Positions 1 through 64,000 of a DNA stretch of 64,000 nucleotides are shown here, piece by piece. The notes under the pieces are model-generated. The model was not told the origin of the DNA. It saw nothing but the letters and a program-made list of their open reading frames with translations, and did not search any database. Within the stretch, counting starts at the first letter, position 1; every line of letters begins with the position of its first letter. The DNA comes from Clostridiales bacterium UBA4039 (GTDB lineage Bacteria; Bacillota; Clostridia; Lachnospirales; Vallitaleaceae). A program made the position numbers and the translations under genes. The stretch lies in assembly GCA_002382805.1 (NCBI GenBank), contig DGAD01000008.1, positions 62,001 to 126,000 of the forward strand, in the 5' to 3' direction.

Positions 1-255
1 TGTTTTTCTGTTTTTCTCATCACTAACCGTACTGACGTATCCACGAGGCTTGTTTAACATATAGTATGCATTTTCCTCCATCATGAAAATACGTTTTCCA
101 CGTACATGAACCGTGTCTCTTTTTTCGTCAATCTTTACGCCCATTTCTTTGACGACATGTCCATTGACTTTAACTTTGCCTTCTTCAATTAATTTTTCGC
201 TTTGTCGTCTTGACGCCACTCCGGCCATAGCCATAAATTTTTGTAATCGCATCAT
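1..255 (-). CDS. rluB: rRNA pseudouridine synthase RluB family, N-terminal part (cut by window edge)
   Basis: My translation of the minus strand begins MMRLQKFMAMAGVASRRQSE and continues through an S4 RNA-binding domain into YYMLNKPRGYVSTV, the start of the RsuA/RluB pseudouridine synthase domain. Enzymes of this family isomerise a uridine in 23S (RluB) or 16S (RsuA) rRNA. Only about 85 codons lie in the window; the catalytic Asp is beyond the left edge. The start ATG (255-253) overlaps the scpB stop TGA (254-252) as ATGA, so translation is probably coupled; a second ATG follows at 252. The position directly after scpB is typical of Firmicutes. RluB rather than RsuA is inferred from context. 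Confidence 0.85.
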   Translation of the reverse strand, partial: MMRLQKFMAMAGVASRRQSEKLIEEGKVKVNGHVVKEMGVKIDEKRDTVHVRGKRIFMMEENAYYMLNKPRGYVSTVSDEKNRKT

Positions 256-878
256 TCTTCTTCACCTTCTTCGTCATTAAAACGACTTTCTTTTTTCTGT
301 TCATCAAGATGATCATGAAAACTCATCTGTAGCTCTTGTTCTACTTCACCACGTATTTTTTTTAGCTGCTGCTCATCAATATCCGGTAACTCTTCGACAG
401 AAGCCAGTCCAAAACCACGTAAAAAAGCCTCCGTTGTTCCAAATAAAATCGGACGTCCGGGACTGTCCAAACGGCCCTTTTCTTCAATCAATCCATATTC
501 GATGAGTTTATTAACCGCGTGGTCTGTTTTTACGCCGCGTATTTTTTCAATATGCATTTTTGTCAACGGTTGTTTGTACGCAATAATTGACAGTGTCTCA
601 ATCAAAACTTCTGTCAATTCATGTTTGACAACCTTATTCGTTGCTTTTTTTATGTATTCATAATATTCTTTTTTTGTGCACAACTGAAATGCGCCTTCTA
701 ATTCAATCAAGCGAATCCCACGATGCTTATTTTGGTAAGCGTCCATCATTTGATGAAGAATTTTTTTTGTTGTTTCTTCATCCAATTCAATCACCGTAGC
801 AATTTTATCTAAAGAGACGGCTTCACCTAACGTAAATAAAATAGCTTCGATGATTGCTTCATATTCATATATTTCCAT
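252..878 (-). CDS. scpB: Segregation and condensation protein B
   Basis: ScpB is the winged-helix (kleisin-binding) subunit of the SMC-ScpA-ScpB condensin that compacts and segregates the chromosome. The 208-residue length matches the family. Two winged-helix domains are visible, with the conserved IAYKQP stretch at residues 99-104 and the family signature GRPILFGTT at 141-149. The acidic tail (EEGEEE) is common. A good ribosome site (AGAAGGGATAG) precedes the ATG. It lies 11 bp after scpA and overlaps rluB by 4 bp, so scpA-scpB-rluB form one operon. Nothing is missing from the protein. Confidence 0.96.
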   Translation of the reverse strand: MEIYEYEAIIEAILFTLGEAVSLDKIATVIELDEETTKKILHQMMDAYQNKHRGIRLIELEGAFQLCTKKEYYEYIKKATNKVVKHELTEVLIETLSIIAYKQPLTKMHIEKIRGVKTDHAVNKLIEYGLIEEKGRLDSPGRPILFGTTEAFLRGFGLASVEELPDIDEQQLKKIRGEVEQELQMSFHDHLDEQKKESRFNDEEGEEE

Positions 879-889
879 AACTATCCCTT

Positions 890-1630
890 CTAGATAAATT
901 CAATATCAATATCATGAAAAACGTTAACTTGAACTACTTTAATCTTACTAACTTTCATGAGTTCAAGAACAGCCAAAAAAGTGGCAATTACTTCAGATTT
1001 TGTTATTTGTTGAGTAAGTAATTGACGAAAACTTAACTTTGGCATGAGCTTTTTCTTTTGTAGAATTTCTTCCATCTTATCATGTACTGTAAATGTTTCT
1101 CTTTTTATTGTTCCAAACTTGCTTCGAATGGGGTCGATCTTATTTTTATTTCTTTTGATGACCTCATTGAAAATTTTATACATCATTGAAAAATCCAAGC
1201 CTTCTAACAAGGCGTGTGGATCTGCTTTTGGAACAAAGCTACTGACTTCTTGTGGAATCGTCGGCACTTTAAAAAACACCTGTTGTGCTTCTATTTGTTT
1301 ATCCTTAAGATGTTCTGCCATTAATTTGTATTTTTTATACTCAAGAAGCTGCTCCATAAGTTCTTGTCTTGGATCGATCTCTTCATCATTTTCATCTTTT
1401 TTCTTTGGCAACAGCATTTTTGTCTTAATCTGAATAAGCGTAGCAGCCATTTCAATAAACTCGCTCATGGTTTCCATTTTGTTTTGTTCCATTGCTTCAA
1501 TATAGGCAATATATTGATCTGTAATGATTGCAATAGGAATATCTGTAATAGAGACTTTGTTTTTATCGATTAGATGTAGCAATAAATCCAGCGGACCCTC
1601 AAACGTCTCTAAGCGAATTGATAATTTCAT
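890..1630 (-). CDS. scpA: Segregation and condensation protein A (kleisin)
   Basis: ScpA is the kleisin that bridges the two heads of the SMC dimer. The N-terminal signature ETFEGPLDLLLHLIDKNK (about residues 8-25), which contacts the SMC neck, is intact. The middle is charged and helical (KKKDENDEE around 77-85), and a C-terminal winged helix (SFRQLLTQ... VIATFLAVLELMK) contacts the SMC cap. At 246 residues it has normal length. The ribosome site AGGTGTGAGGT lies directly upstream. It follows the M50-like membrane gene by 13 bp and precedes scpB by 11 bp. Confidence 0.96.
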   Translation of the reverse strand: MKLSIRLETFEGPLDLLLHLIDKNKVSITDIPIAIITDQYIAYIEAMEQNKMETMSEFIEMAATLIQIKTKMLLPKKKDENDEEIDPRQELMEQLLEYKKYKLMAEHLKDKQIEAQQVFFKVPTIPQEVSSFVPKADPHALLEGLDFSMMYKIFNEVIKRNKNKIDPIRSKFGTIKRETFTVHDKMEEILQKKKLMPKLSFRQLLTQQITKSEVIATFLAVLELMKVSKIKVVQVNVFHDIDIEFI

Positions 1631-1643
1631 ACCTCACACCTAC

Positions 1644-2246
1644 TTATATTAATAATTTTTGAATAGGAAGAAATAGTGAATGCACAAATGCATTTAATAT
1701 GTTAAATGCAATAAGCAAAATAAAGACTGCATGAATAATACGTTCGTTTTGAATCATCTTAAAATAAAAGTTTGGATTAAGGGAGTATATCATTTTAGCC
1801 ATATCAAGAGGAGGAACCGGCAGTAAATTCACAATAATTAATGCAAAACTATACTGAATTAATCGAAAAACAAACGTTATCGCATAGCTTCCTACCACCG
1901 TTGTCGTTGTCCCATAAAAACGTATAAAAATAGGAATAAGTGCTAAAATCAACAACACATTGGCAGCCATTCCAACTAACATCAAAAACACGAATCCCTT
2001 TTCCTTATCTTTAAACTGAACCGGATTAAATTCTCCTGGTTTTTGCCATCCTACACTTGTAAATACAAAAAGAATTAACCCTATAGGATCAATGTATTTT
2101 AAGGCATTTACTTTTATATCTTTTCTTTTTCGATAAATAGGATGTAACATCGACAAAGAAAAATAATACTTTGACAATTCATGCACAAGCATAACTATAC
2201 TTGCAGCTATAATAGAAATAATAATATCAATCGTTAAATTTAACAT
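1644..2246 (-). CDS. Degenerate site-2 protease (M50) family membrane protein
   Basis: The protein has about five hydrophobic segments and the layout of the small M50B proteases that precede scpA in many Firmicutes: an N-terminal helix carrying the metal motif, then a VNALKYIDPIG...VGWQKPGEFNP stretch equivalent to the family's NPxxHIDPxG...GWAKPVPVNP. The zinc motif HExxH is altered to HELSK (residues 22-26), losing the second His. The C-terminal NxxPxPPLDG motif reads NLLPVPPLDM (140-149), keeping the Asp. It may therefore be a pseudoprotease. I chose the start at 2246, which has an AGAGGTGACAGC ribosome site, over an upstream one at 2291. Fold assignment is firm; activity is doubtful. Confidence 0.8.
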   Translation of the reverse strand: MLNLTIDIIISIIAASIVMLVHELSKYYFSLSMLHPIYRKRKDIKVNALKYIDPIGLILFVFTSVGWQKPGEFNPVQFKDKEKGFVFLMLVGMAANVLLILALIPIFIRFYGTTTTVVGSYAITFVFRLIQYSFALIIVNLLPVPPLDMAKMIYSLNPNFYFKMIQNERIIHAVFILLIAFNILNAFVHSLFLPIQKLLI

Positions 2247-2347
2247 GCTGTCACCTCTTATTCTTATTGAATACGGCAAGTGAATTAACACCTGCCGTTC
2301 TATATTATAACACAGAATTCCTTGTTATACATATGAAATTATAAAAC

Positions 2348-3652
2348 TTATGAGATCACTTTTTTTATTATTGGTTGAGGATGAATCACTGTATCTGAGA
2401 TAACATAGGCACTTTCAATGATTTTTCTTGCGTTTTCCATCTTCGTTTTATCATTTCCATGAAGCACTGCTAAAGTATCACCTTTTTCAACATAATCGCC
2501 TATTTTCTTTTCAACAAGAATACCGACGCTTAAATCGATGACACTTTCTTTTGTTTCGCGTCCACCACCAAGTACAAGTGCTGAATAACCGATTTGCTCC
2601 GCTTCAATAGATGCAATGTATCCTGAACTACTCGCTGTAATCGGTTCTACAAATTTAGCTTTTTCAAATTTTTCTGTATCTTGGACATAACTTGAGTCGC
2701 CGCCTTGAGCCGCAATAAACTCTTTGAACTTCTCAAGCGCCTTCCCATTGTCAAGCACCTCTTGCAACATGTGACGCGCTTCATCAATGGATGCCGCTTT
2801 TTTTGCGTGATATACCATATGACTTCCAAGTTCAAGCGATACCTCAAGTAAATCTTTTGGTCCATTACCTTTTAGCGTATTAATCGCTTCAATCACTTCC
2901 AGATTATTGCCCACAGCAAAACCTAAAGGTTGATTCATGTCAGAAATAATTGCCGTTGTATCTCGATCCAACTGTTTTCCAATGGTTACCATGCTTTGCG
3001 CAAGTTCAATAGCATCTTTTTCATTTTTCATAAATGCTCCACTGCCAACTTTAACATCTAAAACTATGGCGTCCGCACCAGAAGCTATTTTTTTACTCAT
3101 AATTGAACTCGCTATAAGTGAGCGTTGATTAACGGTGGCTGTTACATCACGAAGTGCATAGAGCTTTTTATCGGCCGGCGCAAGATTTGCCGTTTGCCCT
3201 GCAATGGCAATTTTTATTGAGTTCACATTTTTAATAAATTGTTCGATCGGAATGGAGGTCTTAAATCCAGGAATCGATTCAAGCTTATCAATTGTGCCTC
3301 CTGTATGCCCAAGGCCTCGACCACTCATTTTAGCCACTGGAACGCCTAGGCTTGCCACCATTGGCGCTACCACTAATGTTGTCTTATCTCCCACACCACC
3401 GGTTGAATGCTTATCAACAATGATGCCGTCAATAGCAGACAGTGACAGCATCTCGCCACTTTCTGCCATACTAAGAGTAAGCCAAGAAGTTTCTTCATCA
3501 TTCATTCCATTAAAAAATATAGCCATCATAAATGCCGAAACTTGATAATCGGGTATTGCATCTTTACTATATTCTTGAATAAACCACTGTATTTCTTCTT
3601 TGGTTAATGCTTTGTTTTGCTTTTTTTTCTCAATCAAATCATACATTCGCAT
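2348..3652 (-). CDS. pdp: Pyrimidine-nucleoside phosphorylase
   Basis: The enzyme splits thymidine, deoxyuridine or uridine with phosphate into base and (deoxy)ribose-1-phosphate. The phosphate-binding stretch KHSTGGVGDKTT is at residues 81-92 and the thymidine/pyrimidine phosphorylase signature SGRGLGHTGGT at about 110-120. The 434-residue length fits the Bacillus Pdp type. The start at 3652 has a GAGGTG ribosome site and gives the expected N-terminus MRMYDLIEKKK; a longer frame to 3766 runs into deoB and is not credible. It lies 10 bp after deoB, whose product takes the sugar phosphate onward, so the two form a salvage operon. DeoA-type specificity cannot be excluded. Confidence 0.95.
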   Translation of the reverse strand: MRMYDLIEKKKQNKALTKEEIQWFIQEYSKDAIPDYQVSAFMMAIFFNGMNDEETSWLTLSMAESGEMLSLSAIDGIIVDKHSTGGVGDKTTLVVAPMVASLGVPVAKMSGRGLGHTGGTIDKLESIPGFKTSIPIEQFIKNVNSIKIAIAGQTANLAPADKKLYALRDVTATVNQRSLIASSIMSKKIASGADAIVLDVKVGSGAFMKNEKDAIELAQSMVTIGKQLDRDTTAIISDMNQPLGFAVGNNLEVIEAINTLKGNGPKDLLEVSLELGSHMVYHAKKAASIDEARHMLQEVLDNGKALEKFKEFIAAQGGDSSYVQDTEKFEKAKFVEPITASSSGYIASIEAEQIGYSALVLGGGRETKESVIDLSVGILVEKKIGDYVEKGDTLAVLHGNDKTKMENARKIIESAYVISDTVIHPQPIIKKVIS

Positions 3653-3662
3653 TATAATCACC

Positions 3663-4829
3663 TCACATAAGCTCTTTTTTAAAACTAATCCCTTCAGTAA
3701 TCGGATCAACGCCAAGTAAATCAGCAATAGACTGTCCGATATCTGCAAAGGTCTCACGTGTACCAAGATCTATGCCGGCTTTAATTTGTTTTCCATAAAC
3801 CAAAAGCGGAATATATTCTCGCGAGTGATCTGTTGAAGGCGTTGTCGGATCACAACCATGATCTGCATTAATCACTAAGATATCCTCATCATGCATTGAG
3901 TGTATAATTTCTGGTAGTCGATTATCAAATTCAACCAATCCATTCGCATAGCCGATCACATCATTACGATGTCCCCAATGGGAATCAAATTGTACGAGGT
4001 TTGTATAAATCAAGCCTTCCTCGACACTCTTCATATAATGTAGTGTCTGGTCCACTCCATCCATATTGTCTTTCGTATGTATTGCTTCTGTGACCCCTTT
4101 GCCATTGAAAATATCTTCAATTTTTCCTACAGCGACCATGGATAGTCCGGCTTTTTTTACTTGATCTAGAACCGTAACACCTGGAGGTGATAAGGAAAAA
4201 TCACGTCGATTAGCCGTACGTTCAAATGCTCCTGGCTTTCCAATAAAAGGTCGTGCAATAACACGAGCAACACCATGTTCTCCTGCCAAAAGTTCACGCG
4301 CAATTTGACAATATCTATAGAGTTCATCAATTGGAACCACCTCTTCGTGTGCCGCAATTTGGAATACGCTATCTGCAGAAGTATATACAATTAAAGCCCC
4401 TGTTTTCATGTGTTCTTCACCAAGTTCATCTAATATATCGGTTCCAGATGCCGGCTTGTTGGCCAACCACTTGCGTCCCGTTTTTTCTGAAAATGGAATC
4501 ATGATTTCATCTGGGAAACCATTAGGATATGTAGGCAATGGATTTGGCGAATGTACACCTGCCATCTCCCAATGTCCAACTGTTGTATCTTTTCCATTTG
4601 ATTTTTCATTGCATCGTCCAAAACTTCCTATTGGATTTTGAACCTTGTGCAGGCAGTTAACGCCTTCAATATGACCTATTCCCAATTTTTCCAAGTTAGG
4701 CAATGTAATACTGGTGGCATTAACGGTATTGCATAATGTATGGCTACCTACATCGCCAAATTTATCTGCGTCTGGAAGTTCGCCGATTCCAACACTATCT
4801 AGAATAATCCAAATAACTCTTTTTCCCAT
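3663..4829 (-). CDS. deoB: Phosphopentomutase
   Basis: DeoB interconverts (deoxy)ribose-1-phosphate and -5-phosphate, feeding nucleoside sugars to central metabolism. It belongs to the alkaline phosphatase superfamily. The N-terminal metal-site sequence DSVGIGELPDADKFGDVGS (residues 11-29) and the C-terminal NADHGCDPTTPSTDHSRE segment with its metal ligands are present, as is the TVGHWEMAG stretch holding the phosphothreonine residue. The 388-residue length is normal. AGGAGGATAAAAG precedes the ATG. It is the first gene of the deoB-pdp operon, behind a promoter that contains a palindrome. Confidence 0.96.
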   Translation of the reverse strand: MGKRVIWIILDSVGIGELPDADKFGDVGSHTLCNTVNATSITLPNLEKLGIGHIEGVNCLHKVQNPIGSFGRCNEKSNGKDTTVGHWEMAGVHSPNPLPTYPNGFPDEIMIPFSEKTGRKWLANKPASGTDILDELGEEHMKTGALIVYTSADSVFQIAAHEEVVPIDELYRYCQIARELLAGEHGVARVIARPFIGKPGAFERTANRRDFSLSPPGVTVLDQVKKAGLSMVAVGKIEDIFNGKGVTEAIHTKDNMDGVDQTLHYMKSVEEGLIYTNLVQFDSHWGHRNDVIGYANGLVEFDNRLPEIIHSMHDEDILVINADHGCDPTTPSTDHSREYIPLLVYGKQIKAGIDLGTRETFADIGQSIADLLGVDPITEGISFKKELM

Positions 4830-4877
4830 CTTTTATCCTCCTATGACCGTCAAATTTATTTCTATACTTACCTTCTT

Positions 4878-4905
4878 ATTATATCATGTAATTACATAAT
4901 TACAA
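4878..4905 (-). promoter_or_regulatory. deoB-pdp promoter with embedded palindrome
   Basis: On the minus strand TTGTAA (4905-4900) and TATAAT (4883-4878) are separated by 16 bp, about 50 bp upstream of deoB. Between and overlapping them lies the perfect inverted repeat TGTAATTA-TG-TAATTACA (4887-4904), which covers the -35 box. This is the expected position for a repressor of nucleoside catabolism, but I do not recognise the regulator. Confidence 0.65.
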
Positions 4906-4916
4906 ATCGATTTATT

Positions 4917-4945
4917 AAAAAAAAGCAATCGATATATCGATTGCT
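4917..4945 (-). terminator. Rho-independent terminator of the purB-proC-nudix-xerD operon
   Basis: A perfect 22-nt palindrome (4924-4945, arm AGCAATCGATA) is followed on the minus strand by a run of eight T. The xerD stop codon TAG (4946-4944) overlaps the first two bases of the stem, so the terminator begins inside the stop codon. Confidence 0.85.
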
Positions 4946-5828
4946 ATGCTCTTGGATGCGCTTTTAAATATTCTTCTTTTATTTTATGATTTTTTTGATT
5001 CAAATATAGCTGTGTCGAAGCAATATCCGAATGTCCCATCATTTCCTTCACCGCATTTAAATCCGCACCATTTTGAACCATATGGCTAGCAAATGAGTGG
5101 CGTAACATATGTGGTGTAATGGTTTTTTCGATATTCGCTCGGCGGGCATAAGCCTTAACTATTTTCCAAAAACCCTGACGTGTTAATTTTTTCCCTTGAT
5201 AGTTTAAAAACACTTCATTCACTTGCTCTTCTTGGCGAAGAAACTGATGCCTTGAATCTTTTAGATATTTTTTTATAGAATGGCTGCAGGTTTTACCTAT
5301 CGGAATAATCCGCGCTTTTTTTTGAGTTTGACACCGAATATATCCCAACGGGATGTTAATATCTGACATGGTCAAATTAATCAATTCACTCACACGAATG
5401 CCTGTTGCATAAAGTACTTCAAGCATGGCCTTATCACGTAAACCTTTTGGCGAATCATCCGGTTGGTTTAAAAAAAGTTCAACCTCTTCAAGTGTCATCA
5501 CACTGGGTAATTGCATCTGCTTTTTAGGTGTTGTGATTCTCTTGCACGGATTATACTCAAGCACACGTTCCTGTTCTAAATAACGAAAAAAACCTCTAAA
5601 TGCCGCCAAATGACGCGAAAGTGTTGAATTGGCTTTTCCTTCATGTCGTAAGTGCATCATATAGTCATTTAAATGTGTATATTGAATTTCTGCAAGGTCA
5701 CCAACATCGGATTCGATAAGATATGTAATCAAACGATTCAAATCTCTTTCATACGATTGTCGTGTATTAGCAGAAATATTTTTTTCCATTTCCAATTCAT
5801 CTAAATAGTATATAATATACTTACGCAT
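4944..5828 (-). CDS. xerD: Site-specific tyrosine recombinase XerD
   Basis: XerD works with XerC at dif to resolve chromosome dimers. The N-terminal SAM-like domain (about residues 1-95) and the catalytic domain are complete. The catalytic residues are R145 (ATGIRVSEL), a Lys near 170, H240 and R243 (HMLRHSFASHM), H266 (GHSDIASTQ) and the nucleophile Y275. The 294-residue length is standard. AAGGAGAACAACC precedes the ATG. It follows the Nudix gene by 11 bp and the next genes on that strand are deoB-pdp, a classic Firmicutes neighbourhood. XerD rather than XerC is inferred from this context. Confidence 0.93.
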   Translation of the reverse strand: MRKYIIYYLDELEMEKNISANTRQSYERDLNRLITYLIESDVGDLAEIQYTHLNDYMMHLRHEGKANSTLSRHLAAFRGFFRYLEQERVLEYNPCKRITTPKKQMQLPSVMTLEEVELFLNQPDDSPKGLRDKAMLEVLYATGIRVSELINLTMSDINIPLGYIRCQTQKKARIIPIGKTCSHSIKKYLKDSRHQFLRQEEQVNEVFLNYQGKKLTRQGFWKIVKAYARRANIEKTITPHMLRHSFASHMVQNGADLNAVKEMMGHSDIASTQLYLNQKNHKIKEEYLKAHPRA

Positions 5829-5839
5829 GGTTGTTCTCC

Positions 5840-6385
5840 TTAATCATTCCCTCGCTGCAGTTGATGTTTATATGCCAATAACGCGGAAATGGTTTTATTA
5901 TCTAAGATTTCTCCATCAAATATCATTTGTATGAGTTGATCTAACGGATAGCTTTTAATCTCAACAAACTCATCGTCGTCTAAATTTTGCTCAGTTTTTA
6001 CTAATCCTTTAGCAACATAAATATGAATAACTTCATCGCAAATTCCAATTGAAGAATAAAATTTAAATAAAAAGTCCATATGCTCACACTGATAACCCGT
6101 TTCTTCTTCGAGTTCACGTAAAGCACATGCACGCGGATCTTCATGTTTGGCATCTAATACTCCCGCAGGTATTTCAAGAGTAATTGAATCCGAGGCTAAT
6201 CGATATTGTTTAACCATTAGAATATCACCATTTGCATCAACAGGTATTACTGCTGCTGCTCCAATATGTTTGATCAATTCCCAAGTAACTTCGTCTCCAT
6301 CCGGAGTCAATAATTGTTCGGTCACAAGGTGTACACGATTTCCTATATATATATCTTGATGCTTTAAACGCTTAAATTTTTCCAT
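5840..6385 (-). CDS. nudF: Nudix hydrolase, ADP-ribose pyrophosphatase type
   Basis: This 181-residue protein resembles NudF, which hydrolyses ADP-ribose to AMP and ribose-5-phosphate. The second half of the Nudix box, RELEEETGY, is intact, with the glutamates that bind the metal. The preceding spacing is G-x6-E-x7-RE rather than the usual G-x5-E, one residue longer. The IPAGVLDA strand and YSSIGICDEVIHIYVA stretch are typical of ADP-ribose pyrophosphatases. The ribosome site is GAAAGGG. It sits between proC and xerD in a tight operon. Its substrate cannot be fixed from sequence alone. Confidence 0.88.
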   Translation of the reverse strand: MEKFKRLKHQDIYIGNRVHLVTEQLLTPDGDEVTWELIKHIGAAAVIPVDANGDILMVKQYRLASDSITLEIPAGVLDAKHEDPRACALRELEEETGYQCEHMDFLFKFYSSIGICDEVIHIYVAKGLVKTEQNLDDDEFVEIKSYPLDQLIQMIFDGEILDNKTISALLAYKHQLQRGND

Positions 6386-6406
6386 AGTACCCTTTCTTAC
6401 ATAACA

Positions 6407-7204
6407 CTAATTTTCTTTTTTCTTAAAACTTAATACTTTTTCATGACACCGCATCATGGCTTCAATAATTGAAGAGCGAAATCCTGTCTTTTCAAGGCTC
6501 TGTACAGCTGCTATGGTTGTACCTCCAGGAGAACATACACGATCTTTTAGCACTCCTGGATGCTCGCCAGTTTCTAAAACCATTTTTGCGGCACCTACAA
6601 CACTTTGAGCTGCCATATCATACGCTAACTGTCTTGGCATTCCTTGAATAACGGCTGCGTCTGCCATAGCTTCAATAAACATATACACATAAGCCGGCGA
6701 ACTACCTGACACGGGAACGACAGCATCCATTAATTGCTCAGGAACTTCTTTTGCCATTCCAAATGAGGAGAACAGCTCCATGATAAGATCTTTTTCCTCT
6801 TGGGAAAATCCATTATCGCCAAAGGCTATTCCACTCACACCTTCACCAATAAGCGCCGGTGTATTTGGCATTGCACGAACAAGTTTAGGTGTTCCATTTA
6901 TAAAGGCATTTACAAATTCAATGGTCATACCAGGGGCAATGGATACAACAATCCTATCGGATGGTATGGTGACCTCCATTAAGACCTCTGTATAGTATTG
7001 AGGCTTAATGGCAAGCACAATCACATCGGATTGATCAATAAGATCTTGATTGGACTCTAAGTAGTCAAGATTTGTCTGCTCTTTTACATACGCACATCGT
7101 TCAAGGGATAGATCTGTATACACAATATTATCTTGAAAAACGGTCTGTGCCCCTTTAATCATGGCATATCCCATATTTCCAGCACCGATAAATCCAATCT
7201 TCAT
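6407..7204 (-). CDS. proC: Pyrroline-5-carboxylate reductase
   Basis: ProC carries out the last step of proline synthesis, reducing pyrroline-5-carboxylate with NAD(P)H. The Rossmann motif GFIGAGNMGYAMIKG is at residues 4-18. The C-terminal signature (SPGGTTIAAVQSLEKTGFR) that forms the substrate site and dimer is complete. At 265 residues the length is normal. AAGGAGGCAATT precedes the ATG. It lies 17 bp after purB and 21 bp before the Nudix gene. proA and proB are not in the window. Confidence 0.95.
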   Translation of the reverse strand: MKIGFIGAGNMGYAMIKGAQTVFQDNIVYTDLSLERCAYVKEQTNLDYLESNQDLIDQSDVIVLAIKPQYYTEVLMEVTIPSDRIVVSIAPGMTIEFVNAFINGTPKLVRAMPNTPALIGEGVSGIAFGDNGFSQEEKDLIMELFSSFGMAKEVPEQLMDAVVPVSGSSPAYVYMFIEAMADAAVIQGMPRQLAYDMAAQSVVGAAKMVLETGEHPGVLKDRVCSPGGTTIAAVQSLEKTGFRSSIIEAMMRCHEKVLSFKKKEN

Positions 7205-7221
7205 AATTGCCTCCTTAATAT

Positions 7222-8652
7222 TTATACATGTAATTCTACTTTTTGTCCTAAGATTTCTTTATTCTCATCAAGTATCGGTTGAATATGCGACTGAATAAAC
7301 TCTTGGACTTGTTCTGGTGCTCTTCCTACAAAACTTTCTGGTTTTAGCATATCTCTAATCTCATGTTCACTCATATCAAATGCTGAATCTTTAAGAATAC
7401 GTTCTATAAGATCATTGCTTTTTCCTTCTATCTTTACGACTTTTCCGGCTTCCATTGAATGTACTCGGATGAGTTCATGAAGCTCCTGGCGATCGCCTCC
7501 ACGTTTAACGCCTTCCATAAGGATGGTTTCTGTTGCCATAAAAGGTAACTCTTCCATAATGCGTTTACGTATAACTTTTTCATAAACGACAAGTCCATCA
7601 ACAACATTTCCATAAATATCAAGGAGTGCGTCTGTTGCTAAGAAGGCTTCTGAGACGGATAAGCGTTTATTGGCGCTATCATCCAAAGTACGTTCAAACC
7701 ATTGTGTACTTGCTGTAATTGCCGGATTAAGCGCATTGACAATGACGTGTCGTGCTAGAGATGAGATACGCTCACTACGCATTGGATTGCGCTTATATGC
7801 CATCGCACTTGACCCTATTTGACTTTTGGCAAAGGGCTCTTCGATTTCTTTAAGATTCTGAAGCAAGCGTAAATCATTGCTAAACTTATAGGCTGATTGG
7901 GCAACCGCACTTAGAACGTTTAACATTTGACTATCTAATTTTCTAGGATATGTTTGTCCGGTGACAGGAAACGTCTTACTATATCCCATCTTATCGGCCA
8001 CACGTGTTTCTAGTTGCTTTACTTTGTCATGGTCTCCATTAAAAAGACTTAAAAAGCTTGCTTGGGTACCAGTTGTCCCTTTGACTCCTCGCAATGCTTT
8101 TTTGTTCAATTGATGAACGATGTCTTCATAATCCATATATAAGTCTTCTAGCCAAAGGCAAGCTCTTTTACCTACAGTTGTTAATTGCGCCGGCTGAAAA
8201 TGGGTAAAACCTAAAGTTGGCATATCCTTATATTCCATAGCAAACCCGGCTAATTTATCCATAATATTAATGACTTTTGTTCGAATCAATTCGAGTGCTT
8301 CTGTCATAATAATTATATCCGTATTATCGCCTACATAACAGCTTGTAGCGCCTAAATGAATAATCGGTTTTGCAAGCTTCGCCTGCTCCCCATATGCAAA
8401 TACATGGCTCATAACATCATGGCGCACTTCTTTTTCGCGCGCTATTGCAACTTCATAGTTTATATCATCTGCATATTTTTTTAATTCAGCAATCTGTTCA
8501 TCTGAAATATCAATGCCTAACTCTTTTTCTCCTTCAGCCAAAGCAATCCATAATTTTCTCCATGTTTTGAATTTTTTATCTGGCGAAAACAGGTACAGCA
8601 TTTCTTTACTTGAATATCTTGAAACTAAAGGGTTATCAAACGTTTGGTACAT
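7222..8652 (-). CDS. purB: Adenylosuccinate lyase
   Basis: PurB acts twice in purine synthesis, removing fumarate from SAICAR and from adenylosuccinate. The fumarase/ASL superfamily signature is at residues 281-290 (SSAMAYKRNP), and a TSCYVGDNTD segment near 103-112 and TGTQASF near 194-200 are also conserved. At 476 residues it is the longer ADSL type seen in many Clostridia rather than the ~430-residue Bacillus form. TTGGAGGATATG precedes the start. It is the first gene of purB-proC-nudix-xerD, so a purine gene leads a mixed operon. Confidence 0.95.
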   Translation of the reverse strand: MYQTFDNPLVSRYSSKEMLYLFSPDKKFKTWRKLWIALAEGEKELGIDISDEQIAELKKYADDINYEVAIAREKEVRHDVMSHVFAYGEQAKLAKPIIHLGATSCYVGDNTDIIIMTEALELIRTKVINIMDKLAGFAMEYKDMPTLGFTHFQPAQLTTVGKRACLWLEDLYMDYEDIVHQLNKKALRGVKGTTGTQASFLSLFNGDHDKVKQLETRVADKMGYSKTFPVTGQTYPRKLDSQMLNVLSAVAQSAYKFSNDLRLLQNLKEIEEPFAKSQIGSSAMAYKRNPMRSERISSLARHVIVNALNPAITASTQWFERTLDDSANKRLSVSEAFLATDALLDIYGNVVDGLVVYEKVIRKRIMEELPFMATETILMEGVKRGGDRQELHELIRVHSMEAGKVVKIEGKSNDLIERILKDSAFDMSEHEIRDMLKPESFVGRAPEQVQEFIQSHIQPILDENKEILGQKVELHV

Positions 8653-8711
8653 ATCATATCCTCCAATTAACTCTGTTCACTTTTATAGTACACACGTGTT
8701 AAAATCGTAAT

Positions 8712-8742
8712 TATTATAACATAGAATGCTGATTAATTCTAT
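8712..8742 (-). promoter_or_regulatory. purB promoter overlapped by inverted repeat
   Basis: On the minus strand a TATAAT (8717-8712) lies 17 bp from a weak -35 TAGAAT (8740-8735). The inverted repeat CATAGAAT-N8-ATTCTATG (8719-8742) covers the -35 box and most of the spacer, where a repressor would block RNA polymerase. No regulator is identified. Confidence 0.5.
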
Positions 8743-8750
8743 GTAGAAAC

Positions 8751-8780
8751 TAAAAAGGCTGTAGATTTTCATCTACAGCC
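8751..8780 (-). terminator. Terminator of rny
   Basis: A perfect 10-bp stem GGCTGTAGAT / ATCTACAGCC with a 4-base loop (8757-8780) is followed on the minus strand by a T run. It lies 30 bp after the rny stop, ending the rny transcript before the purB promoter. Confidence 0.9.
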
Positions 8781-8810
8781 CTAATTTCATCATTCATTGT
8801 ATATAAGATA

Positions 8811-10379
8811 TTATTTCGCATATTCAATCGAACGCGTTTCTCTTATAACATTTACTTTGATTTGTCCTGGATATTCCAGTTGTCCTTCAATTTCTTTAGC
8901 AACATCCCTAGATAATATTACCATATCATCATCACTGACTTGATCTGGTATTACCATCACTCTGATTTCTCTACCCGCTTGGATCGCAAAAGATTTTTCT
9001 ACCCCTTTGAAATTATCTGCTATTTCTTCAAGTTGTTCTAAACGATTAATATATAATTCAAGTGTTTCTCGTCGTGCACCTGGTCTAGCCGCACTAATGG
9101 TATCCGCTGCCTGTACAATAACAGCAATTAAAGATTCGGGTTCCACATCTCCGTGATGTGCTTCAACAGCATTGATAATAATTGGGCTCTCTTTATATTT
9201 CTTACAAAGATTGGCTCCAATTGTTATATGCGAACCTTCGACTTCATGGTCTACAGCTTTTCCGATATCATGAAGTAATCCTGCTCTTTTTGCTACACGT
9301 ACATCAATTCCGATCTCTCCGGCAATAATCCCAGCCAATTGTGAAACTTCAATAGAATGTTTAAGTACATTTTGTCCATAACTCGTTCTATACTTCATTT
9401 TACCCAATAACTTGACTAATTCCGGATGAACACCATGAACGCCCGCATCAAAGGTTGCATTTTCCCCTTCTTCACGGATGATGTTCTCAACTTCACGTTT
9501 TGCTTTTTCAACCATTTCTTCGATTCTTGCCGGATGAATTCGACCATCCACAATCAATTTTTCTAGTGCCACTCGAGCTATTTCACGACGGATTGGATCA
9601 AATCCAGATAAAATTACAGCCTCTGGAGTATCATCTATAATTAGATCAATACCTGTTAGAGTTTCCAAAGTACGTATATTACGTCCTTCTCTACCGATAA
9701 TTCTTCCTTTCATCTCATCGTTCGGCAAACTTACAACAGACACTGTTGATTCTGCCACATGATCAGCAGCACATCGCTGAATAGCATGGGCTAACAAATG
9801 TCTTGCATTTTTGTCGATTTCTTCTTTGGCTCTTGCTTCATTTTCCTTGATTAATACAGCAGTTTCATGTTTTACATCTTCTTCTACAGATTTCAATAGG
9901 TATTCTTTCGCTTGATCGAGGGTGAGACCGGAAATTTTTTCCAGCTCAGATAGGTGTTGTTGCTTGATTACTTCCACACGTTCTTTTTCTTTCTTAAGTG
10001 CATTATCTCTGTCACTAAGTGATTGTTCGCGTTTTTCAAACGTTTCACTTTTTCTATCCAAAGTTTCTTCTTTTTGAAGAACTCTTTTTTCAAGACGTTG
10101 CAACTCATTACGTCGTTCCTTAACTTCTTTGTCTAAATCACTTTTGATTTTATATATTTCTTCTTTGACTTCTAGCTTTGCTTCACGTTTAATGCCTTCT
10201 GCATCTTTAATTGCATCATCAACTATTCGACGTGCTTTTGCTTCTGCACTTCCATATTGGGCTTCTGCAACTCGCTTACGATAGTTAACTCCAAGCATGA
10301 ACGCAACAACAGCTATTGCAACAAATACTAAACCAATTGCTACGACAACGAAAATTGGAATTTGAATCATGCGTAACAC
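8811..10379 (-). CDS. rny: Ribonuclease Y
   Basis: RNase Y is the membrane-anchored endonuclease that starts decay of most mRNAs in many Firmicutes. The order is: one N-terminal membrane helix (about residues 9-30), a long charged coiled coil (about 40-195), a KH RNA-binding domain with [16 protein letters not shown] at 226-241, and an HD domain with the HD pair at 370-371 ([12 protein letters not shown]). The 522-residue length is standard. GAGGAGGTGTTACGC precedes the ATG. It has its own promoter, overlapping the recX stop codon. No spoVS gene follows it. Confidence 0.97.
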
Positions 10380-10408
10380 CTCCTCTATATGTAATTGTCA
10401 TAGTCCAT

Positions 10409-10425
10409 GTTGTACTAACTACAAC
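10409..10425 (-). promoter_or_regulatory. Inverted repeat in the rny leader
   Basis: GTTGTA-N5-TACAAC forms a 6-bp stem shortly downstream of the rny -10 box, near the expected transcript start. It could be an operator or a 5'-end hairpin affecting rny mRNA stability. The repeat is seen directly; function is unknown. Confidence 0.3.
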
Positions 10426-10431
10426 AAATAA

Positions 10432-10460
10432 ATTCTATATCTTTTTGGAGATATTGTCAA
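10432..10460 (-). promoter_or_regulatory. rny promoter
   Basis: Consensus -35 TTGACA (10460-10455) and -10 TAGAAT (10437-10432) with a 17-bp spacer on the minus strand. The TGA inside TTGACA is the recX stop codon (10459-10457). Confidence 0.8.
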
Positions 10461-11095
10461 GTTTTACTGATGGTTTCATGAAAGCTTTCATATGCTTTTA
10501 GACAAATATCCATAGAATATCCTTTGCGACTTAAAAAAGCCAGCGCTTTTTGCTTTAACATTTTTTCATCCATCTTAAACTGCTTTAAAAAAAACTTTTT
10601 ATTCAAAAGGTTCGTTGCACTTGCAAATTCATCATCCCATGTCACATTTTCTTGAAGTATATGTTGTATCTCATCCTTTGAAAACCCTTTTTTTTGTAAG
10701 TTTGCCTGAATCTCCATACGACTTTTATACGATTTATATCCATTGACCCTTCGCTTGATCAGTTGCGGATCATCAATAATTTTTTTTTCTAGAAACGGTT
10801 CAAGAATTTTATCAATATGATGAAGGACATATCCTTCCCGAAGTAATTTGTCTTGTAGTTGCTTTCTTGGATAATCTTGTCTTCCCAACAAATACATAAT
10901 TCTCTTTTTGCCTCGATCAATCACATGCTTATTTAATAGCATATATTCATCATCCGTAAGGGCATATCCTTGTTCAAGCATTTTAAATCGCTGTTTTTTC
11001 AAATCTCCACTATAAAGAAATAGATGGTATTCACCATCTATTTCAATTTTTATTTTTTTTTCACTTCGATCAATTTTACTAATTTGATGTGTCAT
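10457..11095 (-). CDS. recX: Regulatory protein RecX
   Basis: RecX binds RecA filaments and limits recombinase activity. The protein is 212 residues of helical three-helix repeats typical of RecX, including YLLGRQDYPRKQLQDKL (repeat 1) and KSRMEIQANLQKKGFSKDEI (repeat 2), then SRKGYSMDI near the end. The start lies 3 bp after the recA stop, so recA and recX are co-transcribed, as is common. The call rests on repeat pattern plus position after recA. Confidence 0.9.
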   Translation of the reverse strand: MTHQISKIDRSEKKIKIEIDGEYHLFLYSGDLKKQRFKMLEQGYALTDDEYMLLNKHVIDRGKKRIMYLLGRQDYPRKQLQDKLLREGYVLHHIDKILEPFLEKKIIDDPQLIKRRVNGYKSYKSRMEIQANLQKKGFSKDEIQHILQENVTWDDEFASATNLLNKKFFLKQFKMDEKMLKQKALAFLSRKGYSMDICLKAYESFHETISKT

Positions 11096-11098
11096 GAA

Positions 11099-12151
11099 TT
11101 ATTTATCCTTTGATTTATCCTTGGCTTTTTTTGTGTCTTCAGTTTCGACAACTTCATCTGTCGGTAGTTCATAATGCTTACGTACAAGCGTTTCTATTTC
11201 TAAAGCTAATTCCGGATTGTTTTTTAAATACTCTTTTGAGTTTTCCCGACCTTGACCAATACGAATATCATTATATGAATACCATGCACCACTTTTTTTG
11301 ACAATGTCAACTTCTGCAGCTAAGTCAAGTATGTCACCTTCACGAGAAATTCCTTGACCAAACATAATATCAAACTCTGCCAGTTTAAATGGCGGTGCAA
11401 TTTTATTTTTAACAACTTTTATACGTGTTCTGTTCCCAACCATTTCATTGTTTTGCTTTAACGTCTCTATTCTACGGACATCTAATCGAACAGACGAATA
11501 AAACTTCAATGCACGTCCCCCCGTCGTTGTCTCAGGGCTTCCAAACATTACTCCAACTTTTTCACGTAGCTGGTTGATAAAAATAACGATACAATGGGAT
11601 TTGTTAATGATTCCTGTAAGTTTTCTCAAGGCTTGACTCATCAATCGTGCTTGTAGCCCCATATGCGAATCTCCCATATCCCCTTCAATCTCTGCTCGAG
11701 GAACCAACGCTGCAACGGAGTCCACAACAACAATATCAATAGCCCCCGAACGCACCATCGTTTCAGTGATTTCAAGCGCCTGTTCACCATTATCCGGTTG
11801 TGAAATATATAAATTATCAATATCAACGCCGATTTTTCTTGCATATTGTGGGTCAAGAGCATGCTCGGCATCCACAAATCCTGCAACGCCTCCACGCTTT
11901 TGAACTTCTGCCAGCATATGTAACGCCACTGTTGTTTTACCACTGGACTCCGGTCCATAAATTTCAATAATACGTCCTTTTGGAACGCCACCTGCACCTA
12001 GAGCAATATCTAAACTTAAGGCTCCTGTTGGAACGGTATCAATGTTTCGTCCGCTATCATGCTCACCCAGCTTCATTACGGCACCTTTACCATATGCTCT
12101 TTCGATTTGACTAATTGCTGCATCCAATGCTTTTTGTTTATCAGTATTCAT
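11099..12151 (-). CDS. recA: Recombinase A
   Basis: RecA forms the ATP-dependent filament for homologous recombination and SOS induction. Walker A GPESSGKT is at about residues 66-73, and the DNA-binding loop regions ([22 protein letters not shown] split across L1, and [13 protein letters not shown] in L2) are intact. The usual start [10 protein letters not shown] at 12151 gives 350 residues. An in-frame TTG at 12184 would extend it but lacks a ribosome site. The apparent GAAAGGGGG site lies 22 nt from the ATG with a GC hairpin in between. A LexA box overlaps the promoter start region, so SOS control is expected. Confidence 0.97.
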
Positions 12152-12157
12152 GTAGTT

Positions 12158-12182
12158 CCCGGATAACCGGGTACCCCCTTTC
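12158..12182 (-). promoter_or_regulatory. recA ribosome binding site separated from the start by a hairpin
   Basis: The strong Shine-Dalgarno GAAAGGGGG (12182-12174) lies 22 nt from the recA ATG, too far for normal initiation. The hairpin CCCGG-TTAT-CCGGG (12171-12158) fills 14 nt of that gap; folding it leaves 8 nt, an ideal spacing. Confidence 0.5.
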
Positions 12183-12197
12183 AAATTCTCACGCTAC

Positions 12198-12209
12198 GAA
12201 CATTTGTTC
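12198..12209 (-). promoter_or_regulatory. LexA (DinR-type) operator of recA
   Basis: GAACATTTGTTC is a perfect match to the Gram-positive SOS box core GAAC-N4-GTTC. It lies 8 bp downstream of the -10 box, over the expected transcription start, which is a blocking position. Confidence 0.88.
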
Positions 12210-12217
12210 TATAAAGT

Positions 12218-12246
12218 ATTATAGCATACCTTTTCAAGGGAAACAA
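12218..12246 (-). promoter_or_regulatory. recA promoter
   Basis: Minus-strand TTGTTT (12246-12241), 17-bp spacer, TATAAT (12223-12218), followed by the LexA box. It lies in the 136-bp gap after cinA, giving recA-recX an SOS-regulated promoter of their own. Confidence 0.8.
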
Positions 12247-12287
12247 GCACAAAATTCCTATTTTAGACTAGGGCTTAAGACGGATAA

Positions 12288-13517
12288 TTATTTAAGAATA
12301 TGCCACAAATCAATTAACGCAGATTTTGCACTTTCTTCCCGAACTTTTTGACGCGTTCCCATAAAGTTATATTGTTTTACAGTGATTTTTTCTGGTGTTT
12401 TTATACCAATATATACCAAGCCTACAGGTTTTTCGGGCGTTGCGCCATCTGGTCCTGCTATTCCAGTAATACTGATAGCGTAATCAGTATTTAATGCCTC
12501 TGACACGCCTCTAGCCATCGATTCAGCCACTTCTTTACTTACAGCGCCAAATGTATCAATTAGCTCTTTTCCCACCTTTAATCGTTGAATTTTACTCGCA
12601 TTCGAGTAACTGATAACCCCTTCTTTAAACACTTGAGATGACCCGGGGATAGAAACGATATAATCGGATAGAAGTCCGCCTGTACATGATTCAGCAACCG
12701 AAAGCGTCTGTCTGTTTGCCGATAATTTGTCTAAAAGAACTTCCACGAGTTCTTGGCTGTCTTTTGTATAAATATATTCACCTAATCGTCGATATATTTC
12801 TTCGCATAGAGGAGAAATCGCTTGTACGTTTTCTTCTGGAGTATCTTCTATTGATGTTATTTTGATATGCACTTCGCGTAATTTGGCATATGGCGCAACA
12901 ATCAAACGCTCGGTTGAGCACATCAAATCATCAAGGATAGTCACTGCTTTACTTTCGCCTATGTTGACTAAACGTAACGTCACTGTTTGAATGCTTTTAT
13001 CTATATTTTTTTGCATTCGACTAAGTACACAATGTTCAAGCATGGGTTTTAACTCACCTTGCGGACCGGGTAGCAAAAAAATGTGAATATCTTGATGATT
13101 ATAATACACCCCCGGTGCTGTCCCATTACCGTTTTTTAACGATTCTCCGCCTTGAATCATAAGCGCTTGCTTATAGTTATTCTGCGTAGGTTTTTGATTT
13201 CTCCCTTGGAACCACGCATCAATCTCTGCTCGCATCTGTACATCTTCATAAAGAGGCTTGTTTAAGTATTTTGCTACGGCTTCTTTTGTCAAGTCATCTT
13301 TTGTCGGTCCTAAGCCACCACACAACACAATACATTTACTCCGTTTACATGCTCGGTCTAGTTGTTCAATAATATCTTGCTCAATATCTCCAACGACAGA
13401 ATGAAACCGACAAAATATACCAATAGTTGAAAGCTGATTGCTTATATATGCTGCGTTGGAGTTAATGACGTCTCCAGATAATACTTCTTCACCTACTGCA
13501 ATGATCTCTCCTAGCAT
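12288..13517 (-). CDS. cinA: CinA family protein, nicotinamide-nucleotide amidase
   Basis: The N-terminal MoCF-biosynthesis-like domain (about residues 1-170) carries GEEVLSGDVINSNAAYIS and CGGLGPTKDDLTKEAV. The C-terminal CinA domain (about 255-409) has SVAESCTGGLLSDYI and SITGIAGPDGATPEKPVG and deamidates NMN to NaMN. CinA proteins are also linked to competence and recombination because the gene often precedes recA, as here. The 409-residue length is normal. AAGGAGTGATGGA precedes the ATG, 11 bp after pgsA. Confidence 0.94.
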   Translation of the reverse strand: MLGEIIAVGEEVLSGDVINSNAAYISNQLSTIGIFCRFHSVVGDIEQDIIEQLDRACKRSKCIVLCGGLGPTKDDLTKEAVAKYLNKPLYEDVQMRAEIDAWFQGRNQKPTQNNYKQALMIQGGESLKNGNGTAPGVYYNHQDIHIFLLPGPQGELKPMLEHCVLSRMQKNIDKSIQTVTLRLVNIGESKAVTILDDLMCSTERLIVAPYAKLREVHIKITSIEDTPEENVQAISPLCEEIYRRLGEYIYTKDSQELVEVLLDKLSANRQTLSVAESCTGGLLSDYIVSIPGSSQVFKEGVISYSNASKIQRLKVGKELIDTFGAVSKEVAESMARGVSEALNTDYAISITGIAGPDGATPEKPVGLVYIGIKTPEKITVKQYNFMGTRQKVREESAKSALIDLWHILK

Positions 13518-13528
13518 TCCATCACTCC

Positions 13529-14062
13529 TTATTCATGAAATATGCTGATGTTTTTTATAATATAATCTAATGCTGACACAATGGTAAAAATGGTTGCAAA
13601 AACAACAAGAATCCATTCAATCCCATCGATCATCTTACCCTCAAAGTTAAATAATAGTACAATAATCATAATCATGGTTGAAAACGTTTTGATTTTCCCC
13701 CAAATACTTGCAGCAATAACTTTCTTATCTAGTGCAGCAACTAAGCGAAATCCACTAATAATAAATTCACGGCTGACAATAATGATGACTACAATAGCCG
13801 ACAGGCGACCAACTTCAACAAAATAAATCAATGCAGCTGTCACAAGTAATTTATCCGCTAAAGGATCCATAAATTTCCCAAAATTGGTTACTAAATTACG
13901 ACTTCTAGCTATATAGCCATCTAAAAAATCTGTTAGCGATGCAACTATGAAAATAATTGCAGCAACATAATTCGACGTTTGCGAGGTGCCAAAATATAAA
14001 ACCAGTAGAAAAAAAGGAATCATAAATACACGTAAAAGCGTTAGTTTATTTGCTAGATTCAT
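13529..14062 (-). CDS. pgsA: CDP-diacylglycerol-glycerol-3-phosphate 3-phosphatidyltransferase
   Basis: PgsA makes phosphatidylglycerol phosphate in the membrane. The CDP-alcohol phosphotransferase signature D-G-x2-A-R-x8-G-x3-D-x3-D is visible as DFLDGYIARSRNLVTNFG followed by KFMDPLADK (about residues 45-71). Several hydrophobic helices follow. The 177-residue length is typical. The ATG overlaps the rimO stop as ATGA, with GGAGAGATTGT as ribosome site. The rimO-pgsA-cinA order is common in Firmicutes. Confidence 0.95.
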   Translation of the reverse strand: MNLANKLTLLRVFMIPFFLLVLYFGTSQTSNYVAAIIFIVASLTDFLDGYIARSRNLVTNFGKFMDPLADKLLVTAALIYFVEVGRLSAIVVIIIVSREFIISGFRLVAALDKKVIAASIWGKIKTFSTMIMIIVLLFNFEGKMIDGIEWILVVFATIFTIVSALDYIIKNISIFHE

Positions 14063-15393
14063 ACAATCTCTCCAATCAAATCATACTCGTTGGCATGAAC
14101 TATTTTCACGTTGACATATGCACCCGATAAGAGTGGATCATCACTTTCAAAGAAAACGTAACCATCCACATCCGGGGTATCTTTATAGGAACGTCCAATA
14201 TATACGCTGTCTTTAGGTACATATCCGTCAACCATAACTTCTAATGTTTTCCCAATCATTTTTCCATTTTTATTTTTTGATATTTCTTGTTGTAGAAGCA
14301 TGATTTTATCTTTTCGCTGTATACTAATGGATTCATCGACTTGATTTTCCATATGATATGCTGGCGTTCCTTCTTCCCTGGAATATGTAAAGACACCTAC
14401 ACGATCAAGCTGCGTTGTTTCAACAAACGTATATAAATCTGAAAATGGTTCCTCTGTCTCCCCTGGAAATCCAACAATAAATGTCGTCCGAATACAAATA
14501 TCCGGAATTTGATCTCTTAAGCGAGCAATCAAATGACGTATGGATTCTTGACGACTTTTTCTTGCCATATGTTTTAGAATCGTATCATTAACATGCTGTA
14601 ATGGCATATCAATATAGTGCAAAAGTTTAGGCTGACTTTTCATCAGTGTAATTAATTCTTCAGTAACATCTTCTGGATATACATACAAAAGACGAATCCA
14701 GTGAACGTCTTCAATGGCCGCAATCTTTTCTATTAATTCAGTTAAGGCACGTTTGTTGTAAAGATCCACTCCATATTTTCCAACATCTTGTGCGACAAGA
14801 ATTATTTCTGTCTTTCCTTGCTCCACTAAATAGTGCACTTCTTCAATTAAGCTATCCATCGGACGGCTTCTAAATTTTCCACGTAGTTTTGGAATAATGC
14901 AATATGTACAGTGATTGTCACAACCTTCTGCAATTTTTAAGTATGCGTAATGCTTAGTCGTTTCTGTTGTTCGACGAATAAACGTCTCGGGCTCATTGTC
15001 AATCGAATCAAACCTTGCATATTTATTGCCTGCCAATGCTTGATTAACGGCTTCAAGGATTCGATCATAATTGGCTGCACCTAAGATGGCATCAATTTCC
15101 GGTATTTCTTCCATAACTTCTTCCTTGTACAGTTCTGTTAAGCATCCAACAACGATGAGCGCTTTTAATTGCCCTTCCTGTTTTAACTTGGCAAATTCAA
15201 TAATTGTATTGACACTTTCTTCTTTGGCATCATGGATAAAACTACATGTATTTATGATAATAATTTCTGCATTTTCCGGGTCCATCGAAAGGCCATAGCC
15301 TTCATGATTAAGCATTCCTAACATTACTTCTGAATCGACTAGATTTTTATCACAGCCAAGAGACTCAAAATAAATCAACTTCTTTTTTTCCAA
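14059..15393 (-). CDS. rimO: Ribosomal protein S12 methylthiotransferase
   Basis: RimO adds a methylthio group to an aspartate of ribosomal protein S12. The UPF0004 domain has cysteines at 14, 50 and 84; the radical SAM motif CDNHCTYC supplies C158, C162 and C165; a C-terminal TRAM domain (GKTLEVMVDGYVP...) follows. The start is a TTG at 15393, seven bases after a perfect GGAGG and giving MEKKKLIYFESLGC; the longer frame to 15423 overlaps folD. That makes 444 residues, normal for RimO. YFESLGCDKNLVDSE is typical of RimO rather than MiaB. Confidence 0.95.
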   Translation of the reverse strand: MEKKKLIYFESLGCDKNLVDSEVMLGMLNHEGYGLSMDPENAEIIIINTCSFIHDAKEESVNTIIEFAKLKQEGQLKALIVVGCLTELYKEEVMEEIPEIDAILGAANYDRILEAVNQALAGNKYARFDSIDNEPETFIRRTTETTKHYAYLKIAEGCDNHCTYCIIPKLRGKFRSRPMDSLIEEVHYLVEQGKTEIILVAQDVGKYGVDLYNKRALTELIEKIAAIEDVHWIRLLYVYPEDVTEELITLMKSQPKLLHYIDMPLQHVNDTILKHMARKSRQESIRHLIARLRDQIPDICIRTTFIVGFPGETEEPFSDLYTFVETTQLDRVGVFTYSREEGTPAYHMENQVDESISIQRKDKIMLLQQEISKNKNGKMIGKTLEVMVDGYVPKDSVYIGRSYKDTPDVDGYVFFESDDPLLSGAYVNVKIVHANEYDLIGEIV

Positions 15394-15406
15394 AATATTT
15401 CCTCCA

Positions 15407-16243
15407 CTATTCTGCTTCAGCACTTTGAACTACGTTTGACATAAGCATTGCAATTGTCATTGGACCAACACCACCTGGCACTGGCGTAATAAACGATGTA
15501 TGTGAAGCTACATTGTCATAATCTACATCTCCGCATAGGGTTCCATCTGCCAAGCGGTTCATTCCAACGTCAATCACGACAGCTCCTTCTTTTACATACT
15601 CTTCAGTAATCATTTGTGCTCGACCAATAGCTGCAATAAGAATATCTGCTTGCTTACATTCTTCTTTTAGATTTTTTGTCTTCGAGTGACAAATTGTCAC
15701 CGTACCATTTTCTCGAAGCAAAAGCATTGATATCGGTTTTCCTACAATGTTGCTTCGACCGACGACAACACATTTTTTCCCTTCGATGGAAACATTATAG
15801 CGTTTAAGTAACTCCATGATTCCATATGGTGTACAAGAAATAAAACCTTGATTTCCTGTACTTAAATTTCCCACACTTATAGGATGAAATCCATCCACAT
15901 CTTTTTTCGGGTCAATGGCCATAATAACTTTTTCTTCAGATATATGGGATGGCAAGGGTAATTGTACCAAAATACCATTAACATCCGAATTATTGTTCAA
16001 TTCATGAACTAGGTTTAACAATTCCTCTTCGGAGGTTTCATTAGGAAGTTCATATGCTAAAGACTTAATACCTATGTACTCACAGGCTCTTTTTTTACTT
16101 CGTACATATACATGTGACGCAGGGTCTTCTCCTAATATTACAACCGCTAGCGTTGGAGTTTTTCCTTTTTGTGATAATACAGCAACTCGTTCTTTTAGTT
16201 CATCTTTTATACGCTTTGACGTTGCTTTTCCATCTAATAACAT
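15407..16243 (-). CDS. folD: Bifunctional methylenetetrahydrofolate dehydrogenase / methenyltetrahydrofolate cyclohydrolase
   Basis: FolD interconverts methylene-, methenyl- and formyl-tetrahydrofolate using NADP(H). The catalytic YVRSKKRACEYIG region (Lys within YxxxK), the VNGILVQLPLPSH motif and the NAD(P)-binding VVGRSNIVGKPISMLL motif are present, with PVPGGVGPMTIAMLM at the C terminus. The 278-residue length is normal. It lies 26 bp after fhs, which makes its formyl-THF substrate, so the two form a one-carbon module. Confidence 0.97.
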   Translation of the reverse strand: MLLDGKATSKRIKDELKERVAVLSQKGKTPTLAVVILGEDPASHVYVRSKKRACEYIGIKSLAYELPNETSEEELLNLVHELNNNSDVNGILVQLPLPSHISEEKVIMAIDPKKDVDGFHPISVGNLSTGNQGFISCTPYGIMELLKRYNVSIEGKKCVVVGRSNIVGKPISMLLLRENGTVTICHSKTKNLKEECKQADILIAAIGRAQMITEEYVKEGAVVIDVGMNRLADGTLCGDVDYDNVASHTSFITPVPGGVGPMTIAMLMSNVVQSAEAE

Positions 16244-16269
16244 TATATTAACCTCGTACTTTCTAAATT

Positions 16270-17940
16270 TTAAAATAAACCTATGATTTCACCATCTTCA
16301 GTGACATCAATAGCCTGGGCAGCAGGGACTTTGGGTAATCCCGGCATCGTCATTACATTTCCAGTTATAACGACAATAAACTCTGCTCCTGCTGATACAT
16401 TGACTTCCCGTACATATATTTCAAAATCACAGGGACGTCCAAGTTTTTTGGGGTCATCCGAGAGAGAATATTGAGTTTTTGCAATACAAACCGGTAACTT
16501 TGCTAACCCCATTTTTTCGATTTTTCGAATCGATTGATTTGCTCCTGCACTATATGCAACTTGGCTTGCTCCATATATATTGGACGCAATGGTTTGAATT
16601 TTATCTTTAATGCTTGATTGCTCATCATAAAGCAGTTTAAAATCACTTTTTTTATTTTCTAGTGTGCGAATTAATGTTTTTGCAAGTTCCAGTCCACCTT
16701 TGCCTCCATGTTCCCACACATTTGCAACTGCAAACTCTGCTCCTAGTTTTTCACATCTATCTTTTACATATTGAATCTCTGACGCTGTGTCTGATACAAA
16801 TGCATTCAGTGTTACCACAACAGGAACTTGGTATTTTTTCATATTTTCGATATGTTTTTCCAAATTAACGATTCCTTGTTTTAATGCTTCTAAATTTTCT
16901 GCTGAAAGTTCTTTTTTATCTATGCCACCGTTGTATTTTAAGGCTCTTATCGTTGCCACCAAAACAATAGCATCCGGCTTTAAATTTCCTTTTCGACATT
17001 TGATATCTAAAAATTTTTCTGCCCCAAGATCTGCGCCAAATCCGGCTTCTGTAACAACAACATCTGAAAGTTTAAGGGCATATTTTGTTGCACGTAAGCT
17101 GTTGCATCCATGGGCAATGTTTGCAAATGGACCTCCATGCATAATACATGGTGTGTTTTCAAGTGTTTGCACTAAGTTAGGTTTTATAGCATCTTTTAAA
17201 AGCACCGCCATTGCACCTTCTGCCTTTAAATCATGTGCTGTAATCGGATCACGGTCATATGTATAACCAACAACGATTTGTCCTAACCGTTTTTTTAAGT
17301 CCATTAAATCTGAAGCCAAGCATAGGATTGCCATAACTTCAGAAGCTACGCTAATCATATAGCCGTCTTCACGTGGAACCCCTTGCATGCGCCCCCCAAG
17401 GCCAACCGTAATATGGCGAAGCGCTCGATCATTCATATCAACGACACGTTTCCATACAATTTGGCGTGGGTCAAGATTTAATGTGTTGCCATGTTGTAGG
17501 TGATTGTCAATCATTGCAGATAATAAATTGTGTGCAATACTTACTGCATGAATATCTCCAGTAAAGTGAAGGTTAATATCTTCCATAGGAACGACTTGCG
17601 CATATCCACCACCTGCCGCACCGCCTTTTACGCCCATACATGGGCCTAAAGAAGGTTCACGAAGAGCGATCATACTACGAACACCTAATTGTCCCAACGC
17701 TTCTCCCAACCCAACAGTAATTGTGGTCTTTCCTTCACCTGCCGGTGTAGGGTTAATCGCTGTGACAAGAACTAATTTTCCATCGGTATTATTTTTAACA
17801 CGATTCCATAAATCATCCGACAACTTCGCTTTATACTTTCCAAATAATTCGAGTTCGTCTTCTTCAATACCTAATTGTCGTGCCACTTGTGTAATGGGTT
17901 GAAGCGTTGCTTCTTTTGCAATTTGAATATCAGATTTCAT
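16270..17940 (-). CDS. fhs: Formate-tetrahydrofolate ligase
   Basis: Fhs condenses formate with tetrahydrofolate using ATP, the entry step of the methyl branch of the Wood-Ljungdahl pathway and a source of one-carbon units. The ATP-binding loop TPAGEGKTT is at residues 65-73. Other conserved blocks are [21 protein letters not shown] (just after residue 110) and the C-terminal [10 protein letters not shown]. The 556-residue length is normal. AGGAGGCCCT precedes the ATG. Paired with folD. Presence of fhs alone does not show acetogenesis. Confidence 0.97.
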
Positions 17941-17979
17941 AGGGCCTCCTCATTTATATGGTCATTATATTCATTTTAT

Positions 17980-20532
17980 TTATTCATTCGTTGGTGATAA
18001 CATTTCATCTGTGTTTTTGAGCTGCTCATTCTCTTGTTCCGCATCTGACTCGGGTGCATTTGCTTTAGCTTTTAACGCTTCAAACTCTGCTTCACTTAGT
18101 AACATCTTACGCGGTTTGCTTCCTTCATCATCTCCTACATATCCGGCTTCATGGAGCTGGTCTAAAATTCGTGCCGCTCGATTATAGCCGACTCTAAAGC
18201 TTCGCTGAATCATTGAAGCAGATGCTTTTTGCTTTTTAACGCACAATTCCAATGCATCTTCAAATATTTCATCATAATCATCTGATTTTTTAGCCTCTTC
18301 CGATACGGCTTTATTAAGTTGATTCATGATTTTTTCATCATAGTCTTCTTTTTTCCGCTCTTTTAAGTAGCTCACTATGTTTTCTACTTCTTTATCTGAA
18401 ATAAATGCACCTTGAATACGTACTGGCTTTTGATATCCAACAGGATAAAAAAGCATATCACCTTTTCCGAGGAGTTTTTCGGCACCATTCATATCGATGA
18501 TTGTTCGTGAATCTACACCCGAAGAAACATTAAAAGCAATTCGAGATGGAATGTTTGCTTTGATGAGTCCCGTAATAACATCCACTGATGGGCGTTGTGT
18601 TGCAATAATTAAATGCAACCCTGCTGCACGAGCCATTTGTGCCAAACGACAAATAGCTTCTTCAACATCTCCAGCTGCCGCAACCATTAAGTCTGCAAGC
18701 TCGTCAACAATAATCACAATCTGAGGAAGCTTTTTCATTTCTTCTTTTTCAAGAACCATCTTATTATAACTTTTTATGTCCCTAACATTGGCTGCCGCAA
18801 AAAGCTTGTATCGGTCCAACATTTCTTGTACTGCCCAGTTTAATGCTCCCGCAGCTTTTTTGGGATCTGTAACGACAGGAATTAACAAATGTGGAATACC
18901 ATTATAAATCGATAACTCAACCACCTTAGGATCAATCATCAAGAGTTTAACATCCTCTGGTGAGGATTTGTATAAGATACTAGTAATAAGGGTATTAATA
19001 CATACGGATTTTCCAGAGCCTGTTGCTCCGGCAATAAGCAAGTGGGGCATTCGTCCAATGTCTGTGATAACAACTTTACCACTAATATCTTTTCCAAGTG
19101 CAAAAGCTACTTTGGATGGGAATTTTTCAAAAGCATCGCTATCAATGACTTCTCTAAAAAATACTGCAGCTTGATCCTTATTAGGTACTTCAATACCAAC
19201 AGCTGACTTTCCTGGAATTGGGGCTTCGATTCGAATACCAGATGCGGCAAGATTTAAAGCAATGTCATCAGATAAATTCACTATTTTACTTACTTTAACC
19301 CCTTGACTTGGTTGCAATTCATAACGTGTTACCGAAGGTCCTACCGACACATCAATCACTTTGGCATTCACACCAAAACTTGCTAATGTTTCTTCTAATT
19401 TTGTCGCACTTTCTTGTAAAAACGTAGTATCATTCTGTTTTTTCGCTAAAGGATTGGTCCTAAGAAGTTCAATCGGTGGTTTTAAATATGTTGCCGGTGT
19501 TTTTTTAATTTCCGAAAGGATTTCTTGTTCTATATTAACTTCTTCTGCTGGTAATTCTTCTGTTGGTGACGCTTGCGACGTCTGTTGAACCGCTTTTGGT
19601 TTTTGTATTTTTTTTGTTGATTCTTCCTGAAGTATAACATCGGAGGATACTTTTTCAACATAAAGATTCTTATTGGCTTCATCTTCAAACATCGGTTCTT
19701 GACCAATTGCTTCTGAGTCGATTGGTACATCTTCTACAGATGCAATCGTTGCTTTTAATAAATCAGCAACATTCTTTTTATTTTCTGGTTTTTTCTGTTT
19801 ATTTGTAGCTGCATCCAAGCTTGGGATTGCTTCTTGTTCTAATGCCTTCATCTCTTTTTGTTTTTCTTTTTGCTTTTCTCGTTGTGTGCTGATATTTTGT
19901 AGCTGTGCGCTGATAAATAAAATAAATCGCTTAATTGCACCTACAAGAAAACGGTATGATTTTTTAATGATAACGATAATGGATTTTTCAGTGATTCCTA
20001 TAAAAATAGACAGAAAAATAACAATCAGGACAAGTATCGTCGCAATTTTTCCAAGAAACTTCAAAAAGAAATCTCCAATAAGCCCTCCAATAAGACCACC
20101 CGCAATGTGATGACTGGAAGACAATTTAAAATACAGTGTTAATGAAGGAAAAAACGCCGTTGTCGTCTCATCATTAATGCGCACAAATAATTGTGGAAAC
20201 TCAACATAAATGACATGCGCTGTTACTGATATAAATATTATTGCCAAAAATGAAAGCAACAGTATCATATTTAACCGTTTATTTCCTTTGTTAAATGCTT
20301 TCATAAAAGAAGCTACAAAGATACCAATAGGTAAAATATAAGCACCTACTCCAAGAAGTCCAAAGAAAAAACTTCGAAAAAAGGCACCAATTATTCCACC
20401 ACCATTAAGATATATGCTCACCATTATAAATAATGCGAAAGCTAAGACCACCATGACAACAATTTCATATTGAACCATACTCAACGAAGTTGTTGCGGAG
20501 GGATGTTTTTGTTTTTTTGTTGTTCGAGCCAT
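17980..20532 (-). CDS. ftsK: DNA translocase FtsK/SpoIIIE
   Basis: The hexameric pump moves DNA through the division septum and activates XerCD. Four membrane helices lie within residues 1-190, then a charged linker (about 200-350), the alpha/beta motor with Walker A GATGSGKS near residue 501 and Walker [12 protein letters not shown], and the C-terminal gamma winged helix ([22 protein letters not shown]) that reads oriented KOPS/SRS sites. I use the start at 20532, with a GGGGA ribosome site and MARTTKKQ, giving 850 residues; the longer frame overlaps the aspartokinase gene. XerD is also in this window. Confidence 0.95.
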
Positions 20533-20548
20533 AGTACATTCCCCTTTA

Positions 20549-21745
20549 TTACAAATTAAAAGCCTGGTGTAAAGCCATAATTGCTTTTTCCATGTCTTTT
20601 TCATAAACCAAACATGCAATCGTACTTAATGAGTCTGCTGTTTGTAAAATTTCTATCTGTTCTTGTTTTAGTGCATGAATGATCTGAGCCATAACCCCTG
20701 GAACCCCTGTCATACGCTCACCAATAACGGTTACTTTAGCGCAGTCACGAATAAGACTATATGATAAGTCAAAAGATGTGATGACCTCAATTGCTGCAGC
20801 TTCACTGCTTAGTTCCGTTGTAAACACACTATGATCCGGAAAAATATTTATAATATCAATGGAGATTTTTTTCTGTGCCAATGCATTATAAAAAATATCC
20901 GTATCAAATGATCCATTGATTGTAAATTGTATCCGTTCAACCCGATGCGCAATTCCTGTGATCACTTTATTTGCATCGATTTCTCCAGTGTTTTGTGTAT
21001 CATAGTGGGTAATCTGCGTACCATTATGGTTAGAAAAAGTGTTCTTGATAACCAATGGGATCCCTGAACGTTTTGCAATTTCTACAGCACCCTTATGTAT
21101 GACCTTTGCACCAGAATCTGCCATCTGAAACACTTCATCATAGCTAATCATTTGAATAGATTTTGCCTGATTGCAGTATTTAGGGTCGGCTGTCATAATG
21201 CCATTAACATCCGTATATATTTCAACACACTTTGCATTTAATGCCTCCCCAATAACCGAAGCCGTTGTATCAGAGCCTCCTCGACCAATCGTTGTCACAT
21301 TATATTGGGGTGTTCTGCCTTGAAAACCGGCAATTACAGGGACAATCTTTTTCTCCAACAAAGCCTTCAAATATTCAGGGTCAATACCTATAATCTCTGC
21401 ATTGTTATATTGATCCGTTGTAATAATCCCCGCTTCACCACCGGTAACCGCAAGAGATTCTATGCCTTCTTGTTTTAATGTATTGGACATAACCACAGTG
21501 GATATGATTTCACCTGTGCTTATTAATAGATCTTTTTCCTTTGGACTGACCATGGCCTGTTGATGGCCGATAAGGGACATAAGCGTATCGGTTGAATAAG
21601 GTTCTCCAATTCTTCCCATTGCAGAAACCACCACAACGACCTGTTTTCCTTGATTTATTGTATTTTTAACAATGGATGCAACACGTTGTCGATTCTCCTT
21701 TGTTGCAACACTTGTTCCGCCAAATTTTTGTATGATTATTTCCAT
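20549..21745 (-). CDS. Aspartate kinase
   Basis: The enzyme phosphorylates aspartate, the first step to lysine, threonine and methionine. KFGGTS (residues 7-12), GGSDTTAS and the [10 protein letters not shown] loop are all present in the catalytic domain. Two ACT domains fill the C-terminal third (from about residue 265), giving 398 residues, so feedback inhibition by amino acids is expected. Which effector (lysine or threonine) cannot be read from the sequence, so no isozyme symbol is given. GAGGTGAACAG precedes the ATG. It is the first gene of the run to ftsK, 16 bp downstream. Confidence 0.94.
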
Positions 21746-21773
21746 CTGTTCACCTCGTATTTTGTCTTTAATT

Positions 21774-21802
21774 ACTATACCATAGCCCCTTTTAGATTAC
21801 AA
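21774..21802 (-). promoter_or_regulatory. Promoter of the aspartokinase-ftsK-fhs-folD-rimO-pgsA-cinA run
   Basis: Minus-strand TTGTAA (21802-21797), 17-bp spacer, TATAGT (21779-21774), 28 bp before the ATG. No lysine riboswitch fits in the short leader. Confidence 0.7.
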
Positions 21803-21854
21803 CTTTTTTGACTTTTCATTTTTTTGTCAACGGATAACGCCATAGACGTTTTTA

Positions 21855-21883
21855 TTGTTTTCCATGAATGAATATGTTATTAT
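21855..21883 (+). promoter_or_regulatory. Promoter of the CBS-ACT gene
   Basis: TTGTTT (21855-21860), 17-bp spacer, TATTAT (21878-21883). It diverges from the aspartokinase promoter about 70 bp away. Confidence 0.65.
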
Positions 21884-21907
21884 ATTAATATAATATAAGT
21901 TATAATT

Positions 21908-21926
21908 TTGGTTAACTATAAACCAA
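21908..21926 (+). repeat. Inverted repeat in the CBS-ACT leader
   Basis: TTGGTT-N7-AACCAA lies in the leader between the promoter and the AGATTGGAGG ribosome site. It could be an operator or a small hairpin. Confidence 0.35.
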
Positions 21927-21947
21927 CTTTAGATTGGAGGTATCATT

Positions 21948-22595
21948 ATGTATGTAGGCAATAAAATGATTACAGATATTATCTCGGTATCCCCGGACGC
22001 TTCGATTTCCCAAGCATTTCAAAAAATGCACGAACGTGGTGTCAGTCAACTTCCAGTTGTTCAAAACGGAAAACTTGTCGGATTAATTACCGAAACTTTA
22101 TTAAGTGAATTCACACCTTCAAAAGCAACCACACTTAGCATTTATGAATTAAACTATATCTTAGGTAAAACCAAGGTTGACTCTATTATGGAAAAAGATG
22201 TCATCACCTGTTCTGAAGATATGTTAATCGAAGAAGTTGCAAAAATAATGAATGCCAATGATATTAACATGGTTCCTGTTATTAACGACAACCAAACTTT
22301 AGTTGGGATCATTTCTCGATCTGATATTATTGAATCCTTTATTGAAATCACAGGCGCTATGGATCCAGGTGGATCTCGCATCACAATTAATTCAAAAGAT
22401 GAAGCCGGTAAGCTTGCTGAGATTTCTTCTATTATTAAAGACTATGGTGTGAATATTACCCACTTAACAAGTTTTAAAAACGCTTCAACAGATAACGCCG
22501 AAATCATCATTCGACTTAACACTCAAGATGTAACGCCAATTATACAAGCGCTTGAAAATAAAGGATATGAAATCATACGTATTGACCACAATTAA
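21948..22595 (+). CDS. CBS domain pair plus ACT domain protein (AcuB-like)
   Basis: Two CBS domains (residues about 1-60 and 78-133, with ISRSDII at the second) are followed by a C-terminal ACT domain (about 141-215, beginning RITINSKDEAGKLAEISSI). CBS pairs bind adenosine nucleotides and ACT domains bind amino acids, so this is a likely small-molecule sensor. It resembles AcuB, whose role is poorly defined. It has its own promoter, an optimal GGAGG site and its own terminator, and lies next to aspartokinase and the branched-chain amino acid transporter, consistent with amino-acid sensing. That link is inference. Confidence 0.85.
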   Translation: MYVGNKMITDIISVSPDASISQAFQKMHERGVSQLPVVQNGKLVGLITETLLSEFTPSKATTLSIYELNYILGKTKVDSIMEKDVITCSEDMLIEEVAKIMNANDINMVPVINDNQTLVGIISRSDIIESFIEITGAMDPGGSRITINSKDEAGKLAEISSIIKDYGVNITHLTSFKNASTDNAEIIIRLNTQDVTPIIQALENKGYEIIRIDHN

Positions 22596-22640
22596 TGGAT
22601 GATACCTATCTTTTATTCTTTTAATTCATCTTTATAAGCA

Positions 22641-22686
22641 AAGCAGATACCTTCCAATTCATTGGAAAGTATCTGCTTATTTTTTT
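22641..22686 (+). terminator. Terminator of the CBS-ACT gene
   Basis: A 17-bp stem with one mismatch (arms 22641-22657 and 22662-22678, loop TTCA) followed by seven T. It lies between the convergent CBS-ACT and livF genes; the opposite side lacks a clear T run, so it mainly serves the plus strand. Confidence 0.88.
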
Positions 22687-22695
22687 GTTTTATCT

Positions 22696-23397
22696 TTATC
22701 CTAAGTATGCTTGACGCACCCTATCATCATCAAGTAACTCTTTTGCATCACCTTCAATAATGACTTTACCTGTTTCTAATACATAAGCACGATTAGAGAT
22801 GGATAATGCTTTATGTGCATTTTGCTCTACCAAAAGAATAGTTGTTCCTAACGCATTGGTTTCTTCAATAATACTAAAGATCTCATCAACTAAAATCGGA
22901 GCCAGCCCCATAGAAGGTTCATCCATAAGCAAAATATCCGGTTTGCTCATTAACGCACGGGCAATCGCTAGCATTTGTTGTTCGCCTCCACTCATTGTTC
23001 CTGACAACTGTTTGTGTCGCTCTTTTAAACGTGGAAAACGAAGATACATTTTTTCGATATTTTCTTCAATTTCTTTTTTATCTTTACGTGAAAAAGCGCC
23101 CATAACAAGATTTTCATATACGGACATTTGTGAAAACACCCGTCGTCCTTCAGGTACTTGTGCTAGCCCTTTATATACAATTTGATCTGCTGCTACAGCA
23201 GTCAACTCTTCATCGTGTAATTTTATTGAACCTGTTTTAGGTTTAACCAAACCACTAATCGCATGGAGTGTCGTTGTCTTTCCGGCACCATTTGCCCCAA
23301 TCAAACTAACGATTTCTCCCTTTTTCACCTTAAAGTTCATGGATTTAATTGCATGTATCGCCCCATAATATACGTCTAAATCAGTAACTGTTAACAT
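22696..23397 (-). CDS. livF: Branched-chain amino acid ABC transporter, ATPase LivF
   Basis: LivF is one of the two ATPases driving uptake of leucine, isoleucine and valine. Walker A GANGAGKTT is at residues 34-42, the ABC signature is MSGGEQQML, and Walker B is ILLMDEPSMGLAP. YAPS-like end VRQAYLG matches LivF proteins. The 233-residue length is standard. It is the last gene of livK-H-M-G-F, 10 bp after livG. LivF versus LivG is decided by length and the C-terminal sequence. Urea or other amide transport by this family is a less likely alternative. Confidence 0.93.
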   Translation of the reverse strand: MLTVTDLDVYYGAIHAIKSMNFKVKKGEIVSLIGANGAGKTTTLHAISGLVKPKTGSIKLHDEELTAVAADQIVYKGLAQVPEGRRVFSQMSVYENLVMGAFSRKDKKEIEENIEKMYLRFPRLKERHKQLSGTMSGGEQQMLAIARALMSKPDILLMDEPSMGLAPILVDEIFSIIEETNALGTTILLVEQNAHKALSISNRAYVLETGKVIIEGDAKELLDDDRVRQAYLG

Positions 23398-23407
23398 AAA
23401 TCTCCTC

Positions 23408-24166
23408 CTAACTACCTAAGTATGCTTCGATGACTTTTGAATTATTTTTAATCTCATCCGGAGAGCCTTTTGCAATAATCATACCATAATCGATAACAAC
23501 TAACCGCTCACATATCCCCATAACAAGATTCATATCATGTTCAATCAATAGGATGGTGATCTTGAATTTATCACGAATAAAGTGAATGGTTTCCATCAAT
23601 TCTTTTGTTTCTTGCGGATTCATACCCGCTGCCGGTTCATCTAACAGTAGCAACTTTGGATCTGTGGCTAACGCTCGACAAATCTCTAGTTTACGTTGTT
23701 TTCCATAGGGTAGATTTTTAGCTAAATTATGTGCATCTGATTCCATATTAAACAATTTCAGTAGTTCTAACGCTTTTTCATGAATGCTCTCTTCTTCTTT
23801 CCAATATCTTGGAAGTCGAAAAATACCTTCAAATGTTGTATATTTCATGTCTTTATGAAAAGCAATTTTAATATTTTCTAATACAGATAAATCCGAAAAT
23901 AACCGTATGTTCTGAAAAGTTCGCCCAAGGCCTAGATTTACAATTTGATATGGTTTTTTCCCATTTGCCAATTGTCCGTCAATATATATTTCACCTTCTG
24001 TCGGCTGATAAACTCCGGTTAACATATTAAAAATAGTGGTTTTACCTGCACCATTGGGTCCAATAAGACCAACAAGTTCTCCCTTTTCAATCGTCACATC
24101 AAAATTACTAACTGCTCGTAAACCACCAAATGTAATTCCAATATCTTTTGTTTGCAACAAACTCAT
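23408..24166 (-). CDS. livG: Branched-chain amino acid ABC transporter, ATPase LivG
   Basis: The second ATPase of the LIV importer, 252 residues. Walker A GPNGAGKTT is at residues 36-44 and Walker B is LLLLDEPAAGMNPQET. The ABC signature region reads NLPYGKQRKLEICRAL, the relaxed LSGGQ form typical of LivG. The FGGLRAVSNF N-terminus is also LivG-like. It overlaps the livM stop by one base, indicating coupled translation. Confidence 0.94.
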   Translation of the reverse strand: MSLLQTKDIGITFGGLRAVSNFDVTIEKGELVGLIGPNGAGKTTIFNMLTGVYQPTEGEIYIDGQLANGKKPYQIVNLGLGRTFQNIRLFSDLSVLENIKIAFHKDMKYTTFEGIFRLPRYWKEEESIHEKALELLKLFNMESDAHNLAKNLPYGKQRKLEICRALATDPKLLLLDEPAAGMNPQETKELMETIHFIRDKFKITILLIEHDMNLVMGICERLVVIDYGMIIAKGSPDEIKNNSKVIEAYLGS

Positions 24167-25158
24167 TAGGCCACCCCTTTTCCAAATTTATTTTTTATTT
24201 TGATGATAAGGGCTCTAATACGCTCTGGTGTTTTGACTAAAGAAAACTCAGATCGTCCCAACAAGCCATCGGATTTGAAAATCATGAGTAAGATTAATAA
24301 GACTGCATATATAAGTAAGCGCAGTTCTTCATAACTATACAAAAATTCAGCCAGGGTTGCCAAAAAGACTCCTGCAACAATAGTTCCTGTAATGGAACCC
24401 ATTCCTCCAAAGACAACAATAATAAATAACTCTACCGAGAACATAAATTTAAACTTATCTGGGGTTAAGTATTGTTGATACATCCCAAAGCAAGCGCCAC
24501 CAACCCCTGCAATAAATGCGGATACAAAAAATGCATAAACTTTATAAAAAGTGGTTGGAACGCCGATAGATTCAGCTGCAATCTCATTTTCTCGAATAGC
24601 AATAATTGCTCGACCATGACGTGAGCGGATAAACAAAAATGCAAACGCAGTGACAATAACAAGCACAACAAATACATCCATTAGTGATGTGATTTTAGGG
24701 ATTCCTCGAAGACCTGACGCACCACCAGTAAGGGGGCGTAAGTTAATGATTGTATAACGAATCATTTCACCAAAACCTAGTGTAACGATGGCAAGATAAT
24801 CTCCTCTTAATCGGAGTGCTGGGATACCAATAATCAACCCAAACAGCCCGGCTACCATTCCTCCTACAAGAATTCCAGCAATCAAGGCTAAAGTATCTGG
24901 CAGTGCTATTGTCTTCACAAATAACGCTGCTGAGTATGCTCCTAACGCCATGAATCCTGCATGACCAAGTGCCAATTCTCCTAAAAATCCGGTGGCTATA
25001 TTTAAGCCGATAGCAACAATAATGTTTATCATCGCAAAAATCATGACACCTTCAAAGTAACTGTTGATCATATTCATTTGCATTGCAAAGAAAAGGATAA
25101 GATATGAAATCACAATAGCAATAATATTTACTCCATATTTTTTAGCAAAACTTTTCAT
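24166..25158 (-). CDS. livM: Branched-chain amino acid ABC transporter permease LivM
   Basis: A 330-residue integral membrane permease with many hydrophobic helices. Conserved LivM blocks include LALGHAGFMALGAY and the coupling-helix region IAIRENEIAAESIGV, which contacts the ATPases, and FSVELFIIVVFGGMGS. It pairs with LivH 10 bp upstream. A short basic C-terminal tail follows the last helix. Confidence 0.94.
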   Translation of the reverse strand: MKSFAKKYGVNIIAIVISYLILFFAMQMNMINSYFEGVMIFAMINIIVAIGLNIATGFLGELALGHAGFMALGAYSAALFVKTIALPDTLALIAGILVGGMVAGLFGLIIGIPALRLRGDYLAIVTLGFGEMIRYTIINLRPLTGGASGLRGIPKITSLMDVFVVLVIVTAFAFLFIRSRHGRAIIAIRENEIAAESIGVPTTFYKVYAFFVSAFIAGVGGACFGMYQQYLTPDKFKFMFSVELFIIVVFGGMGSITGTIVAGVFLATLAEFLYSYEELRLLIYAVLLILLMIFKSDGLLGRSEFSLVKTPERIRALIIKIKNKFGKGVA

Positions 25159-25168
25159 ATGCTATCAC

Positions 25169-26032
25169 CTACACTTTCTCTTTAACGTTCTTGCCAAATA
25201 GTCCTGTGGGTTTTACTAAAAGCACAATAATAAGCACTCCAAAGACAAATACATTTGCCCAACTCGAACTAATATATCCTTTAACAAAGGTTTCTATCGC
25301 TCCGATAACAAAACCGCCGACCATAGCTCCCGGAATAATTCCGATACCGCCTAACACAGCCGCTACAAAAGCTTTTAGTCCGGGCATAACACCCATATAA
25401 GGCTCAAGGTTTCCATAGTTAAGCGCATATAAGACACCACCAACAGCCCCTAAAGCCGAACCAATTGCAAAAGTCAGCGAAATCGTTCTATCCACATTAA
25501 TTCCCATAAGCTGAGCAGCATCACGGTCTTCTGATACAGCCCTCATGGCTTGTCCTGCTTTTGTTTTTTTGACAGTATATTCTAAAGCAATCATACAAAG
25601 TATGGTAATCGTCATTGTTAAAATTGTAATGTCGGGAAGATCAATATTACCGATAAGCTTAACCGGTGGCATGATTTTATCCGATGCACCAAATAAATAT
25701 TTAAATAGGTTGGACAAGAACATACTCATTCCTAAAGCGGTTATCAATGCGGATATACGTGGTGCTGAACGCAGTGGCTTATAGGCAATCCGGTCAATGG
25801 CCATACCTATCAAGGCACAAGCAAGCATGGAAAGTAAAAGCAACGGTATTAATGACATGGAAAAGGTCGTTGCCAAAAAATATCCCACGAAAGCTCCAAT
25901 CATCAAAATTTCACCATGAGCAAAGTTAATTAATTTTACAATTCCATATACCATGGTATATCCTAATGCGATCAAAGCATAAATACTTCCTACATTGAGA
26001 CTATTAATTATTTGATCTAAAAACTGTGTCAT
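25169..26032 (-). CDS. livH: Branched-chain amino acid ABC transporter permease LivH
   Basis: The second permease, 287 residues, with the LivH N-terminal pattern GSIYALIALGYTMVYGI and LINFAHGEILMIGAF. The coupling-helix motif MRAVSEDRDAAQLMGI and the AAVLGGIG block are intact. It follows the livK gene after a 199-bp gap that contains a strong hairpin, so its expression is probably set below that of the binding protein. Confidence 0.94.
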   Translation of the reverse strand: MTQFLDQIINSLNVGSIYALIALGYTMVYGIVKLINFAHGEILMIGAFVGYFLATTFSMSLIPLLLLSMLACALIGMAIDRIAYKPLRSAPRISALITALGMSMFLSNLFKYLFGASDKIMPPVKLIGNIDLPDITILTMTITILCMIALEYTVKKTKAGQAMRAVSEDRDAAQLMGINVDRTISLTFAIGSALGAVGGVLYALNYGNLEPYMGVMPGLKAFVAAVLGGIGIIPGAMVGGFVIGAIETFVKGYISSSWANVFVFGVLIIVLLVKPTGLFGKNVKEKV

Positions 26033-26169
26033 AAGTCAACCTCCTTGTTTATTTTCCATAGGATAAGATATCCTTTGTTTTTCAATAGAACAGGCTTAAA
26101 CAAACGATCTATTATCATATGCAATTCTTTTATTTGTATAACGCATTACTTTGATAAAGCAAATATTAA

Positions 26170-26205
26170 CATAACAAAAAGGGGAAGTTTCCCCCTTTTG
26201 TTATG
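26170..26205 (-). terminator. Hairpin between livK and livHMGF
   Basis: CATAACAAAA pairs with TTTTGTTATG around a GGGG/CCCC core, a stem of about 15 bp. It lacks a long T run, so it is either a partial terminator or a 3' stabiliser that keeps livK mRNA more abundant than the permease mRNA. The rest of the 199-bp gap shows nothing else. Confidence 0.6.
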
Positions 26206-26231
26206 CAAGCAATATCTACATTCTCACTAAA

Positions 26232-27386
26232 CTAATTAGATACTTTTGTCTCTAATGTAAATTCGCCATCTTTGATTGTAATAATGGATACTTCTTTAGA
26301 TATATCTCCATTTTCATCAAACTTAATGTGTCCGGTAACCGCATCTTGATCAGTATTTTTAATCTCATCGCGTACCGCATCTTTATCTGTGGATCCAGCT
26401 CTCTCCATTGCAGCTGCCACTACTTTTACTGCATCATAGCCTAAGGCCGCAAGAGCGTTTGGAACTTCATCATATTTTTCTTCATAAGAAGTAACAAAGC
26501 TTTGAACCACTTCTGATTCATCCGTAGTTGAGTAGTGGTTGGTGAAAAATCCACCTTCAGCATCTGCACCGTAGTCTGCCTGGATTCCATCCCATCCATC
26601 AACACCTACAAGAGTTGCATCTACACCTGCTTCTCCCAATTGTTTTGCAATCAGTCCGGCAACATTGTAATAATCCGGAATATAAATAATGTCCGCATTT
26701 AAATCAGAAATTTTTGAAATAATAGCTTTGAAATCATTATCTTCATTTGTATAACTTTCATTCGCCAAAACTTCCCCTGTGAAATTTTCTGTAAATGCTT
26801 CGGCTAAACCAATGGAATAGTCACTGCTCACATTTGTAAAAATAACTGCCGTTTTGGCACTTAGATTTTCCGAAGCAAATTTTGCACCCATAGCACCTTG
26901 ATAAGGATCCGTAAAACATACTCGATATACATATTCCATTCCAACTGTAACTTCCGCATTGGTTGCTGTTGGTGTAACCATAGGTATACCACGTTTATCT
27001 GCTTCTGGAGCAACAACAAGAGACGTACCACTGATAACAGGACCTACCAAAGCATCAATCTTGTCTTGATCTACTAGACGGTTAAATAAATTGATTGATT
27101 TTGTTGGATCCCCTTCATTATCATAATATGTTAACTCAAGGTCTCTTCCATTGACACCACCAGCTGCATTGATTTCCTCTATTGCTAGTTGGGATGCATT
27201 AAGAACAGCTTGTCCATAGACCGCCAAGTCACCGCTTGTTGGTGTTAGCATTCCTAATTTGATCGGTCCGTCTGTAGCACCAGCTCCTGAACTTGTATCA
27301 TCGTTAGTTGCCGTTTCTTTTCCGCATCCAGAAAAAAGCGATACGGTCATCATGAATACAAATAATAATGCAATAAATTTCTTCAT
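26232..27386 (-). CDS. livK: Branched-chain amino acid ABC transporter, substrate-binding lipoprotein
   Basis: The 384-residue protein starts with a lipoprotein signal (FVFMMTVSLFSGC, lipobox Cys near residue 21), then a short Ser/Gly linker and the Leu/Ile/Val-binding periplasmic-protein fold (IKLGMLTPTSGDLAVYGQAV near the start, LNASQLAIEEINAAGGVNG next). In a monoderm it is tethered to the outer face of the membrane and delivers substrate to LivHM. It is first in the liv operon behind a strong promoter. Exact ligand (Leu, Ile, Val or other) is not readable. Confidence 0.93.
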   Translation of the reverse strand: MKKFIALLFVFMMTVSLFSGCGKETATNDDTSSGAGATDGPIKLGMLTPTSGDLAVYGQAVLNASQLAIEEINAAGGVNGRDLELTYYDNEGDPTKSINLFNRLVDQDKIDALVGPVISGTSLVVAPEADKRGIPMVTPTATNAEVTVGMEYVYRVCFTDPYQGAMGAKFASENLSAKTAVIFTNVSSDYSIGLAEAFTENFTGEVLANESYTNEDNDFKAIISKISDLNADIIYIPDYYNVAGLIAKQLGEAGVDATLVGVDGWDGIQADYGADAEGGFFTNHYSTTDESEVVQSFVTSYEEKYDEVPNALAALGYDAVKVVAAAMERAGSTDKDAVRDEIKNTDQDAVTGHIKFDENGDISKEVSIITIKDGEFTLETKVSN

Positions 27387-27418
27387 TTTTTCAGTCCACC
27401 CTTCGTAACTTTAATATT

Positions 27419-27445
27419 ATATAATTTTAATGTGCTAAATTATAT
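27419..27445 (-). promoter_or_regulatory. Inverted repeat at the livK transcription start
   Basis: ATATAATTT-N9-AAATTATAT lies immediately downstream of the livK -10 box, from about +1 to +26. The position suits a repressor operator, but the repeat is AT-only and could be chance. Confidence 0.35.
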
Positions 27446-27450
27446 TTGCA

Positions 27451-27479
27451 ATTATACACTTTTTTTCTTGCAAAATCAA
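27451..27479 (-). promoter_or_regulatory. livK promoter
   Basis: Minus-strand TTGATT (27479-27474), 17-bp spacer, perfect TATAAT (27456-27451). Confidence 0.78.
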
Positions 27480-27506
27480 TAGAAATCTATCGATTTCATT
27501 CGAGCA

Positions 27507-27535
27507 TTGCGTTTAAAGTGTGAAAATGCTATACT
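27507..27535 (+). promoter_or_regulatory. rqcH promoter
   Basis: TTGCGT (27507-27512), 17-bp spacer, TATACT (27530-27535), 29 bp before the ATG at 27565. It diverges from the livK promoter. Confidence 0.7.
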
Positions 27536-27564
27536 TTACTTTACATATATGGAAGGAGAATCAT

Positions 27565-29304
27565 ATGATTGACGGAATTGTTTTACATAGTATCGCACAT
27601 GAACTACATACTCTACTTATCGGAGGACGTGTCGACAAGATCACCCAACCCGAAAAGGATGAATTGATTATACATATACGTGCAGGGGGTAAAAAACAAC
27701 GCTTACTGATGACAGCTTCTGCTTCTATGCCAAGGGTCCACTTGACCTATCAAAACAAGCCAAACCCTGCTTCTCCCCCTTCATACTGCATGTTATTAAG
27801 AAAATATATCGGCAATGCTAGAATCACGGATGTTACCCAACTTGGCTTAGAAAGAATCTTAAAAATATCTTTGGAGCAACTCAATGAACTTGGTGATTTA
27901 TGCACGTATTCCTTAATTATTGAAATCATGGGAAAACATAGTAATATTATCCTTTGTGATCAAGAAAACATTGTCCTCGATAGTATTAAACGTATTGGCG
28001 CCAATACAAGTCGCGTACGTCAAGTATTTCCCGGACAACTATATACTACCCCTCCCGATCAAGACAAAAAAAGCATCTTAGCATTAGAAAATTATGAAGA
28101 AGTACGTACGCTACTGTCTACCAAAAAGATGGATTTATACAAAGCGTTATATACCACTTTTACCGGATTAAGTCCATTTATTGCTAATAATATATGCTTA
28201 GCTGCCGGTGTAGATGGCAATTGCCATATTGAAGGAATAAGCGAACAAGAATTCATTTCGATTTTTGAACAACTTCAACGTTTACAAAACAGACTCTTGT
28301 CTAATGACGATTATCCTGTGCTGATTCGCCTCGAAAATGAAGAACTTTTTGACTATCATAGTTTTTTACTTACCGAAAGCTTACCGGGACATCGCCTAGA
28401 ACCTTTTGATTCAATCAGTACGCTAATCAACTATTTTTATGAAGAACGCTCCATTCAAGTACGTATGAAGCAAAAAACTCAGGATTTACGCCGGATCGTT
28501 CAAGTATCTTTGGAGCGTTGCTATAAAAAACTTGATATTCAGCAACGACAGCTTGAAGATACAAAAAATATGGATACTTTCAAAATCAAAGGCGAACTTA
28601 TTTTGGCCAATCAATACCAAATCGACTTAGGGATGAAGAACATTGAGGTTCTAAACTACTACACAAATGAATCTACAACCCTATCTCTTGATCCGACCAA
28701 AACTGCAATACAAAATGCAAATAAAGCTTTTGATAAATATGCTAAGAAAAAGCGCACAAAAGATGCTGTCATTAAACAGCTTGAGCATACCCATGATGAG
28801 ATCACGTATTTAGAATCTGTAAAATATACTTTAGAATCCATACTCCATGAAGATGATATCGAAGAAATCCGACATGAACTTATGTCTACAGGCTATATCA
28901 AATTTCGTCAATCCAAACGAAAGCGCTCCAAAAGTAAGCCCTATCATTTTGTTTCATCGGATGGATTTCATATGTATGTTGGAAAAAACAATTATCAAAA
29001 CGAAGAGTTAGCCATGAAATTCGCCAATGGTTCTGACTGGTGGTTTCACACAAAAGAAGTTCCCGGCTCTCATGTTATCGTAAAATGTGAAGGTCAAGAA
29101 CTTACCGATAAAGGCTTCGAAGAGGCTGCTGCTTTAGCCGCATACTATAGTAAAGCCCGACAAAGTACAAAAGTCACCGTAGATTACACGCAAAAAAAAC
29201 ATTTAAAAAAACCTGCCGGAAGCCCGCCAGGCTATGTGATTTATCATACGAATTATTCATTATTTATCGACCCTGATATTAGTCAGTTGACTCGTATCGA
29301 TTAA
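27565..29304 (+). CDS. rqcH: Rqc2-type ribosome quality-control protein RqcH (FbpA family)
   Basis: RqcH binds stalled 50S subunits and adds poly-alanine tails that mark the peptide for degradation; older annotations call it fibronectin-binding protein. The N-terminal NFACT-N domain (MIDGIVLHSIAHEL; YCMLLRKYI), a central coiled coil and the C-terminal NFACT-R domain (GKNNYQNEELAMKF, SDWWFHTKEVPGSHV) are all present. The start at 27565 follows GGAAGGAGAATCAT and gives 579 residues. It has its own promoter and shares a bidirectional hairpin with convergent recN. The partner RqcP is not in the window. Confidence 0.93.
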   Translation: MIDGIVLHSIAHELHTLLIGGRVDKITQPEKDELIIHIRAGGKKQRLLMTASASMPRVHLTYQNKPNPASPPSYCMLLRKYIGNARITDVTQLGLERILKISLEQLNELGDLCTYSLIIEIMGKHSNIILCDQENIVLDSIKRIGANTSRVRQVFPGQLYTTPPDQDKKSILALENYEEVRTLLSTKKMDLYKALYTTFTGLSPFIANNICLAAGVDGNCHIEGISEQEFISIFEQLQRLQNRLLSNDDYPVLIRLENEELFDYHSFLLTESLPGHRLEPFDSISTLINYFYEERSIQVRMKQKTQDLRRIVQVSLERCYKKLDIQQRQLEDTKNMDTFKIKGELILANQYQIDLGMKNIEVLNYYTNESTTLSLDPTKTAIQNANKAFDKYAKKKRTKDAVIKQLEHTHDEITYLESVKYTLESILHEDDIEEIRHELMSTGYIKFRQSKRKRSKSKPYHFVSSDGFHMYVGKNNYQNEELAMKFANGSDWWFHTKEVPGSHVIVKCEGQELTDKGFEEAAALAAYYSKARQSTKVTVDYTQKKHLKKPAGSPPGYVIYHTNYSLFIDPDISQLTRID

Positions 29305-29305
29305 A

Positions 29306-29348
29306 AAAGCACATGCTATAAAGGTTAAACCTTTGTAGCATGTGCTTT
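29306..29348. terminator. Bidirectional terminator between rqcH and recN
   Basis: Nineteen base pairs (one of them G-T) join arms 29306-29324 and 29330-29348 around a 5-base loop. On the minus strand it is followed by six T. The recN stop codon (29327-29325) is in the loop, so the last seven or so recN codons form one arm. Confidence 0.9.
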
Positions 29349-31010
29349 CATTTCAAGCGCATTCGCAATCGTTATATCTGTTGTCTTTGCTCCGCTTAGC
29401 ATTCGAGCCAATTCATGGATACTGTCCTTTTCATTTAATGTTTTCATTTGGGTTATAGTGGCATCTTCCAAGGTCTCTTTATGAATTAAGAAGTGGCAAT
29501 CTGCCATCGCCGCAATTTGAGGTAAGTGGGTAATACAAATCAATTGACGTTCTCTTGACAATCGACGCATACGTTCAGCAACCTTTTGCGCAGTAATTCC
29601 GCTTATTCCCGAATCAATTTCATCAAATACAAGAGTATCTACTCCATCTACACTTGAAAGGATGGATTTGATTGCCAACATGACACGACTTAACTCTCCG
29701 CCAGATGCAACATCTGACAATGGCTTTTTGGCTTCACCTTTGTTCGTCGAAATCTCAAAGACAACCCGATCTATTCCTAACGGTGTGTAGCTATCAAGTG
29801 GTTTGACTGTAATTCCAAACTCAGCATGTTCCAGGTTCAACGCTTTTAAAGCATCCGTAATTTCGTGTTGGAGTACCAATGCTCCTTTTTTTCGAATGGA
29901 TGTTAATTTATCTGCATTTTCTTGCATTTTTATTTCCAAGGCATGTATTTGTTTTTTGGTCTGCTGTAATTTTTTTTCATAATGAATCAAATCAGCCAAC
30001 TCATCTTCTTTATTATTTTTATATTCAAGAATATCTACAAGTGTATCACCATACTTAAGTTTTAAACCATTAATTGTATTTAATCGCTCTTGGGCATGAT
30101 AAAACACTTCTTCATAGTTTTCTTCATCATCCATGTACTTTGAAAGATCATGATGAATCATATTTAAGATATCTTCAATTTGAGCCAAACTCTCCAGTAC
30201 GTTGGTCAAGTCTTCATCATAAGCCACCACACGGTTAAGTTCTCCAATATACTTAGATACCATTGAAGAAAAATCCGGGGCATCATAGAATGTGTTTTCA
30301 ATACTTGATAATATATCCATAATCTTTTTACGATGTGAAAGGCGATCAAAGATTTTTTGTTGTTCTTCATCTTCACCAAGCTTTAATTCGGCTTTGGTGA
30401 TTTCATCAATTTCAAATTCCAAAAAAGCAATTTCTCGACGTCGCTTTTCATCATCCAACATGTCTTCATTGATTGAATCAAGAAGTTGACGATGATTTTT
30501 ATATGCCCCATTATACCCTTCTAAAACTGCCAAAAGTTCATCACCAATATATCGATCTAACATTTGCAACTGTTTTTTTGAGATAAGTAGTGATTGATGT
30601 TCATGTTGAGAATGAATATCAATCAAATAGCTTGCCAAGCGACGAATAACTTCCATACGAACGACTTCGCCATTTACCCGAAAAACACTTCGACCATTTT
30701 GAGCTGTTTTTCGATTAAGAATAATAGAGCCTTCATCACTTTCTACACCATTTTCTTGAAGAATTCTCTGAATATCTTGTCGTTCTTCTCCAATTCGCCC
30801 AATATCAAAAACACACTCTACAAAAGCTTCTTTTGCTCCGGTGCGAATAAAGTCTTTTTTTATTTTGGCTCCTAGTACATAATGAATCGATCCGAGGATA
30901 ATGGATTTACCTGCTCCCGTCTCACCGGTTAATATATTGAGCCCTTCACTGAAGTCAATTTCAAGTTCTTCGATTAATGCAATATTTTTAACATGAAGAT
31001 AGGCTAACAT
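29325..31010 (-). CDS. recN: DNA repair protein RecN
   Basis: RecN is an SMC-like ATPase for double-strand break repair. Walker A GETGAGKS is at residues 29-36; a long coiled coil fills the middle (about 150-370); the C-terminal half has the ABC signature DVASGGELSRVMLAIK and Walker B DTLVFDEIDSGISG. The 561-residue length is normal. AAGGAGGACAT precedes the ATG. It lies 9 bp after argR and is the last gene of the Asp23-to-recN operon. spoIVB and spo0A, which usually follow in spore-forming Clostridia, are absent. Confidence 0.96.
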   Translation of the reverse strand: MLAYLHVKNIALIEELEIDFSEGLNILTGETGAGKSIILGSIHYVLGAKIKKDFIRTGAKEAFVECVFDIGRIGEERQDIQRILQENGVESDEGSIILNRKTAQNGRSVFRVNGEVVRMEVIRRLASYLIDIHSQHEHQSLLISKKQLQMLDRYIGDELLAVLEGYNGAYKNHRQLLDSINEDMLDDEKRRREIAFLEFEIDEITKAELKLGEDEEQQKIFDRLSHRKKIMDILSSIENTFYDAPDFSSMVSKYIGELNRVVAYDEDLTNVLESLAQIEDILNMIHHDLSKYMDDEENYEEVFYHAQERLNTINGLKLKYGDTLVDILEYKNNKEDELADLIHYEKKLQQTKKQIHALEIKMQENADKLTSIRKKGALVLQHEITDALKALNLEHAEFGITVKPLDSYTPLGIDRVVFEISTNKGEAKKPLSDVASGGELSRVMLAIKSILSSVDGVDTLVFDEIDSGISGITAQKVAERMRRLSRERQLICITHLPQIAAMADCHFLIHKETLEDATITQMKTLNEKDSIHELARMLSGAKTTDITIANALEMKAHATKV

Positions 31011-31019
31011 ATGTCCTCC

Positions 31020-31475
31020 TTATGCGCTATGAATAATCCGGTTAAGTTTTTCCATAATAGAAATGCAGTCATCTTCGGTGCGAACAGCGCAAAAAATAGT
31101 ATCATCCCCAGCAATGGAACCCACAATTTCATCAAAATCTAGTGCATCAATAGCTGCCGCAACTGCCATTGCCATTCCAGTTAATGTTTGAATAACAATT
31201 AAGTTCATTGCTCTATCCATACTCAAATATCCATCCTGAAGAACACGAATATATTTCTCGTTGAGATTCATGGTCTTTTCTTGAAGAACTACATATTTTT
31301 GTCGTCCGTCAGGCAAAGAAACTTTGGTCAATTTTAAGTCACGAATATCTCGTGATATGGTTGCTTGGGTTACCTCAAAACCATTTTGATGCAATAATTC
31401 TGCAAGTTCATCTTGGGTCTCGATAACCTGCTCTGTAATTAATTGTAAAATTTTTGTTTGTCGTTTAATTTTCAT
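31020..31475 (-). CDS. argR: Arginine repressor
   Basis: ArgR/AhrC is a hexameric repressor of arginine synthesis that binds DNA in response to arginine. The N-terminal winged helix (residues about 1-70, with VTQATISRDIRDLKL) and the C-terminal oligomerisation and arginine-binding domain (IVGSIAGDDTIF) are complete at 151 residues. GAAGGTGGTCTT precedes the ATG. The argR-recN pair is conserved across Firmicutes. No arginine biosynthesis genes are nearby. Confidence 0.95.
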   Translation of the reverse strand: MKIKRQTKILQLITEQVIETQDELAELLHQNGFEVTQATISRDIRDLKLTKVSLPDGRQKYVVLQEKTMNLNEKYIRVLQDGYLSMDRAMNLIVIQTLTGMAMAVAAAIDALDFDEIVGSIAGDDTIFCAVRTEDDCISIMEKLNRIIHSA

Positions 31476-31525
31476 AAGACCACCTTCACTCGGTTCATGC
31501 CACTATAACATGACCACATATTCGT

Positions 31526-32371
31526 TTATGATAATTTCCGTCGTAGAATTTCAAAGAAATCATTATTACATAGTCGCATTAATTTGACTTTTTTTGCCGC
31601 CTTATTTATGCGTATAATATCACTCGTATTGACCCGTGTTACTTCTTGACCATCAATTGTCACCAACAAGTCATTGACATGTTTATTGCGTGGTTGATCA
31701 AAACGAATATCTATTCGGTCTTCCCCTGATAAGACAATACTTCTTGCCGTTAATGAATGGGGACATATGGGCGTTAAAACAATCACGCCATTGGTCGGTG
31801 TTATAATCGGTCCACCCGCCGAAAGATTATATGCCGTTGAACCTGTTGGTGTTGAGATAATAATTCCATCGGCTCGATATGTATTCATATATAAATCATT
31901 AACATAAACATCATAACTAATAATTCGAGAGATTGATTGACGTGTAATAACAATATCATTAAGCGCCCTACCTATCTCTTTATGATCTTGGACATTTGCC
32001 GTAACCATCATTCGTTCTTCAATAATAAACCCATCATCAACAAATGCTTGAAGGGCTTCTTCTAACTCACTCAGCTCAATTTCAGCTAAAAAGCCAAGGT
32101 TCCCTAAATTAATGCCTAAAAGTGGAATGTCATTATCCGCATATTTTCTACTGGCTGAAATAATAGTACCGTCTCCTCCAAGAATAATTGCATAATCAAT
32201 AATATCTAACTGTTCATCTTGGATACAAAGATGTGCAAAATCTTGATTGTGTCTATATTCATCCGGCATAAAAATCTGAATATTTTTACTGTTAAACCAT
32301 GCGATGACACGTTGAGTAATTAAAAATGAAGGATCTTTTGATGGATTAGGTACAATTAATATTTTTTTCAT
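31526..32371 (-). CDS. nadK: NAD kinase
   Basis: NadK phosphorylates NAD to NADP. The diagnostic GGDGT is at residues 65-69 and the second conserved segment STPTGSTAYNLSAGGP is intact. I use the start at 32371 (MKKILIVPNPSK), giving 281 residues; the longer frame to 32425 overlaps tlyA and has no support, though the ribosome site at 32371 (AAAGTGATG) is modest. It begins 4 bp after the tlyA stop. Confidence 0.94.
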   Translation of the reverse strand: MKKILIVPNPSKDPSFLITQRVIAWFNSKNIQIFMPDEYRHNQDFAHLCIQDEQLDIIDYAIILGGDGTIISASRKYADNDIPLLGINLGNLGFLAEIELSELEEALQAFVDDGFIIEERMMVTANVQDHKEIGRALNDIVITRQSISRIISYDVYVNDLYMNTYRADGIIISTPTGSTAYNLSAGGPIITPTNGVIVLTPICPHSLTARSIVLSGEDRIDIRFDQPRNKHVNDLLVTIDGQEVTRVNTSDIIRINKAAKKVKLMRLCNNDFFEILRRKLS

Positions 32372-32375
32372 ATCA

Positions 32376-33212
32376 TCACTTTCTGTATAAGTCACGATGT
32401 GCATTATTAACAAGTTCACTAACATCTTTTAAGCTCTTCGCGTTGATTTCTAAAGAAGCTTCAATAGACGACGTTTCATTTTTTTGTGCACAAATCAAGT
32501 ATTCAATATTCCCTTGAGGACCTGTAATAGGAGAATAACTGATTCCCTTAATAGATAAATTAATCGCTCCAAATGTATGAATGATGTTCTCAATAACTTC
32601 TTGATGAACCTTGGGATCGCGAACCACACCTTTTTTGCCAACCTTGTCGCGTCCAGCCTCAAATTGAGGCTTTATCAAGCAAACAATAGTCGCACCTTCC
32701 TTCATTAGCGCACAGACTGCCGGGAGTACTTTGGATAAAGAAATAAAGGAGACATCAATTGAGACAAAATCAAGCAAATCAGGAATCTCAGCCTCGGTCA
32801 CATAACGTATGTTTGTCTTTTCTAAGCAAACCACACGTGGATCTTGTCGAAGTCCCCAGTCAAATTGTCCATACCCTACATCAACCGCATAGACTTTAGC
32901 TGCTCCATGCTGAAGCATACAGTCAGTGAAGCCTCCTGTCGATGCACCTACGTCCATGGCTATTGCACCTTCTAGCAAAAGATCAAAGGTTTGAATCGCT
33001 TTTTGTAATTTGAGTCCTCCACGACTTACATAGGGATTTGGATCTTTTTTTACAAGGATTGTTGCTGTCGTATCAATTTTGGTTCCGGCTTTATCCTCAC
33101 GCTGGCCATCCACAAAGACCAACCCTGCCATAATCATTTTTTTTGCTTTTTCTCGTGTTGCAACATATCCATTATCTACTAGTAGTATATCTAAACGTTC
33201 TTTATTTGCCAT
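32376..33212 (-). CDS. tlyA: TlyA family rRNA (cytidine-2'-O)-methyltransferase
   Basis: An N-terminal S4 RNA-binding domain (residues 1-60) is joined to an FtsJ-like methyltransferase domain with the SAM motif DVGASTGGFTDCML and DVGYGQFDW. In mycobacteria TlyA methylates 16S and 23S rRNA and sets capreomycin sensitivity; in Firmicutes the target is probably rRNA. At 278 residues the length is normal. It overlaps the dxs 3' end by 11 bp. Older annotations call it hemolysin A, which is misleading. Confidence 0.93.
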   Translation of the reverse strand: MANKERLDILLVDNGYVATREKAKKMIMAGLVFVDGQREDKAGTKIDTTATILVKKDPNPYVSRGGLKLQKAIQTFDLLLEGAIAMDVGASTGGFTDCMLQHGAAKVYAVDVGYGQFDWGLRQDPRVVCLEKTNIRYVTEAEIPDLLDFVSIDVSFISLSKVLPAVCALMKEGATIVCLIKPQFEAGRDKVGKKGVVRDPKVHQEVIENIIHTFGAINLSIKGISYSPITGPQGNIEYLICAQKNETSSIEASLEINAKSLKDVSELVNNAHRDLYRK

Positions 33213-35100
33213 TATCCTTCGCTCTTTCTATTGTTAACACTCGATTTGTCAAACCTTCAACATCAATATGCAATGCACGATTTAAATCAGAAATCTTTCC
33301 GTGTGGAACAAATTGATTTTCAATTCCAATACCATAAACTCTTGGTATTACTATCTTAGAAGAATCTTCTTCCAACAGCATTTGTGCAATGCGGCTTTGC
33401 ACTCCACCATATTTTACATTTTCTTCAAAAACATACACACGTTCATATCTTTGAGATATCGTTTGAATGAATCCCGGATCAATAGGATTTACAAATCTTA
33501 GATTCACAAGATCACATGTACAGCCTTGCTCTTTTAATCTAGCATGCACCTGTGTAACGCGTGAATAAAAATGTCCGACGCTCAATAACAAACTCTTATT
33601 CTCTTCTTGTATAAGCCATTCTGGTTGTCCATATGTAATTGGTGCATCTGTCGATTGCATCTCATCTTTTCCCTTTGGATAACGAATAGCAATAGGGCCT
33701 TCATTATACTCGGCTGCAAATTCAAGCATAGCCTCTAATTCTTGTCCTGATTTTGGTGCCATTACAGTCATATTAGGAATGTGGCTTAAGTAAGATAAAT
33801 CAAAAAGTCCTTGATGTGTCTCTCCATCTTCACCAACAAGTCCTGCACGATCAATGCAAAATACAACGGGTAATTTTTGAATGGCAACGTCGTGAATAAC
33901 CTGATCATAAGCGCGTTGCAAAAAGGAAGAATATACAACAAAGAAAGGCTTATATCCCTGTGCGGCAAGCCCTGCTGAAAAAGTCACTGCATGCTGCTCG
34001 GCTATTCCTACATCGAAAAATCGTTGTGGGTATTGTTTTGAGAACTTGCTCAATCCTGTTCCACTACACATAGCCGCAGTAATCGCAACAATTTTTTTGT
34101 TGCTATCTGCCAGATGTGTTAACGTCTTTCCAACGATTTCCGAATACGAAGGCTTTGAAACTTCAACGCCCTTATGAAAATCTCCATTAGTTTTATCAAA
34201 TGGTTTTACACCATGATATGTCATTGGATCTTTTTCGGCAGGATTGTAACCTTTTCCTTTTAATGTTAGTGTATGAATAATAACGGGACCTTTAACATGC
34301 TTTGCTTGTTCAATACTCGTAATTAATTGTCGAAGATCATGTCCGTCAATCGGCCCTAAATAAGTATATCCAAGTTCTTCAAAAAGCATGCCTGGAACAA
34401 CAAGTTGTTTAACACCATTTTTAACTCCACGTACACCTTTAACAATAGAATTACCTACTTTTGGTATTTTACGAAGTGTTATTTCGATATCATTTTTAAA
34501 ATCATTATAAAATTCGCCCGTTCTAAAGCGATCTAAGTATAATGCTAAACCACCAACATTACGATCAATTGACATTTGATTGTCATTGAGAATAATAATA
34601 AATTTTTTCTTTATGTTGGCACCATTATTAAGCGCCTCATAAGCCATGCCGCCGGTTAGCGCACCGTCTCCAATAATTGGAACAATGTATTGTTCCTCTC
34701 CATTTAAGTCTCTGGCTGCTGCCATACCAATACCTGCGGATATCGATGTCGATGAATGACCTGTATCAAAACAATCATGAATGCTTTCACTACGCTTTGG
34801 AAAGCCAGATAAGCCTTTCCATTGGCGTATTGTCGACATTTGATCACAGCGTCCTGTCAAGATTTTATGCACATAAGCCTGATGCCCGACATCCCATATT
34901 AATTTATCCTCAGGTGAATCAAAACATTTGTGCAATGCCAAGGTCAATTCAACAACACCTAGGTTTGAGCTCAAATGCCCACCTGTTTCGGATGTTACAT
35001 CTATAAGATAGCGTCGAATTTCGTTCGCCAGTTTTTTCATTTCTAGTATATTCAGTTTTTTTATATCTGATGGTTCTTTGATTGTTGGTAATATCTTCAT
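33202..35100 (-). CDS. dxs: 1-deoxy-D-xylulose-5-phosphate synthase
   Basis: Dxs joins pyruvate and glyceraldehyde-3-phosphate using thiamine diphosphate, the first step of the MEP isoprenoid pathway. The ThDP motif begins GDGALTGG at residues 144-151; the N-terminal SETGGHLSSNLGVVELTLAL and C-terminal transketolase domains (IDRAGLVGEDGETHQG) are intact. The 632-residue length is normal. It lies 10 bp after the oapA-like gene and shares an operon with ispA. Confidence 0.97.
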   Translation of the reverse strand: MKILPTIKEPSDIKKLNILEMKKLANEIRRYLIDVTSETGGHLSSNLGVVELTLALHKCFDSPEDKLIWDVGHQAYVHKILTGRCDQMSTIRQWKGLSGFPKRSESIHDCFDTGHSSTSISAGIGMAAARDLNGEEQYIVPIIGDGALTGGMAYEALNNGANIKKKFIIILNDNQMSIDRNVGGLALYLDRFRTGEFYNDFKNDIEITLRKIPKVGNSIVKGVRGVKNGVKQLVVPGMLFEELGYTYLGPIDGHDLRQLITSIEQAKHVKGPVIIHTLTLKGKGYNPAEKDPMTYHGVKPFDKTNGDFHKGVEVSKPSYSEIVGKTLTHLADSNKKIVAITAAMCSGTGLSKFSKQYPQRFFDVGIAEQHAVTFSAGLAAQGYKPFFVVYSSFLQRAYDQVIHDVAIQKLPVVFCIDRAGLVGEDGETHQGLFDLSYLSHIPNMTVMAPKSGQELEAMLEFAAEYNEGPIAIRYPKGKDEMQSTDAPITYGQPEWLIQEENKSLLLSVGHFYSRVTQVHARLKEQGCTCDLVNLRFVNPIDPGFIQTISQRYERVYVFEENVKYGGVQSRIAQMLLEEDSSKIVIPRVYGIGIENQFVPHGKISDLNRALHIDVEGLTNRVLTIERAKDNGK

Positions 35101-35110
35101 ATGTTTACAC

Positions 35111-35695
35111 CTATTTTCTTTTTAAAGTTAACCGTTTAAAATAATACATAATCAATCCAATTCGGTAAACAATTGTATTCGAAAAACGTAAAGCAATTTC
35201 CTTACCTATAGCTTTTCCTCCAACTGTGATTCCAGCTATAATCCCTCCAAGGATAATACCTAAAATAAGCTCCTGTCGATTCGAATCAAGCATCAGCTTT
35301 ATCACAATTGCAGAGGAAGCACTTCCCGATATAATTCCCGCAATATCTCCGATCACATCATTAAAAAAATTCGACACGCTTGATGCGTTACGAATAATTG
35401 TCACACTTTCTCTAGCCCCTTTCACCTTACTTGCTGCCATAGAATGAAAAGGAGTCTCATTGGCCGCAGTTACTGCAATTCCGATCAAATCTGAAAAAAT
35501 CCCCATAAAAATTATGAAGAGTAGAATAAATACAGCACCAGCAAGTGAAAGAATATCCATAAAAATCATAGAAAAATATCCTAAGAGCATGGCTATAATA
35601 AGTGTAATGACTGTAATACTTACAATCCAATGATAATTCACTTTTCGATTAACGTTTTTTTGTCGAAATTTAAATTTTTGTTCAGTTTTCCCCAA
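35111..35695 (-). CDS. oapA: OLE-associated membrane protein OapA homologue
   Basis: This 194-residue protein has a basic N-terminus (about residues 1-20) and hydrophobic segments near 23-47, 50-78, 120-136 and 143-160. A DxxxD motif (NDVIGDIAGIISG, D113 and D117) matches the conserved feature described for OapA, the protein that binds OLE RNA and anchors it to the membrane. It lies immediately after the RNA gene. The start is TTG at 35695, 7 bp after AAGGAG, since no ATG is available. Generic searches may call it CorB/DUF21-like; in OLE-bearing genomes the same protein is OapA. Function is inferred from context and motif. Confidence 0.82.
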   Translation of the reverse strand: MGKTEQKFKFRQKNVNRKVNYHWIVSITVITLIIAMLLGYFSMIFMDILSLAGAVFILLFIIFMGIFSDLIGIAVTAANETPFHSMAASKVKGARESVTIIRNASSVSNFFNDVIGDIAGIISGSASSAIVIKLMLDSNRQELILGIILGGIIAGITVGGKAIGKEIALRFSNTIVYRIGLIMYYFKRLTLKRK

Positions 35696-35728
35696 CGATG
35701 TACTCCTTCATCAATTAAATGATTATTA

Positions 35729-36322
35729 TTAACTAAAGATAGTTCATAATGTAAATTTTGAGGCTTATGGTCTAGCAGGTTTTCCCATGAGCTAACTCTT
35801 TTGTCGCCAAAAAAAGCGGTTTCCCTTTAATATCTCATTATAATTGTCGCCAAACTATACGCTAGATCGCCTTTAACCCCACCGTAATCCACTATAAACT
35901 TGTTGCCAACAGCCTAGAAGTTTTCCTTTCTAACTTTCAATATTCCTAGCCTTTTTAGCAAAGACATGTTTCAGATGACAATAGCTTCAGTCTCTTGGCC
36001 GAGAGCCCTACGCCTAAATCATAATCCCCATCTCTTCACGCAAGGCAGGCTACACTGTCCACAGCTTTCGCCGCATGACAGGTTTATTCCGACACCGTAA
36101 GATATCTTCCAAAAGATCTTCCCACAAATAGTCGGTCTCCACGACGATAGGGTCAACGCCCACATGCCATTGTGGATCGCCCTAACGTCTTAACTCCCAG
36201 CATCAGCCCGCAACTGGGCGTCGCCAGCCAACACCAGGAACTTCATCGATATGCCCTTTGACGGATTTTTAGGCCCGCTTTCAGAATAAGAAAATTAACT
36301 AGAATACTGCATCTTTAGTTAA
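35729..36322 (-). ncRNA. ole: OLE RNA (ornate, large, extremophilic RNA)
   Basis: The 644-bp gap between the PAP2-like gene and oapA has no credible coding frame. It shows: a -35/-10 promoter ending at 36328; a perfect 12-bp inverted repeat joining its ends (35729-35740 with 36311-36322) and closing a 594-nt transcript; G+C of 32/60 at 36001-36060 and 36181-36240 at 36/60, far above the AT-rich neighbours; and internal hairpins such as GCCC-N6-GGGC (36206-36219) and CTCT-N6-AGAG (35992-36005). Length, an oapA-like gene downstream and the xseA-xseB-ispA / dxs-tlyA-argR-recN setting match OLE RNA, which forms a membrane ribonucleoprotein. No T-rich terminator follows, so it is probably co-transcribed with oapA or processed. 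Ends are inferred. Confidence 0.85.
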
Positions 36323-36327
36323 ACCAT

Positions 36328-36356
36328 ATTATATCATATTTATATCACGATTCCAA
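36328..36356 (-). promoter_or_regulatory. Internal promoter for OLE RNA
   Basis: TTGGAA (36356-36351), 17-bp spacer, perfect TATAAT (36333-36328) on the minus strand. It overlaps the last codons and stop of the PAP2-like gene and predicts a start near 36321, the end of the RNA's terminal stem. Confidence 0.75.
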
Positions 36357-36780
36357 TAACTATACCAAGTACCATTCCAACAAAGACTTCTAGGTATGTA
36401 TGCCCAAGCAACTCCTTAAGTTCTTCATCAAAATGAAAGCGATGTTCCCCAATCTCTTTGATAATCACCTTTATTACACTGGCTTGCTTGCCTGCTGCCA
36501 TCCGAACCCCGGCAGCATCATACATGATGATTAGTGAAACCACTAATCCCATTCCAAATATCGGAGAATCATATCCATAATTTTGTCCCACAGCAAAGGT
36601 TGCTGCCATAACCGATGCTGTATGAGCACTAGGCATTCCGCCTGATCCCATAACACGTTCTAGGTCAAATTTTTTATGTTTAATAATTGAAGTCAAGACT
36701 TTAACGCCTTGAGAAACGATCCATCCAATTAATGCTGCAGCAAAAATCTTGTTTGTAAAAATACTCATTACAATTTGCAT
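36340..36780 (-). CDS. Divergent PAP2 family (DUF212) membrane protein
   Basis: A 146-residue protein with about four membrane segments. The sequence VMGSGGMPSAHTASVMAAT contains the PSAH part of the PAP2 phosphatase motif, and MYDAAGVRMAAGKQA is the second conserved block. This is the DUF212/YuiD type, found also in plants; its substrate is unknown, but a lipid or isoprenoid phosphate is plausible next to ispA. It follows ispA by 15 bp. Its 3' end carries the OLE promoter. Confidence 0.88.
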   Translation of the reverse strand: MQIVMSIFTNKIFAAALIGWIVSQGVKVLTSIIKHKKFDLERVMGSGGMPSAHTASVMAATFAVGQNYGYDSPIFGMGLVVSLIIMYDAAGVRMAAGKQASVIKVIIKEIGEHRFHFDEELKELLGHTYLEVFVGMVLGIVIGIVI

Positions 36781-36795
36781 GTTTATTCACGTCCT

Positions 36796-37710
36796 TTAGT
36801 GATTTCGATTCTGAATATACTCAACAACCTCAGCTAGCATTGATTCATGATGGGGATCATATTCTTCAATCGTTTGATTAATTTGCTCAAAGAGCTTTTC
36901 TACTTGTTTTGTCGCTTCATCCATACCATAGAATGAAACATACGTCATCTTACCATTTTTTTCATCGCTGCCAATCGGTTTGCCCAATACTTCTTGGGTA
37001 CTATTACAATCTAAGATATCATCTTGAATTTGAAAAGCTAATCCTAGAGCATTACCAATTTGCGAGAATTTTTCTTGATCAGCTTTTGTTCCACCTGCAA
37101 GTATACACCCGGCTTCAAAACACGCCTTTATAAGCGCTGACGTCTTATGTTCATGAATATAGAGCATCGTATCTATTGAAACTTTTGGTTCCTTTTCATG
37201 AGCGATATCTGCAATTTGTCCCCCAATCATTCCATGAATCCCCGCATATTCTCCAAGGATGGAAGCCGCATAGACTAAACGTCTGCTTTTTTCATTCGAT
37301 ATATCGGCATGCATCTGACGTGTTAATGTCTTAAATAGTGTTTCATAAGCATAGTTTAGTAAAGTGTCCCCCGCCAAAATTCCATTTGCTTCTCCATAAA
37401 CAATATGGCATGTTGGTTTGCCACGACGAAGAGCATCGTTATCCATTGCCGGTAGGTCATCATGAATTAATGAATAGTTATGTATCATTTCAATAGAGGC
37501 CATATAAGGGAAGATAATATCTTCTTCAACCTCTTTAGCAATCAATTGATACGCCGCATACATTAAAATTGGACGCAAACGTTTCCCACCATTTAAAAAA
37601 CTGTATCGTGCAGCCTCTATTCCAATAGAATTCTCATGATTTTCTTCTTTTGGAAGATAACTACTTAATATTGCCTCAATTTTTTTTTGCATTTCATCTA
37701 ACTTTTTCAT
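36796..37710 (-). CDS. ispA: Polyprenyl (farnesyl/geranylgeranyl) diphosphate synthase
   Basis: The enzyme chains C5 units into farnesyl (or geranylgeranyl) diphosphate. The first aspartate-rich motif DDLPAMD is at residues 84-90 and the second (QDDILD) near 228. The GGKRLRP motif at 41-47 is intact. The 304-residue length is normal. Its ATG overlaps the xseB stop as ATGA. Linked to dxs by operon. Product chain length cannot be fixed. Confidence 0.95.
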   Translation of the reverse strand: MKKLDEMQKKIEAILSSYLPKEENHENSIGIEAARYSFLNGGKRLRPILMYAAYQLIAKEVEEDIIFPYMASIEMIHNYSLIHDDLPAMDNDALRRGKPTCHIVYGEANGILAGDTLLNYAYETLFKTLTRQMHADISNEKSRRLVYAASILGEYAGIHGMIGGQIADIAHEKEPKVSIDTMLYIHEHKTSALIKACFEAGCILAGGTKADQEKFSQIGNALGLAFQIQDDILDCNSTQEVLGKPIGSDEKNGKMTYVSFYGMDEATKQVEKLFEQINQTIEEYDPHHESMLAEVVEYIQNRNH

Positions 37711-37886
37711 TCAATTACTCTCAATTCTTTTTCAATCGTTTCTAATTTTTGGGTACATGATTCAATAAGTTCCATTCCCTTTTTATATTTTGCAACAGCT
37801 TCATCCAGAGGAATATCTTTATGTTCTAATTCACCTAATACTTGCTCTATAGATTTAATCATTTCTTCATATGTTTGTTCAGCCAT
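37707..37886 (-). CDS. xseB: Exodeoxyribonuclease VII small subunit
   Basis: I translate a 59-residue protein beginning MAEQTYEEMIKSIEQVLGEL and ending ELRVIE, with the family's predicted helical hairpin and the LDEAVAKYKKGMELI core. It stabilises XseA. The start ATG shares its first base with the last base of the xseA TAA stop, and its stop overlaps the ispA ATG, so three genes are coupled. Short length would make it easy to miss; sequence and position leave little doubt. Confidence 0.93.
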   Translation of the reverse strand: MAEQTYEEMIKSIEQVLGELEHKDIPLDEAVAKYKKGMELIESCTQKLETIEKELRVIE

Positions 37887-39085
37887 TAAAACACCTCTTT
37901 TCTAAGAACTTTTGTCACTGTTTTTCCATCCTGCATATAAAGCTCGATTTCATCACCTATGGAAAGTTCATTGATCGAACGTATACGTTGCCCATTCACT
38001 TCCACATATGCAGCCCCGTCTTCAAGGGAACGTAAAGGAGATTGACCTTTTAAACGCTCACGAAGTAACGCAAGCTCTTGTTTTTTTCTTTCAAATAAAA
38101 ACCTCATGTTTTTTTGCATATATTCTCTTAATTGCTCAACATGATTTAATCGGTCTTCAAGGCGCTTCCTTGGATGCAATGCATCCAAACGTTTTTGTAG
38201 ATGCTCAAGGGTTTGCTTGTTTGCTACGATGGAATGATTGAGTCGTTGACTTAGCCAAAGTTGATATTGAGTCAGTTGCTGTTTTGCCACATAGTAATCA
38301 AATACGGCTAATTCAGCTGCAGCAGAAGGCGTTGGCGCCCTCATATCAGATACAAAGTCTGCAATGGTATAATCTGTCTCATGTCCGACTGCAGAGATAA
38401 TTGGAATATCAGAAGCATAGATAGCCCTTGCAACCACTTCTTCATTAAAAGGCCACAAGTCTTCTATGGACCCTCCACCACGTCCCACAATGAGGACATC
38501 CACAGTTTCATTGGCATTAAAATACTCAATTCCATTGACAATCGACTCCTTAGCCATATTGCCTTGGACTAAACTTGGGTACAAAATCAGTTCCACAAAA
38601 GGATACCGTCGTTTCGCCACTTGAACGATGTCGCGAATAGCCGCTCCGGTTTCACTTGTGACGATACCAATACGTTTTGCATATGTTGGAATAGACTTTT
38701 TATATGTGGTATCAAAAAGTCCTTCCTCTTCTAATTTTTTCTTTAACGCTTCAAATTGGATATAAAGATTGCCTAGACCAGCTTTTTGTATAGATGTCAC
38801 GTAGATTTGATACTGTCCGGTTTTTTCATAGACCGATACACGACCTTTTACAATAACCTTTGTCCCATCGCTTAAGCCGCATTCTTCACCTGTAACGTAA
38901 CTACGAAATAATACACATGAAACCTGAGCTTTATTATCTTTTAATGTAAAGTAATAATGCCCTGATCCATGTGCTTTAAAATTTGACAACTCGCCTTCAA
39001 CAGACAGTGCCTTTAAAATAAAGTCTTGTTCAAATGTACGTTTAATATATGTATTTAATTGGAAAACAGATAACACATTATCCAT
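37886..39085 (-). CDS. xseA: Exodeoxyribonuclease VII large subunit
   Basis: XseA degrades single-stranded DNA from both ends. An N-terminal OB-fold (residues 1-100; LSNFKAHGSGHYYFTLKD) leads into the catalytic domain with RIGIVTSETGAAIRDI, VGRGGGSIEDLWPFN and SAVGHETDYTIADFVSDMRAPTPSAAAE split across conserved blocks, then a coiled coil. The 399-residue length is normal. Part of nusB-xseA-xseB-ispA. Confidence 0.96.
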   Translation of the reverse strand: MDNVLSVFQLNTYIKRTFEQDFILKALSVEGELSNFKAHGSGHYYFTLKDNKAQVSCVLFRSYVTGEECGLSDGTKVIVKGRVSVYEKTGQYQIYVTSIQKAGLGNLYIQFEALKKKLEEEGLFDTTYKKSIPTYAKRIGIVTSETGAAIRDIVQVAKRRYPFVELILYPSLVQGNMAKESIVNGIEYFNANETVDVLIVGRGGGSIEDLWPFNEEVVARAIYASDIPIISAVGHETDYTIADFVSDMRAPTPSAAAELAVFDYYVAKQQLTQYQLWLSQRLNHSIVANKQTLEHLQKRLDALHPRKRLEDRLNHVEQLREYMQKNMRFLFERKKQELALLRERLKGQSPLRSLEDGAAYVEVNGQRIRSINELSIGDEIELYMQDGKTVTKVLRKEVF

Positions 39086-39094
39086 AATGCCCTC

Positions 39095-39499
39095 TTATAC
39101 TATTTTTTTTGCTATTTGCCCTAAGACACCATTGACAAAACGTGAAGATTGACTTTGACCATATATTTTTGACAATTCAACGGCTTCATTTATGGCAACA
39201 GATACAGGAACATCATCATATTGCATATCAAAGACAGCAACCCGCAATATAGCCAGTTCTATCTTTGCAATACGGTCAATGGCCCATTTGTCCGAACACG
39301 TTTCAATCAATTGATCAATAGGTTGTACATATTCAACTAACTTTAATACACGTGTTTTTATTAATTCCTGATCCTCTTCATCTTTTAATTCTAGACTTTG
39401 AAGTGACACATCTATATCTTCTACATTACAATGTGTTCCATCAACATCTAATGAAAAAAGTAATTTAAACGTTAATTCTCTTTGTTTATGACGGTTCAT
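39095..39499 (-). CDS. nusB: Transcription antitermination factor NusB
   Basis: NusB, with S10, binds boxA in rRNA leaders for antitermination. The 134-residue protein is all helical with the N-terminal RELTFKLLFSLDVDG and the C-terminal VPVSVAINEAVELSKIYGQSQSSRFVNGVLG, both typical of NusB. It sits between Asp23 and xseA, the usual place. Confidence 0.96.
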   Translation of the reverse strand: MNRHKQRELTFKLLFSLDVDGTHCNVEDIDVSLQSLELKDEEDQELIKTRVLKLVEYVQPIDQLIETCSDKWAIDRIAKIELAILRVAVFDMQYDDVPVSVAINEAVELSKIYGQSQSSRFVNGVLGQIAKKIV

Positions 39500-39511
39500 A
39501 TTTTCCTCCGA

Positions 39512-39889
39512 TTAAGCGTTACTTTTATCAACATTCACGCCTGCTACTTTTATATTCACTTCTTTAACGTCTAAACCTGTCATTGTCTCGACAGCGACTT
39601 TCACTTTTTCTTGAACCGACTTTGTGACATCAACAAGTGCACATCCAAATTCTACAATCACAGCTAATTCAAGTGTAACGTCACCTTCGCCAACTGTAAC
39701 TGCGACACCTTTAGATAGATTCTTTTTACCAAGAAGCTCTACTAGGTCTCCTGTAAAGTTCCCAACCATACCAGCAACACCATCAACTTCTGAAGCAGCC
39801 ATGCCTGCAATGATTGCAATCACTTCGTCTGCAATGTGTACAGAACCTACATCTTTTGATTCATGTATCTTAAATAATTGTCTATCCAT
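39512..39889 (-). CDS. Asp23/Gls24 family envelope stress response protein
   Basis: The 125-residue protein shows the Asp23 pattern: VHIADEVIAIIAGMAASEVDGVAG at the N terminus, GVAVTVGEGDVTLELAVIVEFG in the middle and VEVNIKVAGVNV-like end (VKEVNIKVAGVNVD). These proteins lie under the membrane and respond to envelope stress. AGGAGGCTATT precedes the ATG. It is the first gene of the operon containing nusB and the OLE RNA. In spore formers spoIIIAA-AH sits upstream; here it is absent. Confidence 0.92.
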   Translation of the reverse strand: MDRQLFKIHESKDVGSVHIADEVIAIIAGMAASEVDGVAGMVGNFTGDLVELLGKKNLSKGVAVTVGEGDVTLELAVIVEFGCALVDVTKSVQEKVKVAVETMTGLDVKEVNIKVAGVNVDKSNA

Positions 39890-39928
39890 AATAGCCTCCT
39901 ACTCAATATTGTGATTTGTATACTTACT

Positions 39929-39957
39929 ATTATATACAAAGTATTTCTAATATGCAA
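39929..39957 (-). promoter_or_regulatory. Promoter of the Asp23-nusB-xseAB-ispA-OLE-dxs operon
   Basis: Minus-strand TTGCAT (39957-39952), 17-bp spacer, perfect TATAAT (39934-39929), 40 bp upstream of the Asp23 ATG. Confidence 0.78.
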
Positions 39958-39971
39958 TTAACTATGCTTAT

Positions 39972-40019
39972 TTCGAAAAAAAAAGCACCTTACGATGCTT
40001 TTAACGGTTTGACCCGTTA
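39972..40019 (-). terminator. Terminator of efp
   Basis: Two hairpins in series on the minus strand: TAACGG-N6-CCGTTA (40002-40019), then AAAGCATC-GTAA-GGTGCTTT (39982-40001, one G-T pair) followed by about ten T. They end the aro-pepP-efp transcript just before the Asp23 promoter. Confidence 0.88.
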
Positions 40020-40022
40020 GTT

Positions 40023-40580
40023 TTACGCTCTTGAGAGGTATTCTCCTGTACGCGTATCAATTTTAACCATATCGCCCATATTTACAAATAAAGGCACTAA
40101 AATATTTGCTCCAGTTTCAACTGTTGCTGGTTTTGTTGCACCTGTAGATGTATCCCCTTTAATTCCAGGTTCCGTATGTGTAATTTCAAGTTCTACAGTA
40201 ATTGGTGGTTCCACACCAAAGACACGACCTTCATGAGATAGCATCTTAACAACTTCGTTTTCTTTAACAAATTTTAATGCATCACCAAGATCATCCGCAT
40301 TCAATGCAATTTGTTCATAATTTTCTTGATTCATAAAATGGAATAATTCACCATCTGAATACAAATACTGCATGTCATAACGTTCGATATGAGCTCTTTT
40401 CAATTTTTCACTCGGTCTAAAAGTATTCTCATATACAGCACCGCTTTTTAAGTTTTTTAATTTTGTTCTTACAAAGGCTGCACCTTTACCTGGCTTTACA
40501 TGTTGAAACTCAATAACGGAATAAATATTGCCTTCATATTCAACCGTAACACCATTTCTTAAATCTCCAGCTTGAATCAT
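40023..40580 (-). CDS. efp: Elongation factor P
   Basis: EF-P relieves ribosome stalling at polyproline. The 185-residue protein has three beta-barrel domains and the tip-loop [14 protein letters not shown] with the Lys (residue 32) that is often modified. The C-terminal signature ([18 protein letters not shown] end, [13 protein letters not shown]) is intact. AGGAGGATTAAT precedes the ATG. Confidence 0.97.
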
Positions 40581-40630
40581 ATTAATCCTCCTAATATGTG
40601 TCGTATTTCACACACAATTTCATAATACAG

Positions 40631-40657
40631 TTTATAGCATGTCTGCTAATTTATCAA
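40631..40657 (-). promoter_or_regulatory. Possible efp promoter
   Basis: TTGATA (40657-40652) and TATAAA (40636-40631) with a short 15-bp spacer in the 90-bp pepP-efp gap. The spacing is sub-optimal, so this is tentative. Confidence 0.35.
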
Positions 40658-40670
40658 GTAAAAAATTGTT

Positions 40671-41738
40671 TTACAGTTCGATTAATTCCTTGCTTGACGA
40701 AACAAAATTATCAATTCCATCTTGAGTGATAAGAACTAAGTCTTCAATTCTTACTCCACCAAAATCCGGAATATATACACCAGGTTCAACACTCATGACC
40801 ATTCCCGTTAAAATCACTTCCTCAGATAATAAGGAAAACCTCGGTTGCTCATGCACTTCAAGACCTAAACTATGTCCTAAGCCATGACCGAAATTCGCAC
40901 GATAGCCTGCATCATCAATGATTTGGCGTGCTAAGGCATCTGCATCTTTTCCGATAATTCCCGACTTAATATGTTCTAATGCATTTAACTGTGCTTTTAA
41001 AACAAGATTATATATCTCTCGTTGACGTTCACTTGCTTGGCCAACAACAATCGTACGTGTCATATCCGAACAATAGCCTTCATAGATACATCCAAAATCC
41101 ATGGTGACAAAATCACCTTTTTCAATCGTTTTTTCTGTTGGAGTCGCATGCGGTAAGCTAGAACGTTTTCCTGAAGCGACAATGGTATCAAATGACAGCT
41201 TGCTAGCCCCTTGCTTTTTCATGAAATATTCTAATTCAAGGGCAACGTCTATCTCTCGTATTCCCGGCTTAATCACCTTCAGAATATGAGAAAACGCTGC
41301 ATCTCCTATTGATGCTGCATGTCGTATTTTTTTAATTTCATTTGCATCTTTTATCATACGAATTTGTTCTACCATGTTGCCGATTCCAGACCAATTGCAC
41401 TGATCTATCGCACTTGATAAATGGTTAAATTCTTTGACGGTTAATGTCGTGTCCTCATAGCCTAAATTATTGATACGTGCTTCGCTGATAAGATCTGAAA
41501 TCGTCTCAACTAGACCTTTTTCAAAGTAATTAATAATTTGAAATTCAGGACTCTGAGCTGTAGCCTGTTCAATATACCGAAAATCCGTCAATAGATAACG
41601 CCCTTGATCAGTAATCAGTAAATATCCTGATGACCCTGTAAAACCTGACAAATATCGGCGATTATATTTGCTTGATATCAAAACACCGTCCATTGACAGT
41701 GTGTACATTCTTTTTGTAAGTTCTTGAACACGATTCAT
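40671..41738 (-). CDS. pepP: Xaa-Pro aminopeptidase (M24 family)
   Basis: A 355-residue metallopeptidase with the creatinase-like N domain (residues 1-125) and the pita-bread catalytic domain. Its metal ligands are visible: Asp in VTMDFG, Asp in CSDMTRT, His in HGLGHSLGLEVHE, Glu in MSVEPG and Glu in GGVRIEDL. It removes N-terminal residues before proline. It lies 90 bp before efp, a frequent pairing in Firmicutes. PapA/PepP naming is by family. Confidence 0.94.
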   Translation of the reverse strand: MNRVQELTKRMYTLSMDGVLISSKYNRRYLSGFTGSSGYLLITDQGRYLLTDFRYIEQATAQSPEFQIINYFEKGLVETISDLISEARINNLGYEDTTLTVKEFNHLSSAIDQCNWSGIGNMVEQIRMIKDANEIKKIRHAASIGDAAFSHILKVIKPGIREIDVALELEYFMKKQGASKLSFDTIVASGKRSSLPHATPTEKTIEKGDFVTMDFGCIYEGYCSDMTRTIVVGQASERQREIYNLVLKAQLNALEHIKSGIIGKDADALARQIIDDAGYRANFGHGLGHSLGLEVHEQPRFSLLSEEVILTGMVMSVEPGVYIPDFGGVRIEDLVLITQDGIDNFVSSSKELIEL

Positions 41739-41742
41739 ATCA

Positions 41743-42180
41743 TTACCTCTTTTCTTTAGTACATAAAAAATCTATTGCCTCTATATATCCACGAAAGCCT
41801 TTCCCACATATCTGTTTAACACACACATCTTCCACAACTGAAATGCTTCGAAAGCCTTCTCGCTCATGGATGTTTGACAAATGTACTTCAACCGTAGGGA
41901 TACTTAAGGATGCAATGCAATCTCTTATTGCATAACTATAATGGGTATAAGCCCCAGGATTTATAACAATACCATCAAATTTTTTATGGTAGCATTGCTG
42001 TAAATAATCGATAAGACTACCTTCGCTATTGGATTGATAAAAATCAAATTGAATCTTTTTTTCCATTGCATAGTCCCTTAACATAAAAATTAAATCTTCA
42101 TATGTCTCATGACCATAGACTTGTGGTTCTCTAATTCCAAGAAAATTCAGATTCGGCCCGTTGACAACTGCAATTCGCAT
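41743..42180 (-). CDS. aroQ: Type II 3-dehydroquinate dehydratase
   Basis: AroQ dehydrates 3-dehydroquinate in the shikimate pathway. The N-terminal GPNLNFLGIREPQVYG (with the lid Arg and catalytic Tyr), NPGAYTHYSYAIRDC and VEVHLSNIHERE blocks are all present; 145 residues is standard. It lies 4 bp before pepP and 17 bp after aroK. Confidence 0.96.
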   Translation of the reverse strand: MRIAVVNGPNLNFLGIREPQVYGHETYEDLIFMLRDYAMEKKIQFDFYQSNSEGSLIDYLQQCYHKKFDGIVINPGAYTHYSYAIRDCIASLSIPTVEVHLSNIHEREGFRSISVVEDVCVKQICGKGFRGYIEAIDFLCTKEKR

Positions 42181-42197
42181 CTTCCACCTCTTTTTTA

Positions 42198-42698
42198 CTA
42201 TAATAAGCTAACAATTTCATCTGCTATTTCTTCAATAGATTTATCTTTTGTTTGTATAATCATATTCGACGCTTCAAAGTAAATAGGTTCCCTTAAATTC
42301 AATAAATTTTTAATTGTTGTCGCATGATCTTCATCTTTTAATAGGGGTCTTTTTGTATCATCTTGAAGATTATTAAGCAATTGGTCAAGAGGTGTATGTA
42401 AAAAAACCACCGTCCCGATGCGTTTTAATATGCTAATATTTTCTTCTTTTAATATGACGCCACCACCTGTTGCGATAACTTTGTTTTTTTTAGTCAACAG
42501 TTTTTCTAAATAGGATGTCTCTAGTTCACGAAAGTGCTCTTCACCATATGCCTCAAAGATTTCATTAATTGACTTTTCTTCACCCACTTCAATCTCATCA
42601 TCCATATCAATGAAGTTGCGTTCCAACTTATCTGCAAGAACCTTTCCAACAGATGATTTTCCACTTCCCATAAATCCTATTAACACTACATTATTCAT
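42198..42698 (-). CDS. aroK: Shikimate kinase
   Basis: AroK phosphorylates shikimate. Walker A GFMGSGKSSVGK begins at residue 8, the substrate-binding DMDDEIE and ATGGGVIL motifs are intact, and the lid carries DTKRPLLK. The 166-residue length is normal. It sits between aroE and aroQ. Confidence 0.95.
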   Translation of the reverse strand: MNNVVLIGFMGSGKSSVGKVLADKLERNFIDMDDEIEVGEEKSINEIFEAYGEEHFRELETSYLEKLLTKKNKVIATGGGVILKEENISILKRIGTVVFLHTPLDQLLNNLQDDTKRPLLKDEDHATTIKNLLNLREPIYFEASNMIIQTKDKSIEEIADEIVSLL

Positions 42699-42713
42699 CT
42701 ACGATTCACCTAC

Positions 42714-43604
42714 TCAATTATTTGTATTGTTGTATACCGTAGTCTCCAAACGGTGTAAACACCATTCTATTTGAGACGCCGTTAAGGTTATATCTGTCCA
42801 ATACTCAAATGCTTTTAACGCCTGAAAAAACAGCATACTCAGTCCATTTAGCACCGTTGCTTGATGTTTTTTGCCTTTTGTCATAAAAACAGTCTCTTTT
42901 GGATTGTATATTATATCGACCATAAAGTCAACTTTTTGAAAAAAATCTTCACTTATTATTGGGCTTAACGCCTCATATGGATGCATGCCTACAGACGTTG
43001 TTTGGAATGCAACGGATGCATCCTTTATCAAATTTATTGCTTCTAAATTCCCAACATAAATGGGAATATTCTTATCCATATCTTGTAAGCTGTTTTTTAT
43101 TTGAACTGCATTTTCCACTGTTCGGTTTAAAATGGTAATCGAATGCGCCTCTTCTTTTAGACACATGGCAACGGCACCACGAGCAGCCCCTCCGGCACCT
43201 ATTATTACACAATCTCTATTGCGTATTGGAATGTTATAATATGTACATGCCATTTTCAGTCCGATCCAATCCGTATTGTATCCAACCAATTGCCCGTTTT
43301 TTGGAACAATTGTATTAACAGCGCCAATCGCTGCTGCCACCGGATCAATCGCATCCAAAAACTCCATAACCTCAACTTTATACGGAATAGTCACGTTAAG
43401 TCCCGCCAGTGATAGGCCACGTACAGATTCTACCGCCTGCCTTAGACATCCTTTAGGAACAAAAAAAGGATTATAGGTGCCGTTATAGCCCGCCGCCTCA
43501 TAAAAAAGCTCATGTAAAAAAGGCGATAGCGTATGCTCAACCGGATTCCCTAACAATCCAAATACTTTTGTTTTCCCGTCAATGTTTCTTTGATGATGTG
43601 TCAT
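42714..43604 (-). CDS. aroE: Shikimate dehydrogenase
   Basis: AroE reduces 3-dehydroshikimate with NADPH. NVTIPYKVEVMEFLD (catalytic Lys) and the glycine-rich VIIGAGGAARGAVAM motif with NTDWIGL are present; 296 residues is slightly longer than the ~275 norm. It lies 15 bp before aroK. aroA, B, C are not in the window. Confidence 0.95.
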   Translation of the reverse strand: MTHHQRNIDGKTKVFGLLGNPVEHTLSPFLHELFYEAAGYNGTYNPFFVPKGCLRQAVESVRGLSLAGLNVTIPYKVEVMEFLDAIDPVAAAIGAVNTIVPKNGQLVGYNTDWIGLKMACTYYNIPIRNRDCVIIGAGGAARGAVAMCLKEEAHSITILNRTVENAVQIKNSLQDMDKNIPIYVGNLEAINLIKDASVAFQTTSVGMHPYEALSPIISEDFFQKVDFMVDIIYNPKETVFMTKGKKHQATVLNGLSMLFFQALKAFEYWTDITLTASQIEWCLHRLETTVYNNTNN

Positions 43605-43617
43605 AAATTCTCCTCCA

Positions 43618-44127
43618 CTAAGATGACTTTTTTTTACGATGGCGCATATATTGGCGTAAAATTTTCGTTTCTAGGCCACGCTTAATTCTAGACACCCATT
43701 GTTCCTTATCTTGAATTGGTTTTACAAGAATCGTTCGACACTTTAGCCTTTTTCCAACCCATACATCAGTAAACAATTGATCACCAATGAACACCGTTTG
43801 TTTTGACTCAATATTCAAATTGCGTATAGCGATGCGAAGCTGACGTGTAAGTGGTTTATTCGCCCGTGGAAAGGCATCCACATTAAGGCGTGTATTGAAC
43901 TTATGAACCCGTTGCGCATTATTGTTTGATACAAGGGCAATTTTAAACCCGATTTTTTTCAATGTGTCAAAAAGGCGTATTAGCTCTTCATCTGGATGTT
44001 CACGGTCATAAGGGGCTAAAGTATTATCCAAATCAAACATCAACCCTTTATATCCTTTCTGCCATAATCGTTTGAAGTTAATCTTATAAATGCTAGAGAC
44101 ATATTCATCTGGATATAATTGTTTCAT
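43618..44127 (-). CDS. yqeG: YqeG family HAD-IIIA phosphatase
   Basis: A 169-residue HAD-superfamily protein with the nucleophile motif FDLDNTLAPYD (residues about 31-41), motif II VSNN and motif III/IV KPLTRQL...FIGDQLFTDV. The substrate of this family (YqeG/GEP4) is not known in Firmicutes; the eukaryotic relative dephosphorylates phosphatidylglycerol phosphate, so a role finishing PG synthesis with PgsA is possible but unproven. Confidence 0.9.
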   Translation of the reverse strand: MKQLYPDEYVSSIYKINFKRLWQKGYKGLMFDLDNTLAPYDREHPDEELIRLFDTLKKIGFKIALVSNNNAQRVHKFNTRLNVDAFPRANKPLTRQLRIAIRNLNIESKQTVFIGDQLFTDVWVGKRLKCRTILVKPIQDKEQWVSRIKRGLETKILRQYMRHRKKKSS

Positions 44128-44160
44128 TTTGACCTACTTTCCGTATAGCTTAGTGCTATC

Positions 44161-44775
44161 CTAGTTCTTGTTTCTGTATTTATAGGTATTACTTAGCGAG
44201 ATTGTGGAATCATTTTTTCTGAAATTGATAAATATATTGATTCCTCCGCTTTCTTCAAAAGACTGATTATAACTAGGTTCAACAGCCCAGCTATCCACAT
44301 ATTCTGCGAAAACATACCATTCACTATTCAGCATGGATACGTTATAGTCTATTTGATAGGGCATACTCTCTAATGTATCTATTGTTTTAAATACAATTCG
44401 ATTATATACAAAATCGTGCAAAAAAACAACCTTGTCCCCATGATTTCCTTCGCTCACATACTCAAACACCAATGCATAAGGATTATCAATTCGTCCTGTC
44501 GAAGTTATCGCATTATGTTCCATGCCCGTTCGTTGATCTGATGTTATATAGGATACTCCACCGGATTCCATCGCCACTTTACCGATACGATTTAGAGCCA
44601 GTTGCCCCTCATATTGTATATCGATGGAACTTTTTGCTGTTTCAAATGACTGGATATGAATGACAAGGAATGAACCAATGACACCGACAATAATTGATAC
44701 AATAACAGATGCTACCAATAATTCTACAAGACTAAATCCATCCATTTTTCGAATAAGCTTCTTTTTATAAATCAT
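44161..44775 (-). CDS. Minor prepilin (PilW/ComGF-like)
   Basis: A class III-type leader ends at G13 with GFSLVELLVASVI (mature F1, E5), followed by a membrane helix and about 170 residues of beta-rich head. This is a pilin-like subunit. An ATG at 44775 has GGGTG seven bases upstream; an alternative ATG lies at 44781. It overlaps the preceding prepilin gene. Last pilus gene of the locus. Confidence 0.85.
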   Translation of the reverse strand: MIYKKKLIRKMDGFSLVELLVASVIVSIIVGVIGSFLVIHIQSFETAKSSIDIQYEGQLALNRIGKVAMESGGVSYITSDQRTGMEHNAITSTGRIDNPYALVFEYVSEGNHGDKVVFLHDFVYNRIVFKTIDTLESMPYQIDYNVSMLNSEWYVFAEYVDSWAVEPSYNQSFEESGGINIFINFRKNDSTISLSNTYKYRNKN

Positions 44776-45346
44776 CAACATTCACCCGCCCTGTCAATTT
44801 AACAACACTAACCTCCATCGCTTTGGTTGTGTTTTGGCTTCTAATATTTAGTTTAATTACTTGACTGGTTCCTAGTGTACTGTTATATGTTGAAATGCTA
44901 TCACCGTCAAAGTTACTTTCCACTCCGTCACCAAGTTCTTTTGAAAAACGAAAGGTTAACTCCTGTTTAATTTGATTCGCACTTAATGTTTCTATTCGGG
45001 TGGCTATGCCATTGATTTGTTTATCCACTATAAAATGTTTTGGCCATCTTTTTTCTTTTAGCTCTATAATGGCACCAGAACTTGTATCTTGTTCAAAAAT
45101 GTTGTACCCATATTGTTGTTCTATGACATCATAGAAAAAAATAAGCGCATATGAATGGTTATATTCCATCATTGTTCTATTGCGGATATCTTGCAAATCA
45201 GATTTGAACTCACCTACATTGGCTTCAACACTATTTTCAAAAACACTATGTACACTCATAGATACGATTGTAACCAATATGGATAACACAGCTATAGCAA
45301 TGATGATCTCTATAAGTGTAAACCCTCGTTCACTTTTTTTAATCAT
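44765..45346 (-). CDS. Minor prepilin (GspH/FimT-like)
   Basis: The leader MIKKSERG precedes FTLIEIIIAIAVLS (mature E5), then about 160 residues of variable head. I place the start at 45346, with GGAG nine bases upstream and an ATGA overlap with the upstream stop; an upstream TTG is possible. It is likely a minor pilin initiating assembly. Confidence 0.86.
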   Translation of the reverse strand: MIKKSERGFTLIEIIIAIAVLSILVTIVSMSVHSVFENSVEANVGEFKSDLQDIRNRTMMEYNHSYALIFFYDVIEQQYGYNIFEQDTSSGAIIELKEKRWPKHFIVDKQINGIATRIETLSANQIKQELTFRFSKELGDGVESNFDGDSISTYNSTLGTSQVIKLNIRSQNTTKAMEVSVVKLTGRVNVDDL

Positions 45347-48096
45347 TGTGCAATTCTCCAATTCTTGATATGAATATATTCTTCATAATGCTTGCGCATT
45401 TCGCCTATATCGCCAGGAGCCACTAATATTTCTTCAATCACTTCCATCTGGTTAAGTTCAATACCTAGCGGACTGTTTAGCGTATCCCGATTAAATGCAC
45501 TTGATAGTTTTGGTGTCTCCATAATAAGCTGGGTCAAATAGTTGCGAACGTCCATAGAATTATTAATAATATCGACCGACGCATTTTCTATATATATATT
45601 TTCCTGGGCAATGATTGTCCCATAATATGTCATATCACCAACAATCGTCACTTCACCTGAAGTAATGACGACACCCTGCATTTGCGTCGGACTCTCATCC
45701 GTTGTATTGATGACATAATAGTTTTTACCATTAATAGTTTGTAATCCATCGAGTAATCCTCTATATTGGGCTGGTGGATTGTCCCCTATCAGCAATATGT
45801 CTTGTTGATGCGATGTTCCTTGAAAAATAGCTACTTCCTTTACTTGACTATCTCCAGATAATCCTGTATTGACCGTATAATAATCCACCTCCTCAATAGA
45901 AGCATCTTTCCCAATCCACTCTGCTGTAGGCGTCTGATCAATATTGGAGTAATTGCCAATCACTCGCGCATTCTTCATGTTTTCAATTGTATCTTTAACA
46001 TTTGATGTGTCTCCATAAAATCCAATCGGATCCCCTTGTGCTTGTCTATGTCTTAAGTAATTCAAAATATATGTATAGTCTCGTAAAATCTCTGTTTCTG
46101 CATAATTGTTCATCAGATTTCCATTGGTGCTATGTACATCAATCGTCTGATTTCCAGAGGCTGAGTTGCCCATCACTGCTCCTTGGGTAAAAATATAAGC
46201 ATCATGGTCAATGTTAATATTTCCATCACCTTTTTCAATAAAAGGTTCAACAGATGCTTCCTGGCTGATTTGTGTAAAATATGTCGCTTTGTCCTCGACC
46301 GACATCACATCTGAAGCGCCATCAACTTTGTAATATAGCTGAAGACTAGATTCTGCTCCTTTTGCCGGCGTCGCCATCTGGATGCCCGCACCGCCTTCTG
46401 CTAATCCACTTGTATCTGAAATTGGAAATGCATAGGCTAAATAGTTACCTCGAATTCCCATGCTCTCTCCTGTTTCATATAAACTAGAAGGTCCATTATT
46501 AGGGTCTGGTGTAAACGTATCGTTAACAAAAGATGTTCCTGCAATAAAAATACCTTCTTTATCGCTTTCTTCTTCAATGGGATGTTTGGGTGGATGCCCA
46601 GTGATGTTTAATGATGAGGTTCCTGTTCCACGTTGAATATCTGCATTGATTACAATAGAGCTTAATTGATGATAATTATTCGACCTTCCAACAAATCCAT
46701 AATAATTTCCATCAATATTGATATGATTACCTTTTCCATTTAATATCAAATCATTTTTGGTGTAGACATTACCATTGATAACATCAATGCGATTATTCTC
46801 TCCGATAATATGATGACGTGAATCCGATTGAATGGCCAAACTGTCGCAATAAATATGACCATTTAGAACCGATAAGTGAGAATTTTGAGTTCCGGCCTCC
46901 ATTTGAACAAAGCTCTGTGTCACTACATCTCCAGATACGGAAATAGTATTATCCTGACCTGCAACAATAACCCCCTTATAATTATTGGTATTACGCGGTG
47001 AATTGCTATTTTGTGGATCCAAGTTAAAATCGCCTGTAGGATTTGTCCCCAGTGCATACATATTACCTATGATCACAGCATCCACATTCGCAAACCGTAA
47101 ATCCTTCTCCGTTACTAGCGCATATTGCCATAAGGGATTATCTACTGTGGCATATTTAGACTGATTCACAGTAATTGGCATCATATCCTTTGGCGCTTCT
47201 ATAACTAAATCGGTGGATATAGTTCGTTGTGTCCGATCATGAAATGTAAATGTGGATGTTAACTCTTTAACGACAAATTGGTTATCATACAATGCATGAC
47301 CATCGGTCTCAGAAAAGTCCAGGATTTCAGAAAAATCAATACTTTCTAATATAAGATTTCCAAGCGTAGCTTCTTGGTCCAGAAAGATATAGTTTGATGT
47401 TCCTCCAGAAGATTTGATATCTGCTTCAATTGCAGATACTGCACTGTTAAAATATTCCTTAAAGTGATAATTCATTCGCTCATTATGATATCTCGTCATT
47501 GCATCTTGATCAAACACAATTGTATGGTATGCGTGATCTGAGTAATCATCCGCTTTGGTCAGAACACGTGTCATATGATCCGGGGTTCCAGACATTACTT
47601 TTAAAAAGTACCCCTCATACAAACCACTTGAATAATCATTATACAAATTATATGTTGCGTGAATATTACTTAAAAACTGCTTAAGGTATAATTTTCGATT
47701 CATATAACCACTGGGTGTTGTGCTCGTAGAATAAGCTCCATTATATAGCACATTCTGTTCAATTAAATAGACCATGTCTAGCATAAGTTGAGATTCATAA
47801 CTTCGAATGTCTGACAGTATATTTTCCATAACCGTCTTCTTCTGCAAAACATCTAACGCAGTTTCATCAGATGCATATTTTAAAGCCTCATCTACATAAT
47901 ATCCAAGAATTGAATACACTTGATCTACACCAGATTCGGAGTAATACTGGGTACGTTTCATCATCGTATCTGTAAACTTCATATTGTAGTTCATTAGACT
48001 CAAGGATAATATTGTTGTTCCAAGAACAGTTAAGACTGCAATGGTAATTACAGTCATAAGAAGCGTCGAACCTTTTTCACTTTGTAAATGTCGCAT
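45343..48096 (-). CDS. Very large PilX-like pilus protein with beta-helix-like repeats
   Basis: About 917 residues. The N-terminus (MRHLQSEKG, then STLLMTVITIAVLTVLG) looks like a PilX-type type III leader and helix: a Gly cleavage site but Met in place of the E5 residue. The rest is rich in short Gly/Asn/Asp repeats (VNGNVYTKNDLILNG, HINIDGNYYG, ISVSGDVVTQS), which suggest a parallel beta-helix, as in surface or bactofilin-like proteins. It is far larger than PilX (~200). The start at 48096 has AGGTGA at good spacing. Function, perhaps a tip or adhesive subunit, is inferred from the locus. Confidence 0.75.
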   Translation of the reverse strand: MRHLQSEKGSTLLMTVITIAVLTVLGTTILSLSLMNYNMKFTDTMMKRTQYYSESGVDQVYSILGYYVDEALKYASDETALDVLQKKTVMENILSDIRSYESQLMLDMVYLIEQNVLYNGAYSTSTTPSGYMNRKLYLKQFLSNIHATYNLYNDYSSGLYEGYFLKVMSGTPDHMTRVLTKADDYSDHAYHTIVFDQDAMTRYHNERMNYHFKEYFNSAVSAIEADIKSSGGTSNYIFLDQEATLGNLILESIDFSEILDFSETDGHALYDNQFVVKELTSTFTFHDRTQRTISTDLVIEAPKDMMPITVNQSKYATVDNPLWQYALVTEKDLRFANVDAVIIGNMYALGTNPTGDFNLDPQNSNSPRNTNNYKGVIVAGQDNTISVSGDVVTQSFVQMEAGTQNSHLSVLNGHIYCDSLAIQSDSRHHIIGENNRIDVINGNVYTKNDLILNGKGNHINIDGNYYGFVGRSNNYHQLSSIVINADIQRGTGTSSLNITGHPPKHPIEEESDKEGIFIAGTSFVNDTFTPDPNNGPSSLYETGESMGIRGNYLAYAFPISDTSGLAEGGAGIQMATPAKGAESSLQLYYKVDGASDVMSVEDKATYFTQISQEASVEPFIEKGDGNINIDHDAYIFTQGAVMGNSASGNQTIDVHSTNGNLMNNYAETEILRDYTYILNYLRHRQAQGDPIGFYGDTSNVKDTIENMKNARVIGNYSNIDQTPTAEWIGKDASIEEVDYYTVNTGLSGDSQVKEVAIFQGTSHQQDILLIGDNPPAQYRGLLDGLQTINGKNYYVINTTDESPTQMQGVVITSGEVTIVGDMTYYGTIIAQENIYIENASVDIINNSMDVRNYLTQLIMETPKLSSAFNRDTLNSPLGIELNQMEVIEEILVAPGDIGEMRKHYEEYIHIKNWRIAQ

Positions 48097-48108
48097 CAAA
48101 ATCATCAC

Positions 48109-49038
48109 CTACTCTTTTGCCAGTCGTGTTGTCACAACTTTAGACAGCAGCTTTCCATTTTTGTTCACTTCAATTTCAAATTCATATAGTCGATAGTCAA
48201 AAATCAAGGGTTCTGTTATATTGCGATGAATGGTATTTGTTCCTGTGTTTAGGTCAATGATCGGTTTGATTTGATCTTGCGGCGTCTCATACACATAAAT
48301 ATCTGCCACGTCTCCTGAGCTATTTGTAATCTCTATATTGGTTGTTATATGGTCTTCTTGCGTCATAGTATCTAATGTAACAATATTAATGATACCTTCA
48401 TAATCTATGGCTTTTATTTCTTCACTATAATGGGTTCCGTTTATTTCAACATCTATTTTTAACTCATCCGAGTTAATTTTCTTTATATTGATTGCAACTT
48501 CCCTATTTTCCGCCGCCCCTATAATTTCATGCTCTATTAAGTGACGTTCACGATCATATAAATACACTCTAGCCGATGAAGTTTTTGCATCGTCTAGTCG
48601 GATTTCCACATCAAATGTATGGGTCCTATTTGCAATTTCAGACACAGGCATTCGATATTTACTATCATCAAATTCATTGTTATAGCCAATATCCACATTA
48701 TCCTTTCTTAGCATAAAAAAGACTTCATATCCTTGTGGAATCATAGGCAAATCAAAACGCGAAAGAACATCATCACTTAATTTTCCAGTTGCATCGACTG
48801 CACTATCTAAATCCAACACTTGTTCCATATGCATGGTTTTAATGCTTTCAATAAACTGTTGTGTCAATTGGGTTGCTTTTAGTTGTTCGCGTGTTTGAAT
48901 TGATGAAGCCAATGCACTTTGAAAAATCAGTGCAATAGGAACAGTAACGATACCTATAATGGCAACGGTGACGATGACTTCAACTAGTGTAAACCCTTGA
49001 TTTAAGCTTTTATATTTTTCTAGACGCTTTCTTCCCAT
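48109..49038 (-). CDS. Minor prepilin (PilV-like)
   Basis: The leader MGRKRLEKYKSLNQG is followed by FTLVEVIVTVAIIGI (mature F1, E5; 309 residues). The head has two parts; the second (from about residue 170) looks like repeated beta strands. The start at 49038 has GGGTGATC; a longer frame to 49155 overlaps the upstream gene. It is transcribed ahead of the large PilX-like gene. Confidence 0.86.
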   Translation of the reverse strand: MGRKRLEKYKSLNQGFTLVEVIVTVAIIGIVTVPIALIFQSALASSIQTREQLKATQLTQQFIESIKTMHMEQVLDLDSAVDATGKLSDDVLSRFDLPMIPQGYEVFFMLRKDNVDIGYNNEFDDSKYRMPVSEIANRTHTFDVEIRLDDAKTSSARVYLYDRERHLIEHEIIGAAENREVAINIKKINSDELKIDVEINGTHYSEEIKAIDYEGIINIVTLDTMTQEDHITTNIEITNSSGDVADIYVYETPQDQIKPIIDLNTGTNTIHRNITEPLIFDYRLYEFEIEVNKNGKLLSKVVTTRLAKE

Positions 49039-49072
49039 CCGATCACCCGCTTTTCTTGCCTTAAAAATCTTG

Positions 49073-50191
49073 TTATTGAATAATGGATACATTTCCCTCT
49101 TGATTGATAACATTAAACCGTGGACGGGTCTCATCTTCATATTCAACCCGAACAATCATAGGTAAATCTGTATCATTTATTAACGTTGCATTGACGCCAC
49201 TTGTATCTTGCGCATCATAGCGTCCGCTTGATATGACTTTGACATCAATTACTTGACCTGGAACAAACTCTTTTCCAATAGAATAATCTTCTGGATATGT
49301 TCTGGAACGTGTGCGATATCGATAGTAATACGCATCATTATTTTGACTAATATGTATTTCAATTGGCTCATTATCTGGATTATCTGCCGTTATTTTTGTT
49401 AAATTCTCTTGCCCTGCTCGATACATATTGACCGTATCCATCGCTGAATTAATCGACGTAATTCCTATGACTAGATCATCTACTTCATGAATTTCTCCGG
49501 CTCGAACACCAGAACTATAGTGAATTCCTAACGAGGAAATCGGTCGAAAAACCGAATCATTTTTGGGTGTAAATGTGCCAAAATGCTCCGTAGGTTCATA
49601 CTCCCTATTAGGCGATTCTAATGCGTAAAAAAAGATATCAAAGGTTGACACCACCTGGCTATTGACCAAATCACTGTTGGCATTCATGTTTCCGACAGAA
49701 AGTTTTGAAGGGTATGTTTGAATAAATGATAACATTTGTTTGTAATCATTATAGGTTGTCTCAAAACTGACGCTCACCGGAATTTGAATCACTTGTTCAT
49801 AATTTGTATTCTCATCTGTCTTTGATTCTTCGTCTATATTTTGTACGACGACCATTTCTTTTCCAATAGAATACGTCTGGATGGTCAGTGAGTCGATTGT
49901 ATCTTCAAGTGTTTTCATTATATAAATTATGTCTTCTTGGACTAATCCAGCCGGAAAACCATCGTTCACTCTTTGAACATAGTTTTGTGCTTCTAACGTT
50001 TCGGATAAATATACCTCTTTGTTGGCATATTCTAAAGCTAAAAAAGTCTGTTCTTCACGTAATGCTTCAATTTCCTTGCCCATTAAACGACTTTTTTCTT
50101 GAAGAGGCGAATAAATCATGAACCAATATATAGCAACAACAATGATTCCGCCTAAGAACATGAGTAAGTATTTTTCTTTATTGGTCATCAT
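49073..50191 (-). CDS. pilO: PilO-like pilus alignment protein with C-terminal extension
   Basis: One membrane helix (residues about 8-26), a coiled-coil stretch (30-75) and a ferredoxin-like domain (about 80-190) match PilO, which pairs with PilN. Beyond residue 190 about 180 further residues form an extra beta-rich domain absent from the ~200-residue Proteobacterial PilO. It overlaps the end of pilMN by 14 bp. Family assignment is by topology and position. Confidence 0.8.
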   Translation of the reverse strand: MMTNKEKYLLMFLGGIIVVAIYWFMIYSPLQEKSRLMGKEIEALREEQTFLALEYANKEVYLSETLEAQNYVQRVNDGFPAGLVQEDIIYIMKTLEDTIDSLTIQTYSIGKEMVVVQNIDEESKTDENTNYEQVIQIPVSVSFETTYNDYKQMLSFIQTYPSKLSVGNMNANSDLVNSQVVSTFDIFFYALESPNREYEPTEHFGTFTPKNDSVFRPISSLGIHYSSGVRAGEIHEVDDLVIGITSINSAMDTVNMYRAGQENLTKITADNPDNEPIEIHISQNNDAYYYRYRTRSRTYPEDYSIGKEFVPGQVIDVKVISSGRYDAQDTSGVNATLINDTDLPMIVRVEYEDETRPRFNVINQEGNVSIIQ

Positions 50192-51791
50192 CGGTCACCT
50201 CCTGTTTAGAATAGGTACATTGAATCAGTGCTGAAACGATTGTGCTTTCACTATCAGCTTCCCCTATGCGATTGACTGCAGGTATATAGACTTCTTCAAA
50301 CATTGGTAGGGATTCCCCGTTAGGGCTAGTGACCGTCTGCTTTTTCAAATACGTCAACATCTGTGCCAATGTTTCTTCATCACGAAAAGAAGCATTTATC
50401 GTTAATGCCTCAGATGTTACATTAATAGCCGACAAGAACCCTTGTTCCGGCATTGTCCGTTCTAACTCTTGAATGAATGTTAACAAGCCATCTGATTGTG
50501 TCGTTGTCATATTTTCAATCTTTATTCTAAAATCACGTTCTTCAAGTGCTACTTTGTGTTTCTCAATAATGGCATGAATGTCGCTCATCCCATGAATATC
50601 TTGTTCAATCTGACGTTTTGTTCGTTCCAAAGAAGTATACTGTGCATAGCCTTGATAAAAATGCGCTCCTAATGCAACCATTAGCAAAATACTTATAAGG
50701 ATAGGAATTCTTTTTTTAGCTTGAAGTTCATCTTTGTTTTTTATTGAAAGCGGCAATAAATTCATTGTCGATAGAGTGGCACCTAAAGCGATTGGATAAT
50801 AATGAAGCTCATCTACAGACACTCCTGCACTGTTGATTATAAAATTATCAAATCCATTGACTTTTTTAACGGTTAATCCAAAAAACTTTGATATATACTC
50901 TTGCGCACCAGCAATTTCAGAGCCTCCGTCCATAATATATATCTGTTCAATCGGGTTTGGATTACGCGAACTATAATAATCAATCAAACGCGCCACTCCA
51001 TTTAAGATTTGTTCCATTCCACTTGTAACATCGCTATGTAGATAAGGATTATCCTTATGGTTAGGATTGAGTAATTGACGTTCTTTTGCCAACGCAACGG
51101 CTGCATTATAGTCTACATCAAAATGTTGACATATACTGTTATGAATTGCTTGAGTACCAAAAAGAATATTACGACTAAACTTTACAACACCATTTGACAC
51201 AATCGTAACCATGGTGCTTTCCGGACCGATGTTCAAAAATAGATTTGTGCCTTCATATTTTTCATACTGTACAAAATTCACCATGCTGTTTCCCGAAAAA
51301 TCAACGCCTACTATTTCCAGGTGACAATCACGTGCTAATTCGATGTACGTTTGAATCAGTTTTTTTAAGGCGGCAACAATGTTTACCTTTATTTTTTTTC
51401 CTTCTTCAGTCTCAATAATTTCTGTTATTGTAAAATCCAAACAATATTCTGCCAAATTAACCGGAAAATACTCATCTGCATTTAACTCAATAATATTTTT
51501 TAGTTTTTTGTATGGTACATGCGGCAATTCAACCTCTCGTGTAATAATCTTACTACTCGAAACACTAAAAACTACATGCTTTTCTTTAATCTGATTTTTA
51601 TCTAAGACGTTTCGTATCAATTGTGCCATCTCTGTTAGATTCGATAATCCACCATCTTGAACGGCTCGTTCTGGTGTTGGGATTTTTTCGCCAAACACAA
51701 AGTGACTTTTTTTTCCTTTTCTTTGAATATATGCAACTTTGATCCATTCATTACCAATATCAATCGACACAAGTTTTTTTGGAAGTGCCAT
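50178..51791 (-). CDS. pilM: PilM-PilN fusion protein
   Basis: Residues 1-340 form the actin-like PilM ATPase (VSIDIGNEWIKVAYIQ; NIGPESTMVTIVSNG; MDGGSEIAG). Then MNLLPLSIKNK (343-353), the PilN cytoplasmic tail that docks on PilM, runs into a membrane helix (about 362-378) and a PilN-like coiled coil and ferredoxin fold to residue 537. Elsewhere PilM and PilN are usually separate proteins. Together with PilO it forms the inner membrane platform. It begins about 35 bp after pilD. Confidence 0.9.
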   Translation of the reverse strand: MALPKKLVSIDIGNEWIKVAYIQRKGKKSHFVFGEKIPTPERAVQDGGLSNLTEMAQLIRNVLDKNQIKEKHVVFSVSSSKIITREVELPHVPYKKLKNIIELNADEYFPVNLAEYCLDFTITEIIETEEGKKIKVNIVAALKKLIQTYIELARDCHLEIVGVDFSGNSMVNFVQYEKYEGTNLFLNIGPESTMVTIVSNGVVKFSRNILFGTQAIHNSICQHFDVDYNAAVALAKERQLLNPNHKDNPYLHSDVTSGMEQILNGVARLIDYYSSRNPNPIEQIYIMDGGSEIAGAQEYISKFFGLTVKKVNGFDNFIINSAGVSVDELHYYPIALGATLSTMNLLPLSIKNKDELQAKKRIPILISILLMVALGAHFYQGYAQYTSLERTKRQIEQDIHGMSDIHAIIEKHKVALEERDFRIKIENMTTTQSDGLLTFIQELERTMPEQGFLSAINVTSEALTINASFRDEETLAQMLTYLKKQTVTSPNGESLPMFEEVYIPAVNRIGEADSESTIVSALIQCTYSKQEVTDDDQ

Positions 51792-51826
51792 CGTATTCCC
51801 CCTATACTTTACTTCTATCTATATCT

Positions 51827-52573
51827 TTATGTACGTTGAATAATTAAAAAATACCATTGAATAATTTTATCGCCATACAACGCAGCTAAAACAATTCCTC
51901 CGCTTAAAAACGGACCAAAAGGTATGCGCTGTTTTCGATTCATCACTTTAAGCCCAATCAGTGTCAATCCAATAACCGATCCAAAAACAGACCCAAGAAA
52001 TAAAGCCAGGATAATTTTTTGCCAACCTAAAATCCACCCTGCTACTGCCATAAGCTTTATATCTCCCATGCCCATCTGTCCTTTGGTCACTATATGAACA
52101 ATAAGTAATGGTATGCTAACTGCAAAGAATCCAAAGATACTGTGTAAAAAATCTTTCCCAAAAAAATATTCATAAATTAACCCAACGATTAATAAAAATA
52201 ATAATATGCCATTAGGAATGATCATCCATTGAATATCAATCACGGAAATGACCAGACACGTTGAAAACAAAATAGCGGCTATCACACCTAGTGGTGTAAA
52301 ACCCAGCACACTATATACCCATACAAATCCGATTCCATTAATCAATTCAATCACCGGATACTGAATAGACACTGTTGCCTTACAACTTCGGCATCGCCCC
52401 CGAAGAATAAGGTAACTAATGACTGGAATAAGATCATACCACTGTATTTGTTGTCCACACGCCATACAATGGGATGGCGTGTAAACAATCTCTTGATGCC
52501 TAGGAATTCTAAAGATACATACATTTAAAAATGACCCGACCAAAAGACCAAATATACATATAGCTATTACCAT
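51827..52573 (-). CDS. pilD: Prepilin peptidase
   Basis: PilD/ComC cleaves and methylates prepilins. The zinc-binding CMAC...CRSC motif (residues about 36-66) and the two catalytic aspartates, in SVIDIQWM and the GMGDIKLMA (GxGD) motif, are present in an 8-helix membrane protein of 248 residues. The start overlaps the pilin stop as TAATG. It processes the five pilin-like proteins in this locus. Confidence 0.94.
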   Translation of the reverse strand: MVIAICIFGLLVGSFLNVCIFRIPRHQEIVYTPSHCMACGQQIQWYDLIPVISYLILRGRCRSCKATVSIQYPVIELINGIGFVWVYSVLGFTPLGVIAAILFSTCLVISVIDIQWMIIPNGILLFLLIVGLIYEYFFGKDFLHSIFGFFAVSIPLLIVHIVTKGQMGMGDIKLMAVAGWILGWQKIILALFLGSVFGSVIGLTLIGLKVMNRKQRIPFGPFLSGGIVLAALYGDKIIQWYFLIIQRT

Positions 52574-53022
52574 TATTCTTGGTCATATTCGCCACTTGGA
52601 TTAGGCGCAACTACGTCTCCATCATTAGTTTGAACGCTCATTGTATTATCACTGATAATAAGTACAAATGAATTTCCTTGAAGCCTAGGTTCTGGTACTG
52701 TATTATTCAATGCAACTTCCAGTGCATCTCCAAAGTCTCCTGCATTTGCCTCTGCTCCTGCTTCACCATCAATGTCATCATCAATTATATAGGTTCCATC
52801 AATTTGCGTTAATCCGGCTTCCCTTGCTTGCACCTGTGCAGCAGCATTTAATATAACTTTTGCATTGGCTACATCTGCTGCACGACGTGAGTTTTCAACA
52901 GCCCCTAAAATGTTGGGTACTGCAATAACAGCAATGATTGCTAAGATTGCGATAACGATAATTAACTCAATTAATGTAAATCCTTCTTGTTTGTTTTTCA
53001 TTCTCTCTACCATTTTTTTCAT
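52573..53022 (-). CDS. pilA: Major type IV pilin (PilA/ComGC-like)
   Basis: The leader ends at G14 and the mature N-terminus FTLIELIIVIAILAIIAVIAVP (E5 at residue 19) is classic. The head is small (149 residues total), acidic and short of aromatic residues (DDDIDGEAGAEANAGD). The position between pilC and pilD and the strong promoter suggest the major subunit. An internal Met at residue 8 is an alternative start. Confidence 0.9.
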   Translation of the reverse strand: MKKMVERMKNKQEGFTLIELIIVIAILAIIAVIAVPNILGAVENSRRAADVANAKVILNAAAQVQAREAGLTQIDGTYIIDDDIDGEAGAEANAGDFGDALEVALNNTVPEPRLQGNSFVLIISDNTMSVQTNDGDVVAPNPSGEYDQE

Positions 53023-53073
53023 TCCTCATACACTCCTATTATTAGATATTTTGTGGGGGTTATCAATTTAACT

Positions 53074-54282
53074 TTATAGATTACCTACACCTTGGTACAT
53101 GCCAAACATTGGTTGTACAATGGAGATTACTACAAAGCCTACGACCACTGCCAAAACGACGATGATTATTGGTTCTAGCAAAGAGGTCATCTGAGCAACT
53201 GCAGACTCTACTTCCCCATCATAGAAGTCTGCAACTTTATTTAAAATAGGTTCAAGTTGTCCTGTATCTTCCCCGATTTTTACCATATGTGTAATCATCG
53301 GCGGAAAAGCCCCTAATTCTCGTATCGGCTTTGATAAGGACGAACCTTCGCTCACTTGGTTTCTTGCATCTTCAAGCCCCTTTTCAACCACGTAATTATC
53401 AACAACTTTTGCCACGATGGCAAGTGCGTCAAGTAAGGGCAATCCCGAAGCAAGTAATGTACTTAGCGTCCTTGAAAAACGAGACGCCACAATTTTTGTC
53501 TGAACGGGTCCGATAATCGGCATCTTTAATTTTATTCGGGCTAATGTTATCGCTCCCACTTCTGACTTAACATAAATTCGCATCAAAATAATACCAACTA
53601 TGATCGCAGGAACTAAGATATACCATCGATATTTGATAAAATTGCTTGTGGCAATCAATGCTCTTGTCGTTGCCGGTAACTCCATTCCCATCCCATCAAA
53701 CATACTAACAAAGGTAGGAACGACAACAAGCACTAGAAGAATGACAACCGCTAATGCCACTACAGAAACAACTGCAGGATATGTTGTTGCTTTTCGAACG
53801 GATTGTTGTAATTTGTATTCTTTCTCAAAATGCTCTGCCATACGATGTAAGGCAACTTCAAGACTTCCAGACACTTCTCCCGCTTCAATCATATTGATAA
53901 GGATTTCAGGGAAATATTTGCTGTTTGCACGCATTGTTGCAGATAATGCCTCCCCTTGTTCAACACGCTCATACATGTTCGCGACAACTTTGGCAAGATA
54001 CTTATTTTCTGTTTGTTCTTTGAGCAGATATAAGGCTTCCAAAACACTGACTCCAGCATTTAATATTGCCTCAAATTGCTGGCAAAAAATCGTCAGATCC
54101 TTAACCTTTACCGGATTGCCTAAGACGACTTCACCATGTAGGGCTCCTTGTTCAGAAATAGTCTCCGGAAATAGATTGTTCTCTTTGAGCTTTATAATCG
54201 CTGATTGACGATTAGAAGCTTCAATAACCCCTTTTTGTTTTTTTCCATGAATTGTTGATGCAACATAACTAAATTTTGCCAT
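53074..54282 (-). CDS. pilC: Type IV pilus inner membrane platform PilC
   Basis: A GspF/PilC protein of 402 residues with two cytoplasmic GspF domains (QQFEAILNAGVSVLEALYLL near the first; ASGLPLLDALAIVA near the second) and three membrane helices. It couples the ATPases to pilin assembly. GAAGGGGTAGTATT precedes the ATG. It begins a new transcription unit after the promoter at 54324. Confidence 0.94.
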   Translation of the reverse strand: MAKFSYVASTIHGKKQKGVIEASNRQSAIIKLKENNLFPETISEQGALHGEVVLGNPVKVKDLTIFCQQFEAILNAGVSVLEALYLLKEQTENKYLAKVVANMYERVEQGEALSATMRANSKYFPEILINMIEAGEVSGSLEVALHRMAEHFEKEYKLQQSVRKATTYPAVVSVVALAVVILLVLVVVPTFVSMFDGMGMELPATTRALIATSNFIKYRWYILVPAIIVGIILMRIYVKSEVGAITLARIKLKMPIIGPVQTKIVASRFSRTLSTLLASGLPLLDALAIVAKVVDNYVVEKGLEDARNQVSEGSSLSKPIRELGAFPPMITHMVKIGEDTGQLEPILNKVADFYDGEVESAVAQMTSLLEPIIIVVLAVVVGFVVISIVQPMFGMYQGVGNL

Positions 54283-54323
54283 AATACTACCCCTTCACTT
54301 TGGCCTTTTTACACAGCAAGATT

Positions 54324-54352
54324 ATTATATCACTCTCAATTGGATAAATCAA
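54324..54352 (-). promoter_or_regulatory. pilC-pilA promoter
   Basis: TTGATT (54352-54347), 17-bp spacer, perfect TATAAT (54329-54324), 41 bp upstream of pilC on the minus strand. Four phased direct repeats lie just upstream. Confidence 0.8.
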
Positions 54353-54355
54353 TTA

Positions 54356-54406
54356 TTTATTCATTATTTGTTCATATTTTATTCATAATATATCTAATTT
54401 GTTCAT
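54356..54406 (-). repeat. Four phased TTTRTTCAT direct repeats upstream of the pilC promoter
   Basis: Plus-strand TTTATTCAT (54356-54364), TTTGTTCAT (54367-54375), TTTATTCAT (54378-54386), TTTGTTCAT (54398-54406). Intervals are 11, 11 and 20 bp, so all sit on one face of the helix, immediately upstream of the -35 box (54347-54352). Confidence 0.6.
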
Positions 54407-54420
54407 ATTCCTTCTGTTTT

Positions 54421-55476
54421 TTAATGAAGCAATCGTCGCTCCAATGTATTGGGGTCTGTTGCAAACATAATTGCCTGTTCTCGATTGATTACTCCTTGAT
54501 TAACAAGGTTTAACAAAGACTCATCCATGGTTTGCATACCCATGTCACGATTTGTTTGAATTATTGAGTTGATTTGATGTGTTTTATTCTCACGAATAAG
54601 ATTACGAATCGCTTGATTAACATGGAGCGTCTCAAAGGCCGCAACACGTCCGCTTTTGTCAAAATTAGGTAATAACTGCTGCGATACAATTGAGACCAAA
54701 ACACTTGAAAGCTGTATACGAATCTGTTGTTGCTGATGTGGCGGAAATACGTCAATCACACGATCAATAGTATTTGCTGCACCAATCGTATGTAATGTTG
54801 ACAAAACAAGATGACCTGTCTCTGCTGCAGTAATCGCAATGGCTATAGTCTCTAAATCCCGCATCTCCCCAACAAGAATAACATCCGGATCTTGACGCAG
54901 GGCAGCGCGAAGTGCATGACTAAATGAATTCGAATCAACCCCTACCTCTCGTTGATTCACTATAGAGCGCTGATGGCGATGCAAATATTCGATAGGGTCT
55001 TCAAGCGTGATCACATGTGCGTTACGATTTTTATTGATTTGATCTATAAGAGCGGCAAGGGTTGTTGATTTTCCACTACCGGTAGGTCCTGTAACAAGAA
55101 CCAGTCCTCTTTTTTTACTATACAAATCAACAACTGATCGTGGCAACCCAAGGCTTTGTGGGCTTGGTATTTGACTAGCGACTAACCGGATAGCTGCTGC
55201 CATTGACCCTCGTTGCCTAAACACATTAACACGATATCGCCCTAGATTTAATATGCTATATGAAAAATCGATTTCTCCACATTCTTCAAATCGTTTGTAT
55301 ATCTCAGAAGACATAATCGGTCGAATTAATTCTACAGATTGACTCGGTGTTAATCGTTCATAATCCATATACGTTAATTTGCCGTGAATTCTTAAAATAG
55401 GCGGCACGCCAACGGTTAAATGCAGGTCTGATGCATTTTTTTCCATGGCTTGTGTCAGTAAGTCATCTATCGTCAT
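54421..55476 (-). CDS. pilT: Pilus retraction ATPase PilT
   Basis: PilT powers pilus retraction and twitching. Walker A GPTGSGKST, the Asp box (ITLEDPIEYLH), Walker B (ILVGEMRDLET) and the C-terminal AIRNLIRENK motif typical of PilT are all present; 351 residues. The start at 55476 has AGGGGG at 6 bp and gives MTIDDLLTQAM. It overlaps no other gene; pilB is 13 bp upstream. Confidence 0.95.
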   Translation of the reverse strand: MTIDDLLTQAMEKNASDLHLTVGVPPILRIHGKLTYMDYERLTPSQSVELIRPIMSSEIYKRFEECGEIDFSYSILNLGRYRVNVFRQRGSMAAAIRLVASQIPSPQSLGLPRSVVDLYSKKRGLVLVTGPTGSGKSTTLAALIDQINKNRNAHVITLEDPIEYLHRHQRSIVNQREVGVDSNSFSHALRAALRQDPDVILVGEMRDLETIAIAITAAETGHLVLSTLHTIGAANTIDRVIDVFPPHQQQQIRIQLSSVLVSIVSQQLLPNFDKSGRVAAFETLHVNQAIRNLIRENKTHQINSIIQTNRDMGMQTMDESLLNLVNQGVINREQAIMFATDPNTLERRLLH

Positions 55477-55489
55477 TATATCCCCCTTT

Positions 55490-57187
55490 CTACTCCGTTC
55501 CATATGAGATGCGTATCATTTCTTCAATGGTTGTCGTCCCATTAAGAACGTGACGCTTACTATTATCTCGAATCGTCTTTAATCCTTGTGCAAGTGCCTT
55601 ATTTCGAATATCATCTGTCGTTCCCTTTTGATTAATGATTTGACGAAGACTTTGATCAATCGGTAGAATCTCATAGACACCAATTCGTCCTGTATATCCG
55701 GTATTACCACATAAATGGCATCCTTTTTCTTTATATACATACAAGGTTTCTCCCATACTAACATCGAGCATAGCTTTTTCTTCATCTGTCGCTAAAACTT
55801 TCTCTCGACATTTTGTACATAATCTTCGCACAAGGCGCTGCGCAATGACACCTACAACAGATGCGCTAATTAAAAAGGGCTCAATTCCCATATCCATCAA
55901 GCGACTAATTGAACTGGCAGCATCATTGGTATGCAATGTACTGACAACCAAGTGACCGGTAATCGATGCCTTGACCGCAATCTCTGCTGTCTCTGCATCT
56001 CGAATCTCACCAATCATAATAACATCCGGATCTTGCCGTAAAATAGAACGAAGTGCCGAAGCAAAGGTTAGTCCAGTCTTTGGATTAACTTGAACTTGAT
56101 TAATCCCTTCAATCTGGGACTCAACAGGGTCCTCTACCGTAACAATATTAAGATCCTCTTGATTAATTTCATTTAAAGATGTATATAGGGTTGTCGACTT
56201 ACCACTACCTGTCGGTCCCGTGACTAAAATAATGCCATGAGGATGTGATAGAATGCTTTCAAACTTAAAAAGGTCATCTCGAAAAAGTCCAAGCTCTTCT
56301 TTTCCTTTTGTAAAGCCCTCTTTGGAGTTAACACGCATTACTACTTTTTCCCCATAAACCGTTGGAAGACTTGATACACGGATATCATAGGCCTTGTTAT
56401 TAACTTTTATGTTGATACGTCCATCTTGGGGCTTGCGTTTTTCTGCAATATCCATTCCCGCCATAATCTTAATACGGGCGACAATCGCGCTTAATAAGGT
56501 GGTTTCATAATCAAACATTTGTTGTAGTTTTCCATCAATACGATATCGAACGCGAATATAGCGTTCATAGGGTTCAATATGGATATCACTTGCTCGATGG
56601 CGCACAGCTTGCTCCATAATAGTATTAACAAGTTTGACAATGGGAGCGCTTTGAACCATATCACCACTTAATGTCTCTTCTTGGATTTGCGCTTCGACAT
56701 AAATTTCTTGTTCTTGCTTATACTCCTCTGCGGCTTTCATTGCTTGCTGCTTTCCATAGTGCATTTCAATAGCAAACTTAATATCTTCCTCATTCGCAAG
56801 CATCGGCACGACTTCTTTTCCCGAATATATTTTCACGTCATCAATCGCAAAAATATTAAGCGGATCTTCCATAGCGACATATAGGTTACTTTCTGTCAAC
56901 CGAATTGGAATCAAGACATGTCGCTTTGCAAGAGACTCGCTAATAGTTAATACTGCCTCTTTAGATATGTCATATTCTTTTAATTCAACAAATGGAATTC
57001 CAAGTTGATATTCCAAAACCTCATTAATATTTTGTTGCGTAACAAAACCTAAGCGAATCAAAACCTCTCCTATTTTTTCTCCGCTTTGGCGCTGTTCATT
57101 TAATGCCTCATCTAACTGCGCTTCTGTAATAATGCCATATTGCATCAACAAATCCCCAATACGCAATTTTTTCTTAAACGCTTTCAC
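55490..57187 (-). CDS. pilB: Pilus extension ATPase PilB (GspE family)
   Basis: PilB drives pilin assembly. N-terminal MshEN domain (residues about 1-150, with RLGFVTQQNINEVLEYQLG), then the ATPase with GPTGSGKST Walker A, VEDPVE Asp box and the CxxC-x-CxxC zinc motif (CTKCREK... CHLCGNTG). 565 residues. The start is GTG at 57187 after GAGAGGGTGATC. It leads the pilus locus. Confidence 0.95.
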   Translation of the reverse strand: MKAFKKKLRIGDLLMQYGIITEAQLDEALNEQRQSGEKIGEVLIRLGFVTQQNINEVLEYQLGIPFVELKEYDISKEAVLTISESLAKRHVLIPIRLTESNLYVAMEDPLNIFAIDDVKIYSGKEVVPMLANEEDIKFAIEMHYGKQQAMKAAEEYKQEQEIYVEAQIQEETLSGDMVQSAPIVKLVNTIMEQAVRHRASDIHIEPYERYIRVRYRIDGKLQQMFDYETTLLSAIVARIKIMAGMDIAEKRKPQDGRINIKVNNKAYDIRVSSLPTVYGEKVVMRVNSKEGFTKGKEELGLFRDDLFKFESILSHPHGIILVTGPTGSGKSTTLYTSLNEINQEDLNIVTVEDPVESQIEGINQVQVNPKTGLTFASALRSILRQDPDVIMIGEIRDAETAEIAVKASITGHLVVSTLHTNDAASSISRLMDMGIEPFLISASVVGVIAQRLVRRLCTKCREKVLATDEEKAMLDVSMGETLYVYKEKGCHLCGNTGYTGRIGVYEILPIDQSLRQIINQKGTTDDIRNKALAQGLKTIRDNSKRHVLNGTTTIEEMIRISYGTE

Positions 57188-57225
57188 GTTTGATCACCCT
57201 CTCCTTAAATTGCTTCTCTTTTTCT

Positions 57226-57231
57226 ATTATA
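57226..57231 (-). promoter_or_regulatory. Possible -10 box for pilB
   Basis: A perfect TATAAT on the minus strand, 39 bp upstream of pilB, with no good -35 at 17 bp. It may need an activator, or be reached from trhP. Confidence 0.35.
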
Positions 57232-57252
57232 TCAGATACTCTTTTGCTACAG

Positions 57253-58512
57253 TTAATCTTTTTTCTCTATTTTTCGATCCACTTTGCGTAGCAATTCATT
57301 TTCCAAAGCTTTTACCGGCAACTTGATCCATAGTTTTTGCTTTGGATGCGGCGCCTCGACAACTGATTCTCCCTCTTGTGTTGTTAATGCCTCCACAGTA
57401 AAAAGATGGGTTGAACCATCTGTTTTCATAAGCTCTAGAGTGTCACCAACCACAAACTTATTGCGCTGTTCAATCAATGTCAGTTCACTTTGGGTATCTT
57501 CTAATACCCTTCCTACAAAAACATACTCGCGTATATAGGTATTACTATCATATATCTGTCCTTCTGCATCGGGACGCTGATGATAAAACCCAGTGGTAAA
57601 TTGGCGATAACTACATTTTTTTATCTCGTCCATATAGGTTGACTTATTGGCATTGTATAATGCAACATCTGTAAAGTAATCATCAATCGCTTTACGATAT
57701 GCACGCGTTACCGTTGCCACATATAACCCTGTTTTCATACGTCCTTCAATCTTAAGACTGGTAATACCAGAACGAATAATTTCATCCATATATTCAATCA
57801 TACATAAGTCTTTTGAATTATAAATATATGTTCCTCTCTCATTTTCGAATACAGGCATATATTCTCCTGGACGCGATTCTTCCATCAGGTGATATGTCCA
57901 TCGACATGGATGTGTACACGCACCTTTGTTTGCATCTTTTCCTGTCATATAATTACTTAGCAGGCAACGTCCCGAATATGAAATACACATCGATCCATGT
58001 ACAAAAGCCTCAATATCCATCTCCATAGGTATCTTGCTACGTATCGTTGCTATTTCCGAAAATGAAAGTTCTCTAGCTACAACGACACGTTTTACGCCTT
58101 GTTGATACCAAAAGTTAATGGAAGCGTAATTTGTATTATTCGCTTGTGTACTTAAATGTAATTCCATGTCCGGTAGAATTGTTTTTGCAATAGCTAAAAT
58201 CCCTGGATCTGCAATGATTAGTGCATCCGGTTTGATTTCCTTAAGCTCTTCAAAATATGCCTCAACTGCTGGAATATCTTGATTGTGGGCAATAATATTT
58301 GCAGTTACATAGACTTTAACATCATGTGCGTGGGCATGAGCAATTCCCGCTTTCATATCTTCTATTGAAAAATTTCGCGCCTTTGCACGCAATCCAAACT
58401 CTTCTCCACCAATATAAATAGCATCTGCCCCATAGGCAACAGCTATTTTCAGGTTTTCCAGACTTCCAGCTGGAATCAATAATTCCGGTTTGTTCATTTC
58501 TAAATTATTCAC
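57253..58512 (-). CDS. trhP: Peptidase U32 family protein, probable tRNA hydroxylase TrhP
   Basis: The 419-residue protein has the U32 domain with Fe-S cysteines (FVHGSMCISYSGRCLLSNY, GACTHPCRW) and a C-terminal beta-barrel extension. In Bacillus and E. coli, U32 proteins (YrrN/YrrO, YegQ) hydroxylate tRNA U34, and the product is methylated by TrmR. Here trmR is the preceding gene, which supports that role. Older annotation calls it a collagenase-like protease; no protease activity is implied. The next gene in the transcript direction is pilB. Confidence 0.88.
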   Translation of the reverse strand: MNNLEMNKPELLIPAGSLENLKIAVAYGADAIYIGGEEFGLRAKARNFSIEDMKAGIAHAHAHDVKVYVTANIIAHNQDIPAVEAYFEELKEIKPDALIIADPGILAIAKTILPDMELHLSTQANNTNYASINFWYQQGVKRVVVARELSFSEIATIRSKIPMEMDIEAFVHGSMCISYSGRCLLSNYMTGKDANKGACTHPCRWTYHLMEESRPGEYMPVFENERGTYIYNSKDLCMIEYMDEIIRSGITSLKIEGRMKTGLYVATVTRAYRKAIDDYFTDVALYNANKSTYMDEIKKCSYRQFTTGFYHQRPDAEGQIYDSNTYIREYVFVGRVLEDTQSELTLIEQRNKFVVGDTLELMKTDGSTHLFTVEALTTQEGESVVEAPHPKQKLWIKLPVKALENELLRKVDRKIEKKD

Positions 58513-58521
58513 TTTGTTCTC

Positions 58522-59193
58522 CTATTCTTTAATCTTTACACTAATGGTTGCCCCATCAGCTATATCTAATATCGTAGTACTCAATTGCGCGTGGTGATTT
58601 AACTCCCATAAGTACTGACGCATCCTTTGGTGAATTGTGCGCCGTCGTCTAGGCACATTAAAACGCGACTTTGCAACATCGCCTTGCTGTAACACATTAT
58701 CGGATACTAACGTTCCTTGATGTGCCAATAATTTTACAGCGTAAGGTAAAAAGGTTAAATATTGACCTTTGGCTGCATCCATAAAAATAAAATCGTACAA
58801 TTCTTCGTCTTGACATAACTGTTCCAAAATTTGTGTTGCATCCCCTTCGATTTGATGAATCAAGGGGGCATAGCTTGAAGCTTTGATATTCTCGCTCGCT
58901 TTTTGAACCATCGTCTTATCCCGTTCTATTGTTGTCATACGAACTTTTGTAATATCAACCACTTCATCTAGCGCCTGCATCATTAAAAGAGATGAATAGC
59001 CAATAGCTGTACCAATTTCAAGAATTCGTAACGGTTTTGCCATCTGAATTAAAACCTTCATCATCGATGCCATATCATCTTTTATAATGGGCACTTGATG
59101 TTGTTGCGCATATATTTTCATTTGTTGTATTGCCTTTGACTCCTCTTTGCGAATATAGCCAAGATAATGGCTCATTGAATAATTATCTTTCAA
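58522..59193 (-). CDS. trmR: O-methyltransferase, probable tRNA (5-hydroxyuridine) methyltransferase TrmR
   Basis: A class I SAM methyltransferase of the COMT/YrrM type: ILEIGTAIGYSSLLM (motif I) and DFIFMDAAKGQYLTFL. YrrM is TrmR, which makes 5-methoxyuridine at the tRNA wobble position. The start is TTG at 59193, six bases after AAAGGAG. Adjacent to trhP, 9 bp apart. Substrate is inferred from neighbours and family. Confidence 0.87.
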   Translation of the reverse strand: MKDNYSMSHYLGYIRKEESKAIQQMKIYAQQHQVPIIKDDMASMMKVLIQMAKPLRILEIGTAIGYSSLLMMQALDEVVDITKVRMTTIERDKTMVQKASENIKASSYAPLIHQIEGDATQILEQLCQDEELYDFIFMDAAKGQYLTFLPYAVKLLAHQGTLVSDNVLQQGDVAKSRFNVPRRRRTIHQRMRQYLWELNHHAQLSTTILDIADGATISVKIKE

Positions 59194-59210
59194 GTTGGAC
59201 TCCTTTTATC

Positions 59211-59243
59211 AAAAATAGGCTAAAGATATCTTTAGCCTATTTT
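59211..59243 (-). terminator. Terminator of mltG
   Basis: A 32-nt perfect palindrome (59212-59243; arm core AATAGGCTAAAGAT) is flanked by A/T tracts that place a T run at its 3' side on the minus strand. It lies 12 bp after the mltG stop. Confidence 0.88.
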
Positions 59244-59255
59244 CTGTCTTCCTTA

Positions 59256-60323
59256 CTAGAATTTTTGATTGTATTTATTTTTTGCTGCATTATGGTCATC
59301 TAACGTTGCATTAAACTCATGCGCTCCAGTTTCCGGATCTTTTAATACAAAGTACAGGTAATTATGACTTTCCGGATATAGTGACGCTTCAATGGCTGCA
59401 GCACCAGGATTGGCTATAGGACCGATAGGTAATCCTGGATTTCTATATGTATTATAAGGTGATTCAATTTCTAGGTCACGATACAAAAGTCGATCACGAG
59501 GAATTTCTAATGCATACATAATGGTACTACACATCTGTAAATTCATATCAATGTTCAATCGGTTATAGATAACCCCTGCAACTTTAGGACGTTCCTCTGC
59601 AACACGAACCTCTTTTTCAATCATTGATGCAATCGTAATAATTTCATCAACTGTATAGCCCAGTTCTTCTGCTTGATCATAATACTCTTGTGTAAACACA
59701 TCATCAAACTTCATTAGCATCTTACTAATAATATCTTCTGGCGACGCATCCGCATAAACTTCATATGTAGCCGGGAAAAGATATCCTTGTAAGCGTTTTG
59801 GGCGATCTGGCAGTTGTTCAAGAAAACGATATCCGTAGTTGCCATTTTCTGCCGCGTTCATGAATTCATTGGCTGTACATAGCCCTTGAGCTGCCACACG
59901 TTCTGCAATCTGTTCAAGTGTAAATCCTTCCGGAATAGTGAATTTTACGACTTCACGCTTTTCACCTTCTTCAGAAAGAATCTTCATAATTTCTTCTGGC
60001 TCCATTCCGGTATTAAGGGAAAAATCACCATACTGAAACGATCCGTCAACACCCTGAAGCTTTGCCAACACTCGAAAATACACTGCACTTCGAATCAGTT
60101 CATTTTCTTCCAAAATATTTGCAATTGTTTCAGATGATGCACCTTTTGGAATACTGATCTCTTTGGTGACAATTGTTCGATTGGCATCCGGCTCTTTTGC
60201 CATCAGTTCATACCCTGAACCATATGCCCAAATTGCCGCTTGATATACTGCAAAAACAGCTACTACAATAATAACAATCTTTAACAAATAGTTAAAAATG
60301 TCTCCAAGAATTTTGTTAATCAT
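59256..60323 (-). CDS. mltG: Endolytic murein transglycosylase MltG
   Basis: MltG cuts nascent peptidoglycan strands and helps set glycan length. One N-terminal membrane helix (residues about 8-30), a LysM-like subdomain (about 45-110) and the YceG catalytic domain with ITIASMIEKEVRVAEERPKVAGV (catalytic Glu in this stretch) and LQMCSTIMYAL, NTYRNPGLPIGPIANPG. The 355-residue length is normal. It follows ylbF by 14 bp. Confidence 0.94.
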   Translation of the reverse strand: MINKILGDIFNYLLKIVIIVVAVFAVYQAAIWAYGSGYELMAKEPDANRTIVTKEISIPKGASSETIANILEENELIRSAVYFRVLAKLQGVDGSFQYGDFSLNTGMEPEEIMKILSEEGEKREVVKFTIPEGFTLEQIAERVAAQGLCTANEFMNAAENGNYGYRFLEQLPDRPKRLQGYLFPATYEVYADASPEDIISKMLMKFDDVFTQEYYDQAEELGYTVDEIITIASMIEKEVRVAEERPKVAGVIYNRLNIDMNLQMCSTIMYALEIPRDRLLYRDLEIESPYNTYRNPGLPIGPIANPGAAAIEASLYPESHNYLYFVLKDPETGAHEFNATLDDHNAAKNKYNQKF

Positions 60324-60337
60324 AAGATCACCTTTCG

Positions 60338-60682
60338 CTACTCTAGAAAATGTGTATCAAATTCTATTTTTTCTGTGATTGTATCATAAACCGACGTCAT
60401 CAGCTTGGAAAACTTGAGCTCTGCATCCAAAAACATTTTGACCGTCGGCTCACTTAATAACTCTTCATAGTCTTGCTTTAGACTAATTAAATTTTCATAC
60501 GCATTATATGCACCATAATGGTGTGACACTTGAATTTCAAAGTTTTTACGTCTGAATTCTTCAACTTGACACAATAATTCTTCATTACGTTCAAGAATCG
60601 ATCGATAATTTAAGTAATCAATATATTCTTGAGTTTCTTTTATTTTGTTGACGAGTTCAAGCGTTTCTTCTTTGATATCCAT
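60338..60682 (-). CDS. YlbF/YmcA family protein
   Basis: A 114-residue helical protein with the YlbF-family pattern (ELVNKIKETQEYIDYLNYRSIL; AELKFSKLMTSVYDTI). In Bacillus, YlbF-YmcA-YaaT form a complex that modulates RNase Y. It lies 11 bp after rnj, and rny is elsewhere in the window. A similar role is plausible but unproven. Confidence 0.8.
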   Translation of the reverse strand: MDIKEETLELVNKIKETQEYIDYLNYRSILERNEELLCQVEEFRRKNFEIQVSHHYGAYNAYENLISLKQDYEELLSEPTVKMFLDAELKFSKLMTSVYDTITEKIEFDTHFLE

Positions 60683-60693
60683 TATATCACCTC

Positions 60694-62361
60694 TTATTCA
60701 ACTTCCATAATTACAGGTAAAATCATTGGATTACGTTTCATTTGGCGCCATAGATGTTCACGCAAGTCATCTCGAACTGCATTTTTCATCTTAGCCCATC
60801 CTTCTATTTTACGCTCTTTGCATTTTTGAAGTGTTTTGACAACGACTTCACGTGTTTCTTGCATCAAATCTGCCGATTCACGAACATACACAAAGCCACG
60901 TGATACAATATCGGGTCCTGATAATATTTCTAATGTTCCTTTGCGTACTGTAACTACGACAACAATCAATCCATCTTCCGATAATTTTTGTCGATCTCTC
61001 AAAACAATATTACCGACATCTCCTACACCTAAGCCATCAACCAACAACGGTTGACAAGGGATACTGCCATTACGGGTAGCATGGGTTTTCGTCAATTCTA
61101 AAATCTCACCATTGGATAGCAAGAAAATATTATCTTTACGCATTCCTAGATTACTTGCAAGTTCTGCATGTTTTTTCAGATGTTTGTATTCACCATGTAC
61201 CGGAATGAAATATTTAGGCTTCACAAGTGAATGTAACAGTTTAAGTTCTTCTTGACATGCATGTCCAGATACATGTGTATCCTCAACAATCACTTCTGCT
61301 CCACGTTTATATAAATCATTAATAACTTTGGATACATATTTTTCATTTCCAGGGATTGGCTTTGAACTAAAGACAATAACATCCCCTTCTTTGATTTGAA
61401 TATTACGATGTGCTCCACTTGACATACGTGATAACGCTGCTAGTGGCTCACCTTGACTTCCTGTTGTTACCAATACAATCTGTCCATCTTTATATTTATC
61501 AATATCATTAATATCCGTCAACATATTTTTGGGCATTTTTAAGTAACCCAGCTCTGAAGCCGTGGTGACTACATTAACCATTGATCGTCCTTGAACAATA
61601 ACTTTACGTCGATATTTTTTCGCCGAGTTTACGATTTGTTGTACTCGATCAACGTTGGAAGCAAAAGTTGCAACAATTAACCTACGTCCTTTGTTTTCTT
61701 CAAAAATCATATCGAAGGATTTTCCGACACTGCTTTCTGACATCGTATATCCTGGTCGTTCAGCATTTGTACTATCTGCCATCAATGCAAGAACCCCTTG
61801 TCTGCCCAACTCTGCAAAACGTCCTAAATCAATGGGTTTTCCATGGATTGGGTTATAATCCACCTTAAAGTCTCCCGAGTGAATGACCGTTCCTGCAGGC
61901 GTTGTGATTGCAAGTGCCAAAGCGTCTGCAATAGAATGATTGGTTCGAATAAATTCAACCGAGAACAACTTTCCAAGGTTGACCTTTTGTCCCGGGTTGA
62001 TTCGCTTACGTTTTGTTGAATTCATCATTCCATGCTCTTTTAACTTATTTTCTAATAGGCCTATGGTCAATCGTGTCCCATATACAGGCACATTAACATC
62101 CTTAAGAACATAAGGTAGAGCTCCAATATGGTCTTCATGACCATGGGTGAGCACGAACGCTTTTACCTTTTTGATGTTTTGTTTTAGATATGTTGCATCC
62201 GGAATGACCAAGTCAATTCCTAACATTTCATCCTCCGGGAATGCAATACCACAATCAACAACCACAATTTCATCTTTATATTCAAACACTGTGATGTTCA
62301 TACCGATTTTGTCCAACCCACCTAAAGGTATTATTTTCAGTTTTTCATTTGTTTTCTTCAA
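60694..62361 (-). CDS. rnj: Ribonuclease J
   Basis: A metallo-beta-lactamase/beta-CASP nuclease with endo- and 5'-3' exonuclease activity. The metal motif HGHEDH is at residues 73-78; the beta-CASP motifs (ADSTNAERPGYT, ATFASNVDRVQQI) and C-terminal VHGEYKHLKKHAE are intact. At 555 residues it is a full RNase J. It lies 18 bp after fur. RNase J1 versus J2 cannot be told apart; only one is in the window. Confidence 0.96.
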   Translation of the reverse strand: MKKTNEKLKIIPLGGLDKIGMNITVFEYKDEIVVVDCGIAFPEDEMLGIDLVIPDATYLKQNIKKVKAFVLTHGHEDHIGALPYVLKDVNVPVYGTRLTIGLLENKLKEHGMMNSTKRKRINPGQKVNLGKLFSVEFIRTNHSIADALALAITTPAGTVIHSGDFKVDYNPIHGKPIDLGRFAELGRQGVLALMADSTNAERPGYTMSESSVGKSFDMIFEENKGRRLIVATFASNVDRVQQIVNSAKKYRRKVIVQGRSMVNVVTTASELGYLKMPKNMLTDINDIDKYKDGQIVLVTTGSQGEPLAALSRMSSGAHRNIQIKEGDVIVFSSKPIPGNEKYVSKVINDLYKRGAEVIVEDTHVSGHACQEELKLLHSLVKPKYFIPVHGEYKHLKKHAELASNLGMRKDNIFLLSNGEILELTKTHATRNGSIPCQPLLVDGLGVGDVGNIVLRDRQKLSEDGLIVVVVTVRKGTLEILSGPDIVSRGFVYVRESADLMQETREVVVKTLQKCKERKIEGWAKMKNAVRDDLREHLWRQMKRNPMILPVIMEVE

Positions 62362-62379
62362 GAAAACACCTCCGTCTAA

Positions 62380-62847
62380 TTATCGAGTAGGCTTAAGAAT
62401 CTCTTCATTTTTTTCTTGACATTCTTTACATACTCCAAAAAATTTTGCTTGATGATCATGCACTAAAAAGCCATAGGATTCCAAAAAGCTTTTTTCAATA
62501 GAGCCCATTAAATCTTCCGTTACTTCAATGACTTTTCCGCATTGATCACAAATTAAATGATGATGGCGATGTCCTTCGTCTTCATTGGCTAACTCATAAC
62601 GAATATATCCATCATCTAGGTTCAGTTTTTCAACAATTTTAAGTTCATTTAATAGCTGTATATTACGATAAACCGTTGCCAATCCGATCTCTGGATGTTC
62701 AGCTTTCACAATCTGATACAATTCTTCAACGGTTAAATGTTTATCTTGATTTGCCAGCATTGCATCAAGTACTACCTTGCGCTGGGACGTAATCTTATAA
62801 CCATGCTCCTTTAATCGAATACAAATCTGCTCTTTTTTAGCATCCAT
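62380..62847 (-). CDS. fur: Fur family transcriptional repressor
   Basis: A winged helix (about residues 1-85, with GLATVYRNIQLLNELKIV) and a dimerisation domain with GHRHHHLICDQCG and two CxxC sites (C100/C103 and C140/C143) that hold structural zinc. Fur, PerR and Zur are hard to separate; the HRHHH cluster fits iron-responsive Fur best. A Fur-like box overlaps its own promoter, so autoregulation is likely. It is transcribed with rnj. Confidence 0.9.
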   Translation of the reverse strand: MDAKKEQICIRLKEHGYKITSQRKVVLDAMLANQDKHLTVEELYQIVKAEHPEIGLATVYRNIQLLNELKIVEKLNLDDGYIRYELANEDEGHRHHHLICDQCGKVIEVTEDLMGSIEKSFLESYGFLVHDHQAKFFGVCKECQEKNEEILKPTR

Positions 62848-62873
62848 TTCTCCACCATTTACCCTTTTCTAAT

Positions 62874-62888
62874 TAATAACAATTATCA
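62874..62888 (-). promoter_or_regulatory. Fur box overlapping the fur transcription start
   Basis: Minus strand TGATAATTGTTATTA matches the 7-1-7 Fur consensus TGATAATnATTATCA at 12 of 14 defined positions. It lies 2 bp downstream of the -10 box. Confidence 0.72.
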
Positions 62889-62890
62889 AC

Positions 62891-62919
62891 AGTATAAATG
62901 AAACTCATCTTTTTGTCAA
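62891..62919 (-). promoter_or_regulatory. fur-rnj promoter
   Basis: Consensus TTGACA (62919-62914), 17-bp spacer, TATACT (62896-62891). The TGA of TTGACA is the stop codon of the DUF1292 gene (62918-62916). Confidence 0.82.
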
Positions 62920-63197
62920 TTTTCGAAAGTTTCAATTTGCTTTTCCAACATAGGAAAAACAACATCTAAGATCTCATCATCTTCGACAATTTCATAGATT
63001 ATATCGTCTCCTTCTAAATATGTAGCTTTAAGTACATACGCAAGAACTTCTTCTTCCTCTTCTTGTGTATCACTTTCTATCACAAGCAAATACCCATCTT
63101 CTTTATATTGGATAGCGCTTAAAATATCAAATGTTATTTTTTCTCCTGTTTCATCATCATAAAAATCAATTCGTTCCATGTCATTCATCTTATTCAA
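62916..63197 (-). CDS. DUF1292 family protein (YrzB-like)
   Basis: A 93-residue acidic protein with the DUF1292 pattern (ERIDFYDDETGEKITFDIL; EEEEVLAYVLKATYLEGD). It is conserved between ruvX and later cell-envelope genes in Firmicutes but has no established function. Its start overlaps the ruvX stop. Confidence 0.88.
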   Translation of the reverse strand: MNKMNDMERIDFYDDETGEKITFDILSAIQYKEDGYLLVIESDTQEEEEEVLAYVLKATYLEGDDIIYEIVEDDEILDVVFPMLEKQIETFEN

Positions 63198-63616
63198 TTC
63201 CTTTTCAAATCAAGATACGTCTGCAAAATTAATGCGGCCGCTACTTTATCAATATATTTTTTTTGTTCGGTTTTGCGTACATTTCCTTCTGTAAGAACAC
63301 GCTCAGCAGCAACTGTTGATAATCGTTCATCAAAAGTTGCTACAGGTATGCCAAGCTCTCGCTCAATACGTTTGACAAAATAAAGCGTCCGATCAGCACG
63401 TTCTCCCAAATCATTATTCATATGCTTGGGTAATCCAACAACAATAAGTTCCACCTCATATTCATCAACCAAGCTTTTTAAACGTTTTATCGAATCGATA
63501 AGATTTCCAGGATCTTGTCTTGAAATTGTCTCAATCCCTTGTGCCGTCCAACCTAAAGGGTCACTCATCGCCACCCCAATCGTTTTTGATCCATAATCTA
63601 ATCCCATTATACGCAT
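63194..63616 (-). CDS. ruvX: Putative pre-16S rRNA nuclease / Holliday junction resolvase RuvX
   Basis: The YqgF/RuvX family is an RNase H-fold protein, implicated in 16S rRNA 5' processing and Holliday junction resolution. The N-terminal LDYGSKTIGVAMSDPLG holds the catalytic Asp; VVGLPKHMNNDLGERA and TFDERLSTVAAERVL complete the site. 140 residues. It lies 14 bp after the IreB-like gene. Confidence 0.94.
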   Translation of the reverse strand: MRIMGLDYGSKTIGVAMSDPLGWTAQGIETISRQDPGNLIDSIKRLKSLVDEYEVELIVVGLPKHMNNDLGERADRTLYFVKRIERELGIPVATFDERLSTVAAERVLTEGNVRKTEQKKYIDKVAAALILQTYLDLKRN

Positions 63617-63630
63617 GGCTTATTCAATCC

Positions 63631-63894
63631 TTACTCACGAATATTGTGTTTAATATAGTTTTTAACCAATTCTTCTAATAGCTCATCGCGCTCCAACTGA
63701 CTAATGAGTGTCCTTGCATTGTTATGACTGGTAATATACGTCGGATCTCCTGATAGTATGTATCCAACAATTTGATATATAGAATTATATCCCTTTTCTT
63801 CAAGAGATTCATAAACAATTTTCATAGTTTTTGTCACTTGGTTTTCCGGTTCTTTTTCAGGTCGTCTGAAAAATTGCGTATTATCTAGTCCCAT
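63631..63894 (-). CDS. IreB family regulatory phosphoprotein
   Basis: The 87-residue protein matches the UPF0297/IreB family: [19 protein letters not shown] at the N terminus, then the conserved helices ([34 protein letters not shown]). In Enterococcus, IreB is phosphorylated on threonines by the kinase IreK and affects cephalosporin resistance. It is the first gene of ireB-ruvX-DUF1292. Confidence 0.93.
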
Positions 63895-63936
63895 GTTTTC
63901 ACATCCTATCTATAAAATATTTCAATATCTATACTC

Positions 63937-63965
63937 ATATTACAGTAAAGCACTTAAAATATCAA
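63937..63965 (-). promoter_or_regulatory. Promoter of the ireB operon
   Basis: TTGATA (63965-63960), 17-bp spacer, TAATAT (63942-63937) on the minus strand, 42 bp upstream of the ATG. Confidence 0.7.
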
Positions 63966-63979
63966 TTGTTTATTTATTA

Positions 63980-64000
63980 AAATCATTTTACAAATGATTT
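63980..64000. repeat. Inverted repeat at the right window edge
   Basis: AAATCATTT-TAC-AAATGATTT, a perfect 9-bp stem. It may be part of a terminator of the next gene beyond the window; no T run can be seen because the sequence stops. Confidence 0.4.

Follow-up and report, generated by a model that had tools for sequence, protein, structure and literature searches.

OLE is a large noncoding RNA of bacteria that resides at the membrane together with its protein partner, OapA. Cryo-EM structures exist for the OLE RNAs of Clostridium acetobutylicum and C. botulinum, and we know of no biochemical activity assigned to any member of the family. The second point of comparison is the MpfA/CorC (CNNM) group of Mg2+ transporters, whose membrane domain resembles OapA.

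The locus described here lies in a stretch of 64,000 nucleotides from Clostridiales bacterium UBA4039, which was analyzed as a whole (the window). It is an intact, ordinary, full-length OLE locus of a family already described. With the RF01071 OLE of Halalkalibacterium halodurans and Clostridium it shares the full-length model, the structure, the conserved loops, the downstream oapA, the ispA/dxs/recN operon and a promoter-like site of its own. Unlike these, it has no perfect anti-Shine-Dalgarno mimic in P6, and a DUF212 gene stands between ispA and ole. The features of the locus, all on the minus strand, are the following:

29325..33212, minus strand, tlyA, NAD kinase gene, argR and a RecF/RecN/SMC-type gene (profile matches; order in relatives)
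33202..35100, minus strand, dxs, directly downstream of oapA (TIGR00204, 813.2 bits)
35111..35695, minus strand, oapA, membrane protein of 194 aa with a TTG start behind AAGGAG and a DxxxD motif (NDVIGDI)
35720..36331, minus strand, ole, the OLE RNA gene (full-length RF01071 match, structure and covariation; probable 5' end near 36321)
36328..36356, minus strand, predicted ole promoter (TTGGAA, 17 nt, TATAAT preceded by TG as an extended -10; 10 of 12 matches)
36340..36780, minus strand, DUF212 gene (divergent PAP2 family), directly upstream of ole (PF02681, 151.1 bits)
36796..37710, minus strand, ispA, farnesyl diphosphate synthase (NF045485, 308.7 bits)
37886..39085, minus strand, xseA, exonuclease VII large subunit (PF02601)
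39095..39499, minus strand, nusB (PF01029)
39512..39889, minus strand, Asp23-family gene (PF03780)

Identity and Extent of the OLE RNA

The Rfam OLE model matches 35720-36331 on the minus strand with 458.2 bits, against a gathering cut-off of 50 (E 2.7e-131). The match runs through model positions 1-616 of 616, over 612 nt of the window, and no other Rfam family exceeds its gathering score anywhere in the window. A single copy was found in the source genome by the same RF01071 search. It is near certain that this segment is a genuine OLE RNA. The sequence-only reading had named OLE RNA here, and the check that it proposed, an Rfam OLE match on the minus strand above the gathering score, came out widely in its favor.

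Its remarks on the composition of the region were also borne out. No ORF of at least 60 aa (ATG, GTG or TTG start) was found inside 35696-36339, and once ORFs of at least 80 aa are mapped over the window, this is the sole gap near such a size, the next-largest internal gaps being about 200 bases. The G+C content is 42.8% in OLE versus 36.9% in the window, and reaches 48.4% in the subregion 36026-36331; 1.8% of the 612-nt stretches of the window reach the OLE value (50-base steps, OLE-overlapping stretches counted). The extent had to be revised in part: the outer limits first proposed, 35696-36339 (minus strand), are replaced by those of the Rfam match, and the inner ones, 35729-36322, are close to the probable transcript start near 36321. 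OLE is present in all 22 genomes of the family, and this conservation suggests that the RNA is functional here.

Structure and Covariation

The Rfam structure was projected on the window RNA via its covariance-model alignment. Letters are present on both sides in 157 of the 159 model pairs; 143 of these 157 are standard pairs and 14 are non-standard. An alignment of 26 OLE sequences (MAFFT, Rfam structure) was built from the window OLE plus 25 of the 27 OLE loci; L012 and L016, truncated at the ends of their contigs, were omitted. The structure tested is the family model's own, and all 26 rows belong to that family. It pairs 86.7% of the cells, versus 72.1% when partners are shuffled and 40.6-46.5% when the structure is slid, and the covariation score is 0.455, versus 0.199 and 0.10-0.14, respectively. 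Double-sided changes are seen in 105 of 157 pairs; because the rows include many close relatives of Bacillaceae type, these counts do not represent independent events. The internal hairpins noticed from the letters are real and conserved, both in the full-model match and in the 26-sequence alignment.

Some helices are poorly paired, with 47.8% of cells in helix 6, 64.2% in helix 11 and 57.5% in helix 12; these three lie in variable stretches, where the MAFFT columns are uncertain. Helix 8, with 32.7%, consists of two pairs with no loop left in the window, and its weakness is for that reason an artefact of the model projection. The stem named P3 in the literature is absent from the Rfam structure; its 5' side is nearly invariant.

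The loop sequences linked to dimerization are conserved: CUAAAAA (L4) in 26 of 26 sequences, GCCCA (L5) in 24, CAANGGCAUG (L6) in 26 and GGCC (L9) in 21. The window OLE has all four, that is, the A-rich L4, L5, L6 and the palindromic L9. The assignment of loops to P numbers is our own reading of PMC12286853, PMC12265935, PMC9723947 and PMC12054373. On the OapC k-turn side near P5, AUCGAUGAA occurs in 26 of 26 and GRAG in 25 of 26, as matches of sequence. The outer P9 stem and the GGCC kissing loop are missing from the OLE of L018, L021, L022, L033 and L034, and the OLE of L029 has no P5 tip carrying the L5 loop.

The anti-Shine-Dalgarno mimic is absent from P6 of the window OLE, and CCUCC or CUCCU occurs in only two of the 26 sequences. 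The mimic was described for P6 of the H. halodurans OLE and is not claimed to be universal. In PMC12054373, the mutants M1-M3 alter the mimic, yet bind bS21; its absence is therefore no argument against bS21 binding, and the mimic is not a defining trait.

The Partner Protein OapA

The gene directly downstream of ole has an open reading frame, and oapA adjoins ole in 27 of 27 OLE loci. In the alignment of 26 OapA proteins (the window protein with those of 25 of the 27 OLE loci, L012 and L020 being left out), the DxxxD motif, NDVIGDI in the window, is invariant. The adjacent oapA-like gene with DxxxD that had been pointed out earlier is thus found at 35111-35695. The protein resembles known OapA in position, size, DxxxD and a CNNM-like model, but its sequence has diverged: it is 91% identical to that of the nearest named locus, L009, and 43-46% identical to the Bacillaceae-type rows. 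Its assignment as OapA is supported by position, motif, fold model and co-occurrence with OLE.

The structural model of OapA contains long helices and resembles the CNNM domain by the row ordering and the VIA-align Z; CBS and CorC domains are absent. Pfam CNNM scores 17.2 bits on the window protein, under the cut-off of 28.4, and when E values up to 1 are allowed, 12 of the 26 OapA rows give a weak CNNM score. It is from the row ordering, the Z value and this weak score that the CNNM likeness is drawn. No other Pfam match, CBS and CorC included, was found on the window OapA at 0.001, and Foldseek with the model returned no match at E ≤ 0.001. A sequence search for relatives in the PDB gave four matches, the best with E 0.44, which were judged unrelated.

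Compared with the MpfA/CorC transporters, OapA shares the membrane-domain fold as modelled, with Pfam below its cut-off, but it has only 194 aa, no CBS or CorC match, and a DxxxD motif. CNNM domains lack DxxxD (PMC11332333). OapA was accordingly rejected as an MpfA (CNNM-CBS-CorC). The source genome encodes one protein with the MpfA architecture, CNNM-CBS-CorC, of 438 aa (L040:986-2302).

An anticorrelation of OLE and MpfA has been reported (PMC11332333), and our data agree within one order. Among the 146 genomes of the order, 12 of the 29 OLE carriers have no CNNM protein above the cut-off, versus three of the 117 others (Fisher P 1.3e-7, kinship being ignored). The other 17 OLE carriers, the source genome among them, retain one or more.

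Other OLE Partners in the Source Genome

The usual, though not universal, partners of OLE are all encoded in the genome: OapB, an OapC candidate and bS21. The OapB homologue (L037:9407-9688) is located between peptidase M24 (map-type) and IF-1 genes. A search of the genome via PF00467 (KOW) did not find OapB, and Pfam leaves L037:9407-9688 unnamed; it was spotted by reading the ORFs between the methionine-aminopeptidase-type and IF-1 genes and confirmed against the PDB (7k9b, OapB, E 4.3e-9). The OapC/YbxF candidate (L036:3034-3288) lies between rpoC- and rpsL-type genes and matches 4lck and 3v7e with E 1.4e-11. It was chosen for its position and the YbxF match, the PDB comparison covering this candidate; a second L7Ae-family protein is encoded at L038:5484-5786. 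The bS21 gene adjoins YqeY.

Predicted Promoter and Operon

The extended -10 box, TGATATAAT, ends at 36328, with TTGGAA 17 nt upstream. Since the promoter scan of 35000-37000 gave nine sites versus 7.0 expected in shuffles, a single site means little, and this one was used only after it had recurred in relatives: TGnTATAAT is found upstream of a conserved CAGUAU in 22 of 26 loci, the window included, and is lacking in L010, L019, L023 and L025. The proportion of shuffles, out of 200, that reach the observed score is 0.0 for the window, 0.89 for L015 and 0.395-0.82 for the four loci without the box. From the end of the -10 box, the OLE transcript probably starts near 36321. The ole gene of H. 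halodurans also has its own promoter, according to PMC9723947.

The recurring gene order is asp23-nusB-xseA-ispA-(DUF212)-ole-oapA-dxs-tlyA-(nadK)-argR-recN. In the window, we take the Asp23-family gene at 39512-39889 to be yqhY, and the RecF/RecN/SMC-type gene at 29325-31010 (PF02463) is presumably recN, given the gene order. Among named loci that hold the respective side, dxs follows oapA in 23 of 26, and DUF212 stands between ispA and ole in 12 of 24; it was not found in the Bacillaceae-type loci L024, L026-L032 and L035 (tblastn, E 1e-4). In L018, L021 and L022, ole-oapA lies behind ispA-DUF212, and the fetched flank has no match to dxs, tlyA, nadK or argR. The argR gene, at 31020-31475, is inside the ole operon; unpublished evidence of ArgR binding OLE is mentioned in PMC12054373 and PMC12265935.

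Elsewhere in the window, a type IV pilus-like cluster (44161-57187) encodes PilM, T2SSE, T2SSF, a prepilin peptidase and N-methyl pilins, together with proteins of 921 aa (45343-48108) and 372 aa (49073-50191) without a Pfam match at 1e-5.

The Operon in Relatives Lacking OLE

OLE and OapA are present in the same 29 of the 146 genomes of the order. DUF212 is more widespread, with 101 genomes, 24 with OLE and 77 among the 117 without. Where an OLE genome has DUF212, the gene is directly upstream of ole in 22 of 24 cases; of the exceptions, G018 has the two on different contigs and G019 about 9 kb apart. Five OLE genomes are without DUF212. In G019 (L089), the ~9 kb are filled by MerR-, sensor kinase-, MFS- and Cthe_2159-type genes.

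Twenty of the 77 OLE-lacking DUF212 genomes (loci L065-L084) were hand-picked, for the most part among those with the highest scores. In 18 of them, DUF212 is followed directly by dxs among the familiar neighbors, and just ole-oapA is missing; with a limit of E 1e-3, a few individual genes go unmatched in some of these loci, such as tlyA in L081, asp23 in L072 and ispA in L076. Measured between matched ends, DUF212 and dxs lie 24-321 bases apart, which leaves no room for ole and oapA. Of the remaining two, L084 retains the upstream half but no dxs, and in L082 DUF212 stands by itself. The absence of OLE comes from the search of all 146 genomes and from a second scan of seven of the 20 stretches. 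Possible OLE pieces in the gaps of L070 and L073 (weak blastn, E 0.03-0.05) look like chance and were dismissed.

DUF212 was thus rejected as an OLE-specific partner: 77 of the 117 genomes without OLE have it, and 18 of the 20 examined carry it in the same operon before dxs. The operon setting had earlier been taken as a sign of OLE; the neighbors are indeed present in the window, but they are not diagnostic, as these 18 relatives keep the operon. A literature search for DUF212 with OLE RNA found nothing, with the neighbor list of Breaker et al. 2023 outside its reach, and PMC12265935 contains no mention of DUF212, YuiD or PAP2. Searches for literature joining OLE RNA and Vallitalea, or treating the persistence, remnants or loss of the OLE operon, likewise found nothing; the novelty of the present control and of the scar described below is established no further than this.

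The scar is seen in just one of the 18 OLE-lacking DUF212-dxs loci, L066. Its genome, G113, has no OLE, whereas the congeners G046 and G120 (genus g33) carry both ole and oapA. The 246-base gap between DUF212 and dxs (L066:4427-4672) contains two pieces of oapA, matching residues 4-41 (71%, E 2.9e-15) and 165-190 (65%, E 1.4e-6) of the G120 protein, with E computed against four sequences; the central part of oapA is gone, as is all of OLE. No OLE remnants were found in L066:3900-5000 at E up to 1. This looks like a joint loss of ole and oapA, as judged from a draft assembly that is 86% complete, so that the scar needs confirmation.

Proposed Function of the Locus and Alternative Explanations

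The locus as a whole is best explained, with high confidence, as a full-length OLE gene (35720-36331, minus strand) and its partner oapA (35111-35695), which would form a stress RNP at the membrane. Direct results here are the identity of the RNA, its conserved fold, the oapA gene, the other partner genes of the genome and the promoter-like site. Most likely, the extended -10 promoter of ole would drive transcription of the RNA, which would be made within the operon mRNA as well and would fold into the family structure. By analogy with published work on H. halodurans and Clostridium, from which the membrane location, the protein binding and the stress role are likewise carried over, OLE would dimerize with a second copy via the conserved loops. 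OapA, as a short CNNM-like protein, would hold it at the membrane, where OLE may recruit OapB, OapC and bS21. The resulting RNP would respond to stress, affecting divalent-metal handling and growth under stress.

The RNA could be a true OLE whose function is tied to its operon neighbors, in isoprenoid synthesis, DNA repair or the cell wall, for example, by acting in cis on their mRNA or products. The recurring gene order, with dxs after oapA in most named loci, fits such a link, as does argR in the operon, with ArgR binding mentioned as unpublished in PMC12265935, and the same paper argues that the clustering suggests functional links. This is nevertheless unlikely: 18 of the 20 examined OLE-lacking genomes keep the neighbors, with DUF212 directly followed by dxs, L018, L021 and L022 keep ole-oapA without a match to dxs, tlyA, nadK or argR, and 22 of 26 loci have a promoter-like site belonging to ole itself. 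Since the operon persists without ole-oapA, arguments from neighboring genes to OLE function are weakened.

Two further explanations concern the RNA itself. A decayed, non-functional derivative of OLE would be in line with the 14 non-standard pairs and with a score of 458 bits, when relatives in the order reach 515.5; it is very improbable, as the full model is matched, 143 of 157 pairs are kept, oapA is open and all 22 genomes of the family have OLE. Real decay is exemplified by L066, where mere pieces of oapA are left. It is scarcely credible that the segment, instead of being a free-standing RNA, is a long structured leader of oapA-dxs such as a riboswitch or attenuator. Its position ahead of oapA and dxs, with all three on one strand, would fit a leader, and a simple scan of 35000-37000 found no terminator-like site on the strand of ole. 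However, the whole 616-position OLE model is matched, other Rfam families stay below their cut-offs in the window, and in H. halodurans, OLE exists as an abundant RNA of its own, on which protein sites have been mapped (PMC9723947, PMC12054373).

To return to the OLE-OapA RNP, ole-oapA could be a self-contained module with its own promoter, embedded in a conserved housekeeping operon and lost as a unit when unneeded, with the isoprenoid, DNA repair and Asp23/yqhY neighbors outside its function. We regard this as evenly balanced between right and wrong. It draws on the co-occurrence of OLE and OapA in one set of 29 genomes out of 146, on the 18 of 20 operons minus the block, and on the G113 scar beside OLE-bearing congeners.

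Implications

Among structured bacterial RNAs not yet assigned a biochemical function, OLE ranks with the largest, so that well-supported loci with a complete partner set enrich the comparative data. The most useful by-product is the set of relatives that lack OLE and keep the operon, one of them with the scar of the loss, a natural test of OLE coupling. If ole-oapA is indeed a module, gene-neighborhood arguments would drop from the OLE debate, and the focus would return to OapA and an MpfA-like role.
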